Of a stretch of 64,000 bases of DNA, positions 1 through 64,000 are shown one piece after another (within the stretch, counting starts at the first letter, position 1; every line of letters starts with the position of its first letter). Under the pieces are notes generated by a model. It was given only the letters and a program-made list of their open reading frames with translations. It ran no database searches and was not told the DNA's origin. Location: positions 9,640,601-9,704,600 of the forward strand of contig OY987237.1 in assembly GCA_963920705.1 (NCBI GenBank), given 5' to 3'. The translations under genes were made by a program, and so were the position numbers. The DNA comes from Odiellus spinosus. Taxonomy: Eukaryota > Arthropoda > Arachnida > Opiliones > Phalangiidae.

Positions 1-859
1 TTAGAAGGGGTTTTGCGTATGCGTGGTGGGCAACCTAATGCCATTTACAAGCTAGAAACCAACACTATTGCGTGTAGAAACCTTTGGTTTTTTTTATGGA
101 AAATGGAATTTATTTTGAAACGGCAATTTGAAACTACACTCCTAGTTTTAAGATATTGTGTTGGCATCTAGGTGTTAAAAACTTACTAAACTTACTAAGT
201 GTTAGAAACATTTAAAGATAAATAACTGGGTCTATGCCCTTTCTGTTCTGTCCACATATCAGAATTTTTTTCTACAGTTTAATGTGTAGTGTAATAATTT
301 CCTACCATTCCGAAAACTTACTTTACTCAGGGTTTTGAAAGGCTTTGTAATAATTCAATTTAAAGCCCCAAAGAATTAAAATGTGACGTCATGTTTGATA
401 AAATCCATCCCTTCCCTCGCCAGAGAAAATAGCTAATAGAGTGTGACGTAGCCCCCTATAAGAAATATACCATCGTGTTGAGCGCGAAATATTCTACAAA
501 ATGGTATTATTTACCCAAAACTATTCAAGATTTAGCATATTTTTAAATGTACAAATAATTAATAGATAAGCCTATTTTATGTATAAATTTATGTCTGCAT
601 ATATGGTATCAACAAATCATAATTACATGCCTTTATACGGAACTCTTGTGCAATGAAAGAGGGGATCTCTCATAAAGGGCGGATGAAGGGAAAAATCAAG
701 AATTTTACTCCAATTTTACTTCTATGTGCCTAGTAAAACATTCAGGAAGTGCCTCTGAATTTGGCACACATTTAAAAAGATTCTAGTATTAGAAACAAAT
801 TAATAGAATGAGAAGTATATCCAACCAGACTCAATCCCTACTGTACACGGTCTTAGTCT

Positions 860-935
860 CAAGTTTCTGTTGATCGTATTGTTAGTTACTACTTTCGAAT
901 GCACTGTTTGCCATTAGAGGACGATTATGAACGCC
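860..935. repeat. Single-arm remnant of foldback element (6203 family)
   Basis: The motif TTGTTAGTTACTACTTT followed by GCC(A/G)TTAGAGGACG recurs here and in the right arm of the foldback element at 6203-6351. Only one arm is present, so this looks like a truncated copy. Confidence 0.5.
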
Positions 936-3900
936 AGATTTTGTTATACATCTTTTTCTTTTAAGAAAAGTTAATTGTCGTAGACTGCGTTGTCACTTCC
1001 TGAATTGAAACAAGCCTTATTTTTAGTAGAACTTTTATAAGAAAAATAACTAGATTTTTCCTCTTCATCCTCCATTTAAAGTTCATTATTACGTACCTTC
1101 ATACGTTATGAAAAGCTTACAAAAAGTCTCGACAATTGATATTAATTTTACAAAAAAAAAACCTAAACTTCTCGTCCCACGACCCTCATATTCGTAAAAA
1201 GAAACGACCAGAAGGACATTGTCCTCGTATTATAAATAATTTATACCAGCAGATTTTTATATCTAAAAGGGATTACGTATAATATATTAAACGTAATAAA
1301 AGAAAAAGGACCATTTTGGATCGTTCATCATGGGCGCGGATTGCAGCCTGTGGCTATATTTAACATTAGCTACCTCGTAGCGGCGCACTCTTTTAAATGG
1401 ATATATGAAGACCCTACGGGCACACAACGATAGCCCTTTTATACCAGAACACATTTGTAACCCCTATGATAGAGTACAACACAATTGGGAAATAGCGTTT
1501 AAATAATCGGGTTTTCATGTAACTCTTTTGTCCTTTTAAACAAGAGAGCTACGGTCAAAGCGGTGTTTTTAAACCCTTTAAAACTTTAAGGGGTTTTAGT
1601 TTGACATTACTTTGTAGGAATCCTGGTCAAATACTCATATAAATAATTAGTGGCAGATACCGCCCTCTATAAGCGCTAGTAACGACTTGAAAAATTTTAA
1701 TCGTCTAAAGAACCAAGAAGAGAATATTTTAGCGAAACTATTTTTTCAGACCGACTTGCGCGCTTTAAATGGGCTACCCTCAAAGGAATTCAGGGAGCAG
1801 GGGAGTAGAAAATTTGGGAATGAGAAAGGGAGAGTTGAACTTCGCATGGCGTTGGAGGGCTGCTTCTTTAATCTATATACGCCTGATATTACTTACGCTT
1901 ATAGATGGTTCACCGTGAAAGACTAAATTTATGAGCTTTAAGATCAGCCGATAATTCCCCCAAATATTTCCATATTTTGAGTATTTTATTGGCTTGATAA
2001 TCTTGTTTCATTCTATCTCAAATTTTCTTAGCTCAAAGAAGGGAGGATTGTGGCGTTTATGATGTAGTTTGAGATTGTCGTCGCCCAGGGGATGATCCCC
2101 GGGATCGTTAAGGAGGCGGGATTGTCGCCTTTAAAGTCCCAGGCTTAATCCCCATCCATCCTGACTTCAATAGAAGTTGAGGCCCGAAACCCCCATCGGG
2201 TTAGAAGCAAAGTCTCATCTCATCTTATTCTCCTATACCAATATTCTAGCTATGGGGCTTGATTAAACGATGTAGTTGGGAAAATTCTGGTAGGTCCAAG
2301 GAGATTTAATCGCCTTCCCGTCGCGTCCTTATAATTTCACCACAGTGACCGTTCTTTCAGTTATTATTAATAAGTAAAGTTACTTTCTACGGCGCGATTT
2401 AATTCTCTATATTATGAAGTCCAATCAATCATTAGGCATTACCTTTAGATTAAGTTGAGGGTTTAAGACAGATGTTAAACATCTTAGAGGAATATAGTAC
2501 ACTCTAAAAATTACTGTTGGTGATTACCAGCTGGCAAAAATTACTATGGAACCTCTGTATAAATACAGTTAATTTACAGGATCTCATTACTTTTTACCAC
2601 AAAAAATTCCTGTATTGGAATTTACTCGTTAAATTGTTCAAAGGGAATCGGTAGGAACTCTTCTTCGACATGAAGTTAAACATTTTAAATAAATCCTTCT
2701 CGAGTGAGAGAAATCAACATTTCCAGCTTTTTGAAATTGTTATACCTTTCATATTTGTCACAATATAGTGTGTGAGAGATTGGTCCACTTAGGACAATTA
2801 AACTATACATTAAAGATTTTTTCGGGAAAAAAAAAAGCTGTTTTGAGCGATCTTTCTGTCAAGACTTAACCCAGATAATAAATTGTTTTTACTTTATCGA
2901 TTGGAGTAAAGTTTCGTTAAAATTTCGAGTAAAATTTCCGATGTATTTATTACTAAGGTCACTGACCTGGAGGAAATTGTTAATTAAGCTTAGATGATAT
3001 ACATTTCATTGTTTAGTCATATTTATACATGTATAGTAGAAAGATAAATCTAATACAATTTAATTTCAACCTCAACAAAGAGGTAACTGTATTTAAAAAA
3101 ATTTGGGGGTAATTTGAATTTCGTAATCACAATATCATTAAATTAGATTTAACCAGTTTCTAAAATATTACAAAATAAGTTTCACATTTTCGAAGTGATT
3201 GATTTTTTTTCACCAACTGTATGATCACTTAATATATACGATTAAGTCATCAAACTACCATAATTAACATATCGTGCACGTTAAAACTGGTGAAACTGCA
3301 CGTCAGAAGCATCGAGAAACATTGATTGAAAACCAATTCGATTTTACGTAGCTGATTCAAATTAAAAAAAAAAAAAACATGTCGTTTTTCCGGTCATTTC
3401 AAAATAGCTGTTAATGTCCGTTCGCGATTACCCTTATAACAAATGACAAATTATGTACTGGTTTATATAAGGAATGATTGATAAGTTTGAAACAAACCAC
3501 CCGCCCCCTCTCTAGGGTTCCACTATATTGAATGTCATATCTCGAACAAAATTTACCCTTGTCAAGCCTGTTATATGAAGCGTGTCTTTCGTATACATAG
3601 TTGAACCCTACGTTATAGAAATCGGGTATATACATTTTTTTCTATAGCTAGATTTCTCGTTATGTATATGCGAGTTAAAGTACCTGGATTCAAGTGGAAA
3701 TTACTAGGTTTCGCGCTCTGCCGGCCACGAGCCCATCATCAACGAAAAAAAGTCCTATTATGAACTTTAAAGTGATCGCGAATGCTAAAATTTTTAACGA
3801 GAGATAAATCAGTTACTGATTTCGACATGATTGACTAAATTACGCAGAGAATTCTGACCAGAATACGCCCCGAATTCTGACCATCAAGATTACCGAGTAT

Positions 3901-5299
3901 CAGTTCTAGAAGGATTTTTAAAATCTAGAAGCTTTATTTTCTATAAATCCATAAAGTTTTCAAATAGAAAAATAAATTGAAACTCGATATTTATTCTAGT
4001 ATTCACGTTTTCTTTGCCTCCATTTCACCTAAAAGCAGCATTAGATATAACTACGCTTGCTCTTGGCGCGTACCTATTACTTCTTGGAGGTAACAAACCC
4101 TATAAAAACCGGGTTTAACTTTTGACTACACCGCGTAACAACTTTGAAATGAGTTCTAGAAATGATTGACGGATCAAAATATAACAAAAAATAAATTATT
4201 CCATAGGCTTTATAGTTTGATCATATTTTATGTTATTTTGCTTCAGAAATGAATGGCAATGCAGAGAGTGGCCAAAGCCCTTTTCGTTATAGACGAGGTT
4301 GTAGACCCTTCTTCTACGTTTGAACTTATGTATTATTAATATTTTTCTAGATAAAAGAGTAGTGGAGTCAGAGGAAGGGTGATATATATTTAAGTTAGAT
4401 TTAAAAAAATATTTCTTACAATTTATCTATTTGGTGAGTGTCAAATGAAAGAGAACTTTCTGGATTAAGTACTTAAGTCATTAAGTGACGGAGAATTGTT
4501 ATTTTTAGAAAATTGTAGATTTAATTTTAATTTTTGCGATAATTTTTCAATGGTTTGTATTATTTTGAATATATTTCAACTAGCTTTCCTAAAATGCTAC
4601 TCAAATTCTATTTGGAAGCGCAAAATAATGCAAGGCTTAAACATAAGTTGGTCGCTGTCTTTGTATGTTGAAAATATCCGCTGATTATTAATCGTGTTGA
4701 GATTCTCATTACGTGAGTGCAATTAATTTGGAGGAGCTAGGGCTAATTCTGGGCGGCGCTTGGTGCTTTTTTTTTTTTTTTTTTTTCGTTTGTGGTAGCG
4801 CTAATCGTCTTTATATACCGTCTTTCAGCTTGTGATTAGGACGGCACCTCGCAACAAAATAGGACAAATAAGCTTTTCAGCCTTAATTAACGTTGAACTA
4901 TACGAATGTGAAGATGGGGAAAAAAGTGTGCGATACAAAAACCCGATGGAGAGTCACGTAATTTCTTAATGTATCTCTAATGGTATATCTTCAGGATTTT
5001 GCTTCGTGTTGTACATACTGTATATATTTTTCCAAAGAATGACCCTCTCTGACCCTCGCGTCTAGGCTTTATAATCGGAACAAAAAGGGTGAAGTGAGAC
5101 TGCGATGACCTCCTTATAACCTTTAGTGTTTTGTATAGTTTTATAACTAAAGGCGTATAGGATTTTAGATTTATTTATCTTTATGTTTGAGGTGACTTAT
5201 ATCTTGGATTAATAATAGAAGCTGACTCTTATATATATCACTCGACTCCTTCAAAAGAAGTCCAATGATGTACGCGACTAACGTTTTCCTTGACACTCT

Positions 5300-5625
5300 A
5301 TTTTACCCGGAAAATAGCCTTATAGCTGGATTCTTGGAGATCCTGAATTTCTTCGCATTGAAGAGTCATCGACCAATGAGCAAAGGCCCGTCGTTAAGGC
5401 GAGATCTCCACTCGACTTCCAACGACATTCGATTGGTCGTTGACCCTTCAATGCGAAGAAATTCAGGATCTCCATGAATCCAGGTAAGTTTTAAATTTAT
5501 TTCTAGTTTAATACTGGTTTGTATTTTTTGTTTTACCAGTGGATTAGACATATTTAAATGATAAGGAATCGATAAAAAAATCATTCTTTGTTAGGTTCCA
5601 TTCTTCATTTGAAGAATTTCAAAAC
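5300..5625. mobile_element. Degraded piggyBac-like MITE (family A, copy 1)
   Basis: The centre is a large inverted repeat: GGAGATCCTGAATTTCTTCG near 5336 is mirrored by CGAAGAAATTCAGGATCTCC near 5455, and CGACCAATGAGCAAAGG pairs imperfectly with the CGATTGGTCGTTGACCC side. The right outer arm (TTTATTTCTAGTTTAATA ... GGAATCGATAAAAAAATCA ... TTAGGTTCCATTC) matches the better preserved copy at 15974-16418. The left outer arm is largely lost. There is no transposase frame. Confidence 0.7.
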
Positions 5626-6202
5626 AGTAACTAACAAACAAGTTGCCCGTCTGCCAATTTTCTACCCATAGCAACAACGCACGAGGTTTGACCCTTTCTA
5701 CGAAGTGTGACTCCCTTTATTTCTACGAAACATGCAGATTTAGACTTTATTTTCGTGTACATAACATTTGATTTTAGTGTTATATATGTGGGGTGTAACC
5801 TGGTTATCCACGAATATTATTTTTACTGTTTTTTTGGGCGTATTTTTTATTATAATATTTGTTTGTCTTGAATGTATGATCTTTCACGTACGCCTCACGT
5901 ATATCTTTAACCTGACCAAGGCCTTTTCAAATACGTTGTAAATTTACATTTTTCAATCGAACAATTGGGTAGGAACCAGAGTTTTCATCTTCGAGAATTT
6001 TTATTATTGAAATTAAGTGAAACATTTATGGATGGGGCAAAATTCATTTAAGGAAATTAGTGAATTTTATTAATTTTTATTCTAGTAGTTTAGGTTATTT
6101 ATTATTATTATTATTATTTTTTTTTTGCCATAAACGAATACAATTTTATCTAATTGTCCTTTTGAATAATTAAAAAGAAAGCCGAATCGTCTTTGAATTA
6201 CC

Positions 6203-6351
6203 TAGCGTTTCAAAGCATCCTCTGAGGGCAAACAAAAGTAATTAACAAAACCTTGTGCGTGTCTGATATGAATAAAGAATCGACAGACGCTCACGTGGTT
6301 TTGTTAGTTACTACTTTTGCCTTTGCCGTTAGAGGACGCTAATTAACGCTA
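6203..6351. mobile_element. Short foldback (MITE-like) element
   Basis: Two arms of about 55 nt face each other: CCTCTGAGGGCAAACAAAAG with TAATTAACAAAACC on the left, and GGTTTTGTTAGTTACTACTT with GCCGTTAGAGGACGC on the right, ending in CTAGCG/CGCTAG-type sequence. It has no coding capacity. A related single arm lies at 860-935, so this is a dispersed family rather than a chance hairpin. Confidence 0.6.
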
Positions 6352-8919
6352 GTTTTTTATTATTCATCTTTACAGGAATACATGTTTCCATTATCTGCGG
6401 GTTAATAAGGGACAAATGTACGTGTGAATTTAATGTATGTACACAGATCAATGAAAACCTTGAACTCTTTAATTAGGAAGGGTGGGTTAATTTTACTGTT
6501 CCTATGCTAGGCAAAACGTTTAAGCTTTATAAAGTTAATAACCAAAATTTTAATTAACCCCAAATACTAATAATTGAGAGACTCTTGTTGTCTAAAACTT
6601 GTTTTTCGATAAAGTTTCTTTCGTTTAAGAAACTTGAAAAATGAAAGGAGTTTTTAAAAGTTTAGTTCTTTTGTTTAAAAATACTTTTTCTCTTATAGAG
6701 AGGGGGAAAATATAATCAAAGTTGATAAGTTATCATTATACACCCTAAAGTGCTTTTTTTATAGCACCCAGTACTATAGATGGCAGTCGTGACGTAAAGT
6801 CACGAACCTCTTTCCGAATTATATTATTATATGGACAAGTTAACCTTGTATTGTACGCGATATTGTTCAGTTTTTATAGCTAAACCCCTTTGTTTCCTTA
6901 CTAAGTTAAGTTGTACTTATCGCCGACTAGATTTAATATTCGCTATGTTGGAAAGTAATTTCTTTTACGCCGTTTTTTATACGTTTAGTAATAAATTATT
7001 TCCAATTTATTATCCTTGTTACGAAATTAAGTTTTTAAAGTGATTAATGTTTGGGACAGGCTTTGTGTTTGGAGGCTTTGAAATATTTGACGCATTTTTT
7101 TTTTTTGTTTCTCTGTTCTGGTTTTGTTAGAATTGAAACACCTAGGAGTATTTAAAACATACCACCCTTAGTGAGGAATGCATTCAAGGCTCCGAAATAA
7201 TTTAAACGTTCTTGTACAAGCTTAAATTTACTTTGAATAATATTTAGACGCATAATTCTTCAATTCAAATCGACTCATCAGAGAGTAATGTAGAAGAACC
7301 TTTTCATGATGTAAACATTTAAATTTAAATGCGTTTTTACTCTCTGCTAGACTTATTCAAGCATTGTTTAAGTTCTACGTTTTAAATTTAACGAAATGGT
7401 AGGCGTAATATTTCTCATCTTACCCTTCTTAAGACGTATATTTTCTACTTCCTTGCATTCGAAAAATAAATTTATACCTCGTCTTATTTCGCCTTTGGTT
7501 TGGCGGGAAAAAAATCAATATTGCGAAGCCCCGTTAGGAAGAAAAGAGTCTGCGCTCGCGTATAACACGTACTTTTCTATATAGGCTTAACTTCGTATTA
7601 AACCTACAGAGCAGACTGCCACCAGACTCATCGAATAAAGTTGAGTTCTTGTCTACCCGGAGGCGCCACTTGCCTCGTAGGTTCGCGCCCTTTAAAGTTT
7701 CCCCTATTATTGACAGAATGCTTCCTGCAATCCTGCTCCGCGTATACTCGGCTCTCGGAGAAAGCCAATTTCTTAACTGGATCGTTTACCCACCCACTTC
7801 TCCATCTTCTACTACAAAAAGACCGAGCTTGTCATACTTCCCCGCACTTTAAGCGGTTAGTTGCATTATTTATGGTAGAATCTATGAAGTAAAACCAGAC
7901 GAAGATTATCCCTAATTACTTGTAATTGTGTAAGATTTCCCATTTTGTATTTGGCTTGCCTATTGTATGGATCTGCTTATTTCCCATGTTAGCTCGAAAA
8001 AAGTACCTAATAATTCCTTAATTAGGAGGCTTTATGAACGCTAACATAAGTACATATGTGTGGCAACGTGTTCCCGATAGAAGTAAGAGCCTGAGCAATA
8101 ATCGAGATAGCTCCAGATTTACATTCCTTTACAAGGTGACCAGAAACTAAAACTTTTCTGTCAATATCTGTTGAACGGATGCACTATGTCATAAAAATTC
8201 AATATACCAAATTTTACTAAAAAATATTCAACCATTTTCTAGTAAAGAAGATTTTAAATTCGCTTTTTACCCTGTTTTTTTCGGGAAAAAATTGGAAAGG
8301 GGAGTGCATGTCTAAACTTTCCCGCCAGAATTGTAGCTACAGGATATCTTTCGAATAAAGCGCGCGAATTTACGCTCGTGAGATGATCACTTTAATTTAA
8401 TGAACGGGGACAATTATGGAGGAGAGTTATTTCTTTCAATTCTTTGTAAATAGAAACTCCACGGGTTTAACTATCACTTTATTTCTCGAGCTATTTAAAT
8501 AGAAGCGTAATATTAAGACCTAGATAGGGCTTAAAGCATGGGCGTATCACGCTTCAACGCAGACGCCAGTCCATTTAACCTAAAAGCTTCGTGTTATTTA
8601 TTCTTCTCGTTACGCCACCATGAACTTGATGGGTTTACTTATTCGTGATTAAATTAAAAATTGAGATTGGGATTTACTGGTATTTATTGAGTTAATCACG
8701 CTAGAAGCTAGAGAGATAGAAGGAAGTCTAGAGAGATTTTTTTACCGTTTTTATATTAACTGATGCGATGAAATGTTTGAGCGTTTTTATCCTGCACGTG
8801 TATGGCTTTAACGTGGTGCCGCTTAGTGCGGACAATCAAATTTTGGAACCATTTCTTTTGAAAAGCCAATTGAGTGAAATTTAAGACGAACTTATTCTCT
8901 TGAAGGGATGGGATCATCT

Positions 8920-9246
8920 TTTAGCAAGAATCCATTCAGGTTCCACAAGAATATAGGAGCATAGCTTTAGCCTCTGGTACCATCCTCCCAAACTTTGTAA
9001 CAAAAGTTCGTCTGCAATTTTCGCAACATTTGTACGCTTAGATCTTTTTTCGGTCGGCTCCATTTTTATTACCCAAAATATTATGTCAAGGTCGTTAGTG
9101 GCGCGGGTTAATAATATAATGTCAGGAGCGATTTACTTGAAAAATCGATTCGAAGCGGACGAACTTTTGCTACAAAGTTTGGGAGGATGGTTATTGAATC
9201 GCGGCCCTCCCATATTCTTATGGAACCTGAATGGATTCTTGCTTTT
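8920..9246. mobile_element. Foldback element with ~100-nt inverted arms
   Basis: The left arm begins TTAGCAAGAATCCATTCAGG (8921) and runs through ACCATCCTCCCAAACTTTGT. The right arm is its near-exact reverse complement (ACAAAGTTTGGGAGGATGGT to CCTGAATGGATTCTTGCT, ending near 9243). About 110 nt separates the arms. A diverged piece of the same arm (CTCTGGCACCATCCTC) occurs near 52073 in intron 1 of gene P4. This is a non-autonomous foldback transposon with no protein. Confidence 0.7.
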
Positions 9247-11339
9247 ATGGCATCTTTCGCTTTACTAAAGCTTTTCAAGGCTAATTCGCTAAGTGACCTG
9301 TGCAATATTGATTACATCAGTTTAATTAAGCCAAATTTTCATATTTCGGTTAATTAATAGTAGCAATGAAATCTAAGTAGTATAAAATAAAAATGTCGTC
9401 TATATCTTTATTTTGGAGGCCAATACTTCAACCATATTTTATTTGTAGATTAAATAACTATATTTGACAGTTTCACCACCCACGGAAAAGAATTTTAATA
9501 CAATTATCCTTGAACTTCAGATAAATTTAGTTAATTTCTTTAGATTATTAAGTTCGAATGGTGAAGCCAAGTTTGTATTGGGTGGTCTTGATTCTCGAAA
9601 GCCATTTAAATGGCGTCAAAAGTGACATTTATAATTCGTTTTATCGAAAAAAGGCTGAATATTTTAAAGTGAAATTTTCTAGGAAGGATTTCAAGATTAA
9701 ATTCTATCAGTTTAAGTATATTTTAAAAGAATATCCCCTTTTAAAGTCTTCCTAAAAGTGGTTAAATATATAATCTGTCAAAAATCGAATTACTATGTGT
9801 GGGTTTATCTTTCAACATTTTAAACAGTTATCTTAAATGATAATCTAATGTTTAAACGTGACCCTTTAATATGGTTAAATTTATTCTGTGAGATTTTCTA
9901 AAAAACATTCTTAAGATGAGTTTTCACTTACTATTTCTTCTCACTTATACTGTAATGTTTAACATCAACCATTTAATCCTCCTTAGTATTTCATATTACA
10001 ACTTCTCTTGAACAGAAGTATTGGATGAAGACAATAAAATAATGCTTAAAAACGAGTTAGACCCAGCAAAAACTGTGACGGCGCCAGGATTTTTTAAGGG
10101 CTAGGCTAACAGGTCTTCCTGGGGCCATAGCGAATGGCGGACCCTGATTAAAATATGTTATATTGAAAATATACAAATTTTTTTAGAATTTAAAGAAACA
10201 ATTTAATTTTATTTCAAAGCTAAAGCCAAGAGAACTAATTTTCTCACTACTTTTTCCCAATTGTTGTTTCAAATTTACACACAATTTAATTGAATCTTAA
10301 CATGATTTTCAAAATATAGCCAAAAAAACTTGGATTATTAAGATCAAAACACATTATTCTAACTAGATGCTCAAATTTGGAAAAATTTCAATCTCTTCTA
10401 CCATTTTTTGATCGAATTTTACACTATTTTTCCCTCTACATCATTCAATCAAAATATAGGCAAGAAAACTTGAATTAAAACTAGTAATACCCATTTTTAA
10501 CTATAGATTTTAGACTTTTGTTAAATTAGCACACCCTTTCGAATTAATGGAACTTGTTTCTTTACGTCATGCTCCTTTTAAGGCAGAAACTCTACAGTCA
10601 GTCATTTAAAAAAGATAAAGAAGTTAAATATCGCGTGACAATATTTATGATGGTTAAAACTTGACCTCTAAGGGCGAAACTCCGTGAAATAAACCGCTAA
10701 TTATTTGGGAAAACTATTTTAATTTCTTCACGCTAACACCCGCGAATGAAGAAAAATTTTCCACTCTTTAAAAATGCGAAAAGAAACGTATTTGACCTTT
10801 AGGAGAATTTTTGTAAAACTGTTTTAATGCCTAAATGGTGACAACCTTACTTTAATAAATTAATAATTCTGTACTAAATTTGATTGGCCGGCAATCAAAA
10901 TTGGAAGCAAAATTTAATTTCACGGTAATTAATGTTCAGGATTTTTATTTTTATTTAATTTTCCCAAATGATTTATAGAGCTTTCGTTAATAAATCGTGA
11001 TTTTCGTGTGTAGCGTGAATATTTCGAAGGGAATTAAAGGGAATGTGTAAGCTTAAATTTCAACTTCAGATAACCAGTTTCTTCAATAAGTAAAATATAT
11101 TATTATTGAATTTAATGACGAATTTTTACTTTAAATTTGTTTATATTTGAATTTCAATACGCGAAAAAAACTTGGCACAATAATAGATAAAGTTTTTGTC
11201 TGTATATAATATTTATATAAACATTCTTCAATAAGTAAAGAATATTTTATTCTAATTTCGGTGTTTAAGTTTTAAGTTTCAACGAAGAGATGCAGTCGTC
11301 CAATAGCAGTATTCCCAATTCGGGCGCATTTCTTAATCT

Positions 11340-11459
11340 AAACCAAACTTCAGAAATTAATTTAAGCAACTGAAACGTGTGAAATTAATTCTGGAATACG
11401 TTTTTTGTCACGGTCAATCCGAAAATAAATTCAAAAGGTTTTCCATATTTAGCTCAAAA
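11340..11459 (+). repeat. Truncated copy of the long-inverted-repeat element arm
   Basis: Sequence such as CAGAAATTAATTTAAGCAAC and CCGAAAATAAATTCAAAAG, then TTTAGCTC, parallels the left arm at 24792-24999. It abuts the start of the 290-bp MITE at 11459, so one element probably inserted into or beside the other. Confidence 0.5.
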
Positions 11460-11757
11460 GCTACGGTCACATTAGCATATCTTAATCGGTTTGAAATGAT
11501 AAAATCAAACCGATATTTAAATCGCCAGGAATCGTTTTAAGCCTCACGCGTTCACGCATTATCTTTATAAATCGATTTATTGTAGCTTCATCTATTGGTC
11601 GTTGAAACCGAATCGGTATGAATCTGGTTCCCGAAGCAGTTTCGAGAAATCGAATCAAATCGATTTGAGAAAAGACGGTTTCTCGTTCACACGACTCCAG
11701 CGAAACGTTTTGAAACCGTTTAAATCGATTCAGAGACCTAGTATGAACGCAATTATA
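11459..11757 (+). mobile_element. ~290-bp MITE, family B, copy 1
   Basis: It starts AGCTACGGTCACATTAGCAT and ends CCTAGTATGAACGC. The ends are imperfect terminal inverted repeats of about 40 nt, each carrying an ACTAG-like motif and a GTTTAAATCGATT-like block. Two further copies lie at 30165-30431 (opposite strand) and 43777-44054. There is no coding capacity. Confidence 0.75.
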
Positions 11758-13959
11758 GTTTCCCTTTAATCAAGACTGTTTTTCGGCCTTAACAGTACCG
11801 AACATTATAAACTCGTCACCACAGCGAGTAAAAATCATGGAAAACATTTTAATTTAATAGTTAGCACGATTTTTCGTGTTTTTCGTGATGATTCCATAAT
11901 CTTTATTTTAGAAACAGTACGCGCTTATGTTTAGTTTAAAGAGATAGTAACACGATTTCCTCAAATTCTAATTGGCTCTAATTTACGAAGAACCTAATTA
12001 ACTAAGCTGCGGCTTATGATCTCACCCTGAAAATAAATTATAAAGGGGCCTCGAAATGCTCGATAGTCCCAAATACTGCATTGGGCCTTAATCGAAAATC
12101 ATAGCCTTAACAAAATGATCAAGCCGATAATAATAGCACACCTCTTAGGGTTGTAAAGTCAATGGGGTCCCAATTAAGTTTCCAAGTTAACAAGTTTCGT
12201 TTTATTATAAAAAAGAGTGGCTTCCTCGTTAATAAATAACCCTTTTTATGTTTTCTCTTGGTTTTCTAATGAAAAAATGATTAAAAACAACGAAAGTATA
12301 GAGAAACACACATTCCGTTTGCCACATTCGCTTATTCAAGTTTTCAAAATATAAGTGCTTTTCTTGTTTTTCAAGTAATCATACGCGACGATATGTTTTT
12401 CGTCAATTCCAACGGCGGCTAAGTCGCAACGAATGTAATACCTACACCCTTGCACCATAGGGAAGGTGTAGCTAAAAACGACCCCTATTTTAGCGAGTAC
12501 TTGTCTTACTTGACCCGGAGTGTTATATCGTTGTCGTGCTCTCCAGCTCTTTTAACACCATGCTTCGTGAATTTTTTTTTTTTTTTTTTTTTTTAACTAT
12601 TATTTTTCAAGTGCTCAGTGAAAAAGATATAATTTTGAAATTTTTTCCTATACTTTTATCATTTTTATTTCGTTTTTCTGTTGGGAGCTCTCAACCTTGA
12701 AACGAAAGCGAGATCTAGGCCGAATTACAGTCAATAAGAGGTCGATAAAGCTCTTATCAAACCTATGTTCTTCCTACACTAAGCTAGTATACACTTGAAA
12801 AACACCCACAATTTTGTACATTTTCAATAATACTCAAATATTTTCAAAGTTTAAAGGGATTATGTAACTACTTTTAGCTAAATTACCCGAAAAAAACATT
12901 GCGTGGCTTTAAAAGCAGATATTAAATGGCATAATCATATTCGTATGTAAAAAATGCATAATATCTGAAGATTAAATTCACGATCTTGGCTCGAAATCAA
13001 TTTGACAAGGCCCGAATCGAGTCAGGCTGCATCTAAAATGATGTCTGAAATGAGTTTTCGAGGATGTTATCACTCCGCTGAAAAATAACCAAAACGGCAA
13101 AACCAGTCGTAAAATAAGATATGTCAGCTAATTAAATTAAAATTACCTCTCAATACGAAATTCTTGTATATTATTTATATTATTTACGACTTTGGCACAA
13201 ACTTCAAATATACTTATTAAAATAAATCTGAATAATTAATTATAGTAATAAGACACTAATATCTTCGTATCCTTCAAGGATTTTAACTTTCATTATACTA
13301 GAATGGATGTAATTCCGGCTTACTTCAAAGACCTTTTGTTTTCCTAGAAGAAATATAATTTTCTAGTTTTGTTTTAGCCAAAAAAAAAAAAAAGTTAAAT
13401 CAGAAATCGCTTAGTGTCACGAATGTTCCATTAACTCTTTTTTTTTTTTTCAAATTAGACTTCTGTGGAAGTTCCTTTTTATTTTATTATTTTTTTGGTA
13501 AAACGATCCGTAAGTGACCCCTAGTGACTGCTCTTTTAAAGTACTAACCTATACCATACGCCCACACAAGAATTATCGTTAGCAATTTGATTATACCCGA
13601 CCTCGAATTTTTTTTTTTCTAACACTTCAATTTATATTGAAGAGATGGCGTGAACAGATCTATCCTCGCTTTCAAGGTTTCTTCAATTTAAAATTATTTT
13701 AAAGGAAATGTGATACGCGAAAATTTACTTTTAGATGGAATGCATTTAATGAATGGAAAGTCAGTGGTTAATGCAGAACTCATGGTGTTTTTATGTTACG
13801 GAAAAACTGTTCGATTCACCTTCTTTAAAAACTAGCTCAGCCATGAGATCTAAAAACATCCTATGATTAGTCTGCACGACGCCATATATCCCCAATTAAT
13901 TATTCATCAAACAAAAAGATACTTCACTCTATTTTTAATAATTTCAATCATTTGAACTT

Positions 13960-16836
13960 TTACATTTCGGTTACAAACATTTTTTTTACTATAAATGTTC
14001 CAATAATGGATACCAACATTAGGCTACCCCCTATTACTGATGTTGCCGAGCAAGGCACTTTCTCGGAGAAAACTTGAAGAACAAAAGCGAATACTATTTC
14101 CGAAGTTAAAACGGTTGATACTATTCCCGCTTCGCACTTAGACAGAGCAAAGGTCATGGTCAGGGAACCCAAAGTACCAAGGAAGGCGATACCAACCGTC
14201 ATAAATCCATCCAAACCACACGCTGCCTTTTCAAACGAGTTTGCGCTAATTGTTATAATTACCGATAGTATAATTCCGACCGTCGACCACCAGGTGGTGA
14301 TGACAACTGCTGGAATGTCTTTAAGCTTTCGCAATATTAGAAACGCGATTGCTTGAGCCACTGCGCCAGTTAATGATCCCGCGAGACCAAGAATAGAGTA
14401 GGCATCCCCGTCTGTTAAAGTCCAAGGACTAGATACTAATACTAGACCAAGCAATAGAATAGCCACTGATATAAGTTCTATCCGTCCGCAAGGTTCTCTG
14501 AGAAATAACCAGCCCAGGATCGTTGTGTAAAGTGGACAACTGCAAACAAAAATGGATTAATTTTATCACTATTAAATTGTTGAAATGGATCCGAAACTTT
14601 GCACGGGTCCGGATAACGGGTTTAGTATGTGGAACTTAGGCCCCGGACAACTTTTGTTCCTTCTACAGGTATAACCTGGTGATCTTTGCACGCGGGCAGT
14701 GCTGAGCAAGTCGGTCTGGAGCAGAGAAAATTACTCTGCCAGTAGAGCATTTACGCAATTAATCAGCTTTGTTTTTATGAAGTAGAGGAAATATTCAAGG
14801 TTTACGGAGTAATAAGAATTACTCTGTCTTACGCGAGTTTGCGCAATTAATCAGAAATGTTACAATGCGGGATCGAGTAACGAAAATCGCAGATTAAGGA
14901 CACTTTCCCATAAAATGTAATTTTGGGTACCACGTTTGTATCCCTTTATCCGGGCCTGATTTAAGATTATGCAAGACTGTTGTCGCCTACCTGTAATAAA
15001 TGACTGAAGCAATTCCCATTGGAAGATAGGCAAAACCGTAATAATATCCAATAACCGCGATATTACCGATAACTGACATCAGGAACAGCCATAAGTTCGT
15101 TTTGAAATCTCTGATAATCTTTTGTCGCGATTGTATTATGTATGGAAGTATTATGGATATCGTTCCCAAACTACGTATACCAAATATTTCAATAGGACCC
15201 GTGTATGACACTTTGTTCACCTGTAAATTAAACAAACGTGATATAATTATGGTCAAGTGGAGTTGGCATAATATGAAAGTGCGTAGAGGATTAATTTAAA
15301 ATGTTAATATCTTGTAGAAGAAAGTAGTTTGTAAACTACCCTAACAACAAGTGATTTTTTTTATTTATTCCTTACCGTTTAAATAGACCTAATCCTATAG
15401 GAAAATATTTACAAACTAATATTAAACTCGAAATAAATTTACCTTAGTTCGCATTGATGAGTCATCGACCAATGAGCAAAGGCTCCGTGTTACTTACAAT
15501 AACATTAGATTAATCGTTGACCCATCGGGATCCAGCTAAGCCTATTTTCCGGGTTAGTTAGAAACTAAAACCTTACCTGCCAAAAACTAATTTTTATGAG
15601 ACGTGTCCTTTAAGTGCATAAAAAAACAACTTTAGGCATAGCGACCTCTGTATTTTTATCCAAGAAATATAATATAGCATTTTATTTTAATTCTTTAATT
15701 AATGTTTTACCGTGTTTTGCATATAGCCCTTAATTTGACTATATATTTCTTTGGATTTTGAAAAGTTTATTATTTCGTTAAAGGAAATAATTTAGTTCAA
15801 TCTGCAATGAGAGTAGATGGCGATGTTCTCGCATCATTTAGTTTAGTTTCTCTCGATTTTAACCTTGCTCTGTCGTTTTATTTTTGGCTCTATTCAATGT
15901 CAACTTCTAGTTTTTGGTTTGTATTAACAAGATGGGAAAGCCGTGACAGTTCTCGCACCTTTCCTACAGATAATCCCTTAAAGGGAGAATGCAACCTAAC
16001 AACAAGTGATTGTTTATCGATTCCTTATTGTTTAAATAGACCTAATCCACTACTTAAAATATTTACAAACAAATATTAAACTAGAAATAAATTCAAAGCT
16101 TACCCTGAAAATAGGCTTAGCGGGATTCATGGAGGTCCTGATTTCCTCGTGTGTAAGGTCTAGCGACCAATCGCACGAGACTGTAAGTCTCGTGCAGATC
16201 TCGCATGAACGACGGGCCTTGCTCATTGGTCGCTAGACCTTACACGGACGCAATTCAGGATCTCCATGAATCCCGCTAAGCCTATTTTCCGGGCAAGTTT
16301 TGAATTTATTTCTAGTTTAATATTTGTATTGTAAACTTTTTATCGGTGGATTAGGCCTATTTAAACGATAATGAATCGATAAAAAATCACTTGTAATTAG
16401 GTTGCATTCTCCCTTTAACGGGTATCTGTTTCTTTGCAGTTAGATAAAAAAAATCGGTTTATCCGATTTAGAAGCAGTTAAAACCAATCAGTTTCATCTC
16501 TTGACCGAACAGATATCTGGCCGCAGTTAGAAACACTAATTGAGATTTTGACTAAGAGTTCGAATTTCAAGGTTATTTTGATTGAAATTTTGAAAGTTTG
16601 TAGGTCATACGCCTAACTCAATTTAAAATTGCCTACTTTATTCCGTGAACTAGACTTACCAAGAGACCTTTAACACTGCCCAAAAGCGCGCTTAGCAAGG
16701 CTGAAATGACGCCCAAATACACCATTTTCTTTGATTTCCAAGATGAATTCTCATTTCCCGTAATCGATTTGGAAATTGAGTTGTAGTATCGTATGGACAT
16801 TTGACGCGCGAAGATTTTTTTTGCAAATAATGCCAT
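13960..16836 (-). CDS. EamA/DMT-superfamily transporter, SLC35G-like
   Basis: Three exons on the minus strand (16836-16660, 15220-14991, 14539-13960) join in frame to 328 residues plus a TAA stop. The introns have GT/AG ends, phases 0 and 2. The start ATG at 16836 has an in-frame stop just upstream. About 36 hydrophilic residues precede a first membrane segment (YLGVISALLSALLGSVKGLL). Exon 2 continues with a GPIEIFGIRSLG-like block, and the exon 2/3 joint reads VIYYSCPLYTTILGWLFLRE, a conserved stretch of SLC35G-type proteins at the end of the first EamA repeat. Exon 3 holds about six more membrane segments. Ten membrane spans and the length fit the family. SLC35G members are orphan or poorly characterised carriers of the plasma membrane or endomembranes, so the substrate is unknown. 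The gene is divergent from the TRIM2/3 gene. Intron 1 carries two MITE copies. A minus-strand ATTAAA lies about 21-26 nt past the stop. Confidence 0.9.
15333..15560. mobile_element. piggyBac-like MITE, family A, copy 2 (partial)
   Basis: It matches copy 3 in the left arm (CTAACAACAAGTGATTTTTT, then GTTTAAATAGACCTAATCC) and the core (GAGTCATCGACCAATGAGCA), and ends near AAGCCTATTTTCCGGG. The outer right arm is missing. It lies in intron 1 of the SLC35G-like gene, about 0.4 kb from copy 3. Confidence 0.7.
15974..16422. mobile_element. piggyBac-like MITE, family A, copy 3 (full length)
   Basis: The ends are TTAA-AGGGAGAATGCAACCTAA on the left (TTAA at 15978) and TTAGGTTGCATTCTCCCT-TTAA on the right (TTAA ending 16418). 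This is a perfect terminal inverted repeat of at least 18 bp flanked by TTAA, the target duplicated by piggyBac-type transposases. Inner arms (CGACCAATCGCACGAGACTG and AAGGCCCGTCGTTCATGCG-type sequence) fold into further hairpins. It has no coding capacity, so it would depend on a transposase encoded elsewhere. It sits in intron 1 of the SLC35G-like gene. Confidence 0.85.
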
Positions 16837-17885
16837 GACTTAAATCTCTGTACTAATGCTCTAATAGTAATTAAAATGCAAATTTTCAAAGATTCCTCAT
16901 AAATAATACCAAAATTGAAAGATTTGTACTATCGTCTTAATTTTAAAAGAAGAACAATGATTTTAAAATTACCTAAACAAATGCTATATACTTTATATTT
17001 ATGTATTAAACTAAATGCTGCGCGTTTGGAAAGCTTGTGAGATGGTTTCCAATTGGGGGGCCATGTAGCGGCATCGGAGCAGATGTTAACTCTTCACAGT
17101 TTTTCAAATTTTACCAGCTATAACAGCTTGTAGTACGGTTATTTATTATTCAATTATACTCTCGAGAGTATGCGTATTATAGGTGTTCAAGAATCTGGGA
17201 TGAGTAGAACGCGAAAATGGCAAAAACCGCACACCATTAATACAAACAAAGGCACTGCGCTGCCATTACACTATTTATTTAAAGTTTTTGAAACAGCGAA
17301 GCAAAAGCCGGGCTAAGGAGACACGCGCTGCCCGACCCAATACCCTTTCATTGGCTTTTAAAAAGTAGGCTTTACGGACGAGAGATAAATAATGTATTTT
17401 CTATGGACGCCTGTAGAAGTGTTTTAGCTTTCGTACAACCGTGTCCAAGGCAAAGCTCGAACTCAGGGGCAAACGAGAGTTGAAAGCGTTTCAACATCCG
17501 TTATTTAGCTAGCGAAGAAACATTATAATGTTTCTTCGCTGTCTTCCCAGCTAGCTAAATTTCGCTCTGCCTTATTTACCGCAAAGTTTATTATGTTACT
17601 TAAACAGCTACATTAGTTACGGTATTTACAGTTCATTTAATTCATTCGCTACTCTATCATACTCAAATAAATAACATTCGCATCAAATTGTAGCAAATTG
17701 AAAAATGGGTTCGAAATCGTCAAAATGAACCCATATTTGAGGGTATTATACCGCGTTATTTCATCCCTTTTCGTGTATTTAGAATTTTAAATAATTAACT
17801 CTAAATTTAAGTCTAGTTTAACTCTTAAAATTATCGGTAGAGAGATTAACGTTGAGTTTTTTTTTTTTTTTTTCATTCTCTATAG
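16837..17885. promoter_or_regulatory. Divergent intergenic promoter region (SLC35G-like / TRIM2/3)
   Basis: The two genes are head to head with about 1 kb between the first coding exons visible for each. The middle is richer in GC than the surroundings. It contains CCAAT at 17337-17341 and an inverted ATTGG at 17350-17354, and a 30-bp perfect palindrome at 17511-17540. The right end is a strong splice acceptor (long T run, then TTCATTCTCTATAG) at 17885, so a 5' exon of the TRIM2/3 gene probably lies here or further upstream. A shared promoter is inference only. Confidence 0.45.
17504..17558. repeat. Perfect 30-bp palindrome with nested outer arms
   Basis: AGCGAAGAAACATTA is followed directly by its exact reverse complement (17511-17540). 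Outside it, TTAGCTAGC and GCTAGCTAA form a second pair, spaced by GTCTTCCCA-type sequence on one side. The whole could extrude as a cruciform or be a foldback scar. It lies between two divergent genes. Confidence 0.8.
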
Positions 17886-20800
17886 TTTCCGGACGTTCTC
17901 GCTCTTCAATTCGCGGAAGATACGGATCAACAGGCTTCCGGTTATTCGTCCATTTCTCCGCCTGTCTTAGACCCCAATAAGTTGTTTATTACCAACGAAG
18001 AAAGCAAAGAAACAGAATCGTCTAGAAAAAAGATTAATGGACTAAGCCGCCGTTCCGGCGCGACCCCCAAGAAGAGTGACGTCTGTAAACGAGAGACGAT
18101 GACGTCACTGGTCAACGGCAACCCTTCGGCTACTAACGGACCCGTCCTGTTAAAAGGAGGGACGACAACAGGAGCGACTTCTATCGACGTTGCTGGAAAT
18201 CACGAACTGCCCAACGGGATAGCCGCTTCGCCCGTTGTCAAACAGATCAATGCTCAGTTCCTCAAGTGTGGCATATGTCTCGACCGCTATACAACGCCTA
18301 AGGTAAGTGTCTCTAATATCTCACAAATGTCGGTTATTCGTTGTAAACACAGCGTTTCCGTTCAGCTGTTTTTACTCTATCTTGGAACCATTAGTATTAT
18401 CCAAACTTAAACTTGGTTTTTAATTAGCCTTTTTGTACTTCCAAATACAAAAAAGGTCAGGAAAATTTAAATTAAGTCGAAAAATTTTACTCTATATTGT
18501 GTGAAAGATGACATTTTAATAATGCAGAGTATAGACTTTGCAGTGCATTTCATATTTACTATACTTCTCTTCAAGTCAGTATTTGTTAGCTGGGGAAGGG
18601 GCGAATGTTGCAATGACCAGAACCTCCAATATGGTATCAGTATTGAGATAAGATATATAAGGGTATGACGTCGCCATAACTTTACTATGACGCCTAAATC
18701 TTCCAGTTTTTTAATTTATATCCTTAAATTTTATAGAGAGTTTAAGATAATAAACCTGATACGTGTACGTGCTGTTACTTTCTACCGTTCGTCGTTCACG
18801 TGACAAGATTAGTTCTTGCTACGCATTATTTGTTAAACCACAGTCCACAGTGTTCGATATAAACGCTCGGATAAATAAATGCATTTCAATCGACGTTCCA
18901 CATTTTCACAATCGAATTGTACGTTTCAAAGTCTATATTTCAGCAACCAATTCTAGTTTTCAACACGTAAAAATTAAAGCCACAATTCCTTTCCTATCTA
19001 TGTTTTATAAAAGGTTTCTCTGGGTTAGTAGAGTAAGTCTATTTTTGTACCATCTGCAAATATACAACGATTCCAATTTTGGTAGCTGTAGGTTTTTATA
19101 CTTTTTAGCATCGAGTTGTCATTTCTGGAAACGCGCTATCAGGCAGGTCTTCGCGTAACCCAAGTAGATTCGCCCCTTTTTTCGCCCGGAGTCGTAATCC
19201 AATATCGGTGGGTGTAATCCCGTTTGTAATGTAATCCCCTAGAGTGCTCTTCTAGAAGTTCCTTCTCTTTATCGGACGCACTAGGGCAGTCAACGGGAGT
19301 AGCCTTAGTACGGAGTTATCTGATCCCAGGGATTTAAATTTAAAGTCTACGTGCGAGGTAAAACAATTTAAAATATGTCAAGCTAGCTATCAATTGAGAT
19401 TTGCTAAGCGCTGAATGTTTATTATCGCAATTAAACAATTTTAAGGCCTATGAAAAAAAACCTAGTTATTGGATATTACACTCCATTTTTCTTCAGATTC
19501 CCTCCAAATTTTAAGTATTTGTACCAACGCGTTTGTGAAAATTCTTTTGTTATAAAATTTTTAGCATATCTAATCTATAACAACCTAAACTTAAAAATTT
19601 ATCCATAACGCTTTTGAATATTTAATCGATTATTCAAACCTCTTATCTCATATTTCCCTTCATTATGAGTGATTTAAATTCCCCACAAACCAAAACCTTA
19701 CCCTTTGAGTACCTTTAAAATAAAACGATCAATGCAATCATTTCCAATTCCAAATAAAACAAAGAAACGTCCAAATATATTCGGTTACTATATAATTTTT
19801 TAATTTATTCTAAATACGAACATATAATTTCCATATAAAGCCATAATTAAATTCGAAGGTTTCATGTGGTATTTAAAAAACTCGTTAGAGATGAGAACTT
19901 GGCAAAAACACCCGCCAGTTATCTCTCGTTCTGTCGTCGACGAAATCCACGTGGCGTAGGCGGTGTTTTTAAGTCATGGGGGACATTTGATCTTTAAATT
20001 AAATATATTTAAAAAAATTAAAACCAAAAAAAAAAAGCAAAAACAACTTTGCCAGTTAAAAGTTCCACTTCGTTGGAAGAAGAGATATTAGTGAGTGTTT
20101 TAACTTTTTGAATTACCGTAACTAATTACCGCCTACTTTGATATTCACGAAGTGGCTTTTAATTACCCGTCTGTCAAGTTTTAATTACCAAGATGTAATT
20201 TATATAACTACCATCCGCCCTCGTAAAGCTCCTTAAGTTTATTTAAATTATTGTTTAGACGTTAATTATATACGTTATTTATTATGGAGAATGAGTATTT
20301 AGAATTTTTATATCAAGGAAGAATTTTAGAGCCATAATCCTAGTTTTTAATCCATTACCTATATAGATAGTCTATGCATAATTGTTTTTAAAGTGGAAGT
20401 AAAAGGTTTTGTGTTTTGTGAAAATAGTACTAGATGGTGTGTAAACTAGTCTTAAAAAATTGCTAATTATGATTTTAGTTAATCATACTAATTAAACACC
20501 ATATTCAAATTTAAGGTGTTTTTAAGAAACTTTCACTCTTGGGATAATATTTACTATGTATATTTTATATATCGTTTTTAACTATCTCTCCAAAAGTAAT
20601 TTATTTAGGCATATAATTATTAATCTTAAAAACTGACAATTCCATGATAAATATTATGTTAAAATATTTAAAATTAAGGGTCTCGTGGATTAAATTTTGA
20701 TTAACTCTATTTGAAATAAAGTCTAGCTAGCTTCATTAGACATAACTGCTTTATAATTACGTGCATGAGATGGAAAATTCGCTGACTCTATCATTGCTTT

Positions 20801-23800
20801 TTTGGACGAAATATTTTTTATATATAATTGTAAACGTGGTAGGTGTAATTTCTCAATTAAGTTTTAAAAGACTACGTAATCATAATCTTTAGGGCCATAA
20901 CGATTAGATAATGGTGTTCTATATAAGCTAATGGATTAAAAGGTTGTTTTTTTGCAAACCTATAATCAAAGTTTTCAATTGGGTTATGTTGTATATTAAT
21001 TTTTAAATTTTTCAACAAGAAGATTTCACAAACACATTCTTTTAATTCCCACATTAAAACGAATTATTTGAAACTCGGCTTATTTGAGATTAAATTGGAT
21101 TTATTTTCAACCTTAAGGTTATAATACTTTTTTAAAAAAAGGCCTAGGAAATTCTGAATTAGTAAAAGGAATATTCGTTGTCTCCTTTTTTTACTTAAAT
21201 TTTTAAATTAAATAATTTTTTTAATTTCTGTTTGGCACAAGATAAAATAAAATAATCCTATAAGACGCATTTTAATAGGCGAATTCTAAGAATATTTAAC
21301 TTTTATCTAACAATTTTGTTACGCCATTAGTAAAAATATCAAATGAAACCAATTTTCTATGGTTTGATACCTAACAAGCATGTAGGCTATAACAAAAATA
21401 ACTCTTAAGTCTAAATGCTATTTTTATTGCTAAATCATCATAATCATTTGTTGATTTAGTTGTTTTGAATCCACTTCCACAAAACTATCTCATATTCTCG
21501 CGTAAACATTTTGGTTAAATATCTCTTGTATATATTACATATAAAGACTTTAATATAGAGGTAGTTGCCCCGCTTTAATATTAATAGATATATCCTCAGC
21601 TAATTGATAGATTGCGTGAAAAGGACGTTTCATTGGCTCGAAACATCTGCGACACGAAGAGTCTGCCGAAGCAATTTACCCAACAGCCACTATTATCCCC
21701 ACTAGGTTGTCTGTCAAACCTATAATGCACTTCCTTTGTCACAGTTATAGTTCAATTCAGGCACATTTTGCAATAGAGTATCAGTATAGTTTCGTTTAAC
21801 TTTAACGATCGTCTTCAATAGGAGTGCGCGCAGACTACTTTGTTCTCTGAGAATTAACATTACGTATGAATCCGACTCAGCTATTTCTGTTAAGCTAACT
21901 TAAAATTTCACTTTGAATTTATGTACGCATGAATATATTACTGGGATAAGTAGGCTACCTATTCAGGAATGGGATAAGCTTCGAGCCAAGGCTTACAATT
22001 GAATCGTTCGTTGTTTTAATGTTTAAATTATGAAAAGAAAAGTTGGGATTACCTTTTGACAGAATATTTTAGAGGACTTTGTTATCTTTAATGATTAAGT
22101 TATGTGTCCATTGTTATATGTTAATAGTCCTAGTTAATATGTTAAAATTACTAAACAGTAGGCTACTATTTGAGTAATTAAAATTTTAATTCATACCTGG
22201 GCTTCTTTAGACGTATATTGAGTTTACAAAATAGGTGTTTACAAATCATAATATTTTTCATAATAGATTTCCGTGTTACATTCCATGGTAAGCAAATCAG
22301 CATTTGATAATAGAAAGTTTTTATTACATTTTTCAAAATTTTCAACTCCTTTTGAAGTGTGGGTGGATTCTACAGTTCTTTTGATTTTAGTTAGCAGCTA
22401 GATTAGCGTGGGAGTATATATTCATGAAATGTCTTCCTGCCTTTGATATATATAGATATCTCAGTTGCATAAATGATATTACATTTAAATAATTACGTAG
22501 GTTGGACGCGAATCTATTATCTTTGATAGGATTTTATTGAATTTTTCTCCTCTGCATGGTCTTGCGTGGCAATTCCCCTGCATATCGATTCGTAGTACGT
22601 TTGTATCTTGACTTTACATGTATAAATCGTTCCCTACGTGTTATTCGATTGGCTATTAGTATCACGTGATACCCCGTTTATATTAATCTCTTTAATAGCC
22701 TAGGGTGGCAGGGTGGGATTATAAAAACGATGGATGGATGTTTGTCACGGCTTATTGCTCGATTTAATAACACTCGTGGGAGAACTAGAGTTAAGTTAGT
22801 TGAGGAAGTAACGATATAAAATGGGGTCAAGTTCGAGAGTAAAAGTATATTAATTCACTATAAGCAAGAACGAATTTAAGCCTCTAAGAAAATTTTAAGG
22901 AAACTACTTCAGTCAGCGTCTTAGATTATAACGTCTGCTTAATTATTGACTTCGCTTCACCCCGGCCAACTTAGATCAGCTTCTTCGTCGATCTAAATGG
23001 ACGTGGTGAGTCAGGGTCAATAAATAAGCAGACGCCGTTTTACTACAGGCTAAATATATCTCGATGTTCTTAGAGCTCTTCAATGCCTACTGCTATAACG
23101 ATGTCTAAATGTTTAAAATTATTCAGTTTCTTTGTATACCGAGATTTCTCTGTACTGTATAATGATACATTTTATCTGAGACTACTTTTACCAATTTTAC
23201 GTAGGCATGAAAAAAATCGCACATAAATATTAATTCGACGATTTTTAAAGAAAACTTATTCCTTAAACCCACGATTTTTTTTTATCTGATTATTCAATAT
23301 TTCCACCAAATTATAATAATAATTTCGCAGTCTTTTTGAAAGCAGGTGGTAGACGCCATGCTTAATTAGAAAATATATTTTTTCGAGCAGAAAACTTTTA
23401 ACCATTCCTTTTGAATTGATATTCCATATTTTTCTCCGTTAATTAAGTTTCTTCTCGTCTTGAATTAATATATAAGTAACGAATTTTATTTTTATTATTC
23501 GGATAAATAATTCCGAATAATTTTATAACGGGGAAAAGTGTAATGATATACTGTTACCTGTGAAAACTATAAAATTGGCATATGCGCATGGCTTAGGTAA
23601 GCTTAGGTAAACTAAATAGCTAAACGTATTAACTTATGCCTGGTTGGCTTTTTAAAAACCACCCCTCGAGGTCAACAGTCTATTGTATACGGTCGGTTTT
23701 CATTGTGACGTCACGCTTCTATAGACGCCGAAAAAGTATCCCACTTCCGGTCGCCTCTGTTTACAATGTTCCGGCTATATATTGTATATGCGTGTATCTG

Positions 23801-26800
23801 AATATAATATAGGCTTTGTTAAGCTTCTCTTTAGATTGTTAGTTAAATTGAAACTAATATGCTTGAAAATGTAGTTGGTCTGATTATATAAATTCTTTCC
23901 TAGTACAGCTAACACGTTTCCCCGCCTTTGATAGTACTGGTTCTATTTAAATGAACGCCCTAAAAGCTATTATGAAATGAATAAGGCTTTTGGATGTTGT
24001 GAGAGATAGTATGAAGAGGGGATGAAAATATCTTTGCAAAGGAGGGAATTTTTTTCATTTTTTTTTTTTTTTTTTGCAAACCGAGATCCCAGCTATATTT
24101 TCTATCCTCACTGTTTCATTTGGACTCTTGGTAGTCCACGTTACCTCCGAGTGAAATTCAGTCGTTCAGTTCGATTATTTTTATTGTATCTTCTAACCGA
24201 GAGCGCTTGGGCTAACACGTGTTTTTTTTTTGTTTTTTTTTTTTGATAAGCGAGTCATGCTCAGGTAATGTTTGTATTCGTACTTTATTTCTTATTGTTT
24301 GATTTAATTTGCTTCGATTTGGGTTCAATTAAGTGATAGTTGTCGGTCATTTGAATCTATGATGGTAATTACTGATAGAAAGATGTTGTTAAGGAGTAAT
24401 CTAAATGTGGAAATGAGATCTTGTAGATCAAAATTTATCAGGAGGTTAACGAGTTAAGAATATTTAGCATTTAAAAGGAAGCTGTCACTAAATTTTTGGA
24501 ATGCCTATGGGCTATATTTTTATCAAACTATTAAAAAGCCATATTTAATATTTTATAAGTCTGGATTGACGCGTTCTTAAGAAAATATATAGATACAATT
24601 TTTGAAATATGACAGTTCATTTCTGGAACGACATTAACGATTATTTTCATATGTAGAATTTTCTGGAAGTACTTCTACGAATAATACCGCGCGAAAGCAA
24701 ACTTATCACATTAAAAAATAGGCCGACGTTTGACGCCTAAGACCGTGGGTATGAACCCCCGGCCTATTCTTTTAATGTTAGGACATTACAAGCGCTGTTG
24801 AAGGTTGAAATAATATGATTGGTCCGAATTTATATTTACCTTTCATCTAATTTTACCAAACTTCACAAATTAATTTAAACACCAAAAACGCGTCTTAAAA
24901 TTCCGAGAAAATTCTCGAATGTTTTTTTGGCATCCTGATTCAGAAAATAAATTTAAAAGCTGTTCCATTTTTAGCTCCAAGTTTCCCTTTAAAATTTCGT
25001 ATCATAATCGTATTTATTTTGTTTATAAAATAATTTTTTCATCCCGGTTTTAATTGATATTTTTAAAACAAAGTCGAACGCCTTGTTTTTGAAAAACCAT
25101 GTCTCTAGCCCTTGAAACATCAAAAACGAGCCCAATATTTTTTTGGAATTCTCGATAAGGTTTTCTTAGAATGATAATTCCAAAAATAAATTAAGCCGGA
25201 ATATGATTTCTTAATCAATTTCAAACGGCTCTTATTAGTCCACTCTATATTCCATTGGTAATTAGATAAGCTGTTTCTAGATATACAGTTTCCGGTATAT
25301 TTATTTAATTTAATTTCTACGAACGTGCTATCTAATTTATCTTAATTGCATTGTTCTCCCGGGTATTATATTATTAAAGGTATAAAATTCAATTACGGTT
25401 CTGCAGCAACTTCTTTACCATTTATTTATTATCTTTACTATATCAGGCTGGAAGAGTACGTGAATTTAATATGGTTAGCTTAATTGGGTATTTTCGCTAT
25501 CCCTAAATCGATTCTCTATGAGTCTAGGTTTCATCCATCAAAAAATATACTACCCTAAAGGATTAAGATTGACACTAACTTTTAGTAATTTATTTTCTCT
25601 GAAGTGAGTCTGACCTATAGAGAAAGATATCCAAGGATACGTGTAAGATGTTTGATTGATCCGATCATGTAACGTTATTTATAGGTGATTAACTAATCGC
25701 AATTGTAATTTGCTTTGGAATTATGTGCCTTTTCTGTTGCATATGATCAATAAAATGTTTAGCTCTCACCAAGAACATATTTATTGACTTACGAACGTGG
25801 CAGCACAGTTGTTTCCTAAACCATTTTCGCATAATTGCTACAGATTCCTAAAAATATTTAATCAAAAAAAAAAAAAAAAATGTAAATCCATAACTATTGT
25901 CGTGAAACTACTAAAGAATTAGCCTCTGAAAAAAATTAAATGGAAGAAGATTTTCTAGTCTTTTTAGATATGTGTGAAAGTGAATAGCAGACGAATTTTT
26001 GACTGCAAATTATGCGAGGAAGGTTCCAGGGACTAATGCTGAATTCCCACGATCTTATGTATACTAGAAAAAGTTCTTATTCTAACTGCAAGCAAAACAA
26101 AAACCATTTTGTATTTTTAAAAAATTACTTCTCATATTTATTAACAAAGTTATGACTTCATGGCCTTTTAATTTAAATCATCATTTACCTGTGTTTAAAT
26201 CTATAGCTTCAATTAATAGTTTACATAATAGCCATTTTAATTATCACTCATTGACATTGTTAATTTAAATAATGATTGTAATGAGTGATCATGCTAACAC
26301 AACATCGCCAAATTAATTTTTGATATTTGCAATTTTTATATTCAAGATTCTGAAACTGTTAGAGTTGAGTATTTGCGAATATTAAGTAAAAATAAAGAAT
26401 TTAATCTCAATATTATTTAATTAAGCAATTACCCAATTTAATTAGCTAAAGTGTAAGCGTTACCAACGTAACAATCTAAGCGGAAATAAAGATGTTATTG
26501 ACATTTGCCCGGATTTGCTGCCCTTGAACAATAAAAGTCATTGATTCCTTGCTTCTTAAGGCTTTTCTCACATATCTTGAATAGATCTAGCCACCGTACT
26601 CGGCGTTAATTAGCGATGAATGGAATTTGGAGCAAAATTTTGTCTTTTCTTGTTAAGTTTTTGTTCTTTTTTTCTCCATTCCATTCATTAAAACGTTAAT
26701 GGTTTGGGAAGGGATTCGAGGGAAAGATAAATCAGTTGGAATTCTTGCTTCATCGTGGTTCGCGAAAAAAGCTAGCCTATAGACTTCGATGATCCCATTT

Positions 26801-29800
26801 TTAGACGTTGAGATCTTCCCCCATTGTATCGCTTCAATGATTTTTATCTTTTGTGTCTTACAATATATTTTTAACCAAAGATTAACACAAAGCTTCCATT
26901 TTAATGTATTCCTATTCGATGAGGAGAAAAAAACAAAGGGTGTCAAATGTTGTATACGTAAGAAAATTTTACACCCGCGAATGATTTCAAAATAGTAAAC
27001 TTGACTGTTGATTGAGTGCGAAAAGATATAGTCTGCAGTTGCAAAATATAAGGTGTATTTTTGTTATCTTGTTAACCTCATTTTGCGTACGAAACTCGAA
27101 ATAGCAAATTTCAGAAATAACGAAACAGCTTACATCAGAATTCAATTCGTTTTAATTTAATTCTTTAAATTAAAGGGAAACTTGGAGCTAAAAAAGAACA
27201 GTTTTTGAATTTATTTTCGGAATCATCATGTCAAAAATTTTAGACACGTTTTTGGTAAAATTTGAAAAAAAGCAAATATAAATTCGGGGCAATCATATTA
27301 TGTCAGCCTTCAACAGCGCATGTTATATCCAAATATTTCTCAATTGATATCTTTGTGTCTAGATATTTTTGCAATATCATCATGAGATGTTAATGTTTTT
27401 TCCAGTAGATTTAGGATCGAGTTCATGGCCAGTTTATAAGAAATAGTTTGTGGGAAAATAACCTAAACAATGACAAGAATATTTGAAAGTGAGGCTGTCA
27501 TGCATTTTCCATGAACTCCTAATTGAAATTGAGTAACATTTTCGGAAAGATCGTTAAAAAACGATTCAAATTTTTATACTATTAGAGCGACAGTAATAAA
27601 AATGCATATTTTATAATCTACACTAACAAAAACCTAGGACATTTCCAGATCTTTCCAGAACTTTCAAGCACTTTCCAGAATTTTCTAGACATCTCCACGC
27701 TTTTCTGGGGGGGGGGGGGGGGGGTAGGGAAAAAGCTACGGACGTACGTACGGACATTGAATTTTATTATGTTTTTTGATTACGTTCCATAAATAAATTA
27801 CGTCATATATCGAAAAGAAAATGTTATTATTTTTGACATTTTCATCTTGAAGTTTCTTAAGAACACGTCAACCCAGAACTACACACTTCTGAATACGTTC
27901 AGTCAATATATTATTTATGTTATCGAAGTGAAGGATTATCTTTACCTAAAGCTCAATTTCAATGAAACAAACCATTAAACTATCAGCAAAATTATACAAT
28001 TATACTTCTATCCAAATATTAAATTTTGACATAATGGGAAAAGCTGGGTGGATTGATACGCAATATTAAACCTCTTAGAGAAGAAATTATTGCCAACTTC
28101 TTCTGGACAAAAGTATGGTCTAAAATTCGCATCTGGAATTTCTTCCGGGCAGTAAAATAGGTCATATAAATTCTATTCAAGAGATTTATAGCTCCATTTA
28201 ATCTGAGATGTAATTTAGAAACACCTCGCTCTTGAAAAAAAGAAAATAGGCGTTTTAAAAGTACATAAAAGTAAATTTAGAATTTTAGTTATTTTCTCGG
28301 TTTGCGATTGTATCCTAATGAAAATAGCTCTCCAGCCTGCGAGGGCTTCGATAATCGTGACCTACCATCACGCTTATACTTTGCTGATATCCTTGTGATG
28401 AATTATGCGCTCAGAGCGTGGCCCCAGTCTCTCTTATGATAATTTAGTGGCGCGATTACACGATATTCTAGAATAAAACGCCCGCTAAAGTGCACGCTTA
28501 AGCTTTATTCTTTTGAGAGAGACTAAAGCTACAAAAAAAAAAGAGAAATATTCTTCCGCCTATTATAATGTTTAAATATTTATAATTTAAATCTTAAAAA
28601 AAAAAAAAAAAGAAAAACCTTCCCACATTGTGATTTTAAATTTTCAATGACACAAAACGTAATCGCCGCTATCTACTAAATAAATGGTTAAGCGTGACTA
28701 AATATTTAAGACAACCAAGATATTTTAATATAAAACCAGAGCTTTATTCTGTATTTGACTGTAGAAACCGTTCTATATGGTTTTATATATTTCTATTGTT
28801 TTATTAGAAATCTCTGGGCTGGTTTATTAATTAGAAAGTTGGGGGCTGGTTCTTAATTAAAGAGTTTGTGGCTGGTTTATTAATTAGAAAGTTGGGGCAT
28901 GTTTTTAATTAGAGAGCACTGGGCTTGTTTTTATTAGAAATCTCTGGACTGGTTTATTAATTAGAAAGTTGGGGGCTGGTTTATTAATTAGAGAGCTCTG
29001 GGCTGGTTTATTAATTAGAAAACTCTGGGCTGGTTTATTAATTAGAAAACTCTGGGCTGGTTTATTAATTAGAAAACTCTGGGCTGGTTTATTAATTAGA
29101 AAACTCTGGGCTGGTTTATTAATTAGAAAACTCTGGGCTGGATTATTAATTAGAAAACTCTGGGCTGGTTTATTAATTAGAAAGCTGGGGCATGTTTTTA
29201 ATTAGATAGTACTGGGCTTGTTTTTATTAGAAATCTCTGGACTGGTTAGAAAGTTGGGTGCTGGTTTATTAATTAGAGAGCTCTGGGCTGGTGTATTAAT
29301 TAGAAAACTCTGGGCTGGTGTATTAATTAGAAAATTCTCGGCTGGTTTATTAATTAGAAAGCTCTCGGCTGGTTTATTAATTAGAAAGCTCTGGGCCGGT
29401 TTATTAATTAGAAGGCTCCGGGCTTGTTTTAATGTAAAAATTGCAAGGGTTTATTTTTTAACAGTAATATGGTGTTGTGTATTGGTCATTTGCGTTACTT
29501 ATTTATTTGTTGGAATTAAGATGGGAACTATAATAAGATAAATCAATAAATAAAATCATAATCTATTTATAGAAAAATATTAAACCGCCTGATTTCAATT
29601 AAGGGCTAGATTACGCGCGTAATCCGGAAGTGACTAATTATATGGTCGTTAATTAGCCTGTATCCTCCTCGTCTTTCATTGAAAAATAATTATGAAATGA
29701 TTAATGGCTTCTAGCGCTCGGGAAGTTTTTTTTATTCTGCTCTTTGATGTTAAGGGATCAGAAGGGGAACTTTTAATTGAAACCCCCTAATTTTTCGTTC

Positions 29801-32800
29801 CAAACTTTCCATCTAGAACGTTGGAAACAGGTGTTTTATAGTCCGTCGAGCTTAATCGGTCTAGTGTGACGCAAATTTACAAACTACATACACGTAACAC
29901 TTTTTTTGAGGGTTAGAAAGTGTTGTCTTACTCTATTAAGCATAAATTACGCAGGTATTTGAGGGTGTAAAGTCTAAAATTATATTTGTTGATATTGTTT
30001 TACATTTTTCTTTAATACATTCTTGAAGTATTTTGAAGGTCTTTTAAATTTACCAAAAATAGTTTTGGACTGATCTAAATTCATAAAAAAAATAAGTGTA
30101 CATGCTTCCAGAACTGGCACTAAGTCACCATTTGATTTGAATAAGCGCCTCCCTTGTATGAAACAGCGTTCATACTAGGCCTTGGAATCGATTTAAACCG
30201 TTTCAAAACGTTTCGCTGGAGTAGTGTGAACGGGAAATCGCCTTTTCACGAATCGATTTGATTCGATTACTCGAAACTGCTTCGGGAACCAGTTTCATAC
30301 CGATTCGGTTTCAACAACAGATAGATGAAGCTACAATAAATCGATTTATGAAGATAATGCGTGAACACGTGACGCTTAAAAAGATTCCTGGCGATTTGAA
30401 TTTACCGTTTCAAATCGATTAAGACCGTAGCTTAACTTTTTGAAAATTTAAACTCGGTACATGTTTAGATAAAGGTTTAATAATGGGTTAGGTTATAATG
30501 TTATTCGGGTTTGCAAGTATATATAAGAAATGTTTCTTTACTGTTGTGATAATTTTTAATGACATACACATAATTTGAATCGTTTTTTTTTAACGATTTT
30601 TTGGAAAAGGCTGCTCAATTTCCATTTGGAGTTCATTAAAAATTCGTGACAACCTCACTTTAAACCATATACTGGATATATATAACTTAATAATCATTTT
30701 CACACCTTCAAATATCATAATTATTGCGTAAAAAAGTGTAACGGCCTGGGAATACACGCATGATATCATTTCCTTTTTTTTTTTTTTTTTTTTTTTTCGG
30801 TATTATACATCAGAGCGCAATTATAGTTGCTGAATTGCATAACGGGAGTGCTAACCCCAAAGAAATAGTTATAATATACGTGTTTTTTAATAAATTTTGT
30901 ACAAGAATAGTTTTCAAAACAGGTTAGAACTGTGGCGTATTAATACACAACGTTAAACTTCATAGAGATAAAAGTAGAAATAGTAATTTTCAATTGAACT
31001 GGAGTATAGTGGGAACCGTATAATACTAAAGAAAAATACGAAATATAATAATAATAATAATAATGCAATTTTCCATACATATTTTTCATTTTAAAACACG
31101 CTAGGCCTTTTGTATTAAATCGCCCGTGTGTATTCAGTGCGTGAATATACAAAAAAATCTTAGTGTATATAATATTTTTTTCTGCCAAGCTTAATTTCCT
31201 TCGCTTTTGTGAAAGATATAGAAACAGAACTTGCCCTGTGTATGTGGGCACTCTAGAACACGCTTGGTTAACCACGCGTCTCTGAAACTAAGAGAAATTT
31301 AGAATTAATGGATAAGCAAAGCCTAGTTAAATCCTGTCCCACGCGAGGACTAGAATACTGGAATAGAATAACTTGTATTGGCTGTCTAAATATGATAAAT
31401 ATGAGGTTTGTGGTGTATAAAGTTCACCAGAGATATTTTTTAAATCTCCATTGAGTCCATTCTAGTTATAGGGTATGGTATAAAGGATACTAGATTAGTG
31501 GAAACGAACATAATAGCCTAATTTTAATAATCTAGAAACTAAATTATGTATTATTAAGTCGATTATATTGTTCAAACAGGTTAAAATTGATTGATAAATC
31601 TAATTATGTATGAATTTTGATTTGGGTTTACTTCCAATTTGATTGGCGTAAAATTCCTTGATAATATTTAATGAATTTGGCTTCATCGTGTTTAATGTTT
31701 TGAGTACATCGGGGTATTTGCCTATTATTGCGCTGGGAAGACTAAAGTGTAGACCTTTATTAGCATTCTTATGGTTTTATTGTTGACTAAAAATTGTCAT
31801 TTAAGCTATCAAATAAATGATTACCGTTTCTATACTTAATGTTACCTTTAAAAATTTCTATCAATTCACCTATAGAGGGTAGGATATATTTAGATCATTG
31901 TTTTCGAAATAAAGCGGTCCCTAACCCTTAGTTCTAGAAAAGAAAATTGGAACCGAATTCTGGTAACTATATTCAGGTCAGCTTTAATAAAAACAAACAA
32001 GTCCAAAATGAACACAACAATTTCACAATAGGTAGTTCTTGTGCCTATACTGATTTATCTTAACTTCGAGACTCTCTTATACTTTTGCTCTTTTCACTCT
32101 GCGGCTTTAGCCTCGTTTTCAAAACCGCAGTTTTACTATCGCTAAGCCTAACGTGTCAACTCTCATATTACGCGCCCAAAAAAAAACCACTGCGATGAAA
32201 AATGAAAAAACTTGGCAACCATTTTAAATTACGGTTCCCGATGTCCATCGGACCGTAAATATTTCAACCACTCTTTCATTTTCTTTCGCTCGTTGACGAC
32301 GAGAGAGTAAATTGTATTGTACATTTTATTTTATATCGAGAATTCATTCAGTGAGGACGCGTTAGATTACCCGTAGTATAAACTACTTTATAGCACTAGA
32401 AAAAGTATCAGAGCGGTACGTGGAATGCAGTGTTGACAAAATGAAAATAAATTCTAGATTTATTAGCGAAATATGCGAATTCGATGGAGAGAGCCAAGTT
32501 TCCCAGGTTAAGTCCTTTCCACACGCCTTGTTTTGATTCTAGACGTTTCAGGATCTTCATTTGATGAGCACGAGTTGTCGATCTTTTGCCAAAAATCTCA
32601 AAATTACTAAGACCACGGCTTAAGAAAACTCAATCTTAGCATAGAGCTGTAAAACGTCAATTAGTCATACGAGTCTTCGTTTGCAATAGATCTTTCAGTA
32701 TAATCCTCTACACAGTCTTCGCATGGATTAAAAATGCGTTTGAAAACGAGTAATGTAAAGAGGCATTGCAACCTCGAGTTTCAATGAGTAGATAGGGTTT

Positions 32801-35800
32801 TGGTCACGTGATGACGTTAGTTTTGTTAAAGTTAGCATAACGTTCTTAGGTTCTTGGTACAATTCTTCAATGTTACTGACTCTGCTCATTGTAGAGTGTG
32901 CTCTAGTGGTGTTTTTGATATTTTTTAGGTTAGAAATAGGTGTGTTTCTAAGTATCTTAAACTTCAATCATATTTATCATTGTTCTGATTTTGACATTTC
33001 TAACGTTTCTTTTATCGGGTGTCTTTCGTAGGTGCTTCCTTGCCTTCATACATTTTGCGAACCGTGCTTGGTTCAGTACACTCCACCCGAAAGTCTGACT
33101 CTAACTTGTCCAGTTTGCCGGCAACAATCGATATTGCCCGAACAAGGCGTCTCCGGTTTACAGAACAATTTCTTCATCTCTAGTCTGATGGATGTCCTCG
33201 ACCATCCTTCTCTCTGTCACGGCTGCGATTGTAAGGCCACGGGCGTGTCAAAGTGTACAGAATGCGACCAGTTCCTTTGCGAGGTTGGTACCATTTTTCA
33301 TAACCATTCATGGATCTAGATCAGAAATCTGTTTTGTATCTTTGCGCGTATGGATCTCTTATCGAACGAACCAGAAAGAGGGCAACATTAACTATAAATA
33401 TTTGTCTGGCCAATCAGCGCGTTTAAATGTAAATCGAGTCAAATGACGGCAAAGAGTTAGTGGGGGGAAAAACGACAACCGATGACGCAAAATGTTTTTG
33501 ATCATTGAAAACGGGCTATGGTTGATACTCACTATCTTAACTGGGGTATTTATACATTCCGTGTTCGTCTACAATTTGCAATGTATATTAATCGAAGAAA
33601 GAGTCAAATCTTTATGTAAAATCCACAAATCCGTTTATTTTATCTTTTAAAGGTGTGTGCCGGAATTCACTTAACTTCGACCCCAACTTGCGACCATCGT
33701 ATTTTATCTCTTAGCGAATTAGCCTTGATGGAGGATCAAGAACGTTGTCGTGATCAACCATCTCTGATGTGTCCGAAACACAATAGTCAAACATTGCGTT
33801 TCTATTGTAGCGACTGTGAAACGGCAGTTTGCGTAACCTGTACCGATATCGAACACGGTGGTCACATGACCATGAGGCTTAGAGAGGCGATTGAGGACCA
33901 GAAAGCCACTCTAAGGAAGCTGTTGGATAAAGCTTTTGTTCAGGTACTTGTCTATTTGAATCGAAATTGATGAAATTTTAACTTTAAACCAGAAACACCA
34001 CTGTTTACTTTCTTGTAATTATTATTCAAGTATTCTGTACGATTATTGTTATTCGTTAGAATGAAAAGGTCGATAGGGTAATTGACTTTAAAGTCGATTA
34101 AGTATATATTTTTTTAATTAGGTCCCTGAAATAAAAGATGCCATAGAAACGGTTAGCGGGACTTCTAACTTACTGAATCAAAAGTACCAAGAATCGTCTC
34201 TTCAGATCCAACAGTGTTTCAACTCGTTGACTGAAACATTGGAAAAACGCAAAATGGAATTGCTTAACGAGTTAGAAGAGGTCCACCGATCGAAACAGAG
34301 GATCCTGGACAAACAGAGGGACGTACTGGAATTGTGCCTTTCCAATCTCGCTACCAGTTGCGATTTCACGGACAACGCTCTCAACCACGGCACGGACACC
34401 GAAGTGCTATTGGTCAACAAACAAGTTGCAGAGAAATTGACCGAATTTGCCGTCATGAGAGTTCAAAAGGATCCTGAAGAGAACTCTTATTTGGTATTCT
34501 TGGGGGAAGATGGTGCCACTTCCTTGAAGAAAAGCATCATGAATTTCGGTTGCGTTCGGACGACGAGCGCTATTTCCTACGAAACAACAGCTTCTGGCGA
34601 GGGATTGAAGCACACGGTGGTTGGCAAACAAACTTTAGTAAATATAACCACCAAAGATAGGAGGAGAGAAATAGTCAAAGACGCTTGCGACGGGCAGATA
34701 CTTCAAGTGAGTTGGAAAATAATGCTCTACTATTAAAAAGACAATCGTTAATTAGCTTTGATATTGTGTAAACTTTCATATAGTAGGGTTTCACCTCGGG
34801 GCACGACAAATAAATCGAAAAGAAACTTTATTATTTCTTAGAAATATCTAAAAATTCGTTATCGGTACCAGGAATTTATATAAAAAAAATTTTGTATGAA
34901 TTCCTGGCTGTACATTATAGTCAGGAAGTGTTCAACCCTTTTGGTCAAACTACGAGATATTGGTTTCATTTTAAAGGGAGAAAGCAACCAAACAACAAGT
35001 GTTTTTTTTATAGATTCCTTATCATTTAAGCATTATTTAGGGGTAACTTTTAAATTTATTTCTAGTTTAATATTTGTTTTTAAATTTTTTGCTGTTTGAT
35101 TACGCCTATTTAAACTATAGGTAATCGATAAAAAAATCACTTGTTTTTAGGTTGCATTCTCCCTTTAAGGAAATATCCTAACAATTAGAATGAGCCTAAA
35201 ATTATTGTTATCTAAATTCTCTAATATTTGAATTAACTTGTAGGCCACTTTAGTTTCTACGGATTCCTCACTGTCCAACATTATTCCCGATGTTGTGGAT
35301 CTCAAAAACGGAAGCTATGATCTCGCGTATACCGTGCCCCAAGAAGGCATATACGAGCTATCAATCACGCTATTGGGCCACCACATTCGTGGCAGCCCCT
35401 TCCAAGTCAGGGCTTACGGCGAAGAGGAAAGTTCTTCTAGTGACAGACCAACTAGCTCCAAAATTCCCAGAACAACCGGCGTTAGGCAAAGGGCGACGAA
35501 GAGGCCGCCTAGTTACAGGTCCAGCGGATCCCATCGACGTAGTAATCCTATCGAAGATGACCTCGTTATGAGGGTTGGCCTCAAAGGCAGAGCGAAAGGA
35601 GAGTTTTCGAATCCTCAAGGAGTTTGTTGTTCGCCAATGGCTAACGGAAGGATAATCGTTGCTGACAGTAACAATCAGTGCGTTCAGGTAATCGATTATG
35701 TTTTATTGAAAGCTCTATGCATACACGCGATTAATTTTATATGGCCTATCATATGACCGAAAATTTGATTTTAAATGACGCAATGTGACTTTCAACCATT

Positions 35801-37379
35801 TTCTAGGTTTTTACCAGTACCGGAGAGTGCAAACTTCGATTTGGCGTGCGAGGTCGTAGTGCCGGTCAAATGCAGAGGCCCACTGGCGTTTCTGTGATGC
35901 CTAATGGCAATTACGTAGTCGCCGATTATGAAAACAAATGGGTTAGCATTTTCGAACCTAATGGAAAATTCGTTAATCGAATTGGTACCGGTAAACTACT
36001 GGGACCTAAGGGAGTGGCCGTCGATAAAAATGGCCACATTGTAGTGGTTGATAACAAAGGAAGTTGCGTACTTATTTTTCAAGTAAGTTTTATTTAAATA
36101 CTTTCGGGAGTTACTTTAATTTAACTTCAATTCATTATTTTGTAGGAAAATGGTAAATTGCTGTACAGATTTGGATCTCGAGGTAACAGCTACGAAAAAT
36201 TCGCTGGACCTCATTACGCCGCCGTCAACAGCAAAAACCAAATTATTGTGACTGATTTTCATAACCATTGCATCAAACTTTTCGACTGCGAAGGGAATTA
36301 CTTGACGTCATTCGGATCGAACGGCGAAGGAAACGGCCAGTTTAACGCCCCTACTGGTATCGCCGTGGACTCTCAAGACAATATCATCGTTGCTGATTGG
36401 GGGAACAGCAGAATTCAGGTAATAAAAAATCATAAGCCTTTGGTGTTAAATCCAAGTGATCTGGCATGGTGGGCTGTATTGTGTTGTTTTTTAGTGAACA
36501 ATCATGCTACGCGCACTTCCCTCCATTTTTGCACTTGTGGGTTTGATTTCGTTCGATTTGAGTTATTTGCTTTCATCTGAGTTCTTTTTTTCGTACATTT
36601 TCCTATGAACCTTTAAATGGTAGTGAAACTAGTCGCGCGCAATTGCTTTGATAGTGCACAAACTTCCTTCCATTACTTGCACTAATATTGCATCACGTGT
36701 TGTTTTTGGTTTCATCAGTGTTCAATATTTCATCCATTTTTTTCCATTGAATCTTTCGACAGTAGTTTTGGTTTCGTTAAACTACATGTAGTTGCTTTTC
36801 AGTGCACAATCATGCTACACGTATACTCCCCTTGATTATTTGCACTTATACTTCGATATCTTGGGTTATTTAGTTGAGTTGAAATATTTTTATCGGTGGT
36901 CAATGTTTCATCCATTTTCCTTTGAATCTTTCGATAGTAGTTTTGGTTTCGTTAAACTACTTATAGTTGCTTTTTAATGCACAATCATGCAACACATATC
37001 CTCTCCTTGATTATATGCAGTAATACTTTGGGTATTTGGTTGGTTTGAAATGGTTTCATCGGTGGTCAATGTTTCATCCATTTTCTTTTGAACATTATGA
37101 TTTTATTTTGGCTTGTGATTTCACGTGAATTAGTTCTAATAGCTCATCAGCGTTCCATGTTTCATTCATGCATATTCCTAAGAATCAGCAAATGATGGTT
37201 TTAAATTAATTTTCACAAAAAAAAAGGTTTTCGACTCGAATGGTTCCTTCTTGTCTTTCGTGAACACTAACGGGGAACCATTGTATGGACCTCAAGGCTT
37301 AGCATTAACGTCTGATGGCTACGTTGTGGTCGCCGATTCTGGCAACCATTGTTTTAAAGTGTACAAGTACTTACAATGA
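17886..37379 (+). CDS. TRIM2/3: TRIM2/TRIM3 orthologue (RING, two B-boxes, filamin, NHL)
   Basis: Coding exons: 17886-18302, 33032-33283, 33653-33943, 34122-34706, 35244-35687, 35807-36082, 36146-36418, 37227-37379. All junctions are phase 0 with GT/AG ends and give 896 residues from the first open codon. Domains by that numbering: C3HC4 RING 128-168 (CGIC..., [13 protein letters not shown]), B-box 1 at 201-238, B-box 2 at 263-294 (CPKH, CSDC, HGGH), coiled coil about 300-450, filamin-type Ig domain about 465-565 ([21 protein letters not shown]), six NHL repeats about 620-896. The end, [18 protein letters not shown], nearly equals that of vertebrate TRIM2. TRIM2/3 proteins are cytoplasmic E3 ubiquitin ligases, prominent in neurons, whose NHL propeller binds targets. 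The frame is open back to an acceptor at 17885, so an upstream exon is likely. An internal ATG at 18099 with A at -3 is the alternative start. Intron 1 is 14.7 kb. Confidence 0.95.
22939..23038. mobile_element. Foldback element, ~100 bp
   Basis: The arms CGTCTGCTTAATTATTGAC and GTCAATAAATAAGCAGACG are near-perfect reverse complements. Inside them TTCACC...GGTGA and CTTAGATC...GATCTAA pair again around a short loop. There is no coding potential. It resembles the other hairpin MITEs in the window, but I found no second copy. Confidence 0.55.
24708..24770 (+). repeat. tRNA-like hairpin with inverted flanks
   Basis: ACATTAAAAAATAGGCCG and CGGCCTATTCTTTTAATGT are inverted arms differing by one base insertion. 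Between them lies GACCGTGGGTATGAACCCC, which resembles a T arm (G-rich stem, seven-base loop, C-rich stem) directly abutting an acceptor-like 3' strand. The D and anticodon arms are not recognisable, so this is not a working tRNA gene. The same plan occurs at 40523-40663. Confidence 0.45.
24792..27319. mobile_element. 2.5-kb element with long inverted arms, no transposase seen
   Basis: The left arm (24792-24999) starts GCGCTGTTGAAGGTTGAAAT and ends near AGCTCCAAGTTTCCCTTTAA. The right arm (27166-27319) is its reverse complement with an internal deletion (TTAAAGGGAAACTTGGAGCT to CCTTCAACAGCGC). About 2.2 kb of AT-rich DNA separates them. No transposase motif is visible; a 97-codon minus-strand frame at 26946-26653 is the longest inside and matches nothing I know. 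It could be a decayed DNA transposon or two oppositely oriented copies of a short repeat; related sequence at 11340-11459 supports dispersal. Confidence 0.5.
27707..27724 (+). repeat. Run of 18 G
   Basis: An uninterrupted G tract follows a short imperfect tandem repeat of CTTTCCAGAA-type units (27640-27700). In such AT-rich DNA a G18 run is rare and could form a G-quadruplex or be a polymorphic slippage site. Confidence 0.9.
28800..29436 (+). repeat. 27-bp minisatellite with higher-order structure
   Basis: The unit GGGCTGGTTTATTAATTAGA plus AAACTCT (27 bp) is repeated over about 640 bp. Units at 29008-29170 are almost identical. A variant block (GGGGCATGTTTTTAATTAGA, then CTGGGCTTGTTTTTATTAGA) appears near 28895 and again near 29186, about 290 bp apart, showing that several units were duplicated together. 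Because 27 is divisible by three, it creates an open frame with repeated A-G-L-L-I-R-K-L-W, which I regard as an accident. Confidence 0.92.
30165..30431 (-). mobile_element. ~290-bp MITE, family B, copy 2
   Basis: This is an inverted copy relative to 11459-11757. It starts GCGTTCATACTAGGCCTTGG and ends AAGACCGTAGC. Shared internal blocks include CGTTTCGCTGGAGTAGTGTG and CCGATTCGGTTTCAACAAC. It lies in the large TRIM2/3 intron. Confidence 0.75.
31048..31067 (+). repeat. AAT trinucleotide microsatellite
   Basis: A short run of AAT/ATA triplets lies just downstream of AAATACGAAAT. It is ordinary simple sequence. Confidence 0.8.
34971..35168. mobile_element. piggyBac-like MITE, family A, copy 4 (deleted centre)
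   Basis: It is bounded by TTAA-AGGGAGAAAGCAACC (TTAA at 34971-34974) and GGTTGCATTCTCCCT-TTAA (TTAA at 35165-35168). The left and right arms are present but the central hairpin region is gone, giving a 198-bp copy. It lies in the TRIM2/3 intron between the exons ending at 34706 and starting at 35244. Confidence 0.85.
36470..37170 (+). repeat. Degenerate ~150-180-bp tandem repeat in last TRIM2/3 intron
   Basis: Four imperfect units can be recognised by recurring CACAATCATGC(T/A)AC (near 36494, 36803, 36980, and a weaker form near 36657) and CAATGTTTCATCCATTTTC followed by TTTGAATCTTTCGA and GGTTTCGTTAAACTAC. Together they make up most of this 808-bp intron. Confidence 0.75.
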
Positions 37380-39519
37380 CCTTCAGAATGTTCTAATATA
37401 TGCTTTGATAAAGCAAAGTCGTGTGATGAGGATGATTTCGTTTCCGAAGAATGAACTCGTGTTATCTTTCATTTTGTTTTTCTCGCTCGCGTTTTGATTT
37501 TTTTTTTTTTTTTTTTCTAAGTTTGGATCGTGTAAATGTTTTAGTTTTGATTTCTATTCCTATTGTAAAGACAAATTATATTATATATTATATTTTTTCA
37601 AGCGAATTGTAAATTTTTAAGCTTTAACTAATAAGAATTAGAACTTAGATAAGCCCTAGCTCTTACAATTAAATCTAACTAATCGGTTTAATAAGTTAAA
37701 ATTTGATTCATTTTAAAATGTTTATGAAAATGCGTTTTAAAAGGCTTTTTTTTTGACGGTTTAATTCATCCAATCAAATTACTCCAAATCTTTACGTCAT
37801 TGTTAAGATATTGGCTGTTGTCTATTGGTTTTAATTTTAATTCAATTTGATTAAATTAAAACTAACGTCAGGATAAATATAAAATTCATAAATTAATGAT
37901 AACTCTGCATATTAATTATTTAATTTCACAGTTTTAATTACCATATATATAATAATGTGGTAACATATATTTTCCTAGTATTAAATTTCCAAATAACATT
38001 ATTTTGGATTCCGTTCGTTTTGGGATAAATTTCACGGTTTTAAGGCGAATTATTTAAGTTTTTAACTCAAAAATAAAACGTCAATGGTGCCAATTAAACG
38101 TCAGGAAACACTGGGCTCTGTGAAAAGTTCATAAAAAAATATATAAATCTCGAATGAAAACAATAGATTGTAGCTTCCAGAAAAGATTTTTAAATGTTTA
38201 ATGAAACAATCATGCAGCTCATATTCGCTTAATTAATTCCAAAACGATCTAGCTCTTAAAACAATTAAACAAAAAATATAGCTAGAGTAATTATATAAAT
38301 ATAACGCACGATAATGAATTAATTATCATTAAATAACTAAATAATAATGATATGCAATTTGATGATTGTAATTAACGGTGTTTTCCCGCCCTCTACTTTT
38401 TCATCGGAAAATTTTAATATATGCAAAAAATCTTCGTTAAATTCTCTATTAACAATACCCAAAAATGAAACCAACGTTAAACTTTATAATAAGTAATTCA
38501 TTTTGGAAATTATGAATTTTTTCCAACAATACATAAAATAAAAATATAGAATATTAAATTGAACTGCTGGATAAGTTTTCATTATCTCTTGCCCAATTTG
38601 TCTTATCGAGTACCCGTTTACCCAATTGCCTTATCCCGTTATCTGATATCTATTTTCGAGTACTCGTTCACCATTTTCGTTATTCAGAAAGTATCGAGTA
38701 CTCGTTCATCATTTTCATTATTCAGAAATTTATCTCGAATAGTCTAGCTTTCACCTAATTACGTTGACTCGTTAGGCGGGAATTAATTACGGTATCCCAG
38801 TCTCCCAGATAGATTTATTGTCGAGTACTCGAGCATTACCCAGTTCCGTTTTTCAAGATTATCGAGTACTCATTCACTCAATTGGCTTATTCCGTATTTA
38901 TTTTTTTAGTATTTATTTACCCTATCGAGTTGTCCAAATGTCAAAACCGCCAAACGTTCGCTATTACACGCGCCGTGATTTCAAAGAAAAATGTAAAACG
39001 TTGTTATAGAAACCAACTTATTTGACATTTATATAGATATACATATTCATTGTTAATGAAGGTCTATAGTCAAGATTTCTTGTTGTCCTAAACGATTTTA
39101 AGATAACAAAACTGTATTATACTTTGGTTCAAACGCAATTCGCATACGATCCTATTATGGGGCGTATTAATACTTGATAATATACTTCGTAAGGGCTGAA
39201 ATTAGTTACGGAAGACTACTCTTAAACGTTAGAGATAGTTACTTACTAGATAAAGTAATAAGAGGAATTATAGAATCCTACAGAACGATTGCGAATGGTA
39301 TTTCGTAAAAGTTTCGCGATGAGGTGTTGTTTCCTCTCTCTTATGCCCATTTTGAAAAGTAGGGATGTAATCTTATCAATATATATAACGAATGATACGA
39401 TAGTCATTTTCACCCATACGTCATTTATAGCCAGTTAAGACAGTACGATTTATTTAGTACATGGTTTCAAAATGGTCTGAGCTAAGCCTAACACTAAATT
39501 TATCTTCAAAACACCCAAA
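37380..39519. other. Intergenic region with degenerate repeat
   Basis: I see no gene here. An AT-rich stretch follows the TRIM2/3 stop, with a T run at about 37497-37517. Between 38571 and 38900 several copies of a loosely conserved unit containing TATCGAGTACTCGTTCACC and TTTTCGTTATTCAGAAA are spaced about 37-70 bp apart. The 3' untranslated region of TRIM2/3 and the 5' region of gene P1 must lie here; I see no clear AATAAA. Confidence 0.6.
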
Positions 39520-42500
39520 ATGAAATTGAAGATCGATACCATCACAACCACTGCCGGAATATTCGGAATTGTAAGGTTTCATTATAATGACATACCGTAA
39601 TTTTGTTTATATTTTGAAGTGTTTTATATTATGTAAAGATTCTTAGTCTTCTTATTCTGGCATGGGATCTTTTCTTTCTCTTCGTTTGCTATCAACCCTT
39701 GGTTTTTAATGACCGCATGATATCTTGGCTAGCATTTTTCTACGCCCAAGTTCAAGAAATACAATATGGTAATTTTACAATTTCATAAGTATTATAATAG
39801 ATATAAGTATGACATTTTCCATTATTAGACGAGGTGTGTTTCTCTGTGATAAAAATACTTCCATTATTTTAGTTTTAAATAGTAGAAACCGTTTTTTTTT
39901 CCGTAAGAAGTTTACTAAAACACTGTGCTTTCTGAATTAACCTCTGACTTTCCCCTTAATACTATACTTTGAAACGCACCATGACTAAATACTTTTTTAC
40001 TAATTGAGAGACTTAATTCTGGATTAAAAAGTATTGATATTTTGCGCCACGATTTAAGGTGTCAATGCGGTGGTAATTATAAGTACCTTTATCAACTTTC
40101 TTTGGCTCGTTAGTTCCGTTGGAGCACTCCTTTCTAACAAATTTTCGGTTTGTTCTAAACCTTTTAATTAGTAATTAATATCAACCAATAATAAATACGT
40201 ATTATGATACCTAGAAATCAAATGCTACTGGTTTAAGAATATGGATAGGCGTAACTTTGCTCGTGGTCTTCTCGGACATCTCAATGACTTTATTCATTAT
40301 TTTGGCCAATTCGGTAATATTTAATTATATATCTTCATTTTTGGATTCAATAATCCAAGGACTGCTGTCACCTACTTTGTTTGAACACTGATTTTACGTT
40401 GATCCGGGAAGTCACGTAGAAAATTACTAACAAATATTAAGCTAGAAATCAATTAACTTACTGGGAAAGTAGGCTTAACAAGAATTCACTGTGACTACAT
40501 TTATGATGACATAGCTAACCAAGTTACGGGCTGGCTAGTACCCGATAGATGTTACAATTATCACCACCCGTGAAAAAGATGTTAAGTCACGCCCTGTAAG
40601 CGGAAGGTTGTGGGTTCAAATCCCACCCGTGACTTAACATCTTTTTCACGGGTGGTGATAATTCACTGTGAGTTTGAAATCTCAACGTTAAATAGTCTCC
40701 GACCAATCACGCGAGAAGCCGACCCTTTATTCTGATAGTAGAACGTTTCAAACAAGGCTTAAGTTGGTCGGAGACTGTTTAATGGCGAGATTTCAAACTA
40801 TCCGTGGATACTTGTTAAGCCTACTTTCAGATTAAGTTGAGATTTGATTTCTAGAATTATATTTGGATGTAACTAGTGAATTAAATCTGTTTTAATAATA
40901 ACGAATCAATAGAAAAACATTTATTTACTGTCAGGCTAAAGTTTTAACAACTCACTTTTGAAAGTATAATATCAATAATGTTTATAGTTGTAGTGTTTAG
41001 CTTTACCAAACTATGACAAATAAATTTGCGGAAGTTGTAAAACTAGATTTTACAAGTGGATTTTTTTGAAAGACGCTTCTTTAGTTTAAAACTAAGTATG
41101 TGACAGTCCACCAATAAAATATTTGGGACTAACCGACGCTCATAATAATTACGCAGGTTACTTTCGAAGACTTATTTCGATCCGATAAGAAATTTCTTTC
41201 GAACTTTAACAGTACGGCTGTCGATATAGATATCGTGGATATCAGTGTATATGCTGATAATTTGGATACCGATGTAGCGTACAGAGGTTACTGGTTGTTT
41301 ATTGTCGGACTGAGTCGTTTTTTTCTCATCAGTATTTTGGTCAATGTAGGTTTTTCGGTTTCTGGGAAACATATACGGTGAACTGATTAATACACGTCAT
41401 ATGCAAATTAAATGGCAGTTTAATAGCGGTTGAGACATGATTGTAATCGACTAAGTTCCGCCCGAGAAGGTAGATTCCCAAGTTGTGGGTGTTGATTACA
41501 CGCACAACGCCAATTCTTGAGTAAATTATGATATCTTGTCGAACCCAAATAACGTTAAATTCCTTAAACCCGATTCCTGAAGGCTTATCGTTGATCGATT
41601 GCTACTTCCGCTCTATGCCAAGTACAACTAAGCCTAATTTCCTGTTATACATAAAGACCGGATATTTAACTTCATATCTGAGGTATTATTTAAGGTCTCG
41701 AATTAATCTTTGACGTTTCACCCCATGTTTCCCTTTTTTGGGGTCAAAAAACCATACATTGACAACATTTATTACAATAATACCAATTTTCCGATTTATA
41801 TAGCTACCATTAGTATATTTGGCTAACAAAAGGGTTCGCGAAATTCGATTAAACGACAAACAACAAAGTAAAGAACGGTTATCGAAGGTATTATTGATCA
41901 AGTCAGTGATAGAATAAAACTTTTCGTACGTAAAGGCTTTAAATTTTTTAGGGAAGCTCGTCCAATTTCTACGACAATATGGCATTCGCTGGTAGAAAAA
42001 CTCCTAACATGTACGCCGAAACTCCCATCGAGGTTAACGAATTACAGGATCGCGATAGCAACAATTTAAAAACCCTTGACGACAAATGGGCGCAACCAAT
42101 TATCAGGACTGAAACCTTTGACGATGACAAATGGACGGAACCAATCACAAGGACTGAAACAGTTGACCCTGTTGTACCAAATCGCTTTAGATTGTCGCGA
42201 GCGCCGCAACTTATTCATCGTACCGAGAGCGAACGACGTTCTTCAGCGAGAAATTACGACCTTAATATTGACGCCGTGCCAAGGGCCAATCCTATTCCTC
42301 ATTCGCAGACCAATGGGAGCTTACCCAAGGCCCCGGCCATGAGGATCAATCTGATGCCCGTCAATAGATATAGCAATAAGATTTATCCGGATGTGATGCC
42401 ATATATACCGGATGTGGATTACGATGACGTACCGGATACTCCTCCTCAAACACCACCACCACCTCGTATAATGAGTAATGGATTTGGATATAAGGAAACT

Positions 42501-43173
42501 CCGACGACTAACCCACTCTACGCGACAATATCTAAGCCTAATTCTAAAAAAGTGCCCCAGAAATCGCCCAACACGTTCCAGACATTCGTTAGTACTCTTT
42601 ATAATACTTAATGGACCGTATCAATAACCTATAGAAGTACCTAAGAACGTGGGAATTAGCCTTATCCTTTGTTATCGTCCTCGTATACTTGGGTACTAAA
42701 ATGGGTTCTTGGCTGTACGTAATAAGAATACAAGAGTCATATTCCAAAATTATCAGAATTATACTTATAAAGCGTAAGGGTTCGTTAAGCAATTGGTTTA
42801 AATTCTTTCTTCACTTCCTAATAATTCTATCACACTTGACGCTTGTATTCAAATATTCTAATACAAATCGTCTACAATATACTTTCACGCAATTGAATCG
42901 AAACCTATTGAACGTTTTATGAATTCTAGGATAGACCTAAATCTAATTCTAACCAGATGAACCCCATGAATGGAAATGGTCCATATCCTCCTGAATTTTT
43001 CGATTATAAAGAGCAAAGACCAGGTTTGTTTGGAAAGGCGTTTTTGGAAAGTATAAGTTGAATTACAGATATTGGTATTCTAACTTTATTATTCCGTAAA
43101 ACCTACAATTTTAATTTAATAAACGTAACATCATTTTACTGTAGGAAATATTGGTGGACACAGGAGATTGTGA
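39520..43173 (+). CDS. Four-transmembrane protein P1 with long tail
   Basis: Exons: 39520-39570, 39639-39768, 40059-40147, 40215-40313, 41157-41345, 41804-41887, 41952-42587, 42957-43023, 43145-43173; about 457 residues. Reading exon 7 through its donor instead gives a stop at 42611 (433 residues). Membrane spans: TM1 across exons 1-2 (AGIFGI-ILSLLILAWDLFF), TM2 in exon 3 (VVIISTFINFLWLVSSVGAL), TM3 in exon 4, TM4 in exons 5-6. The second outer loop is the longest of the cluster and has an N-S-T glycosylation site. A basic KRVREIR follows TM4. The tail carries a 15-residue direct repeat (DDKWxxPIxRTETxD), a Pro-rich patch (DTPPQTPPPP) and a terminal GNIGGHRRL. I do not recognise the family; exon phases match P2-P5. 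The 3' two exons are inferred from their match to P5. Confidence 0.75.
40495..40659 (+). mobile_element. tRNA-related insertion (SINE-like) with 12-bp target duplication
   Basis: The segment is flanked by identical AATTCACTGTGA copies at 40483-40494 and 40660-40671. Inside, GTTACGGG (40523-40530) and CCCGTGAC (40626-40633) can pair as an 8-bp acceptor-like stem with one G-U. TGGCTAGTACC resembles a pol III A box and GGGTTCAAATCCC is a good B box and T loop. CCTGTAAGCGG just before it looks like a tRNA anticodon-loop 3' side. The span of 111 nt is too long for a tRNA because an extra ~38 nt, including one arm of the 36-bp inverted repeat, sits in the middle. It could be a short SINE or a rearranged tRNA pseudogene. 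Confidence 0.6.
40556..40663. repeat. 36-bp perfect inverted repeat around a T-arm loop
   Basis: Arms 40556-40591 and 40628-40663 are exact reverse complements (AATTATCACCACCCGTGAAA... against ...GGTGGTGATAATT). The 36-nt loop holds the tRNA T-arm-like GTGGG-TTCAAAT-CCCAC. A perfect repeat of this length implies recent origin or gene conversion. Confidence 0.9.
42078..42167 (+). repeat. 45-bp in-frame tandem duplication in P1 tail
   Basis: Two 45-bp units encode DDKWAQPIIRTETFD and DDKWTEPITRTETVD. A third, shorter R-T-E-S occurs about 19 residues later. The duplication lengthens the cytoplasmic tail without shifting the frame. Confidence 0.85.
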
Positions 43174-43776
43174 AAACAAAGTCCGATGTACGAAACCTTT
43201 TAGGAATTTGATATTTTCCAAATTCAAGTCCCCAGTCCAGTTTATACAGATATACTATCTACAAGAGTGGATTAATTTATTTCAGCAAAGCGTAATTATT
43301 TTATATTAGCATGCGAGTCATGCCAGATCGTCCTATAAAGAAATGTAAATTACAATAATGACAATTCGAATATGTGTATATACAGTATAGTGTCATTAAA
43401 ACGATAAGTATTAAGGGCACTTTTTTTTAGCCAATAGAGAAGGTCTTACCCCTGACACGTAAACCTTCAATTATACCATAAATGGATCATCTCTAAGCTA
43501 CACAGTTCGAATTAAACCGAGAAAAAGGGTTCGACATTGATGGTTGAAAACATGGAATAATAACCCATCTGGGTTGTGTTTTCTCCCTGTAGGTCAAAGG
43601 GGTTTGTTTCCGAGTATCTGTTTTACCTTTCCATTAAAAATCATAGGTAAGGGTAATAGTTAGTGTATAGGGACGCAACTACGAATGCTATCCCCTACCC
43701 TCCCACGCAGTTCAAATAACAATTCTTATAAATCATACACTGAGCTGAATAGATAAACTTTTTATATTAAACTTAA

Positions 43777-44054
43777 GCTACGGTCACACTAGCATTTCTT
43801 AATCGATTTGAAACGATAAAATGAAACCGATTTTCAAATCGCCATGAATCGTTTTGAGCCTCTTGTGTTCACACATTATCTTTATAAATCGATTTATTGT
43901 AGCCTCATCTATCGTTTGTTGAAACCGAATCGGTATGAACCTCAGAAATCGAATCAAATCGATTCAAGAAGAGACGGTTTCCGTTCACATTATTCCAGCG
44001 AAACGTTTTCAAACGGTTTAAATCGATTCCAAGGCCTAGTATGAACGCGGCTAT
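43777..44054 (+). mobile_element. ~290-bp MITE, family B, copy 3
   Basis: It starts GCTACGGTCACACTAGCAT and ends CCTAGTATGAACGCGGCTA. It lacks the block GGTTCCCGAAGCAGTTTCG present in copies 1 and 2, which accounts for its shorter length. Confidence 0.8.
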
Positions 44055-44068
44055 ATTATTTACATAGT

Positions 44069-44071
<3 letters not shown>

Positions 44072-44103
<32 letters not shown>
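44072..44103 (+). repeat. Run of 32 T
   Basis: A pure T tract lies just downstream of the family B MITE and is followed by ACAG. It is simple sequence with no clear role. Confidence 0.9.
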
Positions 44104-44106
<3 letters not shown>

Positions 44107-45072
44107 GATAGAAAAACAAAAAATTTTCGAGCCGAGGCTTTTATTTTAGTGTTATTTTAATTGAGAACCAGTCTATACTATTATTATTATATCCGTTTAG
44201 AAGTAACGGTTATAGTAATTCTGCGATACTGACAAATCCAGGTGAAATAATCTATATAATTTATGGTTAAATTGTTCTTTAAGAGCGATTAATTTTTTCT
44301 AGATCGAAAGCTTAACATTTGTTTTAAACTGATCTTGAAAAAATTCCTGGTACTGTGTGTAGCTTTACGTATGACAAAAATATTTTTCATTACCTAGGTT
44401 GTTTAATTATAATTTCACGATCCTATGGTATTTATGCTACTATTTGTAATGGAAACTTCAACTTAGATTACTTATGAGTACAATGGTTTCATTGTTAACT
44501 CATCTGCTTCGTTTTTATATATTAAAAAAATAAAAAAAGATGGTAACATTCGCGTTTAATTTCAATATCCTCTATTGCAAAGATCAGTTCGAAGGAAAAG
44601 AACAGTCTTATAAATAACATACGTAATTAGACATAGAAAACCGTTTCGATAATTATAATATTAATATTATTATTAATTATAAGTATATTAAACGAAATAG
44701 CATCCATATATTACTGCACCTCAGGTACTTCTCATCTAAACATCATGTGTTACATGATAACAAGAAAGCATTCAAAGTGTTTTTCGAAAGCGGTATCACT
44801 TACTATACGATTACAGCAATATTTAGGGTGTCCTTTCTCTTTAAATATATTATGTCGACGTACTTTTTCTTCCACCGTGTTGTTCATTCGGCAGCTGTAT
44901 GCATTCAAGGATCATTTCAGTCTAGTTACGTTCAATTTCGACTAATTGGAAAATGAAATAATGCCGTTATTCTTCTTTGACAATCCTACCGATTCGGTTT
45001 AAACACTAATACGCGACTATTATCCTTTCGTTTTTCAATTGTTCGAGTATTTTAATCAAATAATCAATCACT

Positions 45073-47113
45073 ATGAACATTATCTGCGATTGTTGGAGAA
45101 TTCGAACATTGACTTTTGTTTGCGGTCTGCTGGGATTCGTAAGTTTAGAACTTGACATTTTATTCGTACCATACCTGTAATATATTTGCATTGTACGTAT
45201 ATATACTTTTATTCTAGATTCAAGGCTTTATTAGCTTTGCCATTGGCTGTTATTTCTGTACTTTATACCTTACGGATTACATACCAACCATTTTGAACTT
45301 TCCAATATGGGCTATTATAACTCGAGGAGTTACCATTGGATTTGACGATAGTATGTTTTTTTTTTAATATAAAATGCATGTAGCAGCAAACCATTTTCCG
45401 CAGCTTGGTGAAAATTACAATTAACCTTCTCTTAAAAATGTTTCGAATCTTGAAAGTTCTAAGGAATCGGTTTTAAAACAATATTTAATTTTCCTTTCCT
45501 TGATTGAGCAGCCATGAAGGGACTGATACCAACAGTAACCGTGGTTAACTTTATATGGACGATTTCATCTTTGTTTCTACTTCTTGGAAATTTCGTATGA
45601 ATTAATTACATTTACAAATTTACAAAGGTTGATATATAATTCAGTAATTTTCTTAATTCTGTAGCTAAATCGCGTCCTTGGTTTGACGCAATGGGTCGTT
45701 GTTACCGTCATTATAACCATATTCGACATCATCATCATGATCTACTTTATCACAATGACATCGGTAAATTTATATACTTTAAATTAAAAACTATACCACC
45801 TAGCATAAGGAGTTTAGTATGTAAGGAATTAAGTAGAGCCAATAGGGGAATAGTGACCTCAAAGTTCACGTTTAATTTCATTGTCCGAACAATCCTTTGT
45901 CACGCAGTTCTGAATCAAGTCTTAGAAAAAGTGTGAGACCGTCATTTATCGATGAGTTACACTTTAAATAGAAGTTTATTAACTTGAATTATACGAACTG
46001 TAATGCCACATTTCCTGTCTTTGGGCGCTAATAAGTAGGTTTTTAATAGATAGTGATAGAATCGTTCTCGTGCAAGAGTAATCATTTGCTTACCAATATT
46101 TGAGAACATGACTCGGAAATATATCAGATGTTTACCCTTCCTAGCTTTTACCAAGTCAAGCTTTAACTTATGGTCTACCGTAAACATCTCGTTTGTTTTA
46201 ACCCTGTCTTCATTAAATGACAGGACATACTAAGCAACTTATTTGGCTGGGAGCAGGGAACGGATCTCACCAGAGAAGAGCTGGTTCAGGGATATGTCAT
46301 GTTGTTGTTCGTTTTTGGAAAATTCGGTCTTCTTATGTGGCTAGTCAATGTAATCTGGATATTTAAATAGAAACTCGAGAAAATTCTAAAATTTTAACAT
46401 TTTCAGTTCTACTTGGCGTACATTGTTTACAGGCGAGCTATAGAGCTTTTGGATTCTTTCAAAACGGTCATTATTTTAACATTTATAAGTAAAAGATTAC
46501 AAAAACACAGAGGCATTTCCCAACCATTATTAAAACCCAATTATTATTTCGAATTAAAAAAATCCTAAAGTTGTTTTAATTGCTGCTCCTGAGAGGCTTC
46601 TTGCTTAATTTGGCCATTAGTAATCTTGGATTAACTTTGCAATATATAGTACCAATGAGACATGGACCATAGACTACAGAAATCTTGCTTTTGGTCTTTG
46701 GCTCATTAGAAAGAAATCACCAATAAGGGACCAACGTTAATCAAACGATTGCGCAGAAACCATCCAAGGGGCTATTTCTAAAGTAGGCGAAGGTTTCTTA
46801 TGTCCAACGCCCGTTCTTCGAATGAAAGCAAAACTGACCGAATATGTGTCTTTAGTAATCTTAGGTTTTAAGGATTACGTCTGTCAAATGAATGAAAATG
46901 TAACGTATAATGTTACAGGAAGAAGAGCAAAACTCGTATATAACATTGGAAACCAAGTCGGTTCAGATAGGCTCGACCAATTCGTCTTTTCCAGTTATAA
47001 GCCCAATTAACGATCTCTCTAATAAGGTAACAGATTGGGGTGGAACTCGAGGTACAACTCAGTCCAGATTACTAGATAGTCGAGGTTACCTTTCGGACGG
47101 AGTTTGCTACTAG
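45073..47113 (+). CDS. Four-transmembrane protein P2
   Basis: Exons: 45073-45138, 45218-45350, 45512-45594, 45665-45763, 46224-46349, 46407-46466, 46919-47113, joined in frame to 253 residues. The N-terminus MNIICDCWRIRTL is Cys-containing. TM1 spans exons 1-2 (FVCGLLGF-IQGFISFAIGCY), TM2 is in exon 3 (VTVVNFIWTISSLFLLLGNF), TM3 in exon 4 (WVVVTVIITIFDIIIMIYF), TM4 in exons 5-6 (VMLLFVFGKFGLLMWLVN-FYLAYIVYRRA). Exons 1-4 keep the lengths and phases of the paralogues; exon 5, carrying the second outer loop, is 42 codons. The 64-residue tail is Ser/Thr-rich and ends GVCY. The exon 6 donor (AAAACG-GTCATT) is weak and is the least certain joint. AATAAA at 47147 follows the stop. The function is unknown; a membrane scaffold or tetraspan role is only a guess. 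Confidence 0.78.
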
Positions 47114-47146
47114 CCAGATTTGAATTTGTAAATAATATCAGAAGCT

Positions 47147-47152
47147 AATAAA
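47147..47152 (+). terminator. Poly(A) signal AATAAA for P2
   Basis: A canonical AATAAA lies 34 nt after the P2 stop codon, a normal position for a short 3' untranslated region. Confidence 0.55.
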
Positions 47153-47780
47153 ACGTCTTTTGAAGTTTACTAAATTTTGCCCGGGACTAGTTCAGCCTTT
47201 TCTGACGGAGTAGATTTTTCGGAGCGAGAGTTAAGGTTCGACTGTAGTGTTTAGAAAAAAGTAAACGAGTTAATGTACGCGGAGTTCTTGTCCGACTGGC
47301 GAATAGAAATTGGGCATTTGGGTGGGGGCGTTGTCTAAGGTTTATTACTATGTCGATCCACCGTCAACAGTAGCTTTAAAAGCTTAACTAAACTTCTTTA
47401 TTGACTGAATTGGAAAAAACTAACAGTAGCGCAGAACTAATAAACTTCGAAGGACCTTCATTAACTTTTGATTAAGTTTCGTTTGTATTTATTGTAAAAA
47501 GTTTCACTTTTTATTATAGTTAATAATCCAAATAAACATATTTTATAAAAAAATCGTTTAAATAATTTAAGATTTGTTCTAAGATTCGTGTTTGCTGAAT
47601 TCAGAGGAAATAATTGGGGACACCGCTCGTGTGGCATGTCCGTGGGAGGAAGGACAATATGAAATCTCGAACCAAATTGGTTGTGAAATATATTTTTGAT
47701 ATAATTTTGTGTATTAAAGGGCGGCGTCAGGTTAATCTGATGGCTCGATTTTCCCCTTAGAATAAAATTCAATGAAAATT

Positions 47781-47880
47781 AATTAAGCCTAATTTTAAAC
47801 GTCGAATAAGCCTAATTTAAAACGTCGAATAAGCCTACTTTCAAACGTCGTTTAAGCCTAATTTCAAACGTCGATTAAGC
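47781..47880 (+). repeat. 23-bp minisatellite, 4-5 units
   Basis: The unit AAGCCTAATTTCAAACGTCG plus A(T/A)T is repeated four to five times with few changes. Confidence 0.88.
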
Positions 47881-48750
47881 GGGCTGATACATAATGTTGG
47901 ATATTATAGAAAAGAAGTAGTTGTTGCCAACTTCTTTTGATAATGATAATTGCTTTCCCTTCGCCATAATAACAAATAACGCTTCGCGTACTGTTTTTTG
48001 TTTGGTATCCTCTCCCTTTTACCGATGATAAAGCGAAAAGGCAGGGTATTTGTCTAAAAAAATTATAAGTAATAAGAAAACAAACGCAATACCACGTATT
48101 AGCGCTGTATCCAACTAGAATACACCAATCGATACTCGACTAAAACCGGGGTAAGAATATACACTCTATGTATCCTTGTGTTTTTCTTTCTCTCGATCAA
48201 TTTTACCCTAGACCAAGATGATGGAGTTAAAAGGGCATGTACAGCTTTTGCTTTTGGTTTAAGGTAAGATTGTATAATAAATGTACATCTACCCCCTCGT
48301 CGGAAACTCGTTTCATTCAATATTACATTGCCACCCCCATTATCCCCTTCCTTTTCAAACCCTCTTCTCCTATACACTCTCTCATTCTCGTATGGCAATC
48401 TGCGCGGCCGTGAGTAAGCGAGAGGCTAGCTTCGAAACCTCCCTCCATTTGCGTGCGGCCTCCAAGGCAACGCGAAGCTTCGCTTTAGCCGCCACAGTTT
48501 CACGAGTTCACTATTAGAAAATGAAGTTTCCTTAAAATATTAATATTATTGATTCGCGCCGTTGTTGTGCACAAGTTGGAACTTTTTATTCGTATGTATT
48601 ACATTATTAATGGTACATTACGTACAATTTTACGCCTAGTAACGCGATCTCTTTGTAGACATTCGATACTTGGGTGACTCACCGCTAGGGCGCCTAGCTA
48701 TTGTTGACTCGCTCTACTCGGTCAGCTGTTTTTCATTTGAATTTATAAAC

Positions 48751-50813
48751 ATGGGCTGTTGCGGTTGCGCGTTGTATGGCTCGGCTATTACAGCCGGTGT
48801 GCTTGGAATTGTAGGTATTTTTTATTTTTTTTCCTAATTTTCAGCTTCTAAATTTTAACGATTTTAGATTCAAAGCTTCCTCTATCTTTTGATGTCGATC
48901 CCGGTTGCCATTGTTCATTATTCCTATTGGAGGAGTTACGATTCTAAGGATTGGTACGCCCTCCAGGACCCCGTGAAATATCAAATCGATTTCATTGGCT
49001 TCCTAAGGATTAATACGGGTCTTAACTCTCTCCAATTTTTGTTTGTAACTTGATACACATTCCTGGTTTGTGACTCAAACGTGTCATTCCTCTGTTTTAG
49101 CTGTAAAAACCATGGTAATCGTGACCATGTTCTTCAACATTTTGTGGCTATCGTCCTCCATCGCTTTGCTTGTGTCAAATAGGAAGAAGGTACTAAATAT
49201 TTTACGTACTGTACCTCGTAAAATAGCTAACTTTGGTTGTCAGTGAGTTAGGAACAGTAACGACGACGGGACGAAAGTGTACCACCATATACACATGTTA
49301 CAGGCCTATGTGTAGACCAAAATATGAAATTCCTAAAAAAGCATTTAAACTTCAACTTTAAAAAGTTTTCAAAAAACAACAACTGATTACTATATGTAAT
49401 GTCATGTAAAAAGCTAAGCCTAAGTCACGCGTATAATTTTGGCTTTGTTAGAAACCCAACGCCAACGGGGTATTCCAATGGGCAGTGATAACATCCATTA
49501 TGACGGCTTGCGAGATGATTTTCTCATTTTACCTCATAAGTATTGGCTCGGTACGATAATCGTCAGAATTTTATATTTTAGTTTTTTTGCTTTGCATTGA
49601 CAGCCATATCTCAATTTATATTGTAGGATCATGTAGATTCTGGTTATCCAGTATTTTACCGAAGTTTTTTCTTTCTCGATTTGGCTTCAATTAGTCGTGG
49701 ATATGGAGTATTATTCGGATGGTGCTTCAACGTAAGACTGTCCCAATAATTACGCAGCATATGCCTAATTAATCTTTTAATATTTTTTTTTTTAGATACC
49801 ATTGACCGTTTTTGTCTACAAACGCTATCGAGAAATTCGTAAAATGAAATTGGTACTTATCAAATTTACTTTAAACAGCACCAAAATCGTTGTTTTATAG
49901 CTAAGGGTGCTAATCTACCTTTCATCGTAAAAATTATAAGTATTTTGACGCAACCTAAGGCATAAACCAGTGTGGAATACAATATGGCTTCGCCAAAGCT
50001 TAGTTAACGCGTCACCAATTGCGTAGACAATGGGTCACCAAGACTTAGTCAATGGGCCACCAAGGCTTAGTTAATGGGCCACCAAGGCTTAGTCAATGGG
50101 TGACCAAGGTTTAGTTAATGGGTCACCAAGGCTTAGCCAATGTGCCACCAAGGCTTAATTTGACACCAAGACTTGGTAATTAATTTTTTATCAAATGTTA
50201 ATTAATTCGTCACCATTACTTAATTAATGGCATTGCCAAGGTTCTCAGAAATATTTCAGACGAGCTATAACGAGTCTATAACTTATCAATGCTTAGATTA
50301 TCCAATTGAGATAAATTATTTTCGAATAAGCCTCGAGGTGCGTTAAAATATATAAAGAATCTATCCCACAAAAGGGGTCATTTCCATACTGAGAAGAAAG
50401 ATTTCCTTTCATTGTAATAATTCAAAGTATTTCGACGTAAACTTGACAAACGTTTTGGTGGTGATATTTTAGAGGAAGGCCTTTGTTTTTAATAACAAGC
50501 CCGCGTAACGCGTCTTTCTCAGGAAAGGCAAACCTCGGACACCGTACCACTTAACCCGCAGCCCGAGGGACCAGTATACCCGAACCCACAGAGGCCTTAC
50601 GCCATGGTGCCTCTAGAATATTTGACTCAACAACAGCCCCCTCAATGGGCCACCGGACCTTACAACCCTCAATACGTACCGGCTCCTTATCCGGCCTTCC
50701 AGCCGCAACCACAAGTCTATCCCAATGCTCCGCACGACATTGGAATCGGTGGAAACCAGTCTCAAGACAGTAGCGATTGTCACGAGATTCCCCTGGTTAA
50801 AGCCCAGGCCTAA
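48751..50813 (+). CDS. Four-transmembrane protein P3 with Pro/Gln-rich tail
   Basis: Exons: 48751-48810, 48868-49018, 49101-49189, 49452-49550, 49627-49731, 49796-49852, 50523-50813, joined to 283 residues. All splice sites are GT/AG with phases 0,1,0,0,0,0. The N-terminus MGCCGCALYG is Cys-rich and begins Met-Gly-Cys, so lipidation is possible. TM1: AITAGVLGI-IQSFLYLLMSIP; TM2: MVIVTMFFNILWLSSSIALL; TM3: WAVITSIMTACEMIFSFYLI; TM4: GYGVLFGWCFN-IPLTVFVY, then basic KRYREIRKMK. The tail of about 96 residues is rich in Pro, Gln and Tyr (TGPYNPQYVPAPYPAF), like adaptor-binding or low-complexity tails. It is closest to P4 in the first exon and the TM4 region. Intron 6 contains a 22-bp minisatellite. 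The family is unrecognised; the Cys-rich start loosely recalls LAPTM-type proteins, with no further support. Confidence 0.85.
49990..50180 (+). repeat. 22-bp minisatellite in P3 intron 6
   Basis: The unit GGGCCACCAAGGCTTAGTTA plus AT occurs about eight times with variants (GGGTCACCAAG, GTGCCACCAAG). It lies just before the tail exon. Confidence 0.9.
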
Positions 50814-51781
50814 AAATCATGTTCCTTTATATACTGTATACAGTCTTACAAATACGTAAAATACACTAGATATTCATGAGTCTTTCGAGACAACGCCAAT
50901 ACTTCATTGAATGGCACAAAAAAATACTCTGAAACATTTTTCGACGTAACTATAAAATAGTTTTTAGTTTTTATTAGCTATAAGTGTAGCTTTAAACGTT
51001 TAGTTTAGATATTTGTATGTTTCTTACGAAAAATGTAAGAATTAAAATTTTTGTCTTCGAAACCAAAATATTTTTGTCGTTAATGCATTCTAATTCCACG
51101 CCAAAGCGGTCAAGGTAATTCTTTTATAATATACATTTATCTACGTATACATTAACGTACTTTAAAATTTAATTTTCCCTGTGCTTTTGTTTAAAGGCAA
51201 AAACGCTTAATTCGATGGGGAGGGTTCCTCACCGACATGACTTATTGCGTCTCAACTTTTTAGTTAAGAAATTCTTGCTTTGGAAGTTAAAGGCCCCTCA
51301 TGAGGGGACGCAGTTCTTTTTTTCGTGTAAGCTACTAAACTTGTTCAGCGCATCAGGGGGTATTTCTTAGGGTTTCTTCAAACCCAAGAGCGAGAATACA
51401 TTTCATTCTTCGCGATTGATACCTTGTGTAAAGACTAAACCATTTTAAATCTTTATTAAAAAGAACATATTTTGAATATCATTAAACGTAATATTATCAT
51501 AATTACACGCGTCCAATGCGCGTTGTTCTTATTTGGTTTTAATTGACCTTCGACTACTACAGGAAAATACCTTCATTAAATATTAGCCAAATTGTTATTC
51601 GCTGTAGAAAATAATCTGTATATAGCTACGGACTGTAATTAATGTTAAACTCAAGGTTGCTAGCAGTCATTATAGCTATGCAATATATATTAATTAAATT
51701 GTAAAGTTTTCTCATTCTCTCGCGTAGTTTAACTTTCGAGGCTTCTATCAGTTTCAGTTTGATATTAAATCTATAGTAAAA
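50814..51781. promoter_or_regulatory. P3-P4 intergenic region; possible P4 initiator
   Basis: I see no gene here. Near the right end two TCAGTT motifs (51748-51753 and 51754-51759) lie 23-34 nt before the P4 start codon. TCAGT is the arthropod-type initiator consensus, so transcription of P4 may begin here with a very short leader. No TATA box is apparent. This reading is inference. Confidence 0.35.
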
Positions 51782-53408
51782 ATGGGGTTCTGTGGATGTT
51801 CGTTGTATTATTCGACCATAACCGCGGGAGTACTTGGCATTGTAAGTACCGATTTGTTTCTTTTAAGTCTGATGCTCTAACGTTTTTGCAAGCGATCGTC
51901 GAAGTTACAACTCTTAGAAAAACTCTGTTGCAAAATAAAACTGTTTAGTTTGGATTAGAAGTCTTTACATTCTCGAACTTTTTTTGTGGTTGGAGATGGA
52001 TTCATTTAAGTAACGTCAAGAAAGCTTTGAAATAATACCTATAAACTTTGGGATACATGCAACATTAGTCTCTGGCACCATCCTCAAATAATTTTGTACT
52101 CCCAATTTGTTCTCTTTTTTTTTCACGGCCACACCTTTAAAAAAAAACGCTTCTGCAAAATCTGTACATCAATTACGCAATTACATACTCATTACAACCT
52201 TTGATAATGCTAAATACATAGTCATTGGTTCTTGGGTACTTCAATTGGTTCTTGGGTACTTCAATTGGTTCTTGGGTACTTCAATCGATTCTTGGATACT
52301 TCAATTTGTTCTTGGGTACTTCAATTAGTTTTTGGGTACTTCATTTGGTTCTTGAGTACTTTAGGTGGTTCTTTGCTACTTCAGGTGGTTCTTGGCTACT
52401 TCAATTGGCTCTTGGGTACTTCAATTAGTTCTTGGGTACTTCAATTGGTTCTGGGAAATGTCTAGCCAAGTGTAACAGTTAGCTAACGTAGGATGTTTTG
52501 ATTTTTTTATAGACCCAAAGTATTATATATTTATGCCTTTGCGTAGCAGTATGCATTGATCATTTCTCTCCGTTTTCATCAATTTATAACGGTGATTTAA
52601 AAACCAATCATTTTTACGAGACATCAAACTTGCATAGGATTCACACGGGTAAACATTTTTGATGGAAAAATTAACATTATGTTATGTTAATTTAATAATG
52701 TTTTAAATTTAATATATATATATAGCTATTAAGGTCATGATCGTCCCAACGATACTTCTCAATATCGCGTGGTTTATATCGTCCATATTGTTACTGTCTG
52801 GCAATGGAAAATCTGTAAGTTTACACAGATTGGTTAAAATTATTGTAAAAATGTTTTTAAGTAGATTCTATTCTATTCGGGCCTTGTCAAAAGTTGATCT
52901 CATTTTGACAAGGAGCTAATCAAGTTAGACTGCGTATTTACATTAACTTAAGCCTCGCTCTAATTCTAATTTCGTTACTAGAAAAGCAATCCTTCTAGAA
53001 TATTACAATGGGTTATTGTCACGGCTTTGATGACTACGTATGAGATGTTATGTACATTTCATTTTCTCATTATAGCTATTGTAAGTGTTAGTGATCATCT
53101 AAAAAAATTAACATTTTAATCTCCTGAATAATTTTAGGACAGTTTTGATTCCGTCGAGTACAAAGAATATTTTTTCCTCGACCTTGCGACAATTAGCAAA
53201 GGTTTTGGCATCTTTTTTGGATGGAGTTTTAACGTAATGAATTTAAAAACTAATTTAATCTTCTGTTTTCAAAATCGAAATAAAAAAAAATTGTACATTT
53301 TTAGATACCATTGGCCGTATATGCTTATAGACAATACAAAGTAATCATGAAATCAGGAAATAAGAAGGTATGATTCACTTTAATATTCGCATCCACACTA
53401 GAAATTGG

Positions 53409-53442
<34 letters not shown>

Positions 53443-53718
53443 AATTTGATTGGAACATTCAAAAATAGGTTGAAAACTATTTTTAAAGTTTCCTAGGGTA
53501 ATCGTAGTTTTCTTATTGTAGAGTTATTTAGATTTTCACTCTATTTATAGAACATAGAAACCGCGATGGAACTTTCCAGAGTGCAGCCCGAGACTCAAAC
53601 GTTCGAAACTCAACGTCTGTATCCTAGAACTTTCCCAAACGAACCAACTTCACCAGAGGTTAATATACCCCATCAATGGTCACAATCTGCTCCAATTAAT
53701 AATAACTATAATCTTTAA
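51782..53718 (+). CDS. Four-transmembrane protein P4 with short tail
   Basis: Exons: 51782-51841, 52513-52648, 52726-52814, 52982-53080, 53138-53233, 53305-53367, 53551-53718, joined to 236 residues, the shortest of the five. The start MGFCGCSLYYSTITAGVLGI is nearly the P3 sequence. TM1 continues as TQSIIYLCLCVAVCI; TM2: VPTILLNIAWFISSILLLSG; TM3: WVIVTALMTTYEMLCTFHFL; TM4: GFGIFFGWSFN-IPLAVYAYR. The FFLDLA(T/S)ISKG stretch before TM4 is shared with P3. Exons 1, 3 and 4 have exactly the P3 lengths (60, 89, 99 nt). The tail has 55 residues with Gln, Glu and Pro and ends NNNYNL. Intron 1 contains a 20-bp minisatellite, and intron 6 a run of 31 A. P3 and P4 look like the most recent duplicates. 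Confidence 0.85.
52225..52460 (+). repeat. 20-bp minisatellite in P4 intron 1
   Basis: The unit CTTCAATTGGTTCTTGGGTA is repeated about twelve times, nearly exact at the left and more varied to the right. As 20 is not a multiple of three, it opens all three forward frames, giving overlapping spurious reading frames. Confidence 0.92.
53409..53439 (+). repeat. Run of 31 A in P4 intron 6
   Basis: A pure A tract. It could be the tail of a lost retro-insert, but no body is visible upstream. Confidence 0.9.
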
Positions 53719-54620
53719 GTTGATTATCCTGGTCTTATGTTCTAAACGTTAGAACATGACGTTCGAAATTGCAAAGGTCTTATTAGTTCTATATGTTAGC
53801 TCACTTTATTCGATAATGTGCGGGCCCTAATCTTTAGAACATTTTTCATCAAATGTGAACGTCTTTAATCTTTGGATATTTTTCTCCAAATGTGACTCTA
53901 CTTTCTTCAGTTACATCTGAGAAAATTTCATTCGAAAATGTGAATGTTTTCATCGTTATAAACTCTATAACATGATGTTTTAAAATGTGATTATCTTTCA
54001 GCTCAGTGTTATATAAATTATGGTATTGACTATATCCAAGTCTTGTTTATCTTTCGATATTTACAACGACTAAGTAACGAACTGGATGTAATTTCATCTA
54101 CTTTCAATTTACAAAATCTCGCAAAAGGTAGTTTTCGATATTTGACTATCATTGAAGGGTTTTGAAGATAAGTTGTTATTTTTACCCTTTTTATTGAACC
54201 AGTTTTTGTAATTCTTGCAGAGTAAAACGTAGAAAGAATTTTATATTTTGAAAATAATTAAATCCACGTCGATAAAATTCATTGATGCATTATTAGTCAT
54301 TAGAATAATTAAAATTAAAATTTATGATGGTAATAACCGGGTGTTATCTGGAACAATACATTTAATAGTTTACCTCTATACATTTAAGCTAGCAATCTAA
54401 TCTGTTAATGCCAGTAAGCATCTTATCTTTCGATTGCATTTTTACCCCAAGTACCTACGGAGCGCTTGGCGGATCCAAAGCTCAATTGGTAGCCTTCATT
54501 TTAATATAAAAATCTGTGAATCCATTGTTTTTCGCAACTATGGAGACGTACCCGTTCTCGACTACATAAAATATATATTTAGAATTACTTTAAATTTAAT
54601 AGTTTACAATTTAAAACAAA
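53719..54620. other. Intergenic region between P4 and P5
   Basis: AT-rich sequence with a loosely repeated block containing TTTAGAACATTTTTC(A/T)(T/C)CAAATGTGA (53835-53900). There is no gene, and no clear poly(A) signal or TATA box. Confidence 0.6.
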
Positions 54621-57600
54621 ATGGGCGGTTCTTCACGGACTGTCCAGGGCGTCATTGCCGGTATTTTAGGAACAGTAAGTAGTTTTCATTTTACTAACGT
54701 CTTTGTTCAAACAACTAAAGTATTTTTAGTTTCAAATTTACTTGTTTATATCCCTCGGCTAAAGGTTTCTAGATGCTAAAAAATGAAACATTTTGATTTT
54801 ATAGACTTGAAACTATTCGAATTCAATTGTCCATTTTTGCGTTATGCCTATGGCCATCCCCAGATTAATGTTTAACTCATTTTAAATGGGTTTCCATAAA
54901 TTAATGTTATTTTAATATGAAAGATACTTTTGTATTGCTAATTTCGTCGTTTAAGCCAAACTAGTTTAACCATTTTGTTATTTACGTTTTAAACAGCTTC
55001 AAAGTCTGGCTTTTTTTGCCATGAACATCATACCGTGTTTGTATTACTTCGAAGCAATCGATAATGCAGATTCTTTGGGGGAATTTTTCACCGTTCGTTT
55101 TATAAACGGTTTTAAAGTTGGTAAGGATATTTTTGGTTATTGACTTGATAATGTTGAGTAGACGTTCGCGCAGATGTAGTAATAATCATAAAAACGTGCC
55201 AATATAATTACAAAATCAATATTTTCTGATTTCATAGGTTTAAGAGCAATGCTAGCGTCACAGACTGTCGTGAATGTCATCTGGTTATTATCGTCCGTCA
55301 TTCTAATCATCGGCAACTATACTAAAGTAATTGTTGCTAAGGGTGTCAAGAATTACTCCGCATTGCTTTAGTTCAAGATCAAACTTTTATTTATTTAAGA
55401 TTACTTTTAAAATAACCGATAGATTAATAGGTTTGAGAATATTATACAATATCGGAATGTTTGGCTATTGGAATAAATAGTAAAAGGTTATACAAATATT
55501 AATTTTAAAAGGCTAATGAAAGTAATTCTAGATGGTTTTAATATGTTTATTGAAATTAATTTAAAAAGGGCATGTATATTTATTGTGAAAGGTCATGGAT
55601 GTTATTTGTGAAAGGTCAGAGATATTATTTATGAAAGGTCAGGGATATTTTCAGAATTCAAAAACTTATGAACGAAAAAAAAATGATTTGATTTTAGGTA
55701 GCTTGTGCGGTTCGCCAGTGGGTAATCGTAACTACCATCGTCATTGTCACTAGTTTAATTTGTTGTTGCTATTACCTGGCGCAATCGATTCCCGCAATTG
55801 TAAGTATTAGAGTTTTGGCGGCAAAATTTAAGATTATAGCTAATATATTTATATCCTAAACAGTATAACGACGATAATCATCCTACGAATAGTTCCGAAA
55901 TCGGGACTACAGCTTCATTTTACGCGCCACAGGTAATTTGCATAATTGTTTTGGAAGTCGAAATTGTTGATCCTATATTATTCTTTAGACCGCTACTGAG
56001 ATTTCGTGGAAGGATAATTCAAAAGAATTCTCGTACCTTTTACTAGCCCTATCCAATGGAACCATAGTCTTCTGGATTTTAAACGTAAGCTTAGTTTTTG
56101 TACAATTGTTTCAATATTTAATAAATACTGGTGGCGTTAAAGACATTGTTTTTAATCCTTTATGGGTGCATTTCAATTTAATATTACAAATTTTAAAGGA
56201 AATCTCTAGATTTCTTCTGGGGTTTCTTGGAGACATGACTCTCTTGTTTCTTCAAGACATCTCTTGTTCTTATTGTCACTTATAATTAAACATATTATGG
56301 GGAAAACTTATCGCTAAAGTAATTGCAAGTCACCTCTTGGTCGTTTAACACCTAATTCACTCTATAAAACTGATCTTTTGCTATGTTTACTCGTTATAAT
56401 TTGTTGCACTTACTATATAACAGCCAAAATGACGATGTTTTTAAAAAACTTTCATATTCATATGCAAATTGAGTTGAATTTTAAAGTGTATACGTATAAT
56501 TTCAGGTAGTTCTTGCTGCGTTAGTACACAGCAGAGCTCGAGAAATTGCGCTGCAAGCCAAAGTTGTAGGTATCTTATAAATCATTATTTAAAATGTCCC
56601 GTTTTCCTCCTTGAATTCGAAACATTATTCGAAAATTAATTTATCAATTCAGAAACCTGGGTTCGGTATGACGGCTTTCGGTAACAACCAATCACCCACG
56701 AAGGTTCCGGATTCGCCAACGGACGACGGCGAACAACCATTTAAAAATGACGAAGAGAGAAAAGCCTATTTAAAAAAATTACAAAAACCACACTTGGATC
56801 CCGTACCTTATAGACGTACTGAACCTCCAGTTGCGGAAAACAGCCCAATACTTCCAAATAGATTCAATCAGTTTGACCGCGACGAAGAAGACGTACGTCC
56901 GGTTCCCTTGCCGCATTTGGGACGAAGTCCTTACAGTGAACGCCAAGATACGCAGTACCACGACGCGTTTGGTTCACCACCGAATTTGGACGATTCTGGT
57001 GCTAGTGATTCAAACTTTGTTTTTAAAAGAAAGAGTCTCTATACGTACGAAAACAATCCTGCAGGTATGGAAATTTTTGGATCACTAACTCCTGTGAACC
57101 GAGATAATTAAACCCAGTGTCTGGAAATATTCGAAAGTCTTCTAGAATTTTCCTGACGAATTGAAATAATATGAAATTATTAGTTTTGTATAACATGACT
57201 GGTTTAACCCTTGATTCTTCTTTGTGGTTCATTTTTTTTAAAGAATTATTCCATATTTTAATTATGTGTATACAGAAATCGCAAACAGAATGTCGAAGCT
57301 GGACCCAGTTAATGGTATTCGACGATATGATCAAGCGAGGCCGATGACTAACGTAGAACGTATCGAATCCTTACGTCATGAGGAATCAGCGAGGCCAGAG
57401 CGTCATGATTCGTCGCGGCGTCCGGAACAAGCTAGATTGGAACGCCACGATTCATCACGACTTAAGGAAGCTTTTCCACCATCATCCCGTGTTGAACGCA
57501 ACGAGTCCATGAATCGTGCGTCTAGACTAAATCCTCTAATTTATCATCCCACAGCGTTTGAGCCATTGGTAAGGTGGTGTAAATAATATAACCCACTAGA

Positions 57601-58880
57601 TAATTCAACACCGAGTTGGCTTCACGCGCAAAGCCGGACTCCGTCTGTCTATAAGAAAATAAATCACGGCGATTTATATTTAGTTTAGCGTTGAAAACGC
57701 TGCCAACTTGAGGTGGAATTTAATAGGATGCTGTTCAAAGTTCTCTTCGGTTCTGAACAATGAAATGCTTATATTTTTCTAGGGTAGACATTCCATCTCA
57801 CAGCCTGTTCACCCTCCGCTAGTTAGAGGGACCGGAGCAGGCAGAGAGTACAGCGGTAATTTGTCCGGTGATGAACAAATTCGAGAATCACAGAGACGTT
57901 TAAAACCAACACCCGAGAGACGGGGTTACCATTCTGACCTTGAATCGGACAGCAGATCTTCCTCTCCTAGAAACGTCCCCAATGGACATCGAGACAGGAT
58001 GGCACGATACGATAACCCCACCTTTGAACCCAGGGATGATGAAAGTCTCAACCAAAAAGGTATTCCGAGATACCAAGAGTACCCGGGCAATCCCAGACAA
58101 AGTTACGGTCTTCAAGATTCGTTCACTAATAGACGTCCCGAATATGACAATCGGGGATACGATAATTACAGAGAAGAAGGATACGATGGTCAAGGTAAAG
58201 CAAACATCTATTATCAATTAGGGTTAGATAATAACAAAGCTTAACTGAAATAAAGACCTAGGCCTACTTACTGAATTATCGAATATACAGGGTGGAAAAT
58301 CTAGTCCATATAAGTTTCTCTATCTGCGAGTGCAAAGTGAGGATATAGATTTGTGGCTTTTAAGCGGAAGTACAGAGATAATTAAGATTAGCCTATGTTG
58401 GGATGTGTGCTACTGAAATTTTATAATGTCACAATATTATAATATTTCATTATTATTGTAACATTGTAGTAAAACTTTTCATATTCTAAGAATTATTTAA
58501 GAATTTTTAAATGCCCTTTTAGTTAATTACTTTTGTTTAGACATACATATACTGTTGAGAAAAAACACCACGTCCATTTTTTCATCTTCTAGTGAATGGG
58601 GGAATTGAACCTACCCATAGTACTAAAAACTCTATCATCTCCTCAAAGAACAAAAAATTAAGGTTTACATTTAACTGTGTTTGTCAAACTTACTTGTACA
58701 CTTAAATCTAAATTTGTACGAGAAAGATTGTATTATCATTTTCAGAACCTTGGTCTTTTTTGTAGGGATGATGGGTTTTTCACTTCTCCCGATGTATTTG
58801 AACCGCCTATTATTCGTTTACAGGCTTATAATAATAAAAATTTCATTCTAGGTTACAACAGAGGGCCAAGGCGATACTAA
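54621..58880 (+). CDS. Four-transmembrane protein P5 with very long charged tail
   Basis: Exons: 54621-54674, 54997-55120, 55238-55326, 55698-55799, 55864-55932, 55989-56084, 56506-56562, 56653-57064, 57276-57568, 57783-58194, 58852-58880, joined to about 578 residues. TM1: VIAGILGT-LQSLAFFAMNII; TM2: TVVNVIWLLSSVILIIGNYT; TM3: WVIVTTIVIVTSLICCCYYL; TM4: LLLALSNGTIVFWILN-VVLAALV. The second outer loop is split over two exons and has an N-S-S glycosylation site. After SRAREIALQAK the tail runs for about 380 residues: charged, probably disordered, with ERxxS-type repeats (RPERHDSSRR, LERHDSSRLK, VERIES, VERNES), a PNRF motif shared with P1, and a terminal GYNRGPRRY. The exon 7 donor (GTTGTA) is weak. 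Reading through exon 8 or exon 10 gives alternative stops at 57111 and 58244. The function is unknown. Confidence 0.8.
58249..58254 (+). terminator. Intronic poly(A) signal, possible alternative P5 end
   Basis: AATAAA lies 4 nt after a stop (58242-58244) reached if the exon 10 donor at 58195 is not used. It would give an isoform ending LGLDNNKA in place of GYNRGPRRY. Confidence 0.35.
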
Positions 58881-59394
58881 ATTTCTGTAAAATTGCATCC
58901 AATCCTTTAATCTGACCCAGTAATGAAAAACTCGGTAACTCTAATATTTTTTTTTACTAAGACTAACATCGGATGTAACTCTCTATCAGTCTATTACGTA
59001 TTATCTACATTAATATATTAATATCTATATATAACTATACCAAAAATTAGAACGAATGTTCACGTGATCCCGTTTTGTATATAGGATCGAATTCCGCGAG
59101 AAAAAAGACTAATTAAATGTTCTTATATTAATGTTTTAATCACTCATTTTATTTTTTGCTTTTTTTTAGGGCAAAAATAATTAGCGACGAGATAGCGATA
59201 TATGTAACGTAAATACAATTCGCCTTGACACAGATTATAACCCCGCAGTATTGAGTTTCTAAAACCGGGCTAAATAAATACAAGTATTTGTATGGTGAGC
59301 TTTTGCTAAATTAAGTCCGTTTCAATGTTCTTATAGACATGATTTTCCGATCGCCGCTAACCATTTTCTCTCACTAACATTGCTTTTATTATCC

Positions 59395-59790
59395 TAAACC
59401 AGCTTTTCGTTCTACTAAATCGATTTGAAGCCCCCTAAACCGATTTCAGTATCTCTGAATCAATTTATTGTGCCCTTAAACCGGTTTGCCTTCCCCTAAA
59501 TCCATTTACCCCTCCATAAACCGGTTTTTCATTCTGTTAAACCAGTTTGCGTTCTCCCAAATCGATTTACTGTCCCTCAACCGGTTTCCCATTACCGTAA
59601 ATAGTTTTTAATTGCCGTAAACTTTTTTTTTACGTTCCCCTAAACCGGTTTTCCGTCTTTTAAATTAGTCTTCCCTTACTGTAAACCATTTTTCCGTTCA
59701 CTTAAACTGCTTTTCTTTCTCTAAACCGATTTCACGTTTTACCAAAATCGAATTTATTAACCCTAAACCGGTTTTGAGTTCAATGAGACG
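59395..59790 (+). repeat. Degenerate ~22-24-bp repeat, (T)AAACCGGTTT core
   Basis: About sixteen units of CCCTAAACCGGTTTTCCGTT type follow each other with heavy divergence (AAATCGATTT, AAACCAGTTT, AAACCATTTT). The centre of each unit is a short palindrome, so the array is a series of AAACCGGTTT-like palindromes at regular spacing. Confidence 0.85.
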
Positions 59791-60914
59791 GTGACATTTT
59801 GTTATTAACATGTACGTAGTAAGGTTTGTTAAACTTTCGTAGCTATCTCGATTGGTTTTGTGAGATCAGATTCAAGTAATTGCCTTAAAGGTCACTGTAA
59901 AATGTTAAAGGCTTTCTAATAACTTGTTAGAACTTAAATCTTGCTTTTGTTCGTTCGTGCATTTTGCTCACGCCTAAAACATTGTCATCAGACAAAGGTT
60001 TATCTCCCAATTAAGAATGTTTACATAATTCTACCACGTATAATAACCACGTGATACGAACATATGATCATTGACGTTTTATTTTCATATTCTTTGCTAA
60101 TTCGATACAATACTTGCCATTATCGATATTCTATTGACGCCAAACCAAGATATTTTTGAGCAAAAATAAACACGGATTCTTCAAAGTATCAAAATAAACG
60201 ATTCTTCTTATCAAATTAGACAATAGATTTTCTGGCATTGACGTCGATCTTTAGCTATAACTAATACTACAAATATTTCGAGGGTTTCATTAATAACCAT
60301 TGTTTTATCCCTAATCGAAAATTACAATTACCTTCGCCTCTACATTGCCCAAGAATTGTCTTTAACATATAGAGTGACAACGAAAACCGAAATAATTAGA
60401 TATATTGGTAATACAAAACTGTATGTATTGCGCTACCAGATTGGACTAACATTCCATCTTCAATTTGCAACACTAACAAATCAATAGTATCAATTTAATC
60501 CTAAGGACATAGCCATAACTCCAAACGCGTTGCTAACTCGACGTGGAATAGGTTGAAACGCTCGTCGGTTTCGACCATGGATTAATAAACAGATTCCATA
60601 ATTATAGACACAAGAGGAACATATTATCAGTAAGAAAGCTAACCTAGTTTATCTCTAAAACGTTTATCAAAAAATGAACGGCAGCTGGTTCTCTCAACCC
60701 GACTTTCCCTAAGTTCAAGAAAACTTTATATAAAGAGAAAAGCTGAGGCGGTTTTAAAAACTCGTGTAAAGTCATTGAAAACCACATTTAAAGATTATTG
60801 TAATTCCACGTATTTAAGACGAAGCTATCCATCTAAATAGCTAGCATTCGATTGCAGCTTCTGGTCCTTCTACATTCAATTTGACCCAGCAAGCATTGGC
60901 CCTTTATCCGGTTT

Positions 60915-61165
60915 GCCAATTGCGGCAGCTAGGCTAGCTTCGGAGTAAACATTTGGTAAACTTTTTCTGCCCGCTGGGATCCTTAGGGTCTCTGTTTATT
61001 AATCCACGCTTAGACAGAACCACAACAAAAATTTTGACCCATCAAATATAGGCTATTTAACGTATGATAATTGCAGCCGTTAGGCTACGTTCGGACTAAA
61101 CAGTTTAGAACGAAAGTTGTTTATTAATCCATGTTTCGACAGAACCTCAACAAAGATAAGATTGC
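60915..61165 (+). repeat. Imperfect ~150-bp tandem duplication
   Basis: AATTGCGGCAGCTAGGCTAG...TTTATTAATCCACGCTTAGA is followed by AATTGCAGCCGTTAGGCTAC...TTTATTAATCCATGTTTCGA. A reverse-oriented fragment (TTTCGACCATGGATTAATAA) lies near 60570. Confidence 0.65.
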
Positions 61166-61875
61166 TAGAAGTTCCCTTTTTTTAACGAGCTGTTTTTATC
61201 TGACTAACACTAACACAAGTCACCAAATCGTGTGAGAGAGAGAGATTAATTGAAAAATAGCTAGAAAACCTTTTGGAATTGAAAAGAAATCGTCTGACAG
61301 ATTAATAGCGCGGTCGCGAGTATTAAAAAGAGCCCGTCGCTCTCTACTGTCCATTATTAGCGGTTTTCATTCTCATTCAGACATTCAGAATCGTCTTCTC
61401 CGAAATATTTATTATCCCGTTACGTTTTCGGCCTTGGTTAGATCGACATTTAGCCCAATTCCATTAGAGAAAGCAAGATATCTCGATATATATATAAATA
61501 ACCCTAGTTTATTTCTCGCATTAACTATACTAAACCAAATAAGAAAGGGTTCGAAACCCTTACAACAACGTAACTCGAAGAAAGACTCAATTTGTCGATG
61601 ATGAAATTAAATTATCCTCAGAATAGCGACCACAACTACGCGTTCGTTTCAAACTTGGCGGTTCGCTGTGTTTAAGATGCTGAGGATTAAGATTGGACAA
61701 TATCAACTCGATTTGCATTCTAATTTTGAGACTTTTTCCTTGATAATAGTGTTGAATTTAATTGTCGTAAAAAGGACGAGTCTTAAAGATTGTTTATCTT
61801 GAAGTTTTTTTACTTTTACTAGTATTTTGATTTTGTTATTTGAGAACGTTAATTTGATAAATCGTTACCTACAAG

Positions 61876-61906
61876 ATGTCGAATAACAATCACGTGGATG
61901 CTCATG
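61876..61906 (+). CDS. Probable first coding exon of an unidentified gene
   Basis: ATGTCGAATAACAATCACGT begins a short frame, MSNNNHVDAH, that ends in a strong donor (CATG-GTGAGT) after 31 nt, phase 1. It follows CTACAAG, which could be a Kozak context or a splice acceptor for a 5' untranslated exon. The next 2 kb show no exon that I can join with confidence, so the gene probably continues past the right end. The product is unknown. Confidence 0.4.
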
Positions 61907-64000
61907 GTGAGTTTGTTTTAATTCACACTTTGCGCCCAATTAAAAATATTTTATTAGTTTAATTTAGAATTATCTAATTAAAACGTAACAGTATATGAGT
62001 CTGTTTAATTAATTGAAGCTCACTTCGTGCCTGGATAAAATATAAAACCAAACACATTCATGATTCTAATAATTTATATGCACAATAAGATTATCAAAAT
62101 CTTACTACAACAAATGAAATTACTAATGTACTTTATTGAATAACAGAACTAATTCAAAATTATTTGGTTTGAGTTTGGATCCAGATTTTACAAATAATTG
62201 GATGTATTATAATTAAGTAACTAGCAAACTAACATGATTTAAATTAGTCTTCATTAGCTATCACTTAACAAGTTCTCGGATTAATTGACTGGCGCTTACC
62301 GAAAACTTAGAGGGCAGACATTTATTAACGCGACTTTTCTGCTTCTAATTTAATAACACACGCATTTAAAACTTGTAATTAAATATTCTTAATTCGGATA
62401 TAGCCAAAAAAAGTTTTAGTTTTCATTGACTAATTTTACCGCGCAAAGTTTTCAAGATAGGTTTTCCACGTATTCTAAACCTTTGGGGGCCACCATAGGG
62501 CCTAGGATATTTAATCAATTTAGGGGCCTCATCGATTAGAATTTGCGGCTCCCTAAGGGCCTACCTCGTGTATCCATTTGTCGAGAGTTAATTCGCGCTG
62601 AAAAGTCACTGATTTTTGACTTTATTTCTAAAAGCTTCACTACATGTTGACAAGCGACAAATATCACACTTAAGAACAATTTAGGCTATGCAAATTAATT
62701 ACATAACCCAATAAACTTTGAACGACGTGTATATATATTTTGAAATACCTATACGTACAACGTGACCTTAGCCGGGCTGTGACTTATAGATGACAAGATG
62801 TAGTGGCAATTACGCTTTAAGTGGGGTGTTTTCTTAGGAATAATAGACTCTATTATATCTCAAACACTCGAACGAGACAATAGACTGGCCGTGATTCTAT
62901 CAGCGACGCAGTCAGAAACCACTAAGCTTTTTTTCCCCCATCGTAATCGGGTAAGAACGCGGCGTTGAATGTTTCTAGTGTCTTACAATCTTAGCTTTAG
63001 TAGCATTAAATAATAAGTGTGGCACTTACTCGTCTCTAAAGGAGAAGGTTGAAATGATTATGATTTTATAATTGATTATTTAACGGGAGTACCTAATTAA
63101 TATTTGTCATTCTCCTTTATTTCTCGTCGCATTTTGGTGCGAGGGTCATCGTAAATATCGCAACTTTATCATAATTGGAATTAAGCAGCTGGATGAAATG
63201 ATTTTAAAGCAAATTTGCATGGTTTTTAAGTTTCAAAATTATTATTTGACCAAGCCCATCGCCAGCTTCAAATTCTAGGTATTGCCAAGCACCTTACTAG
63301 GTATGAAGCCAAACTCTCAATTCTAGGTAGGGCCAATCATAATTAGATATGGCCTATACTATTAACAGCCCGAAATTTTAAGTAGGGCCAAGCGCAATTC
63401 TAGGAAGGGCCTGGCCCGCCCACCCCTTAGCTCTGAGGACGATTTAATCTTGAATTAAAGGAATAAAACTGCAAAGAAGTGAAAAGCTTGAAAATTACAA
63501 TGTATAATCTCTAGGTAATATGAGTCAATTTTATTTTACATAGCAACCAAAACCTATTTATTTCTGTAATCTCTTGTACTTTTCCACTTCTTAAATCTAC
63601 CTCCCAGTAGTTTATATCTATTACCAAGTGTATAATAAGTTCTAATACCGCTTAATCAGCCTAAGAGATTTTGTATTTGATCAAAGTATCGAAACTAGAT
63701 TGTTTCACTCAGATTTGGAGCTGTTAAAACTGACAGAGGCTATTTTTATCTACATTGACACTTATTGTTTCGTGTTACTTATGATATTAATGATAAGAAG
63801 AATATTTTCTTATCGATATCGTGTAAAGTTTCCACTAATATTGTTTGTGAGAACCGTAAAAGACTAGAACTATTTTATTTTAATCGTGCTTCAACATTAC
63901 TTATCACTCTGACTCTGTCGTAACGTCCATAGTTACATCTCTTTCCGACTCGCGTCTTCAATAATCGTTTGTTTAAAGTATAGTTAGCGAAAATTTCCGT
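61907..64000. other. Probable intron or intergenic region, no gene seen
   Basis: AT-rich and without supportable exons. At 63265-63415 a short degenerate repeat of CAATTCTAGGTAGGGCCAA type occurs about four times. Confidence 0.5.

Follow-up and report, generated by a model that had tools for sequence, protein, structure and literature searches.

The five-gene cluster and its gene models

The locus considered here raises the question of whether an array of genes for four-transmembrane (TM) proteins belongs to a new protein family or to a known one. The array lies in the harvestman Odiellus spinosus, within a window of 64,000 nucleotides, which is the whole stretch of DNA analysed. Five spliceable genes, P1-P5, follow one another in tandem on the plus strand; all introns are of the GT-AG type and there are no internal stop codons. 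A first-pass annotation had described five genes of the same direction with a common exon plan, which the spliced models, their GT-AG junctions and their open frames confirm. The genes and their exons are as follows.

P1, 39520..42611, plus strand: 433 aa, 7 exons, four-TM; tail exon of 219 codons (spliced model and paralogy)
P1 exons, plus strand: 39520-39570, 39639-39768, 40059-40147, 40215-40313, 41157-41345, 41804-41887, 41952-42611 (spliced model)
P2, 45073..47113, plus strand: 253 aa, 7 exons, four-TM (spliced model and paralogy)
P2 exons, plus strand: 45073-45138, 45218-45350, 45512-45594, 45665-45763, 46224-46349, 46407-46466, 46919-47113 (spliced model)
P3, 48751..50813, plus strand: 283 aa, 7 exons, four-TM; begins MGCCGC, tail Pro/Gln-rich (spliced model and paralogy)
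P3 exons, plus strand: 48751-48810, 48868-49018, 49101-49189, 49452-49550, 49627-49731, 49796-49852, 50523-50813 (spliced model)
P4, 51782..53718, plus strand: 236 aa, 7 exons, four-TM (spliced model and Pfam)
P4 exons, plus strand: 51782-51841, 52513-52648, 52726-52814, 52982-53080, 53138-53233, 53305-53367, 53551-53718 (spliced model)
P4 TM2 exon, 52726..52814, plus strand: 89 nt
P4 TM3 exon, 52982..53080, plus strand: 99 nt; LQW sits where DUF4728 favours PW
P5, 54621..58880, plus strand: 579 aa, 11 exons, four-TM; tail exons of 381 codons (spliced model and Pfam)
P5 exons, plus strand: 54621-54674, 54997-55120, 55238-55326, 55698-55799, 55864-55932, 55989-56084, 56506-56565, 56653-57064, 57276-57568, 57783-58194, 58852-58880 (spliced model)
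P5 TM2 exon, 55238..55326, plus strand: 89 nt; bears NxxWxxSS
P5 TM3 exon, 55698..55799, plus strand: 102 nt; RQW aligned to the position where DUF4728 favours PW

The TM2 exon measures 89 nt in four of the five genes, or 30 codons including the phase-1 base, and 83 nt in P2. The TM3 exon is 99 nt long in four genes and 102 nt in P5, in line with the annotated length. Intron phases of 0,1,0,0,0,0 had been given for the whole cluster. These are found in P1-P4; P5 has four additional introns that had been omitted, one of phase 0 interrupting the second outer loop and the other three lying in the tail. Exon 5 comprises 63, 42, 35 and 32 codons in P1, P2, P3 and P4, respectively, and 23 + 32 codons over two exons in P5. 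The tail exons code for 219, 64, 96, 55 and 381 residues in P1 to P5. These ranges (32-63 codons for exon 5, 55-381 for the tail exons) bear out the reported variability of the tail and of the second outer loop.

A six-base match to the miR-184 seed occurs at six places on the plus strand: two fall within coding exons of P4 and P5, one within an intron of P5, one approximately 770 nt beyond the P5 stop and two elsewhere. These matches are neither supporting nor excluding evidence. No Rfam family reaches its gathering threshold across the window. The window contains 80 open reading frames (ORFs) of at least 75 aa; 20 ORFs were sampled altogether, and the 10 further ORFs outside the cluster were unmatched in Pfam at E up to 0.01.

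The membrane core and common descent

A hydropathy scan (19-residue windows, cut 1.2) detects four segments in P1, P3 and P5 and an additional weak fifth in P2. In P4 it finds no more than three, and TM4 is assigned there because of homology to P3. The NxxWxxSS of TM2 is kept in all five proteins. TM2 had been called W-rich, a description that fails as only one invariant Trp is present there. TM3 opens with a Trp in every copy; the preceding residue is Ile in P1 or Gln in P2-P5, and Pro in none. The basic K/R-x-x-R-E-I-like motif proposed to follow TM4 is found as R-x-R-E-I in three of the five, P1, P3 and P5. The Cys-rich N-terminus ascribed to P3 and P4 is pronounced in these two, and P2 also has two Cys near its start. 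With the loop bounds as set in this analysis, the larger outer loop is the first in P2, P3 and P4 and the second in P1 and P5. The residues aligned at the TM4-tail boundary are ANK (P1), VYR (P2), VYK (P3), AYRQY (P4) and VHS (P5). The original picture of a tandem four-TM family, with a constant core and a changing outer loop and tail, was correct.

Judged by sequence comparison, P1-P5 are paralogues. BLASTP, run with the low-complexity filter and composition statistics off, gives pairwise identities of 22-45% across best local stretches of 113-204 residues, with E-values of 1.5e-9 to 2e-55. None of 300 hydropathy-class shuffles of one partner beat the real score in any of the 10 pairs. A hidden Markov model (HMM) of the five was searched against 2868 stretches of six-frame translation from the window, and all 29 hits above the inclusion threshold overlap P1-P5 exons; no sixth copy was found within the window by this search.

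Probable relationship to DUF4728

The Pfam family DUF4728 (PF15860) is represented by a model of 91 positions with a curated cut-off of 26.7 bits. It is probably the Pasiflora family, judging by the model's preference for Pro-Trp (PW); a literature search found no paper equating the two. The first-pass annotation had proposed a Pfam search with the joined proteins. Run with the five full-length proteins and HMMER filters on, it gives sub-threshold matches only: DUF4728 is listed for P5 (16.2 bits, E 0.017) and P4 (10.5 bits, E 1), and none of the five reaches the cut-off. Isolating the cores improves the DUF4728 score, and it becomes the top match for both P5 (19.4 bits, E 0.0017) and P4 (15.8 bits, E 0.023, model positions 3-88 of 91), each still below the cut-off. 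The highest unaltered score, also below the cut-off, is that of an 80-residue TM2-TM3 fragment of P5 (21.8 bits, E 0.0003). The TM2-TM3 piece of P4 alone (63 residues) is unmatched by DUF4728, as are unaltered P1, P2 and P3. The consensus of the family scores 16.2 bits with DUF4728 when read forward and is unmatched by it when reversed. It scores slightly higher with DUF4153 (16.6 vs 16.2), and full-length P4 scores higher with TSP_C than with DUF4728 (14.2 vs 10.5).

The invariant TM3 Trp of P4 and P5 aligns where the model favours Pro-Trp. Placing a Pro before this Trp lifts the P5 score from 19.9 to 25.0 in one test and from 19.4 to 24.4 in another, and the P4 score from 15.8 to 21.1. Of the three places tried, one position earlier (17.8) or later (16.6) lowers the score. 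With PW inserted, P1 and P3 remain without a DUF4728 match and P2 reaches just 10.5 bits. A Trp-to-Ala change abolishes the DUF4728 match; no family at all is then listed, so the HMMER filters may partly explain the loss. Overall, the similarity of the P4 and P5 cores to DUF4728 is supported at the level of sequence, below Pfam's cut-off. To call the family unrecognised is probably to go too far, as DUF4728 is its nearest known relative, albeit below the Pfam cut-off.

It is possible, though rather unlikely, that P1-P5 form a separate arthropod tetraspan family, organising membrane domains without a septate-junction role, and that their DUF4728 likeness arises only from packing around NxxWxxSS and the TM3 Trp. 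The lack of an unaltered match in three of the five members (P1-P3) and of PW in all five would fit this reading. One hydropathy-class shuffle of the P5 fragment also gave E 0.0021 with an unrelated model, so that such E-values arise by chance in hydrophobic pieces like these. However, none of the 20 shuffles, in which P5 alone was shuffled, matched DUF4728, both isolated cores have it as best match through identical TM2-TM3 columns, and the Pro, of the three places tried, strengthens the match only directly before the Trp.

Some copies may be spliced otherwise than modelled, for instance into shorter P5 isoforms, or may be decaying; this is improbable. Retention of the introns after P5 exons 8, 9 and 10 leads to stops ending at 57111, 57586 and 58244, and the donor of P2 exon 6, GTCATTAT, is unusual, but all five genes are open across every exon, their junctions are GT-AG and the exon plan is retained.

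Claudins (PF00822) carry the signature GLW..C..C in their first outer loop, and the hallmark of tetraspanins is CCG with paired Cys in the second loop. A kinship with claudins, tetraspanins, MARVEL or LAPTM proteins, to which the similar four-TM layout and the Cys-rich start of P3 and P4 might point, is very improbable, as no such Pfam model is found at E up to 10 for P1-P5 (HMMER filters on), which also leaves the loose LAPTM likeness once seen in P3 and P4 unsupported, a PDB search with this family's profile gave no match at E up to 1, GLW..C..C is absent from all five and the second outer loop, as bounded in this analysis, is without Cys in all five.

Further searches gave no additional relatives. 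No member of the family alignment A1, in which P1 and P5 are included as cores, matched NCBIfam at E up to 1, and its profile found no PDB match at the same limit. Exact peptide patterns from the P3 core (24 stretches in viral contigs) and the P3/P4 alignment (77 in viral contigs, 105 in genome contigs) yielded no confirmed match. These collections are non-animal, and the absence of relatives from them therefore says little. In Drosophila, the pasiflora-family gene CG15098 may lie in microsynteny with the TRIM-NHL gene CG15105; a literature search found no paper combining both terms. CG15098 is described as having three introns (PMC5495518), which does not settle the question.

Proposed function of the array

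The reading we favour, with modest confidence, is that P1-P5, tandem paralogues that have diverged, constitute a PW-less branch akin to the DUF4728/Pasiflora/Fire exit tetraspans. By analogy, this branch probably works like the pasifloras. In invertebrates, the epithelial barrier is formed by septate junctions. Both protein ends would be cytoplasmic, and the cores may pack laterally in the plasma membrane as septate-junction-type ribbons or microdomains. The outer loops and tails (tail exons of 55 to 381 codons) could then act as adaptors recruiting differing partners, and for this reason each copy may serve its own tissue or junction type. The junction or septum scaffold suggested at first agrees in direction with the best relative found, the function itself being predicted by analogy.

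A more speculative and rather unlikely extension is that the long tails of P1 and P5 made tissue-specific scaffolds of small Pasiflora-like ribbon proteins, the tandem-expanded PW-less subfamily constituting a junction toolkit. No description of such a toolkit with long-tailed scaffolds was found in a literature search. An array with a constant core and changing loop and tail is suited to asking which parts of a tetraspan pack and which select its partners. Should the kinship be true, the family extends beyond the PW motif.

Comparison with known tetraspan families

Like claudins, P1-P5 have a four-TM layout and their nearest relatives are found in a junction setting; unlike claudins, they have neither GLW..C..C nor a Pfam claudin match. 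The similarity to DUF4728 lies in the TM2-TM3 register of the P4 and P5 cores, which is fixed at the Trp. In contrast to that family, unaltered scores are 10.5 to 21.8 bits against a cut-off of 26.7, and P1-P3 are unmatched.

The Pasiflora/Fire exit proteins are described as a nine-member Drosophila family in which a PW opening TM3 is common to all (PMC4582180). Pasiflora1 and Pasiflora2 are septate-junction components of 169 and 258 aa that the barrier requires, with four TM segments, both ends predicted to be inside and the first outer loop larger than the second; the other Drosophila members are presented as little known (PMC4582180). The same source gives a motif at the TM4-tail junction, VxSQYQ in Pasiflora1 and VxS in Pasiflora2, and does not report it for most of the wider family (PMC4582180).

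P1-P5 share with these proteins the Trp opening TM3, a low identity between members and, most clearly in P1, P3 and P5, the four-segment core. At the TM4-tail boundary, the V-H-S of P5 resembles the VxS of Pasiflora2, and the Q-Y of P4 stands where Pasiflora1 has the QY of VxSQYQ. There are also clear differences. The second outer loop exceeds the first in P1 and P5, unlike in Pasiflora1 and 2, and these two proteins are far longer, at 433 and 579 aa. The Pro before the TM3 Trp is missing from all five copies and the DUF4728 cut-off is reached by none, which places P1-P5 outside strict membership. Their resemblance is that of distant Pasiflora/Fire exit relatives, and they thus probably represent a divergent branch within a known family and not an entirely new one.

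Gene models and exon plan

The five tandem four-transmembrane genes P1-P5 (39520-58880) were modelled by joining exons on reading frame and GT-AG junctions. All five spliced models lie on the + strand without internal stops and encode 433 (P1), 253 (P2), 283 (P3), 236 (P4) and 579 (P5) amino acids, as expected from the five same-strand genes of the first-pass annotation. The common exon plan proposed there held across P1-P5, but not in every detail. The first exon is short. The exon of the second transmembrane segment (TM2), always preceded by a phase-1 junction, is 89 nt in four genes but 83 nt in P2, and the TM3 exon is 99 nt (102 nt in P5). A variable outer-loop exon, a short TM4/boundary exon and the tail follow, with P5 containing additional introns in the outer loop (one) and tail (three). 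Four hydropathy segments are found in P1, P3 and P5, a weak fifth appears in P2, and P4 has only three; its TM4 was assigned because P4 is 45% identical to P3.

The P1 tail exon contains an in-frame 45-bp tandem repeat (42081-42167; 1.9 copies, 83% matches), read by eye as encoding a repeated DDKWxxPIxRTET unit. Within intron 4 of P1, nested inverted repeats at 40424-40872 resemble a miniature inverted-repeat element; one pair of 36 nt is perfect (40556-40591/40628-40663). Minisatellites occur in P4 intron 1 (52224-52452; 20-bp unit, 11.4 copies) and at 28803-29429 (27-bp unit, 23.9 copies). Three copies of a dispersed repeat, 80-87% identical and in both orientations, are located at 11458-11750, 30166-30424 and 43775-44048, one of them between P1 and P2. 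A self-complementary element at 15966-16429 has similar pieces at 5303-5618, 15340-15441 and 35027-35177.

Neighbouring genes

Exons of a TRIM-NHL gene lie upstream of the cluster on the same strand. These (Pfam) and the exons of an EamA-type transporter are:

33032-33316, + strand, TRIM-NHL, RING half
33620-33967, + strand, TRIM-NHL, B-box
35244-35753, + strand, TRIM-NHL, filamin and NHL
35807-36094, + strand, TRIM-NHL, NHL
36146-36577, + strand, TRIM-NHL, NHL
13963-14556, - strand, transporter exon, EamA above cut-off
14990-15295, - strand, transporter exon, EamA just under cut-off

By eye, an open frame at 17886-18407, without a Pfam match, looks like exon 1 of the TRIM-NHL gene and would carry the missing half of the RING domain; the intron between the halves would then span ~14.6 kb. 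The neighbouring genes and their introns point to an animal source, most likely an arthropod.

Paralogy of P1-P5

Core identities in BLASTP were 22-45% across best local stretches of 113-204 residues, with pair E-values of 1.5e-9 to 2e-55 (low-complexity filter and composition correction off). When one partner was shuffled with the hydropathy class kept at each position, the real score was reached by none of 300 shuffles in each of the 10 pairs. The closest pair is P3/P4, with P2/P5 next by score. All 29 hits above the inclusion threshold of a five-member profile, run against all six frames of the window, overlap P1-P5 exons, so the search yielded no additional copy there.

Family placement

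We lean slightly towards P1-P5 being a related branch, lacking the Pro-Trp (PW) that opens TM3, of the DUF4728 (Pfam PF15860) and Pasiflora/Fire exit tetraspans, which we take to be one family, and working in a Pasiflora-like manner. The DUF4728 cut-off of 26.7 bits was reached by neither full-length P5 (16.2 bits) nor full-length P4 (10.5 bits), and TSP_C was higher for P4 (14.2). Full-length P1 and P3 had no Pfam match and P2 only a weak one to DUF2754. LAPTM models were unlisted for all five at E up to 10 with HMMER's filters on, and the likeness suggested earlier found no support. The claudin and tetraspanin signatures used in the pattern check are both absent from P1-P5.

DUF4728 was the best match of both isolated cores: that of P5 scored 19.4 bits, and that of P4 scored 15.8 bits over model positions 3-88 of 91. 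An 80-residue P5 fragment reached 21.8 bits with E 0.0003, a value flattered by picking the fragment after the full-length scan; none of 20 shuffled fragments matched DUF4728. Among TM2-TM3 pieces of 61-63 residues, that of P5 matched at 19.9 bits and those of P1-P4 did not match DUF4728. The P1-P5 consensus scored 16.2 bits, just under DUF4153 (16.6), and its reversal had no DUF4728 match.

Passages of PMC4582180 describe PW at the TM3 start as common to Pasiflora1, Pasiflora2 and seven other Drosophila members. Pro precedes the TM3 Trp in none of P1-P5, which are therefore not filed as Pasiflora-family members. Placing Pro where P4 and P5 carry QW raised the DUF4728 score by 5.3 bits in the P4 core, 5.0 in the P5 core and 5.1 in the 62-residue P5 piece; one residue earlier or later, the P5 score dropped by 1.6 or 2.8 bits. 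With PW inserted, P2 scored 10.5 bits, and P1 and P3 were still without a DUF4728 match. The DUF4728 model thus seems to hold PW at this position. This supports the register in which P4 and P5 were aligned and, through the content of the model itself, links DUF4728 to the PW family.

That P1-P5 form a separate tetraspan family is possible, if rather unlikely. One shuffled P5 fragment reached E 0.0021 with an unrelated model in the same scan as the real fragment. The change of Trp to Ala abolished the DUF4728 match but left no family listed at all, filters perhaps contributing. Because the shuffle match and the empty list weaken two supports of the PW-less branch, confidence in that branch was lowered slightly and in a separate family raised slightly.

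Comparison with known tetraspans

DUF4728 is named in part of PMC5531438 among families common to tardigrades and arthropods. For P1-P5 as a PW-less branch, the constant core would form one packing unit and the varying outer loop and tail different adaptors, a scheme that this division of constant and varying parts fits. The second outer loop carries one sequon each in P1 and P5 and none in P2-P4; the two are compatible with this loop lying outside. Pasiflora1 and Pasiflora2 are presented in sections of PMC4582180 as core septate-junction components, for which side-by-side action within one membrane was proposed; by analogy, P1-P5 may work like these two proteins.
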